DNA from: a virus
IMG/VR virus record: IMGVR_UViG_3300048919_000561
Span: 1-36,338 of that record
DNA: 36,338 nucleotides
Strand: one strand, 5' to 3'
In this document: one piece after another, positions 1 through 36,338 of the stretch
Position numbering within the stretch: the stretch's first letter is position 1
Layout of the letters: each line of letters begins with the position of its first letter
Notes under the pieces: generated by a model
What the model was told of the DNA's origin: nothing
Databases searched by the model: none
What the model saw: the letters and a program-made list of their open reading frames with translations, nothing else
Position numbers and translations under genes: made by a program

Positions 1-393
1 ATGACGTTTCGTTACATCCGCATCGTTAGTTCCTCTAAATCCGATTCTGACTATCCTCTTTATCTAGACGCGCCTGTTGATGGGGAAGGCAAGATTGTAA
101 CGCGTGGCTGGCTCTTCGGCTTCTTCGGTAGAGCGAAGACCGACAGGGTTCATCCGTGTATTGGCCGTTTGGATAAGGACGAGCCTTCCCTTCATTTTCC
201 TTTTCTTTTTGATTTCGGCACTGATTTCACGGAGGCCGAGCGCTATTACTGGTCTAACATTAGCAACAAGAAGATCGAGAAGGCGGCTCAGTTCGCGGTC
301 AAGATGCCGTCGGAGCGTGAGGGCAGGTTTGTTGAGGTGATCTATGAGGTTAGGGAGCTAATCGATTTAGTGAATCAAAAGCCGATCGATTGA
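1..393 (+). CDS. Hypothetical protein, 130 aa, at the window edge
   Basis: The frame is open from an ATG at the first base to TGA, so it may be complete or may continue upstream; the ribosome-binding site cannot be seen. The product is soluble, with many aromatic residues (Phe/Tyr/Trp clusters around residues 38-42 and 66-84) and a charged C-terminal half. I recognise no domain. It is the only plus-strand gene before 3.6 kb and is followed by hairpin-rich non-coding sequence, so it may be the last gene of an upstream plus-strand operon. The function is unknown. Confidence 0.6.
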   Translation: MTFRYIRIVSSSKSDSDYPLYLDAPVDGEGKIVTRGWLFGFFGRAKTDRVHPCIGRLDKDEPSLHFPFLFDFGTDFTEAERYYWSNISNKKIEKAAQFAVKMPSEREGRFVEVIYEVRELIDLVNQKPID

Positions 394-460
394 CCAGCTG
401 CTCACAAGGTGAATGGTTGTGTAGCAAGTGCACTAGCACTGGGTTGCAGTAGCAAAACAG

Positions 461-491
461 GCCCTCCCGACCTATGGCTGGTCGAGAGGGC
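461..491. terminator. Long hairpin downstream of the first gene
   Basis: A near-perfect 12-bp stem (GCCCTCCCGACC against GGTCGAGAGGGC, one mismatch) encloses a 7-nt loop. It lies about 70 bp after the end of the 1-393 gene. There is no T tract on either side, so it is a transcript-end or processing hairpin rather than a textbook intrinsic terminator. A Shine-Dalgarno-like AGGAGG follows at 495-500, but the ATG after it (513) opens only nine codons. Confidence 0.45.
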
Positions 492-563
492 TACAGGAGG
501 AACAGAAAAATTATGAGCAAGTCTTCTGTCGTTTATTTATGACCAGGGCCTCAGAAATGACTA

Positions 564-588
564 CGGAGAGAACGTCTTGTTCTCTCCG
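564..588. terminator. Perfect 10-bp hairpin
   Basis: CGGAGAGAAC and GTTCTCTCCG form a perfect 10-bp stem with a 5-nt loop. It lies between the end of the plus-strand gene at 393 and the end of the minus-strand gene cluster at 667, so it could end transcription from either side. There is no T tract. The rest of the 394-666 stretch holds no convincing gene. Confidence 0.45.
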
Positions 589-666
589 CTGAGCAGCCAG
601 ACGGTCGTTTTTGTTTTTCTTATCCGTCCGCTTTTATTTAGCCATGGGACCACCGCTTGACGGCTA

Positions 667-825
667 TTACCACCAGTTTTTACGTTCGCAGTATTTCTTG
701 CCGATCCGCTTCGCGTGTGGCGCTTTCACTCTTTGCGCAGCTTGTGGCGGTACTGGTTGCGGTTGCTGCTGGACCGGTACGAACACGGTCTTGCCGTTGA
801 TGATGATTGGCTCGTAAGCGCTCAT
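667..825 (-). CDS. Small basic protein, 52 aa, overlapping the upstream gene
   Basis: The frame starts with ATG at 825 (MSAYEPIIINGKTVFVPVQ) and ends at TAA at 667. A strong GGAGG lies 6 nt before the start, and the ATG overlaps the stop of the 822-1199 gene as ATGA, the sign of coupled translation. The middle is rich in Gln and Pro (about residues 19-29), and the C-terminus is basic with Cys and ends in Trp-Trp. I recognise no family. Start signal, overlap and coding-like composition make it a real last gene of the minus-strand operon that starts at 1681. Confidence 0.65.
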   Translation of the reverse strand: MSAYEPIIINGKTVFVPVQQQPQPVPPQAAQRVKAPHAKRIGKKYCERKNWW

Positions 826-1199
826 GCCGCGCCTCCAGAGGGATATCGACCTTGAGCCGCGTGCTCTGAGAGTTTCTGACGAAGTTGTTCATTCTCTTGC
901 CATGTATCGATGGCAACGTAGATCGAGAGGCCGACCGCGAAAAAGAAGCAAGCCGAAATGGAAAATAACACGCCAAAAATTCCGAAGGCTATAACAGTCG
1001 CCACTTGCTTTGCTGCCTCCCTCCGATTCTCTCTTATGCTGCTGACGCATTTGTCGGGAGAGCCCGAGTAGTAGTCGAATTGATATAAACCTTCATTGAG
1101 CGTGTCGAAAAAGTCCTTACCGCTAAAAGGGTCGTGCTTTTTGTCCCACTCAGATAATGCGATCTGCCAAGAATTTTGCTGCTTGTCGTCGGTCATCAT
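822..1199 (-). CDS. Hypothetical membrane protein, 125 aa
   Basis: A soluble N-terminal part of about 60 residues, rich in Asp, Lys and Trp, is followed by a hydrophobic stretch at about residues 66-95 that could form one long or two short membrane segments, then a charged helical tail. The start ATGATG overlaps the stop of the upstream gene (1196-1681), so the two are probably translationally coupled; its own end overlaps the 52-aa gene. The family is unknown. A role at the inner membrane is an inference from hydrophobicity only. Confidence 0.65.
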   Translation of the reverse strand: MMTDDKQQNSWQIALSEWDKKHDPFSGKDFFDTLNEGLYQFDYYSGSPDKCVSSIRENRREAAKQVATVIAFGIFGVLFSISACFFFAVGLSIYVAIDTWQENEQLRQKLSEHAAQGRYPSGGAA

Positions 1200-1681
1200 A
1201 GCACCTGCCCATTTTCATCGACAAACTCCAAAGAGCCACAGCCCTTGAGTTTGAAGCCACTGCCGGAAAGCAGATCGATGAGTTTGACCAACTGACGGGC
1301 TTGCGCCTCGCTAATGTCGTTCCGGTTGTTGATCTTATCCTTGTAAAGTTCGGTGACGAATTCGTACCATGTCTGCGTGGCCTTCTTAACGCTGCTCTTC
1401 GCGCTCGCGCTCGTGTGCATGATCGCGATGTCAGCTTGCGCACCGGTAACAAAATGTACGAGTTCACCAAGGAGCAAGCCGATCCAATTCTTGTGTGACT
1501 TGGAAATGGTCATGTACGCGGACGACGCGTTCAGTTTCGGCTTGCGCGTGTAGGGGATACGCACCGTGGATTTGGCCTTGAGGTCCGCAATCGGATCAAG
1601 CGCCAGGGCGTCGGGGTGGGTCTTGATTACGGTCTGAACGACCTCGAAAATGTCTGAGAAAGTGTCTGTCGAAATGCTCAT
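1196..1681 (-). CDS. Hypothetical protein, 161 aa, first gene of a minus-strand operon
   Basis: ATG at 1681 is preceded by AAGGAGG about 10 nt upstream, in an AATAATAAGGAG context that recurs before phage genes elsewhere (for example before 22015). The protein looks soluble and mostly helical, with a hydrophobic patch around residues 65-85 (HKNWIGLLLGELVHFVTGAQ) and a basic central part. I recognise no domain. It overlaps the 125-aa membrane protein by 4 nt, and that gene overlaps the 52-aa gene, giving a compact three-gene unit. Confidence 0.65.
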   Translation of the reverse strand: MSISTDTFSDIFEVVQTVIKTHPDALALDPIADLKAKSTVRIPYTRKPKLNASSAYMTISKSHKNWIGLLLGELVHFVTGAQADIAIMHTSASAKSSVKKATQTWYEFVTELYKDKINNRNDISEAQARQLVKLIDLLSGSGFKLKGCGSLEFVDENGQVL

Positions 1682-1705
1682 GGGGTTTTTGCCTCCTTAT
1701 TATTT

Positions 1706-1894
1706 TTAGCTTTTAATCCAGTTGCGGAAGCGCTGGATGAGATATGCGATGTGCGCAGCCTCCGTGCCATTGCATCGTGTCTCATGCGTTTCGCCTAGTT
1801 GGACCTTTGCGCGAATTCGCTCCCACCGCGCTTTCTGGCTGGCTGAAATTTTCGCCTTTGTCTCTTCGCTGATCGATCCGCCTTTATTTGCCAT
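1706..1894 (-). CDS. Small NUMOD3-like protein, 62 aa
   Basis: The ATG at 1894 has AGGAG 7 nt upstream and overlaps the end of the 1884-2111 gene by 11 nt. The N-terminus (ISEETKAKISASQKARW) matches the NUMOD3 pattern, a short DNA-binding helical repeat normally attached to GIY-YIG or HNH homing endonucleases. No nuclease motif is present in this protein or its neighbours. The C-terminal half (about residues 40-62) is unassigned. A longer reading of the same frame from 2089 would run through the neighbouring gene and lacks its own start signal, so the short form is preferred. Confidence 0.6.
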   Translation of the reverse strand: MANKGGSISEETKAKISASQKARWERIRAKVQLGETHETRCNGTEAAHIAYLIQRFRNWIKS

Positions 1895-2111
1895 AGCGGT
1901 TCTCCTCAGCGGTTGTTCGGAAATGATCAATCGCCGCTCCCAGGTCGGCGTAGAGAGCATCGATGGCGTCGTTGATACGTTGACGAGCCGTTTCCTCTGC
2001 AATCGCCTTCTCAAACGGTGTCGGACCATTCTCCAAACGAGCGCGCGCAGTTTCTCCAAGTATCTGTGCGCATTTGTTATTCCATTCATCGCCGCAATTC
2101 AGTTCTACCAT
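1884..2111 (-). CDS. Hypothetical helical protein, 75 aa
   Basis: AAGGAG lies about 10 nt before the ATG at 2111. A TAAATA element sits 35 nt upstream, on the minus strand at 2152-2147, the same arrangement as in front of several other genes. The protein is soluble, Ala/Glu/Arg-rich and predicted helical throughout, with two Cys near the N-terminus. I recognise no family. It is followed without a gap by the 62-aa NUMOD3-like gene, so the two are probably one transcript. Confidence 0.6.
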   Translation of the reverse strand: MVELNCGDEWNNKCAQILGETARARLENGPTPFEKAIAEETARQRINDAIDALYADLGAAIDHFRTTAEENRYGK

Positions 2112-2146
2112 TGGGATTTGCTCCTTCTTCTTGTTGTCTAACGTAG

Positions 2147-2152
2147 TATTTA
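2147..2152 (-). promoter_or_regulatory. TAAATA element before the 2111 gene
   Basis: TAAATAC reads on the minus strand 35 nt before the start codon at 2111. It is one of about ten such elements in intergenic positions in this window. No host-type -35 box is visible at the expected distance. Its function as a promoter is inferred from position only. Confidence 0.35.
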
Positions 2153-2998
2153 TGCCTGGACGCTCAGGTCAGCTTCAAATGCTGTCTCCGTTGATTTTCG
2201 CCCAACGATTACGCTGACCCTCCGCAATTGCTGCGCGATGTTCGTCGGATAAGACTTTGCCTCGTTGCGCTTCTCCGATACGTCGTTTGGTGTCATCGGA
2301 ATGACGTTTACCACGACGGGCATTTCCGATTTTTCGCTTGGCTTCGTCGGTGTGTTGTCTGGACATTGTTGTTCCCTTTCTTTTGCGGCCTTCTTCTCTG
2401 CCAGGCTTGCCTTTACGGCTGCGCTGATCTTGGCCTTGTGTTCTTCTGATTTTTGACTGCCTTTCAGCGCGTTGCTGATGGCTTGTTTCGTTTCCTCGTC
2501 ACGCGGCTTACCCGTCTTTGACGCGGACATTTTTGCTCTCGTCTTGACGGTCGCCTTCTTGCCGGTGCGAGCTTTGCGGATGAGGTCTTTGCTGTCGTCG
2601 GTGTGTTGATCACCAGGACCGAATTGCGTGGAGCGCTCACTGTCTTCGCGGTTCATGTAGGCGGCAGTTTCAATGCTCATCACACCAGTCTTGAACGCGC
2701 TACGGGACTTCCAGCCTAAGACGTAACCGAACTTGCCCTTCATCATCCGCTCGAAAGTCCCTTTGGTCATGGCAGCTTCCATGCGCTTGCGTCGGCTTGG
2801 AGTGACAAGCGTCATGAATTGCTCGAACGTTAGTTCGAATGACCGCTTATTCACGTGCTGATAAGTTGCGGCGTTGTGCCATTGAGCAAAAAGGGCAGCG
2901 TCAACCGCGTCTGCGACTTGCTGGGGATCGGATTGTTTTGTGATGCGGCGAATGACTTCAATGGCCGATGCTTTCGGCTTCTTCTCTGGATATTGCAT
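2150..2998 (-). CDS. NUMOD3-repeat protein, 282 aa, C-terminus overlapped in another frame
   Basis: ATG at 2998 has GAGGAA 6 nt upstream. Residues 1-125 are an unassigned domain. Residues 128-205 carry at least three NUMOD3-like repeats (for example DEETKQAISNALKGS and SEEHKAKISAAVK), known as DNA-binding helices of homing endonucleases. From about residue 210 the repeat pattern stops in this frame but continues in the -1 frame as a separate ORF (2175-2366). The last ~70 residues here may therefore be the product of an ancestral frameshift, or the region is a true gene overlap. No GIY-YIG or HNH nuclease motif is visible. Confidence 0.6.
   Translation of the reverse strand: MQYPEKKPKASAIEVIRRITKQSDPQQVADAVDAALFAQWHNAATYQHVNKRSFELTFEQFMTLVTPSRRKRMEAAMTKGTFERMMKGKFGYVLGWKSRSAFKTGVMSIETAAYMNREDSERSTQFGPGDQHTDDSKDLIRKARTGKKATVKTRAKMSASKTGKPRDEETKQAISNALKGSQKSEEHKAKISAAVKASLAEKKAAKEREQQCPDNTPTKPSEKSEMPVVVNVIPMTPNDVSEKRNEAKSYPTNIAQQLRRVSVIVGRKSTETAFEADLSVQA
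2175..2366 (-). CDS. NUMOD3-repeat ORF, 63 aa, in the -1 frame inside the 282-aa gene
   Basis: The ORF encodes three tandem NUMOD3-type repeats: HTDEAKRKIGNARRGK, HSDDTKRRIGEAQRGK and LSDEHRAAIAEGQRNRW. They continue the repeat series of the overlapping 282-aa ORF. An AGGGA about 8 nt before the ATG at 2366 could start it separately. Alternatively, the original protein ran from the 2998 start into this frame and a frameshift now splits it. The repeat quality makes this frame the ancestral coding frame in this stretch. Confidence 0.55.
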   Translation of the reverse strand: MSRQHTDEAKRKIGNARRGKRHSDDTKRRIGEAQRGKVLSDEHRAAIAEGQRNRWAKINGDSI

Positions 2999-3051
2999 GT
3001 TGTTCCTCGTTACGTTTTTATAAGCGCTCTCTCACTGCGCTTTCATCTAAC

Positions 3052-3057
3052 TATTTA
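3052..3057 (-). promoter_or_regulatory. TAAATA element before the 2998 gene
   Basis: TATAAATAG reads on the minus strand 53 nt before the start at 2998. It is the closest match in the window to the T4-type late promoter core TATAAATA. Its role is inferred from position. Confidence 0.35.
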
Positions 3058-3102
3058 TAAAATAACGAGAATATCGCTGTCATTATTAAAATGCATGGAA
3101 AT

Positions 3103-3130
3103 GCCGTGACCGGTTGAGAGCAGTCACGGC
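3103..3130. terminator. Hairpin in the 3.1-kb control region
   Basis: GCCGTGAC and GTCACGGC form a perfect 8-bp stem with a 12-nt loop. No T tract follows. It lies upstream of the minus-strand 2998 gene and could insulate it from the region to the right. Confidence 0.4.
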
Positions 3131-3214
3131 TTATGTCGAGGAAGACATGGCGGGAGATTTGTTCGCCGTTTTTATTTATCGCTTCTGCGACTAGCTGCGC
3201 TTTTTACTGGCGAT

Positions 3215-3305
3215 GAGGTAGGTTGATAGGAGCCATATATTATAGAACAGGCATTACACTAATAGAGGTAGGATAATTAGATCCATATATATTATATATA
3301 TATGG
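3215..3305. repeat. AT-rich direct repeats with palindrome
   Basis: Two copies of GAGGTAGG followed by an A/T/G spacer and CCATATAT(AT)TATA begin exactly 50 bp apart at 3215 and 3265. The second copy extends into an inverted repeat with CCATATATA and TATATATGG arms. The 50-bp phasing (about five helical turns) would suit paired operators or iterons. Confidence 0.45.
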
Positions 3306-3467
3306 ACCCACTTGTCCCACTTCCATCAGCGCAAAGCGCTGGCGGCTTCACGCATCGCTTCGCGTTTTTCGTGGCACTCAAATCCGCTCATCTCTGCTAC
3401 TCGCGGTCGCTGTCGCTCGTTCCCAGTTGGGGAACTCCACTTCGCTGATGGCGGCATAGCCATTGTT

Positions 3468-3516
3468 TTTGGTCGCTCCGCTCCACTTCGTTACTGTGGT
3501 TTGGTCGCTCCGCTCC
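3468..3516. repeat. 17-bp exact direct repeat
   Basis: TTTGGTCGCTCCGCTCC occurs at 3468-3484 and 3500-3516, 32 bp apart start to start, in the non-coding stretch before the endolysin gene. Similar TCGCT-rich text surrounds it, so slippage duplication is possible. Confidence 0.5.
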
Positions 3517-3606
3517 TGGGTTTTCAATGGGTTTGAGTGAGTGCCTATCTGGCGCGGCAGGTGGCTCTTTCCAACGGGCGTCCAAACCCTTCCAATAAAT
3601 ATCGGC

Positions 3607-4047
3607 ATGATTTCACTTGCCGCACAAAACATCATCAAGACCGCCGAAGGTCTGAAACTCACTGCATATCTGTGTCCCGCCAAAATCCCGACGATAGGGT
3701 GGGGCCACACGAAGACGGTAAAAGCTGCCGACGTTGGTAAGAGGACGATCACGCAGGCCGAAGCGCAGCGGTTGTTTGAGGCCGACGTGGCTGTTTTCGA
3801 GGCGGCTGTAGCAAGGCTGGTAAAGGTCAAGTTGACCGAGAACCAACGCGGCGCTCTCGTTTCGTGGACCTTCAATCTCGGTGAAGGCAATCTAGCCAAG
3901 TCAACGCTGCTCAAGCGCATCAACGCAAAGGCCCCGATTGCGGATATCGAGCGCTCCTGGGTGCAGTGGATAAACTCAGGCGGCAAGCCCTTGAAGGGTC
4001 TTCTGCTTCGCCGTCAGGCTGAAGTCGCCTTGTGGAAGCAGCCATGA
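3607..4047 (+). CDS. Endolysin, GH24 lysozyme (muramidase)
   Basis: A phage lysozyme that hydrolyses the MurNAc-GlcNAc bond of peptidoglycan. With the start at ATG 3607 (MISLAAQNIIKTAEG) it is 146 aa, the family's usual size. The catalytic triad pattern E-x8-C-x5-T is visible as Glu14, Cys23 and Thr29 (AEGLKLTAYLCPAKIPTIGWGH). A Cys in the second position is the P1-type variant instead of the T4 Asp. No N-terminal signal-anchor is seen, so release should need a holin. The longer reading from 3541 adds a non-homologous leader and is rejected. The gene overlaps the downstream resolvase by 4 nt, implying co-expression. Confidence 0.88.
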   Translation: MISLAAQNIIKTAEGLKLTAYLCPAKIPTIGWGHTKTVKAADVGKRTITQAEAQRLFEADVAVFEAAVARLVKVKLTENQRGALVSWTFNLGEGNLAKSTLLKRINAKAPIADIERSWVQWINSGGKPLKGLLLRRQAEVALWKQP

Positions 4048-4358
4048 GGAACCGTTTCGAAGCCAAGGTCGCGAAGTCGCTTGGTCCCGAATACGCTTAT
4101 GAGGCGATGCGGCTCACATACACGGTCGAGAAGAAGTATCTGCCTGACTTCATTGATGTGGACGGCAAAAAGATCGTTGAAGCGAAAGGCCGCTTCACGG
4201 CAGAGGACAGAGCCAAGCACAAGGCGATCAAATCCCAACACCCGGATTGGGACGTGACCATCGTTTTCCAGAACGCTCAGAAAACGATCTCCAAGACCAG
4301 CAAGACGACCTACGCGGGCTGGTGCGATGCCAACGGCATCAAGTGGCGACAGGCTTGA
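4044..4358 (+). CDS. T7 endonuclease I-like Holliday junction resolvase
   Basis: A PD-(D/E)XK-fold enzyme that cleaves branched DNA such as four-way junctions, used by T7 to resolve DNA and degrade host DNA. The catalytic set lines up with T7 gp3: Glu6 (FEAKVAKSL), Asp35 (LPDF), Glu46 and Lys48 (VEAKG), followed by the conserved DRAKH, QHP and SKTTY motifs. The start at ATG 4044 overlaps the endolysin stop (ATGA). At 104 aa it is shorter than T7 gp3 (149 aa), lacking its ends. It ends directly against a convergent minus-strand gene with no gap. Confidence 0.85.
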   Translation: MRNRFEAKVAKSLGPEYAYEAMRLTYTVEKKYLPDFIDVDGKKIVEAKGRFTAEDRAKHKAIKSQHPDWDVTIVFQNAQKTISKTSKTTYAGWCDANGIKWRQA

Positions 4359-4667
4359 TCACTTAAAGACTTCGCCCGTTGAGACATTCAGGTAAAGCCG
4401 ATTTGGGATCGTCATCCCGCCGCAGTATGTGAAATAGATGGGCTTGTTCTTGTGGTTCATCGACTTCAAAAATCCGCCGACCTCTTCAAAATCAGACATC
4501 TTACAAGTACCGACCGAGACAAGTCTACGGGCGGCTGTCACGAATGCCTTCTCGTGCTTCTTAAAGTCATCTGATTGTGAAACGCTTTGTGCGATCTCAT
4601 CTGCCAGCGCCATCGACGATACGAGGCAGATGGAAGCAACCAAGGCAACACTGCGAGCTGTCCGCAT
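4359..4667 (-). CDS. Small secreted (periplasmic) protein, 102 aa
   Basis: The N-terminus (MRTARSVALVASICLVSSMALA) is a clear signal peptide with a likely cleavage after ALA at about residue 22. The mature part of about 80 residues has two Cys (around 56 and 82) that could form a disulfide in the periplasm, and no known domain. It starts 4 nt after the stop of the 4671-4916 gene, so the two form one unit. The position next to the endolysin suggests an envelope role in lysis or the lysogen, but that is inference. Confidence 0.65.
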   Translation of the reverse strand: MRTARSVALVASICLVSSMALADEIAQSVSQSDDFKKHEKAFVTAARRLVSVGTCKMSDFEEVGGFLKSMNHKNKPIYFTYCGGMTIPNRLYLNVSTGEVFK

Positions 4668-4670
4668 CAG

Positions 4671-4916
4671 TCAGATAACCTTCTGCGCTTTATCCAGATA
4701 CTTTTTGATGTTGAACGAGATTTCGGCGACCGTGCCGAGAGCGAACGAGAACAACAGCATGTTAGAGCCACGATCAAAATGCTTGGCGCTGCTGACCCCG
4801 GCAGCGACTTGCTGCTGCATGTCCATCTGCACGTACTGGAAGCCGAGATAGATTTGCCCGACCGCGCCGAGCAGGCCGAGAACTGCGATGACCATCGCGC
4901 ATTTTGTAAAGAACAT
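4671..4916 (-). CDS. Small membrane protein, 81 aa
   Basis: ATG at 4916 has GGGGG about 7 nt upstream; a TTG two codons earlier is the alternative start. Two hydrophobic stretches (about residues 5-25 and 49-65) flank a Gln/Met-rich loop, and a basic tail follows. It lies in a minus-strand trio inside the lysis region, so a holin or antiholin-type role is possible, but no family is recognised. It is followed closely by the secreted 102-aa protein gene. Confidence 0.55.
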   Translation of the reverse strand: MFFTKCAMVIAVLGLLGAVGQIYLGFQYVQMDMQQQVAAGVSSAKHFDRGSNMLLFSFALGTVAEISFNIKKYLDKAQKVI

Positions 4917-5023
4917 TTCCAATCCCCCAGATCGATATGGTTTGTCTACGATAGAACACGCCTTACGTGAATAGCCGACGAGACCTCAATCTGCGCTTTA
5001 CACTGGAAATGGATCAATTACCG

Positions 5024-5191
5024 TTACTTCAGGAAGGAAGCTCCCGGTGCCAGATAACGGATCAACAAGGCTAATCCCGCTATGGCTTCGTCGCCCTTTG
5101 CTGCAAAGATTGCCAGAGACACCACCCACACGATCATGCGATCAGACAGTTCAAGTCTGAACCCTCGTCCCTTCGCGTAAATCCATTTCAT
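5024..5191 (-). CDS. Small membrane peptide, 55 aa
   Basis: ATG at 5191 (MKWIYAKGRGFRLELSDRM) has GAGG 7 nt upstream. A TTG 33 nt earlier lacks a site and is rejected. A basic N-terminus is followed by a hydrophobic stretch at about residues 19-32 and a second weaker one. It is co-directional with the two minus-strand envelope genes to its left. I recognise no family; its location suggests a lysis accessory. Confidence 0.45.
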   Translation of the reverse strand: MKWIYAKGRGFRLELSDRMIVWVVSLAIFAAKGDEAIAGLALLIRYLAPGASFLK

Positions 5192-5409
5192 CGGGTGCCT
5201 CGATTTTCTTGCCGGTAGGGGCAAATATGGTCCTCGATGGTTGTTCTGTACACCCCAAGGATACTAGGGCGAGTATAGTTAACGCGCATTAACAGTTTCT
5301 TGTCGCCAGACCCCGCACATCCGCTCTAAGACGCGTCTTGCGGCTCGATCCAGTTAAATAGTTTAGCAGAACTCGCATGATCGATGGGTTCATAACAGGC
5401 AGACCCATT

Positions 5410-5805
5410 ATGTTCGAAAGCTTCGCAGCGCTCCTTACCGCAATAGGTATCAATCCCGCCCACTTCTTCGCTGGCCTTGCCGGTGCAATCGTTCGTATCG
5501 CGATCCAGGGCAAAAAGTTTACATTTGAGGTTGTCAGCGGCGCATTCGCCGGGTCGCTTTGCGCGTGCTACTTAGCCCCGCTGGTCGCACGTTGGATGCA
5601 CTTGGACCCCATTGATGCAGCCGCAAATGGCGGGCTCGCATTTGTATTGGGGATGGTCGGCATCTCAATTGCCGAAGGTCTTGTTCGCGCCGCGCAGCGA
5701 TGGGCACTCAATCCTAAAATCCCCCGTGTAGGTGTTCTCGCAGATGCTCGCGATGCGCTGGATATGTCCGAGCTGAAGGACAAGAAATCCGACAAGGACG
5801 AATAA
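5410..5805 (+). CDS. Putative holin, 131 aa
   Basis: Three or four hydrophobic segments (about residues 3-20, 37-60 and 70-96) are linked by short polar turns and end in a strongly charged Lys/Asp/Glu tail (MSELKDKKSDKDE), the layout of phage holins that form membrane lesions to release endolysin. ATG 5410 has AGGCAG 7 nt upstream and is preferred over 5377. The gene ends with TAA that is part of a TAAATAC element. Context beside the endolysin supports the call, but sequence alone does not prove it. Confidence 0.6.
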   Translation: MFESFAALLTAIGINPAHFFAGLAGAIVRIAIQGKKFTFEVVSGAFAGSLCACYLAPLVARWMHLDPIDAAANGGLAFVLGMVGISIAEGLVRAAQRWALNPKIPRVGVLADARDALDMSELKDKKSDKDE

Positions 5806-5828
5806 ATACCTCACAGGAAACAGTGAGG
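5803..5828 (+). promoter_or_regulatory. TAAATAC element plus RBS-burying hairpin
   Basis: TAAATAC (5803-5809) includes the holin stop codon and is followed at once by a 6-bp hairpin (CCTCAC 5809-5814 with GTGAGG 5823-5828). The Shine-Dalgarno of the next gene (GAGGAA) begins in the 3' arm of the hairpin. Folding of the leader would restrict translation of the 5835 gene. Confidence 0.4.
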
Positions 5829-5834
5829 AAGAAC

Positions 5835-6278
5835 ATGTCATTCATCTATCAGTTGTTGGATACCATAATCGCGTGGCCAGACCGCAGACGTGAAAAGGCG
5901 AATGCGAGAGCAGAGCGCGAACATGTCAAAATGGAAGTTGCGCTTGAACGGAATGGTAACTCAATCGCCAAGAATTACGCGGACTTGTTCAATTACAGAA
6001 ACAGCGACCCTCCATTGCGGTGCATACCCATCTTACGAAAAGGCGGGATTATTCTGCCTGAAACAGCGCCATTGCCGTTCGATATGGCACTTCCAATGTC
6101 GCCGGGAACATGCCCGATATCAAAGTCCTACAATGACGCACAATTCATCCATCGCTCAATTCTGGATGCCGATTACAGAGGCCCAATCCACTTCGATGTC
6201 AAACGTCACGCATACATTGTTTCGTTCGCCACGAAAAATGAACTTCTCATTTTCAAACTCACTTACGGTGGTGAGTGA
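5835..6278 (+). CDS. Hypothetical protein, 147 aa, with shared C-terminal motif
   Basis: ATG at 5835 has GAGGAA 5 nt upstream; a GTG at 5823 lies inside the leader hairpin and is less likely. The N-terminal ~45 residues are charged and helical. The C-terminus reads IVSFATKNELLIFKLTYGGE, a motif seen again in the next gene. I recognise no family. The stop overlaps the start of the next gene (TGATG), so the two are probably coupled. Confidence 0.6.
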   Translation: MSFIYQLLDTIIAWPDRRREKANARAEREHVKMEVALERNGNSIAKNYADLFNYRNSDPPLRCIPILRKGGIILPETAPLPFDMALPMSPGTCPISKSYNDAQFIHRSILDADYRGPIHFDVKRHAYIVSFATKNELLIFKLTYGGE

Positions 6279-6598
6279 TGCCGTATACGATGTTTGTCGA
6301 AGTCGATTCCTACGAGGTGCGTCAAGGCGTTTGGCAATTGCTGTTCAACGACACTTACGACCTAACCCCGCTTACCTACGCCGATAACGAAAACAGTGAA
6401 GTCCATGGTCGGACGATCACAGGCCAGCAGCACTTGAACGCGGCTGTCGTAAGCCTGCTCCTTTATGGGAAACTCGCTGGCTATAACTGGACGAATGTTC
6501 TGAATGTGCAGACCGGCAAGACATGCGGGGCTGAAGTCGAATTCGCCACAAAAGCCGACGCCATGTTGTTTAAACTTGCCTGTGGAGCCTCGCACTGA
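6278..6598 (+). CDS. Hypothetical protein, 106 aa, paralogous C-terminus to its neighbour
   Basis: ATG 6278 overlaps the upstream stop (TGATG). The protein is soluble with mixed composition and ends VEFATKADAMLFKLACGASH, closely resembling the end of the 147-aa protein upstream. This F-x-x-x-x-[DE]-A-[ML]-x-F-K-L pattern is common at the C-termini of small phage proteins of unknown role. It is the last gene before the accessory block. Confidence 0.6.
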   Translation: MPYTMFVEVDSYEVRQGVWQLLFNDTYDLTPLTYADNENSEVHGRTITGQQHLNAAVVSLLLYGKLAGYNWTNVLNVQTGKTCGAEVEFATKADAMLFKLACGASH

Positions 6599-6669
6599 AT
6601 AGTTGCGTTTCCTAATGCGACACGCAACTGTAAATCAACGGGGACGAAGCATGTGGGAGCGGTTTAGCA

Positions 6670-7833
6670 GTGTCGTTCAGAAAGAAAACAACCTTTGTAA
6701 TCGGAGCAGGAGCCAGTGCCGAGTTCGGCCTACCGGTTGGAACAGGACTTGCGGCGGAGATTAAAAAGTCGGCGCTTCTGACCGATTCCAACGGCTCCGA
6801 CACAACACAACGAGCCTTGCTAGGGATTCTGGAAGCAAAGTTCCCCTTGGTACCTGATCGAGATCGGCAGTCACAAGCGCTGTTCGACATTCACGACGGC
6901 ATCCACACGGCGGTTAGCATCGACGCGTTTATCCATCGACACAGCCGCGATAGGAACATCGAATATTGGGGCAAAGTGCTGATTGCGCTTGAAGTGTTGA
7001 AGGCAGAACGCAATTCTTCGCTGGCGGAGGGGCATTGGGACGAATTCTCCAGCGATCCCAATGCAGTTATCGAAATTGGTGATAAAAAGCTGAAGAACCC
7101 CGACTACACTTGGATCGGCGCGTTTTTTAGAACGTTATCCGACGGCGTGCTCAATTATCGGGACTTGGGAAAAGATGTAACCATCATCTGCTTCAACTAC
7201 GATCGTTGCATTGAGGTGTACCTTGCTGAAACTATCGCCGACGCATACCGGGTCCATATCGAAGACGCCTTAAAGGTGGTTGAGACCAACTTCCACATCA
7301 TTCATCCGTATGGATACCTTGGAAAACTTCACGTTCGTCCAGGGGCACAGGGTCGAGGCAGATTATCTTTTGGCTATGTCCTGAGTGATGAAGGTGGCGA
7401 GATAGATGCAATTGCGGAAAACATTCACACCTACACCGAGCAAGCGCACGATTACGACAAGGTCAAAGAAATTCACACTGCTATGTCCGAGTGCACGAAC
7501 TTGGTCTTTCTGGGTTTCGGGTTCAACAACCAGAACCTCAATTTGTTAAGAGTGAAAAAGGCGTTTCATGATGTGGATACAACAAAGAACGTGTACGCAA
7601 CCGGCTTTGGTTTATACAAGCAGATAGAAGGCACCTTAAAACGGCGGATCATGGACTTGTTTCTCGATAGGGATAAACACAAGTTCTGGCGCCAGGACAT
7701 CAACATTGAGTTCGGTGTTGGGTGCGAAGAGTTGTTTAAAATTCATGACATGAATCTATCCTCATTCAGTCAGTCTTACATTTCTTACGACCGTGGCGAG
7801 TTGCAGCATCATCATGTCAGCGGAGATGACTGA
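6670..7833 (+). CDS. SIR2-like domain protein, candidate defence NADase
   Basis: A Rossmann-type SIR2-like domain is visible: GAGAS at residues 12-16 for NAD binding, Asn176 in CFNYD as the catalytic Asn position, His212 in IIHPYGYLG as the catalytic His region, and LGFGFNN at 281-287 near the domain end. Defence-associated SIR2 proteins deplete NAD+ on phage sensing and abort infection. GTG at 6670 follows GGGAG. The remaining C-terminal ~90 residues are unassigned and may be the sensor. No partner such as Argonaute or HerA is adjacent, and the downstream membrane gene is separated by a hairpin. Confidence 0.75.
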   Translation: MSFRKKTTFVIGAGASAEFGLPVGTGLAAEIKKSALLTDSNGSDTTQRALLGILEAKFPLVPDRDRQSQALFDIHDGIHTAVSIDAFIHRHSRDRNIEYWGKVLIALEVLKAERNSSLAEGHWDEFSSDPNAVIEIGDKKLKNPDYTWIGAFFRTLSDGVLNYRDLGKDVTIICFNYDRCIEVYLAETIADAYRVHIEDALKVVETNFHIIHPYGYLGKLHVRPGAQGRGRLSFGYVLSDEGGEIDAIAENIHTYTEQAHDYDKVKEIHTAMSECTNLVFLGFGFNNQNLNLLRVKKAFHDVDTTKNVYATGFGLYKQIEGTLKRRIMDLFLDRDKHKFWRQDINIEFGVGCEELFKIHDMNLSSFSQSYISYDRGELQHHHVSGDD

Positions 7834-7878
7834 GATCAGCGGGGGTTCGCTGAAAAACGCTAGCGCCTCATCACTTTC

Positions 7879-7932
7879 GACTCCACATAATTGGCGCGGT
7901 GTTAGCCAGCAAGATCGCATCGGCGCTGGCTA
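7879..7932. repeat. 22-bp repeat copy 1 and hairpin after the SIR2-like gene
   Basis: The 22 bp at 7879-7900 match 18 of 22 with a second copy at 8748-8769 after the next gene, differing only by transitions. An 8-bp hairpin (TAGCCAGC 7903-7910 with GCTGGCTA 7925-7932) follows. The hairpin could end the SIR2-like transcript. An AGATCAGCG block also precedes both copies (7833 and 8720). Confidence 0.5.
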
Positions 7933-7957
7933 TTGGACCACGACTTAAGGAAACGTC

Positions 7958-8716
7958 ATGTGGGCTAGACTGACTAAATTCTTCGCGGAAAATGTAGTAG
8001 CTTCCGCTGTTTCATTTACGTTGCTGTATCTGTGGCTCCTGGTGTTTTTACACGGCAGCGCATTCACAAGTCCCGGAAATATGGCCGACGAAATCAAGCT
8101 AAACATTATCGGAGATAGTGTGGGCGGTCTCACCGCACCTTTAGCTTTGATCTGGCTGATTGCGGCGGTGATATCTCAACGACAAGAGTTGAACCTGACA
8201 AAGAGTGAGCTGGAAAAGACCGCCGACGCGATGAATAAGCAAGTCCAGTTGATGAGGGAGCAATCTGAGTTGCAGCGAGCAGTTGCTAGCGCTAACGTTC
8301 AAATGACTTGGTTCCCAGAGAGATTTGCGCTGTACCACTACTTTAAGACTGTCAGCAGCGGTTTGTTTGACGGCTTATCGTATGAAAAATTGAGAGACCT
8401 CGATTCTCACATAAACAAGGTTCGCTTTGTATACGGACCTGAAGTCTTCGCGCAGGGCAAAGATTTTTTTGCCTTGGCGAAATCGATGCGTTTGAACGTG
8501 GACTTTTATGAGAACGTGATAGGTGGTTTTCCACCGATTGATGAAGATGGCAACTTTTCAGTTTCCTTCCATAATGAAGAGATGGAGGCCCGGGCGAACG
8601 AAATCCTTGGACAGTTGCATGAATTATCGAGCGCGCTCACTAATGGGAAATTCATTAGTGCGCTTGAAAGGGCATTAGACTTAGAGGAGCAGGCCGTCGT
8701 CAGCGACACAAGCTGA
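7958..8716 (+). CDS. Two-TM coiled-coil membrane protein, 252 aa
   Basis: ATG 7958 has AAGGAAA 5 nt upstream. Hydrophobic segments at about residues 13-33 and 50-72 are followed by a coiled coil (about 75-110) and a mixed cytoplasmic domain of about 140 residues with no recognised family. The gene is bracketed by diverged copies of the same intergenic sequence, which suggests it came in as a cassette. Membrane-anchored proteins with this layout occur in phage superinfection exclusion and defence loci, but no function is shown by the sequence. Confidence 0.65.
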   Translation: MWARLTKFFAENVVASAVSFTLLYLWLLVFLHGSAFTSPGNMADEIKLNIIGDSVGGLTAPLALIWLIAAVISQRQELNLTKSELEKTADAMNKQVQLMREQSELQRAVASANVQMTWFPERFALYHYFKTVSSGLFDGLSYEKLRDLDSHINKVRFVYGPEVFAQGKDFFALAKSMRLNVDFYENVIGGFPPIDEDGNFSVSFHNEEMEARANEILGQLHELSSALTNGKFISALERALDLEEQAVVSDTS

Positions 8717-8747
8717 TTAAGATCAGCGATAGATCAACGAAACCGTG

Positions 8748-8769
8748 GACTTCATATAATTGGCACGAT
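8748..8769. repeat. 22-bp repeat copy 2 after the membrane protein gene
   Basis: This copy matches 7879-7900 at 18 of 22 positions; all four differences are transitions. It contains CATATAAT, a fair -10-like hexamer, but no -35 box is visible. Confidence 0.5.
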
Positions 8770-8834
8770 ATCGCCCAGCTCGCTCGTAATGGCTCGGATA
8801 ATCCAGCGGGCCGCTATTCTTAGCCTTCGGCATC

Positions 8835-8873
8835 AAAGGGCAACCGAAAAGATCGCTCGCCCTTTTGTTTTTT
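8835..8873 (+). terminator. Terminator-like hairpin with T tract
   Basis: AAAGGGC (8835-8841) pairs with GCCCTTT (8859-8865) across a 17-nt loop, followed by TGTTTTTT. A second possible stem, CCGAAAA (8844-8850) with TTTTCGG (8870-8876), cannot form at the same time as a simple nested structure. It lies just upstream of the serine recombinase gene. Confidence 0.5.
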
Positions 8874-8900
8874 CGGCAGCAGACATTCGACAGTAATCCA

Positions 8901-9554
8901 ATGTCAGAGGCTGCAATGCAACCAACACAACCACAACAGTTTGTCGCGTACTATCGCGTTTCCACCGCCAAGCAGGGTGCAGATGGATTGGGCATCGAAG
9001 CGCAACGAGCAGCCGTTAAAGCGTTCGCACAAGGCAACGTGATAGCGGAGTTTACAGAGGTCGAGAGCGGCGGAAAGAACAATCGCCCGCAGATCGCCAT
9101 GGCACTCGATTACGCCCGTCAACATAAAGCTACGCTGCTCATTGCCAAGATGGACCGGCTGTCGCGCAATAGCGCTTTCATCAACAATCTGTTGGAAGCA
9201 GGCGTTGACTTCCTCGCAGTCGATCAACCACACGCCACTCCATTGACGATCCGAATACTCGCTGCTGTCGCACAAGAGGAACGGGAGCAGATCAGCAAGC
9301 GGGTGAAGGCGGCGCTGGCTGTTGCTAAAGAGCGGGGTGTCAAATTAGGCGGCGCTCATCACTCCAAACAGGACAAAGCCGACACCTTTGCGGAATCGCT
9401 TCAGGAAGTCCTTCAGACGCTCATAGACAGCGGCACCGACACTCCGGCAGCAATTGCTAAGGCGCTTAACGAACGCGCTATACGGACGCCACGTGGTGCC
9501 GCTTGGGGAACTGGTCAAGTGGTGCGGCTGCTGCGAAGAACAGGGAAGGGATAA
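8901..9554 (+). CDS. Small serine recombinase (resolvase/invertase family)
   Basis: Catalyses strand exchange through a 5'-phosphoserine link. The N-terminal catalytic signature YYRVSTAKQ gives the nucleophilic Ser at about residue 21; further motifs are MDRLSRN and EREQISKR before helix E. Residues ~165-217 hold a short DNA-binding part including an ALNERAIRTPRG segment, as in Din/resolvase-like proteins. The upstream in-frame TTG at 8865 lies in the terminator; ATG 8901 is chosen, with 8916 (AGAGG 5 nt upstream) as alternative. It is distinct from the large recombinase at the right end and may mobilise part of the accessory block. Confidence 0.82.
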   Translation: MSEAAMQPTQPQQFVAYYRVSTAKQGADGLGIEAQRAAVKAFAQGNVIAEFTEVESGGKNNRPQIAMALDYARQHKATLLIAKMDRLSRNSAFINNLLEAGVDFLAVDQPHATPLTIRILAAVAQEEREQISKRVKAALAVAKERGVKLGGAHHSKQDKADTFAESLQEVLQTLIDSGTDTPAAIAKALNERAIRTPRGAAWGTGQVVRLLRRTGKG

Positions 9555-9679
9555 CGGTGCACCACCCCCTATGGCACCTTTACAATCACTAATAGATGCT
9601 ACACCAATTTTGATGTTTCGGTGAAAGCGTGGCACGACTTGAAGCCGGAAGACCTATAGCGTCGAGGATGATGGTGCCG

Positions 9680-10609
9680 ATGGCAATCGTAGATATTTTC
9701 TCAAAGAGGCAGAACCGAGCACGAGGCGAAGTAAACGACACGTACCAATACGACGTGATGACGAAGACGCTGCGTGTAAAACTGTTTTATGCGATCCAAG
9801 ATGGAATGGGTACGTATGACCGGTACAGAGCCAACCTACACGTGCGGAGTGTTTACACTGAAATAGTAGAAATTCTGAGACGCGAGTATGGCGTGAAAGA
9901 TTTGGGTGCCTATGGCACCGGTGGAATGTTTTCCGAACTGGAGTATTTTTTTACGAATACCGGGGATGTTGAGCGCGCCCTTGATGTACTTGAACTCTGT
10001 TGTAAGGCCATTGACGAAGAGTATAGATCAAAAAACTATCTAAATTTAACAAATCATACTGATAAAATCGACGAGGTGCTCGAGGAAATAAACTTCAGGA
10101 TGCGAGAGCATGGCTTCGGATTTCAATATGTGAGCGGTGAAATCGTACGTGTAGATTCAGAGCTTATACACTCTGAGGTTGTTAAGCCTGTACTTCGGCT
10201 CTTGAATGGTCCTGAATATGCTGGGCCTCAAGAAGAATATCTTTCTGCACATCAGCACTATCGCCATGGCAGCAACAAAGAGGCACTCGTCGATTGCCTA
10301 AAGGCGTTTGAAAGCACAATGAAGGCCATTTGCGACAAACGCGGATGGGGCCGCGACGCCAACGCAACAGCCAGTCAGCTGATTAAGTTGCTCTTCGAAA
10401 AGGAACTCGTTCCTGTATTCTGGCAGACTCAAATGAACGCGCTAAAGAGCAGCCTTGAGAGTGCGGTCCCGACAGGAAGAAACAAGTTGGCGGGGCACGG
10501 GCAGGGAAGTGAACCCACGCAGGTGCCGCCCTATTTGGTGGGCTACATGCTCCATATGACAGCAGCGACGATCTTATTTCTCGTCGAAGCAGAGGCTGCA
10601 TTCCCCTGA
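9680..10609 (+). CDS. STM4504/CBY_0614-type protein with HEPN RNase-like motif
   Basis: The N-terminus (MAIVDIFSKRQNRARGEVND, then TYQYD) matches what I know of the STM4504/CBY_0614 family, so ATG 9680 is preferred over 9629 or 9671. Residues ~185-305 resemble the abortive-infection C-terminal HEPN-type domain: Arg267 and His273 form the R-x5-H pattern of HEPN ribonucleases (GRNKLAGHGQG). HEPN proteins usually cut RNA to stop growth during infection. It has no obvious antitoxin partner; the facing minus-strand membrane protein is the nearest neighbour. The defence role is inference from family. Confidence 0.7.
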   Translation: MAIVDIFSKRQNRARGEVNDTYQYDVMTKTLRVKLFYAIQDGMGTYDRYRANLHVRSVYTEIVEILRREYGVKDLGAYGTGGMFSELEYFFTNTGDVERALDVLELCCKAIDEEYRSKNYLNLTNHTDKIDEVLEEINFRMREHGFGFQYVSGEIVRVDSELIHSEVVKPVLRLLNGPEYAGPQEEYLSAHQHYRHGSNKEALVDCLKAFESTMKAICDKRGWGRDANATASQLIKLLFEKELVPVFWQTQMNALKSSLESAVPTGRNKLAGHGQGSEPTQVPPYLVGYMLHMTAATILFLVEAEAAFP

Positions 10610-10712
10610 ATGGTGGTACTGAACGTTGAATGAGCCAACGATGCGACCAAGGAAGCCCAAACAAATGGTGCCACTTGGAGAGGAATGGGAACGGCTCAGA
10701 TTGTAAGGTTGC

Positions 10713-11300
10713 TCACTCGGGTTGGTCTGCGACAGTTGGAGTGATCGCAGAGTTGGGTGACTTCGCGTTTTCACATTGCAAGCGCAGTAACTCATCTTGG
10801 TACCGCTGATGCTTGAAGTACCATGACGTGAGCCCCAATGACGCAATGGCTGCCCCTATTAGGTAGAAGTAGCGGAAGAGTGAAACATCGTTGGAGAGTT
10901 TTTTCAAAAGGACTTGAAGTTTGACCTCCTGCGTCTTTGTCTCGGAGGCAGTTTTAAGAAACTCTGTTCGTTTCAATTGCACTTCAGCGAGCGTCTTCTG
11001 TGTTTCTTCATACGCTTCAATCGCCATTTGAGAACGGTTTCGGTCATTAATGTTCTCCGGCTTCTTTGCCTCATCTAAAAGTTCATTTGTCCTGTTAACC
11101 TGCTGGTCCAACATATCAGTCGCGCGAGATACAACGTCGGCGTCGCGGTCGAAATTGTAAGACGACTGTGCGTAAGCAATCTCTCCTTGCCCTAACTGCT
11201 CAGTAATATCTCGGCTGACCCAAATAGAGAAAGCCATGATAAAGACGCCGCCAAGGGTCATAAACTTGTAGAGATTGTCTGTCGGTAACTGAGGGATCAT
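10713..11300 (-). CDS. Two-TM protein with long coiled coil, 195 aa
   Basis: ATG 11300 has GGAG about 8 nt upstream. A hydrophobic segment at about residues 14-30 is followed by a charged, Gln/Glu/Lys-rich coiled coil of about 100 residues, a second membrane segment at about 144-160 and a short basic tail. The topology places the coiled coil on one side of the membrane as a loop. I recognise no family. It converges on the HEPN-like gene, with about 100 bp between the two ends. Confidence 0.65.
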   Translation of the reverse strand: MIPQLPTDNLYKFMTLGGVFIMAFSIWVSRDITEQLGQGEIAYAQSSYNFDRDADVVSRATDMLDQQVNRTNELLDEAKKPENINDRNRSQMAIEAYEETQKTLAEVQLKRTEFLKTASETKTQEVKLQVLLKKLSNDVSLFRYFYLIGAAIASLGLTSWYFKHQRYQDELLRLQCENAKSPNSAITPTVADQPE

Positions 11301-11403
11301 TTATCTGCTCTCCCTGAGCAATCTTCGGTTGTCCTGATTCTCCAAAGGCTATTGATAAGAGAGCACGGCAGCAACGGTGCTGCTGGTGCAAAGGACTTAT
11401 ACA

Positions 11404-11796
11404 ATGGCAAACGCACTAGAAACCCTGAAGGCAGCAGCAACGACCGGTCATGTTGGTGGTCAGAACCCAGTAGATATCTTCTACGCAAAAATACAGACAC
11501 AGATCGACTACGCTGGTCAGATCAAGGACGGCAAGGCGATCAACACGCGGTCGCTATGGTTCCGAAAAGACGGCGCTGGCTACGTCGTGCGGATCGGCCG
11601 GAATGCTTTCGAGATCGCCGATAGCAAACTGTTCCGCGCTGCTGATCTTGATGGTGTGGCGACGATCCTGAACGCTGCAAAGGAAGCCATTCAAGCGGAC
11701 AAGAAACTGCAAGACGCCATCGCGATCCATTCCATGGAGCGGAGCGAGCGCTTGAAGGTTGGTCGTGCGAAGGGCAAGGCCGCTAAGCAGAAGTAA
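11404..11796 (+). CDS. Hypothetical protein, 130 aa
   Basis: ATG 11404 has AAAGGA 8 nt upstream; the longer reading from 11377 lacks a site. The protein is soluble, with a central segment that looks like mixed beta strands (NTRSLWFRKDGAGYVVRIGR) and a Lys/Arg-rich C-terminus that could bind nucleic acid. No family is recognised. A good intrinsic terminator follows 28 bp after the stop, so it is a single-gene unit, divergent from the coiled-coil gene at 11300. Confidence 0.65.
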   Translation: MANALETLKAAATTGHVGGQNPVDIFYAKIQTQIDYAGQIKDGKAINTRSLWFRKDGAGYVVRIGRNAFEIADSKLFRAADLDGVATILNAAKEAIQADKKLQDAIAIHSMERSERLKVGRAKGKAAKQK

Positions 11797-11824
11797 TCAA
11801 CAAGTCCGCTTGCGCAATCGGACG

Positions 11825-11848
11825 AAGCCCGCTGGAAACGGCGGGCTT
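11825..11848 (+). terminator. Intrinsic terminator-like hairpin
   Basis: AAGCCCGC and GCGGGCTT form an 8-bp stem with an 8-nt loop, followed by a short TCC. It lies 28 bp after the stop of the 11404 gene and fits its transcript end, although the T run is short. Confidence 0.65.
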
Positions 11849-11966
11849 TCCATGTCCTCAACACCCCAGGCACTATAGCAGCGCCCGCGCATCAGAGGGT
11901 CCTCAGGAGCGCCGTCCGCGCGTTTCTAAGCGTTCAGCGCATCAGCCGCAGCGCAACGGCAAGAAT

Positions 11967-12023
11967 GCGCTGTATGAGCCTCCAAAGGCTGGCCTTCTAC
12001 TCGGATTTTTAATGCACCACCGG
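11967..12023. repeat. 57-bp direct repeat, copy A
   Basis: The copy at 12827-12882 shares an identical 26-bp core (11967-11992 here) and the 12-bp end ATGCACCACCGG. The core holds a small hairpin, AGCCT-CCAA-AGGCT. It lies downstream of the minus-strand gene ending at 12089. Read on the minus strand, both copies can encode QPLEAHTA, so it may be a fragment of an old coding sequence. Confidence 0.6.
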
Positions 12024-12088
12024 CAGTCGCCACTACAAACTCACACGTACGTCTGCCTGCTGATGCAATTTTTATAATCGTCCAAAAA

Positions 12089-12415
12089 CTATTGCTGGCT
12101 TGTGTCTTTGCCATCCAACAACTCATTGAACAATCGCTGTGTTTCCTCGGGAGAGCTTTCACGCTGCTTTGGTGCAGCGGCAGGCGGCACTTTGCGCTCC
12201 GCCCTAAACTGCTCAAACGATCTCTCACCCCATGGGGAGCAGATCGGTTCATCAACGAAGTTCGTGGATCGACAAACGCTTAGTTTGCCACTTGCCGTAT
12301 CAATCCGCATCACTCGGTCACGCTCGGTGGTGATCGCATATCTGGGCGCGGTGAGCCAAATGCTGCCAGCGACAAGAACTCCAGTGATGGTGATTGCGAG
12401 GGCTATCTGGTTCAT
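12089..12415 (-). CDS. Membrane-anchored protein, 108 aa
   Basis: An N-terminal hydrophobic segment (MNQIALAITITGVLVAGSIWL) is a signal anchor or uncleaved signal. The rest is polar, with two Cys (about residues 48 and 59) that could pair outside the membrane and a Pro/Ala/Gln/Glu-rich tail. I recognise no domain. It stands alone on the minus strand between the 57-bp repeat (copy A) and the inverted-repeat element at 12561. Confidence 0.6.
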   Translation of the reverse strand: MNQIALAITITGVLVAGSIWLTAPRYAITTERDRVMRIDTASGKLSVCRSTNFVDEPICSPWGERSFEQFRAERKVPPAAAPKQRESSPEETQRLFNELLDGKDTSQQ

Positions 12416-12560
12416 TCAGTGGGTTTACCAAGTAATCATTCTCAAAGCATGAATTCCTCTGCCAACGCTCGTCCGTCGGGTTACCTTTTCCATGCCGCCG
12501 TTTTATCGGCTAGCGAGGAAATTTTATAGCTTTTTTGCAAGCCGTATGGTAGGTTAAGCT

Positions 12561-12802
12561 GTGTTTTTAGCCCAACATTCGGGCTCCAAATATCTTCGCT
12601 TCTCTCGACCGGTTTTATCTTTCCCGCAATCCTAGCCGCAGTTGGATACTGCACCCTTTCTTACCTCTCGACCTCAAAGGAGAACGCCATGACCCCAAAT
12701 AAGACCAAGGACTTTTTTCGTCACGCCTATATCGGCACGTTGAATGCGTTCTGTGGAATTTTTGCATCGGTCGCAGCAAGCGGAATTTTGGGCTAAAAAC
12801 AC
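12561..12802. repeat. 242-bp element bounded by 20-bp inverted repeats
   Basis: The left end, GTGTTTTTAGCCCAACATTC (12561-12580), and the right end (12783-12802) are inverted copies matching at 19 of 20 positions. The element carries one small ORF with a strong ribosome-binding site. Possible explanations are a MITE-like insertion or an RNA whose ends fold back on each other. A CT dinucleotide flanks both ends, which is too short to prove a target duplication. Confidence 0.6.
12689..12796 (+). CDS. Hydrophobic small peptide, 35 aa
   Basis: ATG 12689 has AAAGGAG 6 nt upstream, one of the best ribosome-binding sites in the window. The product begins MTPNKTKDFFRHAYIGTLNA and ends with a hydrophobic stretch (about residues 15-35), so it would insert in the membrane. 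The stop codon lies inside the right inverted repeat of the surrounding 242-bp element. Size, hydrophobicity and fold-back ends resemble type I toxin genes, but no antisense RNA is demonstrated and no known family is recognised. Confidence 0.5.
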   Translation: MTPNKTKDFFRHAYIGTLNAFCGIFASVAASGILG

Positions 12803-12826
12803 CTCTCACCTTCGGGTCGGACCGCC

Positions 12827-12882
12827 GCGCTGTATGAGCCTCCAAAGGCTGGCTATCTACTCGGTCCTTTATGCACCACCGG
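12827..12882. repeat. 57-bp direct repeat, copy B
   Basis: This is the second copy of the repeat at 11967-12023. The stop codon of the minus-strand zinc-ribbon gene (12853) lies within it. Confidence 0.6.
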
Positions 12883-13116
12883 CTTCCACACAATCTGTTG
12901 CGGCTGTCTGTCAAATCCATAGGGTTCCAGGTAGAGCTCGCACGTGCCGGGGTCGCATTGCGTGCATCGGAACTTGACCGTGCGATAGTCCTTGAACTTG
13001 CCCAGGTGGCTTGAGAGATCGTGCGCGAATGCCTTGGCAGTCCGACCGCATTGTTTGCAGCGACCAACTACCATCATGCGACGACTAGCAGCATATCCAA
13101 GGGTTCTATCCGGCAT
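12853..13116 (-). CDS. Small zinc-ribbon-like protein, 87 aa
   Basis: Two cysteine pairs, CKQCG at about residues 20-24 and CTQCDPGTC at about 51-59, are spaced about 30 residues apart and can bind one zinc ion in a ribbon fold. The rest is basic and may contact nucleic acid or protein. ATG 13116 is the only clear start; the ribosome-binding site is weak. The C-terminal residues are encoded by the direct repeat copy B, so the end of the gene may have been altered by that element. The function is unknown. Confidence 0.6.
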   Translation of the reverse strand: MPDRTLGYAASRRMMVVGRCKQCGRTAKAFAHDLSSHLGKFKDYRTVKFRCTQCDPGTCELYLEPYGFDRQPQQIVWKPVVHKGPSR

Positions 13117-13247
13117 GGCTCACGATAGAACATATCAGGAACATCGCGCAAGCGGTGCGTGGTCCCAGGGGATGACAGTGCACTGGTTTTATGAACTAGT
13201 AGCCTAAACTTCAGCCGATGCTAGAACGTTTTGCATAAGGGTGTTTG

Positions 13248-14093
13248 ATGCCGATGTTTTACTCTCCACCGCAGACGGTTCGAGAACGGGAATATCTCTA
13301 CATTGACGGTGGATGCCTGAGGGCCACCATCAAAAGCATGAGCAAGGAACTTTTCGGAGATGAAAATTGCTATCAGCCTCTCGTAAAGGCGTTGGCGAGT
13401 GGGGGGTATGACAAGATTTACTATTACGATGCTGTTCCGGGTCGGGATCACGGCGAGAACGAAGCTGCATATGAGCTCCGCGTCCAACCAGATCACGAAA
13501 GGTTTGCGAAAATTCAGGCACTGGATCGCGTCCATGTGGCATTGGGGCGACTGCAGGGACCGAACAAGCGCCAAAAAGGCGTCGATGTCAGATTAGCCGT
13601 AGATATGATGACACACGCCTTCCGTGGACATGTTTCGAAGGCCACGCTTTTTGCGGGGGACTCCGATTTCGTACCGCTTATAAAAGCGTTGGTGGGGGAG
13701 GGTATGCACGTCACTCTATGGCACCCGCCTCAAGCAAACGCTGAACTAAAGGGCGCTGCTGATACGACACGACTGTTCAATTTCAAGGCAGATTATGGCG
13801 CTTTTTCACAAGATGGCGCGGAGGCGGCTTTCCAAAATCGCGGCTCCTGGCATGGAGCCATGCCACCGGATGGCCCGGGGGTGGAGAATTGTATGCGGGT
13901 TGGAAACGTGTTTTTCGTAGGAACGTGGTCTAACTCTGAACTCAATATTTGGCGTAGCGAGGATACCGAGAGTTGGTCGTCCATTAGCTTGTTTGTTCCT
14001 GGCGCCGATCTAAGTAGAGCCACTGCGGCGTTCGAATTTATCTATGGTTGGGGAATATTCCCAGATGGCGAGAAATCGATCGTTTGTGGCTGA
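13248..14093 (+). CDS. NYN-domain protein (LabA/DUF88-like RNase candidate) with C-terminal extension
   Basis: Residues ~15-165 form a PIN-like NYN domain, a metal-dependent ribonuclease fold. The acidic active-site positions are visible: Asp20 in YIDGG, Asp113 and Asp119 in KGVDVRLAVDM, and Asp138/Asp140 in AGDSDF. The last ~85 residues are extra, Trp-rich and read like one or two beta-propeller-type blades (FFVGTWSNSELNIWRSEDTE), which is unusual for this family. ATG 13248 has AAGGGTG upstream. The gene stands alone and ends before a strong hairpin. NYN proteins occur in RNA turnover and in defence loci; the role here is open. Confidence 0.72.
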   Translation: MPMFYSPPQTVREREYLYIDGGCLRATIKSMSKELFGDENCYQPLVKALASGGYDKIYYYDAVPGRDHGENEAAYELRVQPDHERFAKIQALDRVHVALGRLQGPNKRQKGVDVRLAVDMMTHAFRGHVSKATLFAGDSDFVPLIKALVGEGMHVTLWHPPQANAELKGAADTTRLFNFKADYGAFSQDGAEAAFQNRGSWHGAMPPDGPGVENCMRVGNVFFVGTWSNSELNIWRSEDTESWSSISLFVPGADLSRATAAFEFIYGWGIFPDGEKSIVCG

Positions 14094-14114
14094 AGAACGG
14101 TCAATATCGCGTAA

Positions 14115-14134
14115 GGCCCGGATTGCTCCGGGCC
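14115..14134 (+). terminator. Hairpin after the NYN gene
   Basis: GGCCCGG and CCGGGCC form a perfect 7-bp GC stem with a 6-nt loop, 21 bp after the NYN stop. No T tract follows, so efficiency is uncertain. The minus-strand gene ending at 14190 could use it too. Confidence 0.5.
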
Positions 14135-14189
14135 ATCACCTCAATAGTATTTCAGTTGAACATCGCGCTTGATCACGGCGGCAGACGGT

Positions 14190-14639
14190 TTAGACGATGA
14201 TATCGCGGTCCTGAAAATTCTTCACGAATGCGGCGGCACCCTCAGGCGTGTCAAAACCCACAACGGTGTAATAACTGAATTTCGAAACTGCACCATCCGC
14301 TTCAGCGTTTCCTACCATAACGTCCGTCGCCAGTGTCGCTTCACTCATGACTTCGTCTTGGTTCGCACCGGTTGCCGCATCCAGACACGACGCCCAATAG
14401 TCGGCACCGATCTCCGAAATGTCGTAAGCGAGCAGGTGCTTCGTCTGAGCCGCCAGGATCAACGTTTGGAATTCGCGCAAATTCTCTGAACGCTCCTCTG
14501 GCGAAAGGTCCAGTACGACGTAAAGTTCATCAGCACGACAACGAACGTGGCCGCACAGGTTGGGAAGCTCCTCAATGCTCTTGAGCGCTGTTGCGAAAGC
14601 AGAGCCCGGATCGACGGGCGTGCGAAAATAGTATGCCAA
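14190..14639 (-). CDS. Hypothetical protein, 149 aa
   Basis: The frame opens with TTG at 14639 (reading LAYYFRTPVD) with AAGGA about 8 nt upstream; no in-frame ATG lies near the N-terminus. The product is soluble and acidic, with Cys at about residues 29 and 34, and a C-terminal part (SYYTVVGFDTPEGAAAFVKN) that looks like a ferredoxin-like alpha/beta end. I recognise no family. It follows the 14723-14998 gene in the same direction, 83 bp downstream. Confidence 0.55.
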   Translation of the reverse strand: MAYYFRTPVDPGSAFATALKSIEELPNLCGHVRCRADELYVVLDLSPEERSENLREFQTLILAAQTKHLLAYDISEIGADYWASCLDAATGANQDEVMSEATLATDVMVGNAEADGAVSKFSYYTVVGFDTPEGAAAFVKNFQDRDIIV

Positions 14640-14722
14640 GATATAATCCTTCTTTTGATGGCTTTAAAAACGGGAAAAGTTTCGGTGAGGTGATGCGTGG
14701 ACAAATCCAGGCATCCTCATAG

Positions 14723-14998
14723 TCAGGGTTTCGGGTTTTGCAGCTTCCACAGCATTAGGTCGATGCTTGGATCGGCGTGCCAAGCCATGAGCGCCAGCCA
14801 GTAGTAATTGCGTTCCGCCATGCAGTTTGCCATCGCATCCTCATCCGCTTTGATGGTGGCATTCCATTTGACCGGATCGATACCGCCGGGACCATTCAGC
14901 GAGCGCAACTTCTCCTGGCTTTCTTCTGTGATGCGCAAGACTTCGACGCTTGCATCGAGGTACTTCCTCAGCACCGTTTCCACGGGTGTGTTGTTCAT
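14723..14998 (-). CDS. Hypothetical helical protein, 91 aa
   Basis: ATG 14998 lies after a purine-rich stretch (GGAGAAAGAAAAAG). The product is predicted all-helical, with a conserved-looking MANCMAERNYYWLALMAW segment at about residues 55-72. I recognise no family. It lies between the HNH-accessory-like gene upstream and the 149-aa gene downstream on the same strand, and may share a transcript with both. Confidence 0.55.
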   Translation of the reverse strand: MNNTPVETVLRKYLDASVEVLRITEESQEKLRSLNGPGGIDPVKWNATIKADEDAMANCMAERNYYWLALMAWHADPSIDLMLWKLQNPKP

Positions 14999-15149
14999 TT
15001 CTTTTTCTTTCTCCAGTACGGCGGTCGCACGGGTGCTGCCACTCGTTGAGCCTTTGGCGTTTCCGCTAGGGGTTTAAACACATCGTTGCTCTCTGATCGG
15101 AACTCAGCGAGATAGTCGGGCCAGCAGCAAGCCAGCCCGCAGATGTAGA

Positions 15150-15896
15150 TCACTGAAGGTCGCGATAGGTTTCACCGTTACGAATTTGGCTGATTGTTCT
15201 TCGGGTGACGCCGTATAGGTTCATTAATTGTAACTCTGTCATCGGGGCGTTACGGATGTGCTTGATCTGCATTTCGGTGAACAAACGGCGGAGTTTGGCG
15301 CTAGAGCCCGCCTCAGTTGAGTTCAACTTAAGCCATCGGAAATTGTCCGGGCCAAACGGTTTCTTTGCATCAATACGACGGAGCACCGTATACTCCTGAT
15401 AAGGTCCTTCACGGAGGACATCGTGGTAGAACGAATCGAAGTCATACCAAGCATCGACCATTATCGCGCCAGTCGTACGAGTAACCTTGCTCAGCTTCAA
15501 CCAATGCCGATACACGGGACGAACGACCGGATCGTGAACGTTAACCTTGTGCCGCTGCGGCGCTTTGCGCTCAACATCGCCAGTCTCAACAACCAACGGC
15601 TTATCAGCGACAAAATCAGGTGCGCCGCAACTTGCGCCGGTTACGCGTCTCTTACGCCAACGCCCTTTTTGACTTACGATGTACGAGACGCCGCGTTCGA
15701 ACTGCATCGGGTTGCCACGAGCATCGACAGCTATGGGATAGAGAAATTTGCCGTTTGGCATTTCCATCATTAGGCCATATCCGTGCGATAACACGTCTGA
15801 CTGAATGGCGCTTGGTGCAGCGGGGACTTCGTTTGAACGGACGTATCCTAGGCAAGCGGCCAGATGGTCTAGGATGGAAGAAAGCAGTCTTAACAT
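15150..15896 (-). CDS. Phage HNH-accessory-like protein with C-terminal HTH, 248 aa
   Basis: ATG 15896 has GGAGC 6 nt upstream. Residues ~150-190 carry the pattern W-x-x-F-x-x-F-x-D ... RRID ... FGPDNFRW that flanks or replaces HNH nuclease cores in many phage mobile-nuclease proteins. Residues ~205-243 (MTELQLMNLYGVTRRTISQI) are a helix-turn-helix of the kind found at the end of those proteins. The classical HNH His/Asn residues are not evident, so nuclease activity is doubtful. The N-terminal ~120 residues are unassigned. It may be a free-standing DNA-binding relative of homing nucleases. Confidence 0.6.
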   Translation of the reverse strand: MLRLLSSILDHLAACLGYVRSNEVPAAPSAIQSDVLSHGYGLMMEMPNGKFLYPIAVDARGNPMQFERGVSYIVSQKGRWRKRRVTGASCGAPDFVADKPLVVETGDVERKAPQRHKVNVHDPVVRPVYRHWLKLSKVTRTTGAIMVDAWYDFDSFYHDVLREGPYQEYTVLRRIDAKKPFGPDNFRWLKLNSTEAGSSAKLRRLFTEMQIKHIRNAPMTELQLMNLYGVTRRTISQIRNGETYRDLQ

Positions 15897-15962
15897 TTAT
15901 TGCTCCATGCGTGATGATTCGCCGGGCGAATATGCCGCTGGCGCAACTCGGTCTGATTGAGT

Positions 15963-15990
15963 TGGTGACCGTTAGAGGCATCGAACCTCG
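15963..15990 (-). other. tRNA 3'-end-like sequence (T arm, acceptor strand, CCA)
   Basis: On the minus strand CGAGG-TTCGATG-CCTCT reads as a T arm (four of five stem pairs), followed by seven acceptor bases, A and CCA at exactly tRNA spacing. No matching 5' acceptor strand, D arm or canonical anticodon loop is found upstream. It therefore looks like a tRNA 3' fragment, as left by or carried for site-specific integration, rather than a complete tRNA. Confidence 0.4.
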
Positions 15991-16105
15991 TGAAGCGCCC
16001 TATACGCACAGTCTTGACGACGGCATGGAGATGCGTCGCTGAGGCGTTATTAGCCGCACTTATCCGAAGCTGCAATATAAAATTAGTTGAATTGGTGAAT
16101 TATGG

Positions 16106-16495
16106 TTAACCTTGGCGAGTTTCCGCGCCGATTACTTGCGCATTAGCTGGCGTTACATCGACGATCTGTGCCTGCAGCGATTTGCGTGCGCGGGCTGCAT
16201 CCGCGAGGATATCGGCCATATGTGTGACCTGCACATCAACGTCGACCTTTTGCGCAGCCTTGCTAACAAACGGTGCTAGAAACATGTCGGTTGCTTTTAA
16301 CCGCACCATTTCATTCGTGCTGTTCATCATCAAGTCATATGCGACCTGGACCGCTTCAAGTGTTTTCGCCTGCAACGCTTGCTTGATTTCGTCGGGTACT
16401 GGTGGTCTGCCTTTCGGGTTGCCGCTCTGCCCCGGCTTAAATTTCTTTCTTTCCAGGGTCGCCTTTTGTGCTTCGCTAAGTACTCGTTTCGCCAT
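16106..16495 (-). CDS. DUF5681-like protein, small terminase candidate, 129 aa
   Basis: The N-terminal KKFKPGQSGNPKGRPPVPDE is the hallmark of DUF5681-type phage proteins, commonly encoded beside the large terminase and proposed as DNA-recognition subunits. The rest is helical with a possible coiled coil (residues ~90-115). ATG 16495 has GGAGG 5 nt upstream and overlaps the previous stop (TAATG). Unusually, it lies on the strand opposite TerL, with its operon diverging from the late operon at about 16.8 kb. Confidence 0.6.
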   Translation of the reverse strand: MAKRVLSEAQKATLERKKFKPGQSGNPKGRPPVPDEIKQALQAKTLEAVQVAYDLMMNSTNEMVRLKATDMFLAPFVSKAAQKVDVDVQVTHMADILADAARARKSLQAQIVDVTPANAQVIGAETRQG

Positions 16496-16761
16496 TAGTC
16501 CTCCATCTCGTGTCCGCCGAGCAGCGCGAGAAACTTTCGGCCATCGTCGTCGTAGGTAAAGTTGATCGTGAAGGATTTCGGGCTTGTCTGCTCGAATGTG
16601 TAATCGCGTCCGATTTCAGCCGTGATCCACGCGCCGAACCGTTTCTCGATCCACTGCGCAGTTGCTTCATCCGCTAGAATGCCGGGATTTATCTTGAGGT
16701 ATTCGGTAAGACCGTTCTCGCCGCGCTTATGGCCCTCTGCGATTTCATATTGAATTTTCAT
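16495..16761 (-). CDS. Hypothetical protein, 88 aa, first gene of the divergent pair
   Basis: ATG 16761 has GGAG 8 nt upstream and a TAAATA element 21 nt further up. The protein is soluble; its end (INFTYDDDGRKFLALLGGHEMED) loosely resembles the C-terminal motif of the 5835 and 6278 gene products. The stop overlaps the start of the DUF5681-like gene, so the two are coupled. The function is unknown. Confidence 0.6.
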   Translation of the reverse strand: MKIQYEIAEGHKRGENGLTEYLKINPGILADEATAQWIEKRFGAWITAEIGRDYTFEQTSPKSFTINFTYDDDGRKFLALLGGHEMED

Positions 16762-16782
16762 GGGTGTTCTCCGTGCTGTCCA

Positions 16783-16788
16783 TATTTA
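16783..16788 (-). promoter_or_regulatory. TAAATA element, leftward, in the divergent region
   Basis: CTAAATATGG reads on the minus strand 21 nt before the 16761 start. Together with the rightward copy at 16830 it forms a divergent pair about 40 bp apart. TAGCCGGAC is repeated at 16787 and 16834. Promoter function is inferred. Confidence 0.4.
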
Positions 16789-16829
16789 GCCGGACGGAGG
16801 GTTTGAGCGCTCAAAATGCGAGGTGAAAA

Positions 16830-16854
16830 TAAATAGCCGGACTTAAACAGCCGG
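16830..16854 (+). promoter_or_regulatory. TAAATA element, rightward, before TerL
   Basis: TAAATAG (16830-16836) lies 29 nt before the TerL start. CCGG at 16837 and 16851 could pair in the leader. It is the likely transcription start region of the late operon. Confidence 0.4.
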
Positions 16855-16864
16855 TAGAAAATTT

Positions 16865-18286
16865 ATGAACCTCAACAAAGAGGAACAGAAGCAATTTGCG
16901 GAGCTGCTACAGCAGTTTCACCAAGACATCGAATTCTTCGCGATCACGCTATTCGGGCATGATAATGCGCTTCGCCCCAAGCAGATCGAGTTCTGCAACG
17001 CCTTCCGCAATTACAAGCGCATCACCTTCAAAGGCGGCGTCGGCTTCGGCAAGACGCGAGCGCTTGCAATCCTTGTTTGGTGGAGCCTCTTCACGCACGA
17101 TCAGGTGCAGGTCACGATCTTTGGACCTAACGAAGGTCAGATCAAGTCGGGTATCTGGAAGGAACTGCAAATCCTTCACGCCAAGATGCACCCCATCTGG
17201 AAAGACCTGTGGGACGTAACTGCGACGCGCATTCAACGAACTAAAAACTCTGCTGATTGCTTTGCCGAGTTTCGCCTTGCCAACAAGGACAACGTTTCAT
17301 CCGCACGCGGTATTCACCAGATCAACAATTTCGTTTTCGTTGACGAAGCCACAGGCGTTCCAGACGAAATTTACACGGAAGCGCTCGTAAACGTGCTTCG
17401 CGATCCCAACGGCAAATTGTGCCTGATCTCCAACCCATCAACCACGAGCGGCTACTTCTGGGAGACATGGAACGGCAACATCGCGCCGATGTGGGCGAAG
17501 GTGCATGGTCGAATGACCGACGCGCCGCATGTCACGGAAGAAGATCTCAAAGCCGCTGAAATCGAGTACGGCGGCAAGTTCTCCCGCGAGTATCGCATCC
17601 TCGTCCTTGGCGAGTTTCCGTTGAGCGACACAGACGGTCTTATCCCTCGCAATCTCGTTGAGCAGGCCATCGAAAACGAAGCCGCTGTACCGTCGGATCG
17701 TCTGCCGATCATATGGGGCCTTGATCCGGCTGAAGGTGGCGACCGCAGCGTTTTAGTCATCCGACACGACAACCAGGTTCTCGCAGTACACTCGTGGCGC
17801 GGTCTGGAAACCAAGCAACTTGCGATGAAAGTCCGTGATCTCTTCCAGGCCACTCCAAAACAGCAGCGCCCTTTGGCGATCTGCGTTGACGCTATCGGTA
17901 TCGGCAATGGTGTTTGGAGCGACCTCCAATACATGGGCCTGCCGGCGAAAAAGGTTATCGTTTCGTCAAGCCCCACGCGCCGCGCCGACTTTTACAGTCG
18001 TTTGCGTGATCAGCTTTGGTGGGAGTGCAAGGAGTGGTTCGCGACTGAAAACGTCTGCATTCCAAACAACGAAGACCTAGTGAAAGAATTGCTGCTGCCG
18101 AATTACGAGAGCGACAGCGGTAAGATCAAAGTCGAGAAGAAGTCGGACATGAAGAAGCGTTTCAAGGGCGTTTCTCCTGACCACGCAGACGCGCTTTGCC
18201 TGACCTTCGCGATCAGCCCGACGAGATACGCCAGCAAGTACGAATGGCGACCAGACGTGGAAATTGACCTTCGCCAGTACGAGTGA
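16865..18286 (+). CDS. Terminase large subunit (TerL), DNA-packaging motor
   Basis: ATP-driven packaging motor and headful or site-specific nuclease. The ATPase has Walker A GGVGFGKT (residues 57-64) and Walker B FVFVDEA with Asp160 and Glu161. The RNase H-like nuclease has Asp287 (GLDPAEGG), Asp342 (CVDAIG) and Asp439/Asp442 (PDHAD). At 473 aa it has typical length and both domains intact. It opens the plus-strand late operon, followed by the portal gene. The ribosome-binding site is weak (GGTAG), and a TAAATA element and a possible small hairpin sit in the leader. Confidence 0.93.
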   Translation: MNLNKEEQKQFAELLQQFHQDIEFFAITLFGHDNALRPKQIEFCNAFRNYKRITFKGGVGFGKTRALAILVWWSLFTHDQVQVTIFGPNEGQIKSGIWKELQILHAKMHPIWKDLWDVTATRIQRTKNSADCFAEFRLANKDNVSSARGIHQINNFVFVDEATGVPDEIYTEALVNVLRDPNGKLCLISNPSTTSGYFWETWNGNIAPMWAKVHGRMTDAPHVTEEDLKAAEIEYGGKFSREYRILVLGEFPLSDTDGLIPRNLVEQAIENEAAVPSDRLPIIWGLDPAEGGDRSVLVIRHDNQVLAVHSWRGLETKQLAMKVRDLFQATPKQQRPLAICVDAIGIGNGVWSDLQYMGLPAKKVIVSSSPTRRADFYSRLRDQLWWECKEWFATENVCIPNNEDLVKELLLPNYESDSGKIKVEKKSDMKKRFKGVSPDHADALCLTFAISPTRYASKYEWRPDVEIDLRQYE

Positions 18287-18304
18287 CGGAAACGCACCTC
18301 GCAA

Positions 18305-18352
18305 TAAATACGGGACAATCAATAAAAATAAGAACGACGGGTCGCACCGTCG
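18305..18352 (+). promoter_or_regulatory. TAAATAC element plus hairpin before the portal gene
   Basis: TAAATAC at 18305-18311 is followed by a 6-bp hairpin (CGACGG 18335-18340 with CCGTCG 18347-18352) and then AAAGG and the ATG at 18364. It lies just after the TerL stop, which argues for the portal start at 18364 and not at 18283. Confidence 0.4.
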
Positions 18353-18363
18353 CGAAAGGCCCG

Positions 18364-20607
18364 ATGGCGAAAATCACCAAAACCAAGAAGATTGATGAGG
18401 AAGCGCTAGTAAGCAGTATCGCTAAAGCGACCAGTGAAGCGGTTGGAGTTTCAGTCACCAACATCGCAAACAAGCAAGAAGCCGCTCTAAAACTTTACCA
18501 GCGCGAGCCATTCTCGTCCGACAAAGACGGCGATGGCAAAAGCAAATACATCAGCCCAGACGTCCAAGAGCGCACAGATTGGGCAACGGCGCAGTTGATC
18601 CGCGTCTTTGATAGCCAAGGCCGCGTTGTCGAGTTTTCCCCAAACGAACCAAGTGATCAGCCAACCGCTGACCAGATGACGGACGCCTGCAACTTCGTTG
18701 TTCGCTCGAAAAACTCCCACGTCGCAATGCTTAGCCCATGGGTCAAAAATGGCTTCCTAACCGGCCTGGGTGTGACAATGGTGGAGTTTCGCAAAGAGCG
18801 TGAAGAACTACGCGAAGAAACTGCCGAGGGCTTATCGGACATTCAGCTCGTCGCTTTCCAAGAACAACATGATCGCGGTGAGATCGTCATTGAGGGCCAT
18901 GGCGAGCCATATGATGCGCCTACGCCCGAGGCTATGCCTGGAATGCCACCTGAACTAGCAGCGCTTGCAAAGCAGATGCAGCCAAAAGTCCGCGACATCA
19001 CCTTTAGACGTGTCCGGGAGATTCCACAGGTCAACATCATCAACTTGCCTCCCGAAGACTTCATCGTTTCGACGGATGCGGAAATGAACCAGCAGACAGG
19101 GGGCATCAAGGCCAGTTTGCAGGGTCACAAGAGCATCAAGAGCCGAAGCGACTTGCTGGATATGAATTTCCCAGCGGAAAAGGTGAACGACATTCCGAAA
19201 GCTGAAGGCGATGGAAGCGGAATGGGCCGTCAGCGCAGCAAGGAAACCGACTATGACGACGGCGCGGGCGCGGTTGAAGATAAAGTTACGGTCTACGAGA
19301 TTTACATGAAGACGGATATTGGCACTGGAACGCGCCGTCATTACCGCTTCACGCTTGCTGGCGACCTGCAGAACAAGCCGGTGCTGCTTCACTACGAAGA
19401 GGTGACCAAGTTCTACCCATATGCAGCGTTTGTACCGTTCCCGATCCCAAATACGTTGTTCGGTCAGGGCATGGTTGATCGGGTCGGACCCGCTCAGCGT
19501 TTGAAGTCGCAGATCACTCGTGCGCAGCACGACAATCTGAATAAGGCTGTCAATCCGATCACCGTCTACAATCCAGACCTTGTCCGTGCTGATGATCTTC
19601 TCAATATTCACGCCGGTAAGGCAATTCGAAGCGAAGACCCAAGCGCGGGTATTTCCTGGGTGCAGCATCCGTTTACGGCGATGCAGGCACAGCCGATGAT
19701 CGACAGTCTGAACCAAGAACTTGATTACACTACCGGTGTCGGTGGTGCATTGGCATCGGTCAACGCATCTGACTTGCAAAACACGACCGCGACCGCCAAC
19801 GCGCAACGCGCAAGCAGCCAGCAGATGTTAGTCGAGCAAGTGTGTCGCGAGTTTGCAGATACCGGCTATCGCTATCTCTTCCGCATTATCGTTGACCTGT
19901 TTCAATCCAATCCAAAGGATGCGGAAACTTACATTCGTCGCCTGACAGGTTCCTTCACTCCGATCCAAATCGACATGTGGGATGCTGATATGGACGTAAC
20001 CGCGAACGTTGCGTTCGGCGTCACTGACAAGATTGGTAACTCCGCAAACCTGCAACAGGTATTGGCGCTGCAAACGCAGTTCCAGCCGATGGGACTTGCA
20101 AACTCACAGACACTATACACGACAGCAACGAAGATTGCCGAGAATGCGGGTTTCAAGAATGCGCAGGCTTTCTTTGTCGATCCATCGACATTGCCACCAC
20201 AGCCACCGGCTCCACCTCCACCGGACCCGAATAGCGCGTTGATTGAGCAGATGCGGATCAAGGGCGAATTGGATGCTGCTGCCAAGCAGAAGGAATATGA
20301 ATTCCAGTGGAACAAGTTGCGCATGGAAGACGACTTGAAGCGTGACCAGATGGCGCAGGATTTGGAAATCAAGCGTGCCGAGATTGAGGCTAAGTATCAG
20401 GCCCAGGTCAACATCGCACGTATCCAGCAGGAGCAGGCCCGCGAGCGTAACGACCTAGATTTTGCGGTCGCTGCAAACGAGGCACAGACACAGATCAAAG
20501 AGGCTGAACAACAGCAAGCGCAGCAGGAGCAAGCAGCACTAGCACAAGCTGCGCAGCAGCAGGTAATGATGCCTCCACAGGCTCCGCAGATGCCTCCGCA
20601 GTTTTAA
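18364..20607 (+). CDS. Portal protein, 747 aa
   Basis: Dodecameric ring at the capsid vertex through which DNA is packed and ejected. Length, position directly after TerL and the central QVNIINLPPEDFIVSTDAE and LFGQGMVDRVGPAQRLKSQI segments fit podovirus (P22/SU10-like) portals. The C-terminus (residues ~615-747) is a Gln/Ala/Glu-rich coiled coil ending in a Pro/Met/Gln tail, resembling the long barrel of P22-type portals. ATG 18364 has AAAGG 5 nt upstream; the GTG at 18283 overlaps the TerL stop but would translate through a probable promoter element. Confidence 0.88.
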   Translation: MAKITKTKKIDEEALVSSIAKATSEAVGVSVTNIANKQEAALKLYQREPFSSDKDGDGKSKYISPDVQERTDWATAQLIRVFDSQGRVVEFSPNEPSDQPTADQMTDACNFVVRSKNSHVAMLSPWVKNGFLTGLGVTMVEFRKEREELREETAEGLSDIQLVAFQEQHDRGEIVIEGHGEPYDAPTPEAMPGMPPELAALAKQMQPKVRDITFRRVREIPQVNIINLPPEDFIVSTDAEMNQQTGGIKASLQGHKSIKSRSDLLDMNFPAEKVNDIPKAEGDGSGMGRQRSKETDYDDGAGAVEDKVTVYEIYMKTDIGTGTRRHYRFTLAGDLQNKPVLLHYEEVTKFYPYAAFVPFPIPNTLFGQGMVDRVGPAQRLKSQITRAQHDNLNKAVNPITVYNPDLVRADDLLNIHAGKAIRSEDPSAGISWVQHPFTAMQAQPMIDSLNQELDYTTGVGGALASVNASDLQNTTATANAQRASSQQMLVEQVCREFADTGYRYLFRIIVDLFQSNPKDAETYIRRLTGSFTPIQIDMWDADMDVTANVAFGVTDKIGNSANLQQVLALQTQFQPMGLANSQTLYTTATKIAENAGFKNAQAFFVDPSTLPPQPPAPPPPDPNSALIEQMRIKGELDAAAKQKEYEFQWNKLRMEDDLKRDQMAQDLEIKRAEIEAKYQAQVNIARIQQEQARERNDLDFAVAANEAQTQIKEAEQQQAQQEQAALAQAAQQQVMMPPQAPQMPPQF

Positions 20608-20617
20608 GGAGTAAACA

Positions 20618-20872
20618 GTGAACCAAGAAATCATCGCACGCGGGCGAAATGCGAAGCGCGTGCTGGACATGCCGGAATTTCAGATGCTCACGGATGAGGT
20701 GCGAACAGAAATATTCGACCGCTTCCGCAAGACTAACGTGGTGGATCGTGAAGAGCGCGAAGAGATACACCGCATCATGTACGCGTGCGACCTGTTTATC
20801 GCCCGCCTGGAAAAGTATGTCGCGCAAGCAGAGACAGAGATTGCGGTGTCATCGCATGAGAACGATGCATAA
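20618..20872 (+). CDS. Small helical protein between portal and scaffold, 84 aa
   Basis: GTG 20618 has AAGGAG 8 nt upstream. The product is all-helical, charged, with EREEIHRIMYACDLFIARLEKYV in the middle. Small proteins in this position occur in many podoviruses and may act in head assembly, but I do not recognise this one. It is co-transcribed with the portal gene (10-bp gap). Confidence 0.65.
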   Translation: MNQEIIARGRNAKRVLDMPEFQMLTDEVRTEIFDRFRKTNVVDREEREEIHRIMYACDLFIARLEKYVAQAETEIAVSSHENDA

Positions 20873-20891
20873 GAGCATCAAGAACAACGTT

Positions 20892-20927
20892 CCTCAGTAA
20901 ATACGTTATCACTAACAATTACTGAGG
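20892..20927 (+). promoter_or_regulatory. TAAATAC element inside a 9-bp RBS-burying hairpin
   Basis: CCTCAGTAA (20892-20900) and TTACTGAGG (20919-20927) form a perfect 9-bp stem. The TAAATAC element starts in the 5' arm, and the GAGG ribosome-binding site of the scaffold gene (start 20934) lies in the 3' arm. Folding would block translation of the scaffold gene. Confidence 0.5.
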
Positions 20928-20933
20928 TAATTC

Positions 20934-21998
20934 ATGGAATTGACCAACAATCCCGGTGACGGGACTGGTTCAGTGTCGGAAGACACACGAGACGCATTTA
21001 GGGCTTTGCTGGACAGCGAAAACGCTACAATCCAAGACGCAGAGGCTGATGCAGGAACGGAAACCGAAGGTGTTTCCGAAACATCGGAAGACGAGTTTGA
21101 GGGCAACGAGGAACAATCCGCAGAGGACTCCAACGACCTAGAAGATGAATTGGAAGATGCAGAGGTCGAGCAACAGACGGCTGTTGAAGCAATCGAACTG
21201 GCAGATGACGCGCTCATAAACGTTAACGGTGAGCAACTTACTGGCAGAGAATTGAAAGACAGAGGACTTCGCTGGGCCGACTACACGAGGAAGATGCAAG
21301 AACTTGGAGAGCACCGCAAAAAGTGGATCGTTCAAGAAGTTGAATTTCATCAAATTCGTGCTCAATCTGAGCAGGCGATTAACGATCTAGCCGCGCATGT
21401 TGCACAGGTTTTCGAAATGACCGATTTCGGCCCGGAGCCGGATTGGGAAAGCGAATTCGCGGGTGACCCTTATGAAGCGAACTTGAAACGCATTCGTTGG
21501 GACAAGGACAAAGCAGCATGGCAGCAGAAGCAAAGCGCTCGTGAACAGGCCGTGAAGGCGATCCACGATGCACAGGTTGAGTTGGCGCGTCAAAACGCGG
21601 CTCACTTAGAAGCAAAGCGACACCACGAGATTATCGAAAGTCGCGAGTTGCTCGCAAAGCGTTTGCCCGATGTTTTTGGCGATCCGAAAAAGGCCGATCT
21701 TCGTCTTTTGGAAATGTCCTCGTTCCTACAGGAGCAAGGATACGGCCCAGACGAAATTCTGACCGTAACAGATGCCCGCACCATCGCGCTCGCTCATTTC
21801 GCAATGCTCGGAATGGAAGCAGCAAAGAAGGTCAAAGCAGCGGTTCAGAAGATTGAGTCCACACCGGCAATTATTAAGCCGAGCACCACTGCATCGAAGA
21901 AGTCCAGCAAGACGGGATTCGACCGAAAACTCAGCGAGCTGAGAAACGGTCACGTCGATGGAAAGGACATATTCAAATACCTTTTAGACAACGAATAA
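20934..21998 (+). CDS. Capsid scaffolding protein, 354 aa
   Basis: Directs assembly of the procapsid and leaves before DNA packaging. The N-terminal ~90 residues are strongly acidic (many Glu/Asp), the middle is a long helical coiled-coil stretch (residues ~120-230), and the C-terminus is basic (KPSTTASKKSSKTGFDRKL) and would bind the capsid shell, the usual layout. It sits directly before the major capsid gene. The leader hairpin may tune its amount relative to portal and capsid. Confidence 0.82.
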   Translation: MELTNNPGDGTGSVSEDTRDAFRALLDSENATIQDAEADAGTETEGVSETSEDEFEGNEEQSAEDSNDLEDELEDAEVEQQTAVEAIELADDALINVNGEQLTGRELKDRGLRWADYTRKMQELGEHRKKWIVQEVEFHQIRAQSEQAINDLAAHVAQVFEMTDFGPEPDWESEFAGDPYEANLKRIRWDKDKAAWQQKQSAREQAVKAIHDAQVELARQNAAHLEAKRHHEIIESRELLAKRLPDVFGDPKKADLRLLEMSSFLQEQGYGPDEILTVTDARTIALAHFAMLGMEAAKKVKAAVQKIESTPAIIKPSTTASKKSSKTGFDRKLSELRNGHVDGKDIFKYLLDNE

Positions 21999-22014
21999 TA
22001 AGGAGAAGCCAATA

Positions 22015-22947
22015 ATGGCCGTTTTCAAAACTACAGATTCTAGCAACGTCAAGCAGGCGTGGCACAAATCAATTTCCACCCTCGCGCAAGAGGACACTCC
22101 GTTTATCTCCGCTATCGGCGAAGACAAAACGACTAACCCGATCACTTCATTTTTCAATGACTCGCTTCGCTCCGCAAACGCGGATAACGCGGGCATTGAA
22201 GGCGCTGCGTTCCCAGACGCGAACCTAACCGGCCCCGTAATGCGTACGAACTACACGCAGATTTTCCGCGAAACAGCGGAAGTATCTCGTACACTTCGTG
22301 AGTCCGAAACCCTCGGTACTTCTGACGCCTTCTCTTATCAGATCGATAAGGTTGCACGCGCATTGAAGTTGGACCTTGAGAAGGCTGCTATTGGTGGTCA
22401 GGCGTCCGTTGCTCCGACTGGTGCCGTCGCTGGACGTATGGCTGGTGCAGAAGCCATGATCACAACAAACGTGTCGCATGGCACCAACGGTTCCACTCCC
22501 GGCTATAACGGCGCGACTTACGGCAAAACCGTAACAGGTACGCTTCGTGCACTTACAGAAGACATGTTCAACGCAGGTCTCCAAGGCGCTGCTGAAAAGG
22601 GCGGCAAGCCAACTAAGATTTTTGTTGGTGGTTCGCTAAAGCGTAAGATTTCGGCGTTCACTGGTAACAGCACTCGCTACCAAGATTTGTCTGAAAAGAA
22701 GATCAACAACGTTGTTGATGTCTACACTGGTGACTTCGGCGTCTACCAGATCATCCCAAACTTCTACATGAGCACGTCGGTGGTTCTCGCTATCGACCCT
22801 AAGAAGTGGTCGCTCGCGTACCTGACACCATGGACAAAGGAAGACCTCGCGAAGACCGTTGACGGTGATCGTAAGGCTATCCTCTGCGAAGTGACCCTTA
22901 AGGCACTAGACGAGCGTGCGAACGTCAAGATCGCGGACGTTCAGTAA
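22015..22947 (+). CDS. Major capsid protein, DUF5309 (SU10) type, 310 aa
   Basis: HK97-fold shell protein. The N-terminus (LAQEDTPFISAIGEDKTTNP) and the TQIFRETAEVSRTLRES segment are typical of the DUF5309/SU10 major capsid family of podoviruses and related siphoviruses. AAGGAG precedes ATG 22015 in the leader AATAATAAGGAG. Length is normal. An intrinsic terminator follows within 10 bp of the stop, which would make this the most abundant transcript end of the head block. Confidence 0.9.
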   Translation: MAVFKTTDSSNVKQAWHKSISTLAQEDTPFISAIGEDKTTNPITSFFNDSLRSANADNAGIEGAAFPDANLTGPVMRTNYTQIFRETAEVSRTLRESETLGTSDAFSYQIDKVARALKLDLEKAAIGGQASVAPTGAVAGRMAGAEAMITTNVSHGTNGSTPGYNGATYGKTVTGTLRALTEDMFNAGLQGAAEKGGKPTKIFVGGSLKRKISAFTGNSTRYQDLSEKKINNVVDVYTGDFGVYQIIPNFYMSTSVVLAIDPKKWSLAYLTPWTKEDLAKTVDGDRKAILCEVTLKALDERANVKIADVQ

Positions 22948-22956
22948 GACATCAAG

Positions 22957-22981
22957 TGAGGGGCGATAAGCCCCTCATTTT
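22957..22981 (+). terminator. Intrinsic terminator after the capsid gene
   Basis: TGAGGGGC and GCCCCTCA form a perfect 8-bp stem with a GATAA loop, followed by TTTT. Its place after the major capsid gene, ahead of the neck genes, would lower expression of the latter. Confidence 0.8.
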
Positions 22982-22982
22982 C

Positions 22983-23015
22983 ATCGCCAATAACAATAAT
23001 AAGAAACGAGGCGAT
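22983..23015 (+). promoter_or_regulatory. Leader hairpin burying the RBS of the 23018 gene
   Basis: ATCGCC (22983-22988) pairs with GGCGAT (23010-23015) around an A/T-rich loop. The GAGG site before the TTG start at 23018 overlaps the 3' arm. The 20 nt at 22987-23006 match 19 of 20 with 32079-32098 before the tail fibre gene. Confidence 0.45.
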
Positions 23016-23017
23016 CT

Positions 23018-23383
23018 TTGGAATTCCGAGACCTATTTGAAATTTTTGGCGACCGCACTGTTGGAGAAATTATCCCAGAAGGCACCAGTCGCGTTATGTA
23101 CTCCAACGGTCAAGTGACCGAGATCTGGCACAACGAAGGGGCGCACATTCGCAGAGAGCGTTTGCATCACACTTTCGCAGCAGTGATGGAAGCGAACAAG
23201 GAAGCTGCGAAGGATTACTCCAGAACCGGCGGTATCAAGAACAACACTCAAGTCGCAGCAATCCCGGCGACCGTCTATGCTGAACTGCAAGCCAGCGGCA
23301 TCACCGATGATGCGAGCGATTTCAAGAAGTGGCTCAACGATTCAGATAATGCTTGGGTCCGCACAAACGATCTGAGGGTCTGA
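23018..23383 (+). CDS. Small head/neck protein, 121 aa, TTG start
   Basis: TTG 23018 has GAGG 7 nt upstream, and the next ATG would remove a quarter of the protein, so TTG is chosen. The product is soluble and helical in its second half (residues ~45-75 and 88-112). It lies between capsid and adaptor genes, so a head-completion role is likely, but no family is recognised. It ends 2 nt before the adaptor start. Confidence 0.65.
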   Translation: MEFRDLFEIFGDRTVGEIIPEGTSRVMYSNGQVTEIWHNEGAHIRRERLHHTFAAVMEANKEAAKDYSRTGGIKNNTQVAAIPATVYAELQASGITDDASDFKKWLNDSDNAWVRTNDLRV

Positions 23384-23385
23384 CG

Positions 23386-23976
23386 ATGGCCTTTGAAACC
23401 TACAATGAAATTCTCACTGCCGTTGGCGACTACATCATGCGACCGGATGCACCGATTGCAAGTTTCATCGCGCTTGGTCAGGCCGATGTCGCACCTTTCA
23501 TCAAGCACTACGAGCAAGAAACGACCGTCACGCTCACAACGGCTGACAACACGGTAGCTTTGCCGACCGACTTTCAAGAGGCACGTCGTGTCGTGGTTGA
23601 TGGCGAACTCGCCATTCCGACGAGCATCTATCGCAAGGACTTCCTGACAGGCTCGATCAATTACTACCAGAAGGGCAAGCAGTTGGTGTTCGTGCCATCA
23701 AGCGACACGAGCCGAAGCGTTGAACTTATCTACTACGCTCGCGTCCCATTCATCGACGCGACCCGTCAAAGCAACTGGCTCACCGAAAACGGCTTCTCGT
23801 CTGTTATCTTCCACTCAGCGCTTGTCCGCGCCTATCGCTGGATGAAGGACAAGGACAGCGAAGCGCTGGAAAAGACCAGTCTGAACGAGGCGATTGCCAA
23901 CGTGGTCGCGGATCATAACCGCGCAACAGGCAGCGGCAATCAAGTCGAAATCGACTTCGGAGGACCATTGTTTTGA
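23386..23976 (+). CDS. Head-tail adaptor (SU10-adaptor-like), 196 aa
   Basis: Forms the ring joining portal and tail nozzle. The central ALPTDFQEARRVVVDGELAI segment matches the conserved LPxDF..xRRV pattern I know from podovirus adaptors (SU10/P22 gp4-like), with helical ends (FIALGQADVAPFIKHYEQE and the C-terminal LNEAIANVVADHNRATG). ATG 23386 has GAGGG 7 nt upstream. The stop overlaps the next gene's TTG start (TTGA). Confidence 0.75.
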   Translation: MAFETYNEILTAVGDYIMRPDAPIASFIALGQADVAPFIKHYEQETTVTLTTADNTVALPTDFQEARRVVVDGELAIPTSIYRKDFLTGSINYYQKGKQLVFVPSSDTSRSVELIYYARVPFIDATRQSNWLTENGFSSVIFHSALVRAYRWMKDKDSEALEKTSLNEAIANVVADHNRATGSGNQVEIDFGGPLF

Positions 23977-25511
23977 TCCTCGATAGCGCTCTCGGTCCTT
24001 GGCGTCCTGACCTGCCAAACCTTAACAATCCGGGTGTCACAGTCGCCCGCAATGTCACTCCTGGCATCGGCTCTTTTGCAGGCAGTGTGACCTATAACCC
24101 GCTCCGTCGTGCCGAATTGTTCTTCGACACCAGTATGGAAAGCCGACCAACAGGCACGGCGGTAGGTCAGGACCAGTTCGGAACTGCAAAGGTGTACGGT
24201 GGTTGCGCAAGCAAACTCTACAAACTGTCACCGCAGACACACGCTTGGACCGATGTAAGCCGTAGCGGCGGGTATTTGAGCGGTGATCGCGAGCGCTGGA
24301 ACTCGGTCGAGTTTGGTTCGTACCAGATTTTCACCAACTTCAATGATGCGCCCCAATACATCGACATGAACACAGACGATGCGCCGGGGGCAAAGTTTGC
24401 CGCCCTCACGACACTTGCTCGTGGTCGCTACGTGGGTACGCACAAGGGACATGTGATCCTGGCAAATACGTCCGATCCACTTGACGGCGCTAAACCAAAC
24501 CGAGTTCGTTGGAGTGGTCTTGAAACTCCCGCCGATTGGGCTTTCTCAGCGCAGACCGGAGCAGACTTCCAAGACATTCACGGCTACGGGGCAATCCAAG
24601 GCATCGTGTGCAATGACAGCGTCTGGATTTACATGCAACGCGCTGTTGTCCAAGGCACCTACATCGGTGCGCCATATGTCTTCCGCTTCGACACCCGCGT
24701 TGAAGGCAAAGGCTGCACAATCCCTGAAAGCCTGATCGCGGTCGAAGGCAAGTCGTTTTTCTTCAGCGATGACGGCTTTTACATGCATGAGCGCGGCGAC
24801 CAGCTCGCGCCAATCGGTATCGGCAAGATCAACAAGCACTTCTTGGAGGATGCTGATCCGGGCTTCTACCAATTCATGAGCGTGGTGGCCGATCCACGCG
24901 AAACGCTAATCTACTGGTCATACGTGAGCACGCAATCGCCGGATAATACACCGGATAAGATGCTCATCTACAATTACCAAACAGGGGAATGGTCAGAAGC
25001 GCAGGCAACCACAGACTTCCTGTTCAGCGCCCGCACACTCCCTTGGACTATCGACCAGTTGGACATTTATGGCAGCATCGACAATGTGCCTGCGAGCTTC
25101 GATGATCCAATGTGGGCCGGTGGTAATTCCATCATGTGGGGCATGGACATGAATGGGGCGATCTATTCGTTCTCCGGTCCGACACTACCCGCAGTGATCG
25201 AGACACAGGAACAACATCTCATCAATGCCGTGCGTGCGGTCGATCCTCGTTCAATGGGTGATCGAACAAACGTGCTTGGCGTGCGCCCGCTATTTGAAGG
25301 CGCTGGTTGCACTGTTGCGGTTGCTGTTGGATCAAGAAGTCTCAGCAACGGCGACGTGTCTTGGTCGCTGCCATCAACCACTCATCCCGATACGGGTTTT
25401 GCGCCGTTCCGATTGCAAGGCCGATTTCATCGCGTTCGACTGCAACTGAATGGTGAATGGCAGAAAGCCTTCGCGCTGCAAATCGACGCTAATTCCGCTG
25501 GCTTCCGCTAA
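23973..25511 (+). CDS. Tail nozzle/hub protein, beta-propeller type, 512 aa
   Basis: Long beta-rich protein of the P22 gp10/SU10 nozzle kind that plugs the neck and carries the fibres. Repeated blade-like segments are visible (YGGCASKLYKLSPQTHAWTD, FFFSDDGFYMHERGDQLAPI, MLIYNYQTGEWSEAQA). TTG 23973 overlaps the adaptor stop, consistent with translational coupling. The stop TAA forms part of a TAAATAC element. Position after the adaptor supports the call more than any single motif. Confidence 0.75.
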   Translation: MILDSALGPWRPDLPNLNNPGVTVARNVTPGIGSFAGSVTYNPLRRAELFFDTSMESRPTGTAVGQDQFGTAKVYGGCASKLYKLSPQTHAWTDVSRSGGYLSGDRERWNSVEFGSYQIFTNFNDAPQYIDMNTDDAPGAKFAALTTLARGRYVGTHKGHVILANTSDPLDGAKPNRVRWSGLETPADWAFSAQTGADFQDIHGYGAIQGIVCNDSVWIYMQRAVVQGTYIGAPYVFRFDTRVEGKGCTIPESLIAVEGKSFFFSDDGFYMHERGDQLAPIGIGKINKHFLEDADPGFYQFMSVVADPRETLIYWSYVSTQSPDNTPDKMLIYNYQTGEWSEAQATTDFLFSARTLPWTIDQLDIYGSIDNVPASFDDPMWAGGNSIMWGMDMNGAIYSFSGPTLPAVIETQEQHLINAVRAVDPRSMGDRTNVLGVRPLFEGAGCTVAVAVGSRSLSNGDVSWSLPSTTHPDTGFAPFRLQGRFHRVRLQLNGEWQKAFALQIDANSAGFR

Positions 25512-25515
25512 ATAC
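25509..25515 (+). promoter_or_regulatory. TAAATAC element before the small tail gene
   Basis: TAAATAC includes the stop codon of the nozzle gene and lies 21 nt before the GTG start at 25536. CCG and CGG flank it. Confidence 0.35.
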
Positions 25516-25535
25516 GGCAACAGGTGAGGTGAAGC

Positions 25536-25832
25536 GTGCAAAGCATTTACAATCCAGATGACAAACGAGCAGTCCAACAGGTCGTAAATGAACTCGTGCG
25601 CCAGTTCGACAACACTGGATCGATAACGCTTGCTCTTTCGAAGACTTCGACCGTGGTCAGCAATCCAAAGGTTCTGCCAACAAGCGTGATCGTTTTGCAG
25701 CCTAGAAACACGAGCGCAGCTTCAATCGCCGCGACAACGTTTGTAAGCAGCAAGGCAAGCGGACAATTCACGATCACTCACCCAAGTTCAACAACGCCTC
25801 GTGCGTTCGACTTCGTAATTCATGGAGTGTGA
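25536..25832 (+). CDS. Small tail or virion protein, 98 aa
   Basis: GTG 25536 has GGTGAGG upstream. The C-terminal half (VIVLQPRNTSAASIAATTFVS, then GQFTITHPSS and FVIHGV) matches a beta-rich segment common in small podovirus proteins near tail genes (patterns such as GxFTITHAN...FRYxI.G). The function of that family is not established to my knowledge. The stop overlaps the next start (TGATG). Confidence 0.68.
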   Translation: MQSIYNPDDKRAVQQVVNELVRQFDNTGSITLALSKTSTVVSNPKVLPTSVIVLQPRNTSAASIAATTFVSSKASGQFTITHPSSTTPRAFDFVIHGV

Positions 25833-26236
25833 TGGCAGTTCAGAGGATCGACACCGCAGAGCAATTCGAGGTCGAATATCCTCGTGTCCGTGACTGGCTG
25901 ATTAAAGCACTCAAGCGTCAACTATCCGGTGGCGACGAAGTAGACCTTTTGATCGGCTTGTCCGAACGAAAGTACCTGCTTTGGACAAGCGAAAGCGCAG
26001 CCGCAGTAATGCAAATCCTCAACGTCGATGATGTCGATGTTTGCCACCTGTATTTGATCGGTGGTGAGCGGGCGAATGCGTTGGAAGAGATTTTGAACGG
26101 TGCGGGCGAAGTCGAGCAATGGGCAAAGTCGAAGGGCTGCAAGGGCTTCTACGGCATTGGAAGGCCGGGTTGGGAAAACGCGCTCGCTCCACACGGTTTC
26201 AAGGTGCGGACAGTCAATTTGTACAAGGAATTTTGA
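25832..26236 (+). CDS. GNAT-fold-like phage protein, 134 aa
   Basis: The C-terminal part (WAKSKGCKGFYGIGRPGWENALAPHGFK) has the GR-x-GW pattern of GNAT-like phage proteins encoded beside internal virion genes. The acetyl-CoA-binding loop is not clearly present, so enzymatic activity is uncertain. ATG 25832 overlaps the upstream stop. Position between tail and ejection genes suggests a role in virion assembly. Confidence 0.5.
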   Translation: MAVQRIDTAEQFEVEYPRVRDWLIKALKRQLSGGDEVDLLIGLSERKYLLWTSESAAAVMQILNVDDVDVCHLYLIGGERANALEEILNGAGEVEQWAKSKGCKGFYGIGRPGWENALAPHGFKVRTVNLYKEF

Positions 26237-26252
26237 ATAAGGAAATTACGCG

Positions 26253-27785
26253 ATGGTCTCTAAAACACCAAAAGAAACGACAACGAAGACAGAGCCATGG
26301 GACGGCGCAAAGCCATATATTTCCAAGTACCTCGCTCAAGCCGATAAACTCTATTCTGAGGGCAAACCCGAATATTACCAGGGGTCAACGGTTGCGGATC
26401 AGTCATCGGCAACCAAGGACGCGCTCTCCATGCAAGAGGCTCTGGCACGCTCCGGTTCTGCCGCAAGCGGCCTTGCCACAGCAAGCAATGCAGTGAACAA
26501 CATCACATCGGGTGGAGCGTTCAGTTCTCAGCCAAACGCCACGCTGTCGCAGTTGCAGAATGGCTTGAACTTGGGAACTAACCCTGCTGCCACAAGCGCT
26601 GATAACCTCGCTGCTGGTGGAACTGGTGGTCCTGGCAACGGAACGCTCACAGCGGGTCAGAACTTCACGAACGCGGCTCTCGGTGCGCAACAGGCCCAGG
26701 CTGGTGCTTTAGCTGCCGGCAACAATCCCGCGATGGATTATCTGAAAGCAACTGCATCCGGTGCCAATGTCGGCAACAACCCGTACTTGGATGCAATGGT
26801 CAGCAACCAGCAGACCAAGATTGCAGATCAGTTCCGCAACATCACCGCTCCACAGATCGATAGTCAGGCAGCAAGTCTCGGTCGTATGGGATCGGGCGCA
26901 TATGCGCGTCAGCGCAACAATGCGGAGACAACAGCAGCGACGGCAATGGCTGATCTGGCAACGAGCATGTACGGCAACCAATACAACACGGACAAGGATC
27001 GCCAAATGTCGGCTGCTGGTCAGTACGGCAACTTCTACAACAGCGATCAGGCCAACCAGTTGAACGCCAACGCAAACCTAGCCAACACGAGTGCTAGTCA
27101 GCAGGGATTGCGCAATGACGCGGCTAATGCCGCTAACAGTGCGTATCAGTTCGACAAGAACCTTCAATTGCAGGGAGCGAGCCTGCAAAGCGACATTTAC
27201 AATTCCGGCATCAGCAACCAGTTGCAGAACGGCAATCAAATGCTCAACGCTGCCAACTCGCAGGCCGGTAATCAGGTCGCGCAAGCTAACACGCAGTTGA
27301 ACGGCGCAGGAATGGCCGGTCAGCAATATGCGAACCAATATCTCCCAACTGATAAACTCGGACAGGTCGGTGCGCAGATCGATACACGAAATCAGGACGT
27401 CTTGAATGCGAACATTCAACGTCATGACTTCATCCAAAATGCACCGATCAATGCAGCTGCGAGCATGATCAGCCTTGCGAACAACGGCAACTATTCGAAT
27501 ACGACAACGCCTGTGTATTCTAACTCAGGAAGCCAAGCGTTGGGTGCGATGACCTCGCTCCTGGGTATGCTCGCGCTTTGCGATGAGCGCACAAAGATCG
27601 TCTTCGAATGCGTTGGAAACTTCCCGAACGGCATTCCGATGTATCGCTTTGCGTACAAGGACACGCCAGAGGAAGTGTTCATCGGCCCATTGGCGCACGA
27701 AGTCGAGGCGGTTCTGCCGGATGCTGTGGTTGAGATCGCGGGCGTCAAACACATCATCACAGACACATTCATGGAGGCCGCGTAA
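26253..27785 (+). CDS. Ejection-type virion protein with C-terminal S74-like domain, 510 aa
   Basis: Residues 1-440 are an Ala/Asn/Gln/Ser-rich helical protein with many repeats of the type seen in ejection (internal virion) proteins. The last ~70 residues read LCDERTKIVFECVGNFPNG ... YRFAYKD ... IGPLAHEVEAVLPDAV, which matches the peptidase S74 intramolecular chaperone domain (SDxRxK ... YxFxY ... GxxAxEVE ... PxAV). The usual nucleophilic Ser of SDxR is Cys here, while the Lys is kept. The gene overlaps the next by TAATG. Confidence 0.75.
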   Translation: MVSKTPKETTTKTEPWDGAKPYISKYLAQADKLYSEGKPEYYQGSTVADQSSATKDALSMQEALARSGSAASGLATASNAVNNITSGGAFSSQPNATLSQLQNGLNLGTNPAATSADNLAAGGTGGPGNGTLTAGQNFTNAALGAQQAQAGALAAGNNPAMDYLKATASGANVGNNPYLDAMVSNQQTKIADQFRNITAPQIDSQAASLGRMGSGAYARQRNNAETTAATAMADLATSMYGNQYNTDKDRQMSAAGQYGNFYNSDQANQLNANANLANTSASQQGLRNDAANAANSAYQFDKNLQLQGASLQSDIYNSGISNQLQNGNQMLNAANSQAGNQVAQANTQLNGAGMAGQQYANQYLPTDKLGQVGAQIDTRNQDVLNANIQRHDFIQNAPINAAASMISLANNGNYSNTTTPVYSNSGSQALGAMTSLLGMLALCDERTKIVFECVGNFPNGIPMYRFAYKDTPEEVFIGPLAHEVEAVLPDAVVEIAGVKHIITDTFMEAA

Positions 27786-29203
27786 TGTTCGATCTATTGG
27801 AATTTCTCAAGCGCTTGCAAGGCGGTCAGGACGCACCGACCGGCATAATTGGCATGGCGCAGCAACCACAAGAGCAGCAACAGCCGCAACAGCAAAATCT
27901 CCTGTCTCGTTTCCTGCCCCAGGACGAGGATAAGCGCGATGCACTTGCCTCGCTTTTGTTGAACTCAGGTGCGGGAATGATGGTCGCTGGTGGGCCAAGC
28001 GCAACACCAGTGAACACGCTGAGTGCAGTCGGGCAAGGGCTTGGTGCAGGTGCCAAAGCCTATGCGCAGGCACGAAACGACGCGGTTTCGAATTCAGTAA
28101 GTCGCGCGAAGCTGCGCAGTGATCAGGTGAAGATGCAGCAGGCACAAGCTGCGCAGAACTTTGCCACTGGCATCAACACAGATGGCAACGCGGGTTTTTC
28201 AATTCCTGATTTGAAGAAATTGTACCAGCAGTATTTGGCTATGGGCGAGTTTAGCGCTGCCAACACCATCCTTGAGCGCATTCAGCGCCTAGACGACGAG
28301 CGTGCAAAGGTTGGTATGGTGCGCGGCGATAGCGGTTACTTGTTGGCTCCCGGCGTGCAAGAGAGCGCTGGCGCAATCGAGCGCAGCAAGGCGGCTGGTC
28401 GCGTGCAGGGCGAAGAGCAGTACAAGAAGACCGACGACATTCGCGAATACGAACTTTACGAGCAGCAAGAAGCCGCTGCTGGTCGCACGCCACAGGATTT
28501 CACAACATGGTCACGAGGGAATAAGAAATCCGGCTCAACACAGGTCACAGTCGGCGGCAACAGTGACAAGTTCAAAGAGAAGTCCGACGAGAACGCAGCA
28601 AAGCGTTTTGATGAGATCGCGGGAGCTGGCGCAAGTGCTAATCAGATGGTTGGCGACATGGACTTGCTTATCGATCTGGGGCGCAAAGTTGAGACTGGTA
28701 AGGGTGCGGAATGGAAAGCCGCTATTGGTCCCTATGCGGAAATGGCTGGTGTCAGTGTTGATGGCCTTAACGAAATCCAAGCCTATCAAGCGGTCGTTTC
28801 GCGTATCGCTCCGAACCTGCGTCCTGCTGGTTCAGGTGCAACATCCGACTTTGACGCCAAGCAGTTCCTGTTGAGCATCCCAAGCATTGGCAACACGCGT
28901 GAGGGTAACGAGATCATTGCAAGCACGATGCAATCGGTCGCTCAAAACAAGATCGCTGCCGCCGAAATTGCAAACCGAGTCCAGCGCGGCGAGTTGACTT
29001 GGCAAGACGGTGACAAGGAAATCGCAGCACTTCCTAACCCTTACACGAAGTTCAAATCGTTCAAGGCTGGAACTGATAAACAGAAGAACGGGAACACGAG
29101 GCCAGCACAGGGCGGCACGATCGTCACAGGCAGCGACGGTGTGCAGTACCGCTTCAAAGGCGGTGACCGCAACAAGAAAGAGAATTGGGAACCCATTCTA
29201 TAA
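27785..29203 (+). CDS. Ejection-type internal virion protein, 472 aa
   Basis: Helical, Gln/Ala-rich protein with a Gln/Pro-rich stretch at residues ~26-40, a hydrophobic Gly/Ala segment (~55-90, LLLNSGAGMMVAGG) that could contact membrane, and a long alpha-helical body. Such proteins travel with the DNA and build a conduit across the envelope. ATG 27785 overlaps the upstream stop (TAATG). No enzymatic motif is visible. The assignment rests on composition and on its place between nozzle and fibre genes. Confidence 0.65.
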   Translation: MFDLLEFLKRLQGGQDAPTGIIGMAQQPQEQQQPQQQNLLSRFLPQDEDKRDALASLLLNSGAGMMVAGGPSATPVNTLSAVGQGLGAGAKAYAQARNDAVSNSVSRAKLRSDQVKMQQAQAAQNFATGINTDGNAGFSIPDLKKLYQQYLAMGEFSAANTILERIQRLDDERAKVGMVRGDSGYLLAPGVQESAGAIERSKAAGRVQGEEQYKKTDDIREYELYEQQEAAAGRTPQDFTTWSRGNKKSGSTQVTVGGNSDKFKEKSDENAAKRFDEIAGAGASANQMVGDMDLLIDLGRKVETGKGAEWKAAIGPYAEMAGVSVDGLNEIQAYQAVVSRIAPNLRPAGSGATSDFDAKQFLLSIPSIGNTREGNEIIASTMQSVAQNKIAAAEIANRVQRGELTWQDGDKEIAALPNPYTKFKSFKAGTDKQKNGNTRPAQGGTIVTGSDGVQYRFKGGDRNKKENWEPIL

Positions 29204-29251
29204 CCCGCTCAAGCGGAGAGAATAAGAAGCCCGAAAAGGGACGAGGAATAT

Positions 29252-30196
29252 TTGGCCAACTACATCAGATATCGAAATCAAGGCGCAACACGTAGTCGAC
29301 CACTAGACGACGATCTCATCAAGCGACTTGCCTATCCCCAAGACATGGGGATCACCATGGAGGTTTTCTCCGGTGGTCAGCCATCGAAGGACGAAGGCGG
29401 CGCTCGTGTCGGAAGCGTTCGACATGACCACGGCGGCGCAGCCGATGCTTTCTTCTACAAGGACGGTCGTAGGCTGGATTGGGCCAACAAAAACGATCTT
29501 CCCATCTTCCAAGAGATTGTCCGCAAGGGCAAGCACAACGGCGTAACCGGCTTTGGTGCTGGTCCCGGCTACATGCAAGCAGGCTCCATGCATATCGGTG
29601 GAGGAAAACCTGGAGTGTGGGGCGCTGGTGGCAAGGGCGAGAATGCGCCTGGATGGCTATCGGCGGCATACAACGGCACGAAATACGAGCCTGTTGATCC
29701 GGTTGCCGAAGTCGTCGCAGCCGCTCAAACAACGCCACCACAGCCAGTCGTTCAAGCCGATCCGCAATTGCAGGCTAAGGCCGCAGCACCGGACGAGCGT
29801 GGCATCGGGAAGAAGATTTTCGACCGCGTGCTCGGCACTGAAACGCCAGATCAAGCCAAAGCCTCACTGCTTCCGAAAGTTCTCCCCGACGAGTTTATGG
29901 GCGTCAACACCAAGAAAGGCATCAACCTTCTAGGAGCGCTCAGCAGTGCGTTTGCCAATTCAAGCCAAACGGACGACCTCAATAAGCAGGCGCAGCAGGC
30001 CGCACAAGCGGGCCAAGCCCGCCGTGGTGAGGCGCAGCCAGTGCAAGTCGGCCTCATGAACTCGCAGACGCAGACCGGCGATGAAGTTCAAGGCAATATG
30101 AAAGCGCTCGCTGCCCTAAGCCCGCAAGAACTCATGGAACTGCTCAAGAAACAAAAAATGGGAGGTCTCGGTGGCCTCGGAGGATGGCGCGTATAA
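29252..30196 (+). CDS. Virion-associated murein peptidase, M15-like, 314 aa
   Basis: Residues ~35-130 contain the metallopeptidase pattern H-x2-G-x-A-x-D as RHDHGGAAD (His58, Asp65) and a third ligand His114 in GSMHIGG, as in M15 D-Ala-D-Ala peptidases that cut peptidoglycan cross-links. The C-terminal ~180 residues are helical and probably anchor it in the ejection complex. TTG 29252 has GAGG 7 nt upstream and no ATG lies near. Encoded among ejection proteins, it likely opens murein at entry and is distinct from the endolysin at 3.6 kb. Confidence 0.72.
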   Translation: MANYIRYRNQGATRSRPLDDDLIKRLAYPQDMGITMEVFSGGQPSKDEGGARVGSVRHDHGGAADAFFYKDGRRLDWANKNDLPIFQEIVRKGKHNGVTGFGAGPGYMQAGSMHIGGGKPGVWGAGGKGENAPGWLSAAYNGTKYEPVDPVAEVVAAAQTTPPQPVVQADPQLQAKAAAPDERGIGKKIFDRVLGTETPDQAKASLLPKVLPDEFMGVNTKKGINLLGALSSAFANSSQTDDLNKQAQQAAQAGQARRGEAQPVQVGLMNSQTQTGDEVQGNMKALAALSPQELMELLKKQKMGGLGGLGGWRV

Positions 30197-32046
30197 TGGC
30201 AATGCCTTGGGAAATGAACTGGGACGAACCAGCAAAGGAAAAGAAATCAGAAGCACCAACGGGCGGTATGCCCTGGGAACGTGATTGGTCGGCTGAACCA
30301 GAGGCGACACCCGAGCCTGTATTCAGTGGCTCGCTTCTCCCGTTAAGCAAGGACGCAAGCGGCGAAGTGAGTTTCGACAGTAATGCAGGTCTGCTTGGCA
30401 GTTTCAAGAAGGCGTTCATGACCCCCGGCGATGCAATGGCCGGCAAGTTTGATCCGACTAGCGATGAGGGTATCGGACGCGCTTTCGAATTTGCGACGAC
30501 GTTTAGTCCCGCAGGTCTGCAAGGCGCGGTTCCAATGGGAGCAACAACCGTTGTTCCTCGGAGCGGTTTTAATCCCGTCAAGAACACGATCATCGGAAAC
30601 GCAGACGACGGCGCAGTGATTGCGCAGCGATGGAGAGACTTTACCGATATCGGCGTGCAGCCAACGACTGGCATGGTTTCAGGCTCCACTCGCGCAGCTG
30701 CCAAGGAACACGCTTTGTCGATGACCGGCGCGGGAAAGAACCTTCAAGAGCGCATGGGCGATGCTTACACCAAGCAAGGCGACGAATTCGGCCGCATCGT
30801 TGATGGCATTACCAGCCGCACCAATCCCGGTTCGAAAACGACCACCCGCCAAGAACTCGGTGATATGCTTCGCGAGCAGGCACAAGCGGCCAAAGACGCT
30901 GCTTATGCGCGTTCGGAAAGCCTCTACAATGATGTAGGTCGATTGACCGGCGACAAGCCAGTAGCCAGCGATGCAACGAAAGCGTTTAGCAAGTCTTTGG
31001 CAGAAACGAAGAAGGGGCTTGGGAATTCGGAAGCTCTCAATCGCGGCCCGCAACTGGATCAGGCCATTCGTCAGACGCAAGCGATTGTCGATGACATGGG
31101 CAAAGGAATGACCTTCACGAAGTTGAAGGAAGCACGCACGGCCATTTCTCAGATCGCAAACAAGCCCGATGTAGACCCCGCATTGAAAGCGCACCTACAG
31201 GGACTTCGCAACGCAATCACAACGGACATGGAAGCAACTGCACGCGGCGCAGGTGATGACGCTCTGCAAGCGTTCCGAAAGGCCAACAACCATTATCGCC
31301 GCACCGTCGATGGTGACACTGGTTTCGGCAAAGGCAGCGCTGTGAACACGCTCATCAATAAGCCGACGCCGGAAGAGGTTTACGGCTATGTCATGGGCAA
31401 GTCCAAAGAGGGCGGCTCTCGATTGAACGCTGTTCGTCGTCAGATCGAGAAGAGCGAAGACGGCAGAGCCACATGGGACAATCTTACAGGTTCCGTCGTG
31501 GAGCGCATGGGCTTGAAGAACGCCGATGATGTTGGCTCCTATGACCCCGGCATGTTTATGCGCAACTGGAAGGCTATGGCGCCGGAAGCGAAGGACGTTT
31601 TGTTCAAGGGAACTGGTCGCGCTCAGTATCGTGCAGACCTAGATCGCCTCGCACGTATTGCGGATGACATAGCGAAGTACGGCAAGCACAAGAACCACTC
31701 CAACACGCAAACCCATAAGACCATGCTTGAGGAAGCCAACCCCTTCGACAAAGGAAGTTTGCTTGCAGCGGCACTGGCTGGTCCGAAGGGCTTCGCCCTG
31801 GCAGCGGGTGCAAAGGGCGCAAATGCTTTGAGCAAGGGTTATCAAGCGAAGATGCTCTCCGACCCGGAAACGGTTCGTTGGCTCGCAGGCATTCCCCGCG
31901 CCCAGGTCGAAAAAGGCGGACTGCGCAAGCATGTTGGCGCGCTGGTCGATATCGCACGCAAAACGCCTGATCCGGTCACGCGCACGGCAGTCTATGACTA
32001 CCTGCGCAGCGTGGGTTATGAGCCTCAAAACGACGATAACAATTAA
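30196..32046 (+). CDS. Large ejection-type virion protein, 616 aa
   Basis: Mostly helical protein in the place of the largest ejection protein. The N-terminus holds a duplicated motif, MPWEMNWDE and MPWERDW, about 20 residues apart; similar PWxxDW repeats occur at the start of internal virion proteins of other podoviruses. A Gly/Ala-rich hydrophobic segment (LLAAALAGPKGFALAAGAKG, about residues 519-538) may insert in membrane. ATG 30196 overlaps the upstream stop (TAATG); GGAGG lies 12 nt before it, while the ATG at 30184 directly abuts that site. The stop TAA is part of TAAATAC. Confidence 0.65.
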   Translation: MAMPWEMNWDEPAKEKKSEAPTGGMPWERDWSAEPEATPEPVFSGSLLPLSKDASGEVSFDSNAGLLGSFKKAFMTPGDAMAGKFDPTSDEGIGRAFEFATTFSPAGLQGAVPMGATTVVPRSGFNPVKNTIIGNADDGAVIAQRWRDFTDIGVQPTTGMVSGSTRAAAKEHALSMTGAGKNLQERMGDAYTKQGDEFGRIVDGITSRTNPGSKTTTRQELGDMLREQAQAAKDAAYARSESLYNDVGRLTGDKPVASDATKAFSKSLAETKKGLGNSEALNRGPQLDQAIRQTQAIVDDMGKGMTFTKLKEARTAISQIANKPDVDPALKAHLQGLRNAITTDMEATARGAGDDALQAFRKANNHYRRTVDGDTGFGKGSAVNTLINKPTPEEVYGYVMGKSKEGGSRLNAVRRQIEKSEDGRATWDNLTGSVVERMGLKNADDVGSYDPGMFMRNWKAMAPEAKDVLFKGTGRAQYRADLDRLARIADDIAKYGKHKNHSNTQTHKTMLEEANPFDKGSLLAAALAGPKGFALAAGAKGANALSKGYQAKMLSDPETVRWLAGIPRAQVEKGGLRKHVGALVDIARKTPDPVTRTAVYDYLRSVGYEPQNDDNN

Positions 32047-32103
32047 ATACGAGAGGCGGCAACGACCGCTTCTGACACCCAATAAGAATAATAAGAAAGC
32101 GGT
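32044..32103 (+). promoter_or_regulatory. TAAATAC element with two competing leader hairpins
   Basis: TAAATAC (32044-32050) is followed by GAGGCGG (32053-32059), which can pair with CCGCTTC (32066-32072, one G-T). ACCGCTT (32065-32071) can instead pair with AAGCGGT (32097-32103), just ahead of the tail fibre start at 32112. The two stems share one arm and exclude each other. Confidence 0.45.
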
Positions 32104-32111
32104 GATCGCCA

Positions 32112-34067
32112 ATGGTAGATATTAGTGACCCTAAGTGGTCTGAGGTGGATTCAAACAATAACGGTGTCGCGCCTGACGGCATCCAGGGTGGATATCCACC
32201 AAATACGGTTGCTCCAATTCTCAGAGCCACACGTGGCGCTGTGAAGCGTGCCTATAACAAAATCAACGCGATCTACACGACGACCGGCACGGCGACCGCT
32301 CTGGTTCTAACGCTGGCAGCTACGCCGGATGCACTGGTCAAAGGTGAGCGCTATGCGTTCTTCGCTTCGCAGACCAACACAGGGGCGATGACGCTCAACG
32401 TGAATGGTCTTGGTGCAAAGTCGATACTTCAACAGGATGGCGCAGCACTAGCAGCGGGACAAATCGTTTCCGGTTCAGCAGTCGCGGTCATCTACGATGG
32501 CACGAACTTCCGCCTTGAAAACTACATCAACAATCCAAAGTTCACAGGCACGCTCAGCGTGAGCACTGTGTCAGCGACGACAGTAAATGCCACCAACATA
32601 ACGGCTACCCATACGGGTAACGGTGCGGCGCTTACCGACCTCAACGCTTCCAATATTTCGACCGGCACGATTGCAGATGCACGTCTACCATCGACTCTGA
32701 CAAGCAAGACGTTCTCGGGACCAATCACTTCAAATGGTCCTGTCCTTATCAACACTCCTTATCCAGAACTACGCCTTTCGAGGACAGCGGATAACGCTTG
32801 GCGGAATGTCGTTGACGCCAACGACGGCTCTTTTGTAGTCCAACACAGTACTGATGCGTTCGCAGCCAACTTCACTAACTCGCTGCTTTTGACCAAAGCG
32901 GGTGAAGCGTTTGTGAACGGCTCAAAGGTGTACACGCAGGGCAATCTTTCGCCTGCGCTCACGGTCACACAGATGATTGCGGGTAACGGTTTGACCGGAG
33001 GTGGTTCATTATCCACCAACCGCACATTCACGCTTGGAACACCAACTGCAATTTCCGGCTCGTCCACTAACATCGTCACGACGAACTCCCACAGTCACCA
33101 ATTGCTTCTAACGGCTGCTGATATCAGCGGCGCACTTGGCTATGTTCCAGGCAAAGGTGATGGCGTACCAATCGGCGGCATGATTATGCTGTACGGAAAC
33201 GACAGTTCAGCACCCATTGGCTACTTACTTGCGAACGGTGCTGCTGTCACTGCGACCTATTCCGATCTCCGCGCATTTGGTCTTGCTCGTGGCTGGGCCG
33301 TCAACGCAAGCGGCGATCCGCTGCTGCCCGACATGGGTGGCTATTTCGCACGTGGTTGGAGAACCGGCCAAACCGTCGATAGCGGACGCGTGTTCGGTAC
33401 CGTCCAAGAAGATCAATTCCAGAACCACCGCCATCCTGCGAACAAGATCACCAATGCAACAGCCTCCGTTCCGTTTAACAACAATCAGCAAGGTTACGCG
33501 CCCGCTGTTATTCCGGGCTATACGAACACGCCTCAACCCGAAGCGGTTGGTCACGGCGCAACGTTAGTTGACGGCGCTAACGGCACTCCACGTACTGGCA
33601 GCGAAACCCGACCGACCAACGTCACAGTCACGTATTGGATCAAAGCGTTCTCCTCCGACCAAACAACCGGGACTGCCGATCTTACGCAGTTAGGCAATGA
33701 TGTAGCAGCACTCACCCTTCGAACGGGTGCCCTTGAAACGAGAGTGCCGTTTGCAAGCGCTGCACAGACGGTTATCGGCTCCGGCGTTGTGACAGTAGGA
33801 CACACGCTGGGCAAAGTCCCTGCATGGATCACGTTGGATTTCGTCAACACGCAGGCCGAGGGCGGCTACTCATTGGGCGATATAGTGAGTGTCGCTCCAT
33901 CACTGCCGGACAACTACGGTGCTCACGGAATCACGGTATGTAAAACGGCGACAAATGTAATCGTGATCTTCTCGTCAGGTGGCGTTTACCTCAATCAAAA
34001 GACGGGCGGTGCGCCATACCTGATGAACCCTACTAGATGGCAGCTAATTGTGAGGGCAGCAGCATGA
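32112..34067 (+). CDS. Tail fibre with collar domain, 651 aa
   Basis: The N-terminal ~150 residues would attach to the tail; the middle (residues ~145-330) is a beta-rich Ser/Thr/Asn/Ala repeat region typical of trimeric fibres. A phage tail collar domain follows at ~355-425 (IGGMIMLYGNDSSAPIGYLL, then LLPDMGGYFARGW) with the QNHRHP motif that often binds metal at the fibre trimer axis. The C-terminal ~110 residues may be the receptor-binding tip. The start is preceded by two competing leader hairpins. It overlaps the next gene by 4 nt. Confidence 0.85.
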   Translation: MVDISDPKWSEVDSNNNGVAPDGIQGGYPPNTVAPILRATRGAVKRAYNKINAIYTTTGTATALVLTLAATPDALVKGERYAFFASQTNTGAMTLNVNGLGAKSILQQDGAALAAGQIVSGSAVAVIYDGTNFRLENYINNPKFTGTLSVSTVSATTVNATNITATHTGNGAALTDLNASNISTGTIADARLPSTLTSKTFSGPITSNGPVLINTPYPELRLSRTADNAWRNVVDANDGSFVVQHSTDAFAANFTNSLLLTKAGEAFVNGSKVYTQGNLSPALTVTQMIAGNGLTGGGSLSTNRTFTLGTPTAISGSSTNIVTTNSHSHQLLLTAADISGALGYVPGKGDGVPIGGMIMLYGNDSSAPIGYLLANGAAVTATYSDLRAFGLARGWAVNASGDPLLPDMGGYFARGWRTGQTVDSGRVFGTVQEDQFQNHRHPANKITNATASVPFNNNQQGYAPAVIPGYTNTPQPEAVGHGATLVDGANGTPRTGSETRPTNVTVTYWIKAFSSDQTTGTADLTQLGNDVAALTLRTGALETRVPFASAAQTVIGSGVVTVGHTLGKVPAWITLDFVNTQAEGGYSLGDIVSVAPSLPDNYGAHGITVCKTATNVIVIFSSGGVYLNQKTGGAPYLMNPTRWQLIVRAAA

Positions 34068-34471
34068 CACAGAGATTTTTCGTAGACACCAACGGCTCAT
34101 TCATTGGCAGCTACGACGGTCCAAATGAAACAATGCCATCCAATCTTATCGAACAGATCGAAGTGCCGACTGCGCCGGAAGATGGTCGACAGATTTGGAA
34201 AGATGGTGCGTGGCTCCCGTACACACCGCCGCCGATGATCGCTGTTATCTGGGCGGTTCACTTCTGGGAACGAATGACGCAGGGTGAGGCTGAATCCGTG
34301 GGTGTTGAGATGGAGAAACAAGACTTCAGGACGCGTATGATCTTCTCAACTGCAAACTCATTCCGCTCCGATCACGAGTTGTGGCCGGTACTGCACGCAC
34401 TTGCTGCTGCTCTGTTCCCGCCAGATCGAGTTGACGTTATTCTCGCGCCGTCCGAGTTCGTCGCTCCGTAA
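34064..34471 (+). CDS. Small tail accessory protein (fibre chaperone-like), 135 aa
   Basis: ATG 34064 overlaps the fibre stop (ATGA). The N-terminus (FFVDTNGSFIGSYDGPNETMP) and IWKDGAWLPYTPPP resemble small proteins encoded after fibre genes, some of which are fibre assembly chaperones. The C-terminal half is helical. The role is inferred from position. It ends the late operon and is followed by an intrinsic terminator. Confidence 0.6.
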   Translation: MTQRFFVDTNGSFIGSYDGPNETMPSNLIEQIEVPTAPEDGRQIWKDGAWLPYTPPPMIAVIWAVHFWERMTQGEAESVGVEMEKQDFRTRMIFSTANSFRSDHELWPVLHALAAALFPPDRVDVILAPSEFVAP

Positions 34472-34476
34472 CGACA

Positions 34477-34500
34477 CCCCTGAGAATTCAGGGGGATTTT
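34477..34500 (+). terminator. Intrinsic terminator at the end of the late operon
   Basis: CCCCTGA and TCAGGGG form a 7-bp stem with a GAAT loop, followed by GGATTTT. It lies 6 bp after the last late gene and overlaps the 3' end of the convergent recombinase gene. Confidence 0.75.
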
Positions 34501-36338
34501 GCCCCCTTAGATTTTGGGGGGACAGGAAAGTTTTTATCGTTCATGACCGCATCGGCAATTTGCCTGCGCTCTACGACATCATCAAAGTGATCTCTGCCGC
34601 TAATGTTGATGAACGGCTCCAAACTTGGCCCTCGCGGCGTTATCTCGATGGCGTTTTCGAAATTTGGCCTGCCATCGAGATCACGTTCGGCAAACATTAC
34701 GGGTCGGCCAACTTTGTTGATTTGCGAGGACATGTCGTACTGGTCAATCAAATTTCCCTTACGATCAAACATGTACCCACGTAAGCCGCCCGCGACACCA
34801 ACCATTACCGTCTTCTGTTCGAAGTTGATGGACATCGTAGAGATGAACCGCTTCAGCAGTCGAGCAACCCTGGCGCGGCTTTGATAGACAAGGTCCGCAT
34901 CGTCCGACGACCACAGTGCGCGTTCCTGCTCCATGCGTTCAACGGCAGTCGCCATCTGCTTCTGACGGCCATCCAGTGCTGCAAGGTCTTCGTTCAATTC
35001 ACGCAGTCGCGCAATCGCTTGCTCTCGAAGTTGGCGAGCCGTTTTAAGGCGAACCATTAGGTTCTTCCTATCCGCGTCCTCATCCGCATTTTCAATGAAG
35101 TCCATGAGGTTGTCGTACTGACGCGATGCCTTCTTCGCGCTCTGCTCTGTGAGCGCAATATCTTGCAGGATTTGTTCGCGGCTCTGGTCGTGAGAACCAC
35201 CTCGATCAATGTCAGGATCGAGGATTGTTAGGTGCTTGAAGACGGCGTCCTCTAAAACATCGTACCGATATAAGCCGCTCGATTTCTCACACGTGCCGGT
35301 TCGGGAATAGTTGTCGCAGTACAGGTAGTATTGCTTGGACTTGCCACCCGTGCGCAGTCGGAGCGAACTCCCGCAATGCTGACATGTGATCTGCCCAGAG
35401 AACAGGTTCGTTATCCTGTTGCCTTTATGACGACCACGTCCAAAGGCCGTTCTTAGTCCCCGCTGCACTTGCCAAAACAGTTCTTCGCTAACCGCAGCGG
35501 GGTAATAGTTTTTGATTGGCTCACCAAATGGGGTCCGTTCGCCGTCCACGATGTGCGTTGGCTGATATGTGCCGATGCAGGCTTCATCACGGATGATCCG
35601 CCCAACGTTTGCTTGATACCATTGGCCTTTGCCACGAAAAGTCGGAATGCCCTCACGGTTGAGGAGTTTCGCAATCGTGACCTGTACAATGCCACTCTGA
35701 GAAAGCTGGAATATGCGTTGTACAGCGAACGCATGGGAATTTAGCCGGAATTCCCATTTTTCGTGACCAACCTTTACCGGCTCGATCCAGCCGTGAGCCA
35801 TCGAGGAAAAGCGACCAATACCCCTTGCAGCGTTATTGCGTCGGTTCTCAGCTACCGCCTTCAATCGCTTGCTTTTCGTTTCGCTTTCCTCATGGGCGCG
35901 AGCCATTATCGTCAACGAGATGATCAACTGAGTAAAATTGGCATCAACCGTCGCTTTAGAGTAAATCTGATTGTCGGTCAGGGTGACGATGATGATATCG
36001 GCGTTGATCAGTTCCATGAACGGAACCAAGGCAGTTCGAACCTGCTGACGACTTAGGCGGTCGAGACTTTCGACGAGCAGGTAACTACCTGGTTTAATAT
36101 GCCCTTGCTTTGCAGCTGCTAGGAACTGGCCAAACTTCCCCTCTGTAAGGTTGGCTCCAGTCCACGCACTTACGCCCTTGTCAGCGAAAGTTGTTTCCTC
36201 ATCAAGTTTGAGGTTGTGACGATCCGCATACTGCCGGGAGAGTTCAAGTTGCCGTCGGAGACTGTCGCCCTTGATCTGGCGTTTCGAACTCATGCGAATG
36301 TATGAGTACGCCACCGGCCTCGCGTCAAAATCTGCCAT
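34488..36338 (-). CDS. Large serine recombinase, phage integrase candidate, 616 aa
   Basis: Integrates or excises DNA by serine-mediated strand exchange. The catalytic domain (residues ~8-160) has YIRMSSKRQ with Ser17 as nucleophile and ESLDRLSRQ (residues 90-98). A recombinase domain (~175-300) and a zinc ribbon (Cys319, Cys322, Cys341, Cys350) follow, then a coiled coil (~390-475) as in large serine integrases. The ATG is the last base triplet of the window, so the upstream region and any att site there cannot be seen. It converges on the late operon across a shared terminator region. Confidence 0.88.
   Translation of the reverse strand: MADFDARPVAYSYIRMSSKRQIKGDSLRRQLELSRQYADRHNLKLDEETTFADKGVSAWTGANLTEGKFGQFLAAAKQGHIKPGSYLLVESLDRLSRQQVRTALVPFMELINADIIIVTLTDNQIYSKATVDANFTQLIISLTIMARAHEESETKSKRLKAVAENRRNNAARGIGRFSSMAHGWIEPVKVGHEKWEFRLNSHAFAVQRIFQLSQSGIVQVTIAKLLNREGIPTFRGKGQWYQANVGRIIRDEACIGTYQPTHIVDGERTPFGEPIKNYYPAAVSEELFWQVQRGLRTAFGRGRHKGNRITNLFSGQITCQHCGSSLRLRTGGKSKQYYLYCDNYSRTGTCEKSSGLYRYDVLEDAVFKHLTILDPDIDRGGSHDQSREQILQDIALTEQSAKKASRQYDNLMDFIENADEDADRKNLMVRLKTARQLREQAIARLRELNEDLAALDGRQKQMATAVERMEQERALWSSDDADLVYQSRARVARLLKRFISTMSINFEQKTVMVGVAGGLRGYMFDRKGNLIDQYDMSSQINKVGRPVMFAERDLDGRPNFENAIEITPRGPSLEPFINISGRDHFDDVVERRQIADAVMNDKNFPVPPKSKGAKSP

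Follow-up and report, generated by a model that had tools for sequence, protein, structure and literature searches.

The interval between the holin-like gene and TerL in this virus is probably a cargo and defence hotspot in a temperate phage of the Rhizobiaceae type; loci of this kind are known, but the phage group is a new one for them. The window (the whole stretch of 36,338 nucleotides analysed here) is the source virus itself, IMG/VR record IMGVR_UViG_3300048919_000561, positions 1 to 36,338. The interval encodes SIR2-fold, STM4504/CBY_0614 (AbiJ-type HEPN) and NYN proteins; membrane proteins are also encoded there, as is a small serine recombinase (REC). Our reading draws on the position of the locus, the turnover of its cargo, the protein families and folds, the intact catalytic residues, and a decayed plasmid copy that still carries cargo, all of which were observed. 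The source is a temperate virus whose hosts are rhizobia-like soil bacteria of the Rhizobiaceae type; we consider the phage group temperate because the window encodes a large serine integrase and related prophage copies lie inside two bacterial genomes, both of one family. A megablast search of the left 14.5 kb of the window against phages gave no match. The features of the locus are as follows.

5377-5805, + strand: holin-like gene, left conserved anchor (phrog_2359 holin, 7e-11)
6275-6598, + strand: conserved 107-aa phage gene to the left of slot A (blastn, 92% to L003)
6670-7833, + strand: SIR2-like protein, 387 aa, slot A (motifs, invariant residues, fold)
7958-8716, + strand: 252-aa protein, slot A (two N-terminal hydrophobic segments and a coiled cytosolic part)
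8749-8779, + strand: conserved boundary element, ACTTCATATAATTGGCACGATATCGCCCAGC
8837-8848, + strand: left R site, 12 nt, AGGGCAACCGAA
8865-9554, + strand: REC, small serine recombinase of the resolvase/invertase type (PF00239, 1.7e-26; phrog_125, DNA invertase, 1.7e-31)
9629-10609, + strand: STM4504/CBY_0614 family protein, slot B (AbiJ_NTD4 and C-terminal HEPN)
10670-10726, + strand: relic of a second REC 3' end, reading GTAQIVRLLTRVG (nhmmer, 12.4 bits, E 0.011)
10713-11300, - strand: 195-aa membrane/coiled-coil protein, slot B
11324-11335, - strand: right R site, inverted (AGGACAACCGAA on the - strand)
11377-11796, + strand: conserved phage gene of 139 aa, anchoring slot B on its right (kept across related loci)
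11967-12024, + strand: direct repeat, copy 1
12827-12884, + strand: direct repeat, copy 2
13245-14093, + strand: NYN-domain protein, 282 aa (PF01936, 7e-15)
15150-15896, - strand: HNH-type protein (phrog_3377, 1.2e-5)
16865-18286: TerL

Cargo turnover between conserved phage genes

We compared the window with 18 related phage or prophage loci (19 loci in total). REC and the 139-aa gene were conserved anchors across the loci, and the holin-side genes were also kept in relatives (the holin-like gene in L003, L007, L084, L164, and L201; homologues of the 107-aa gene in L084, L164, and G303). Slot A (about 6.6-8.75 kb) holds the SIR2 gene and a membrane protein gene in the window and HNH, AbiTii, or TIR-like genes in other loci. 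Slot B (9.55-11.32 kb) holds the STM4504 gene and a membrane protein gene in the window, and elsewhere Abi_alpha, PtuA-like ATPase, or TIR-like genes, or nothing; it was empty in five loci, with the REC stop lying ≤18 bp from the right R site or overlapping it. The nearest relative, L002, is 96% identical to the window across a 12-kb block of structural genes (16017-28283) but wholly different at 6579-8748 and 9614-11320, whereas the intervening REC gene is 92% identical. The HNH-type gene lies within a further variable stretch ahead of TerS/TerL (15013-16017) that is substituted in L002 and L003. A 45-nt direct repeat occurs at 11967 and 12827, its copies 860 bp apart, and a single place in L003 matches both window copies.

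The relatives' cargo included matches to Abi_alpha (3e-23), AbiTii (9e-38), a PtuA/AAA-type ATPase (3e-25), and a TIR-like effector (3e-9), as well as STM4504 again (45%) and SIR2 again (42-49%); many other cargo genes belong to no recognised family. The locus is thus small, lies between two conserved phage genes, turns over highly among close relatives, and holds many families with a known or candidate role in defence (Abi_alpha, AbiTii, PtuA-like, TIR-like, STM4504, and SIR2). A relic of the locus on pAtC58 of Agrobacterium fabrum retains an intact SIR2 gene (64%), genes for 253-aa and 180-aa membrane proteins, and an Mrr-type gene, whereas its phage genes have decayed and REC and the 107-aa gene survive only as fragments.

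The earlier note on this DNA had described a defence island between lysis and packaging genes, with the recombinase among its accessory members. The location was borne out (holin at 5377-5805, TerL at 16865-18286), and so was the variable hotspot loaded with known or candidate defence families; the comparison of relatives that the note had proposed revealed contents that differ among related temperate phages. The same set conserved in strictly lytic relatives, the finding named as contrary, was not encountered, as the set is not conserved and the group is temperate. The idea of one island did not hold: at least two separate slots flank the recombinase, and REC itself belongs to the conserved phage frame.

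Candidate effectors and membrane proteins

The SIR2-like open reading frame and its motifs were confirmed as first described (GAGAS at 13-17, CFNYD at 174-178, and HPYG at 212-215). N176, D178, and H212 are invariant among five homologues, and N176/H212 correspond to the catalytic Asn/His, which are intact. Sequence models detect SIR2 weakly: the match to Pfam SIR2_2 (PF13289; E 0.0055, 17.2 bits) falls under the curated cut-off of 24.5, and the PADLOC SIR2 model gave 6e-7. The AlphaFold model (pLDDT 73) matches solved SIR2 folds, the best being the SIR2 of SIR2/HerA (PsSIR2, 8w9l; VIA Z 15.0, 250 residues, rmsd 4.1); as modelled, the protein has a Rossmann-type SIR2 fold. It is 64% identical to the pAtC58-encoded protein. 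A search of phages and a sequence search of the PDB gave no match, and no close relatives were found in the viral contigs searched. We considered membership in SIR2-HerA and rejected it, there being no adjacent HerA ATPase; the genes nearby encode the 252-aa protein and REC. Fold and catalytic Asn/His are shared with the solved defence sirtuins of SIR2/HerA, ThsA, DSR2, and KomC, to which the protein is only 12-15% identical; unlike them, it stands alone, at about 390 aa, with no HerA, ThsB, or sensor domain. We predict that it is an NAD+-consuming abortive-infection effector.

The assignment of the slot B protein to the STM4504/CBY_0614 family, also proposed previously, proved sound: it scored 341.3 bits against NF046078 (curated cut-off 150) and matched AbiJ_NTD4 (5e-20) and DUF7014 (3e-38). 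Its C-terminal half has a HEPN fold, with all 20 of the 20 best matches being HEPN-type (Z 13.5 to 8.0) and the sacsin HEPN at the top (Z 13.5), and it carries the Rx4-6H signature of HEPN proteins. The R-x5-H motif is R284/H290 in the 326-aa open reading frame, equivalent to R267/H273 of the earlier numbering if translation begins at Met18 (position 9680), the likely start; both residues are also kept in the STM4504 homologues of L088 and L168. Identity to the nearest homologues among those found is 46-51%. No close relatives appeared in the viral contigs searched, a sequence search of the PDB gave no match, and our literature search found no paper that tests the STM4504/AbiJ-NTD4 family. AbiJ_NTD4, the C-terminal HEPN fold, and R-x5-H are as in the proteins described by Anantharaman et al. 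(2013, PMC3710099); the window's protein differs in sitting in a phage slot.

The NYN assignment was likewise upheld (56.2 bits against PF01936, curated cut-off 24.2). The gene is variable, being missing from L003 and, among the loci compared, present only in the window and L002. Matches in PADLOC were weak (HEC-09, 2e-6; NYN, 1e-4), a search of phages returned no result, and a role as an immune effector is only weakly indicated.

The two membrane proteins, the serine recombinase, and the direct repeat are all present as reported. Relatives of the 195-aa protein occur in L003 (29%), on pAtC58 (32%), and in G303 (36%), and the 252-aa family recurs in L002, L003, L004, pAtC58, G303, and G343; a profile search of viral contigs with the 252-aa family returned no result. 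The suggestion that these proteins are system parts fared less well. A single multi-gene system (SIR2 with the 252-aa protein, or STM4504 with the 195-aa protein) was not accepted as proven, as each membrane family is also present where neither effector is (L002, L003, L004, and G303). The 252-aa family does adjoin SIR2 in two places, pAtC58 and genome G343. By their distribution, the two families recur as members of the hotspot and are not established components of multi-gene systems.

REC and its flanking sites

REC, whose true start is probably 8901 or 8916, has a resolvase-type catalytic domain and is kept in all related loci. REC and slot B lie between inverted 12-nt R sites (AGGGCAACCGAA) whose spacing from REC and from the 139-aa gene is constant. 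Within one mismatch, the left site was present in 15 of 19 loci and the right in 14, compared to a frequency of 0.0001-0.0002 in random windows (1-2 in 10,000), although the locus counts are inflated by relatedness. A diverged copy of the ACTTCATATAATTGGCACGATATCGCCCAGC boundary element lies at 7880-7910, between the SIR2 and 252-aa genes. The relic of a second REC 3' end, for which the best reversed control sequence scored 6.0 bits (nhmmer), appears from its sequence to be a scar of cargo insertion; such duplicated REC 3' tails border cargo in the window and twice on pAtC58.

We give about an even chance to the explanation that the R sites serve REC and the 139-aa gene as operators or transcription signals, with turnover arising only by ordinary homologous recombination between co-infecting phages. 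The sites lie about 50-110 bp upstream of these two genes, both rightward, but they are oppositely oriented at the two. Long conserved flanks supply homology, and the window's relic fits an incoming REC and STM4504 replacing a resident REC; the borders of slot B, however, are the REC stop and the right R site rather than random points.

In exchange driven by the recombinase, REC would move, invert, or capture cargo by acting at the inverted R sites or at its own 3' end. We hold such an active cassette-exchange device to be rather unlikely. The spacing and frequency of the sites would suit it, as would the empty slots that join the REC stop to the right R site, the duplicated 3' tails, and the presence of REC just downstream in all 11 of the viral contigs carrying an extended left R site. 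Against it, REC has one orientation in 19 of 19 loci, slot A lies outside the bracket, and in several loci a terminator-like hairpin (AAAGGGC...GCCCTTT plus a T run) coincides in part with the left R site. The more specific proposal that REC is a dedicated loader, capturing interchangeable immune cassettes at the R sites or its own 3' end and leaving the duplicated tails as insertion scars, is a little more doubtful still. An invertible segment, or serine invertase element, was rejected because no bracketed segment was seen reversed in the 19 loci, and a general rule of recombinases in inverted-repeat brackets was set aside because about 70 other recombinase loci had no clear excess of them, a result that also weighs against recombinase-driven exchange. 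PinQ, a small serine recombinase of the cryptic prophage Qin with a proposed role in phage resistance via DNA inversion (PMC12529663), inverts a tail-fibre segment; the bracket of REC, also a small serine recombinase, instead encloses immune-type genes, with no inversion seen.

Predicted protection of the lysogen

As a defence hotspot, the locus would operate as follows. REC and the 139-aa gene mark out two slots in which gene content changes far more rapidly than in the core of the phage, and the cargo would be made as single-gene units in the lysogen. Upon infection by another phage, a trigger would activate either the SIR2 protein, which would destroy NAD+, or the HEPN protein, which would cut RNA; growth would then cease, or the cell would die, before the invader multiplies, and the lysogen population and its prophage would be protected. 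Each effector is thereby inferred to protect the lysogen. Because no excess of sigma-70 promoters was found in the interval, the predicted expression of the cargo in the lysogen is unsupported.

We counted against the defence reading the SIR2 score under the Pfam cut-off, the share of the relatives' cargo in no recognised family, and the fact that phages carry NYN and HNH genes for other reasons too. Cargo that serves lysogenic conversion or phage growth (competition, regulation, or counter-defence) rather than host protection would accommodate the many proteins of unknown family and the NYN and HNH genes common in phages, but is improbable given that distinct abortive-infection families recur in the same slots and are retained without the phage on pAtC58.

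Prophage-encoded defence hotspots, in the form of small loci of high turnover flanked by conserved phage genes, have been described in other phages (2022, PMC9122126); the spot in the window is new. It likewise matches those loci with SIR2, TIR, HEPN, ATPase, and nuclease systems, but it belongs to a short-tailed, Rhizobiaceae-type phage group, lies between holin and terminase, is anchored on a small serine recombinase with inverted flanking sites, and comprises at least two slots with cargo of predicted function. The locus adds a probable defence hotspot in phages that infect plant-associated bacteria, from which few such loci have been described, and points to candidate immune genes (SIR2 proteins, the 252-aa and 195-aa membrane families, and HEPN-like and nuclease pairs). 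REC, the R sites, and the 139-aa gene provide simple DNA handles for finding more cargo in short contigs. The matching sites around REC hint at a possible way of swapping the contents, and the inverted-site bracket makes the manner in which phages swap immune genes directly testable; if REC does load the cargo, it would amount to a site-specific device that shuffles immunity carried by phages.

Variable cargo around a small serine recombinase gene

The linear virus record of 36,338 bases codes for TerL, portal, scaffold, major head protein, virion/ejection proteins and a tail fibre. Its right end carries a gene for a large serine integrase, and with this gene set the record is a temperate phage. 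The closest annotated relatives of the portal belong to short-tailed phages (of alphaproteobacteria and others; about 25-28% identity). At the left end, two homing-endonuclease-like genes (phrog_314) are encoded on the minus strand (1706-2998). The SIR2-like, STM4504/CBY_0614 and NYN proteins, the recombinase, the membrane proteins and the direct repeat were all located where the earlier note had placed them.

~6.6-8.75 kb, slot A, left of REC
8837..8848 (+), left site, a 12-nt motif
8865..9554 (+), REC, the small serine recombinase gene
9.55-11.32 kb, slot B, from REC to the right site
11324..11335 (-), right site, the same motif inverted
11377..11796 (+), 139-aa gene, the right anchor

Searching with TerL yielded the relatives L002 (99%), L003 (97%), L004 (92%), L005 and L007 (67-68%), and L008 (59%); REC and SIR2 searches added L087, L088, L091, L097 and L164, bacterial genomes added G303 and G064, and a left-site pattern search added L218 and L220-L223. 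DNA conserved by blastn comprised 8748-9614 (recombinase), 11319-11989 (139-aa gene), 12046-13152 and 14130-15013, and the stretches lacking a blastn match were 6579-8748, 9614-11320, 13152-14130 (with NYN, which L003 lacks) and 15013-16017. The window and L002 have structural genes 96% identical over 12 kb and cargo that differs on both sides of REC.

Cargo of the two slots (slot B lengths measured per locus)
Slot A
SIR2: window, L005, L007, L088, L164 (with an adjoining TIR-like protein), G064
HNH-type proteins: L003, L091, L218, L222
AbiTii and HEPN-like proteins: L008
Protein matching SieB below threshold (E 0.001): L087
PDC-S32-like protein: L223
Slot B
STM4504 and 195-aa membrane protein: window
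STM4504 (45%) and 237-aa membrane protein: L088
Relative of the 195-aa protein: L003 (198 aa), G303
324-aa protein, PD-(D/E)xK nuclease-like in our judgement and without a Pfam match, and Abi_alpha: L002
70% relative of that nuclease-like protein, and 241-aa protein with HEPN-like RNKRFAH motif: G064
591-aa AAA ATPase, PtuA-like: L004
TIR-like, 391 aa: L221
261-aa membrane protein: L218
204 aa: L164
Small ORFs; right site sought and not found: L223
Just 143-314 bp: L008, L087, L097
Empty, right site ≤18 bp from the REC stop or overlapping it: L005, L007, L091, L220, L222

Directly upstream of REC there is often a protein of 200-250 aa with hydrophobic segments near its N terminus; those of the window, L002, L003 and L004 can be aligned and have a relative in G303, and those of L087 and L088 are similar in build and unrelated. 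The conserved element upstream of REC (8749-8779) recurs in diverged form at 7880-7910, with 7 of 31 positions mismatched, between the SIR2 and 252-aa genes; this copy might mark an earlier cargo border or act as a promoter.

STM4504 and SIR2 co-occur in L088, and in a separate phage (L168) an AbiJ_NTD4 protein immediately precedes SIR2. SIR2 proteins of a shorter clade, near 345 aa (L168:1311-5079, L202:8254-11527, L204 reverse complement 7016-8709), are followed, overlapping or nearly so, by a conserved ~220-aa protein, and in L202 this pair precedes two further proteins, one related to the 252-aa membrane protein and one TIR-like; the set looks like an undescribed SIR2 operon.

The major head proteins of the window (22015-22947) and L003 (15127-16044) share 43% identity despite 97% for TerL, and by this comparison the structural genes are strongly mosaic. 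Direct repeats at 11967-12024 and 12827-12884 (89% identical, 860 bp apart) are both matched by one copy in L003, where the stretch in between is absent, as though the two repeats had recombined and lost it. Just upstream of TerL, L087 (11582-11776, 29%) and L008 (9488-9913, by eye) encode a product resembling the 139-aa anchor; this conserved phage protein may be duplicated there. Between the accessory interval and TerS/TerL, two of the related phages have a complete flagellin gene of bacterial type (299 aa, as judged by eye from the sequence; L005:7830-8729, L007:8208-9107), which had no match in the phage collection.

Flanking sites, scars and a plasmid relic

The motif AGGGCAACCGAA lies ~106 bp upstream of the REC catalytic domain and, inverted, ~54 bp upstream of the 139-aa gene. 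At ≤1 mismatch it was present on the left in 15 of 19 loci (50-nt fixed window) and on the right in 14 (40-nt), against a rate of 0.0001-0.0002 in random windows of unrelated phage loci, the 19 loci being mutually related and hence not independent trials. Within a single genome, the left and right sites resemble each other in inverted orientation, which is stronger evidence than these counts; in the window the resemblance reaches GATYGCTC. REC adjoins the extended left site in all 11 viral contigs having that site. Between STM4504 and the 195-aa gene is a relic of a REC 3' end (10670-10726), which scores 12.4 bits where the best reversed control reaches 6.0; because the relic sits exactly where REC meets the 195-aa homologue in L003 and G303, the sequence suggests that STM4504 came with an incoming REC and that the tail of the resident REC stayed. 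That REC itself serves as the cargo loader is viable, though we consider it improbable.

On plasmid At of A. fabrum C58 (L169) the order is the end of a 107-aa gene, SIR2 (64%), a 253-aa membrane protein and a REC 3' end, then an Mrr-type nuclease, a 180-aa membrane protein (minus strand), a degraded right site and a second REC 3' end. The cargo ORFs are open and the phage genes are reduced to fragments, a single case that fits host-side selection for the cargo; survival by chance is possible. The SIR2 gene occurs at 64% in ten A. fabrum plasmids of the collection, which look like a single lineage.

Candidate effector proteins and probable hosts

STM4504 clearly belongs to its family (NF046078, 341 bits versus a cut-off of 150). 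In structure comparison with a model of middling confidence, the top 20 matches of its C-terminal half were HEPN-type domains only (Z 13.5 to 8.0; best unrelated fold 7.5). SIR2 is a weak match at sequence level, and its predicted fold resembles the solved antiphage proteins PsSIR2 (SIR2/HerA; Z 15.0), ThsA (13.9) and DSR2 (13.2). The residues proposed earlier hold: N176 and H212 of SIR2 are correct, and R267/H273, counted from Met18, are R284/H290 of the STM4504 ORF. The C-terminal 60 residues of NYN (13900-14093) resemble, by eye, an Asp-box (BNR-like) repeat fragment, and part of another gene may have become fused to NYN.

Two bacterial genomes, placed in the same family as a 'Rhizobiaceae group' MAG, contain related prophages: G303 (REC 78-80%, TerL 49%, portal 46%) and G064 (TerL 61-64%, SIR2 34-38%). 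Because of these prophages and the Agrobacterium plasmid relic, the hosts of the phage group are probably Rhizobiaceae. We found no published description of such a hotspot for this group.

The locus is a genuine hotspot of the defence type, and hotspots of this kind are already known. SIR2 effectors act by NAD+ destruction. Rx4-6H HEPN proteins cleave RNA (PMC3710099). Lysogens gain protection from prophage hotspots (PMC9122126). A lysogen of this phage would hold two independent abortive-infection effectors.
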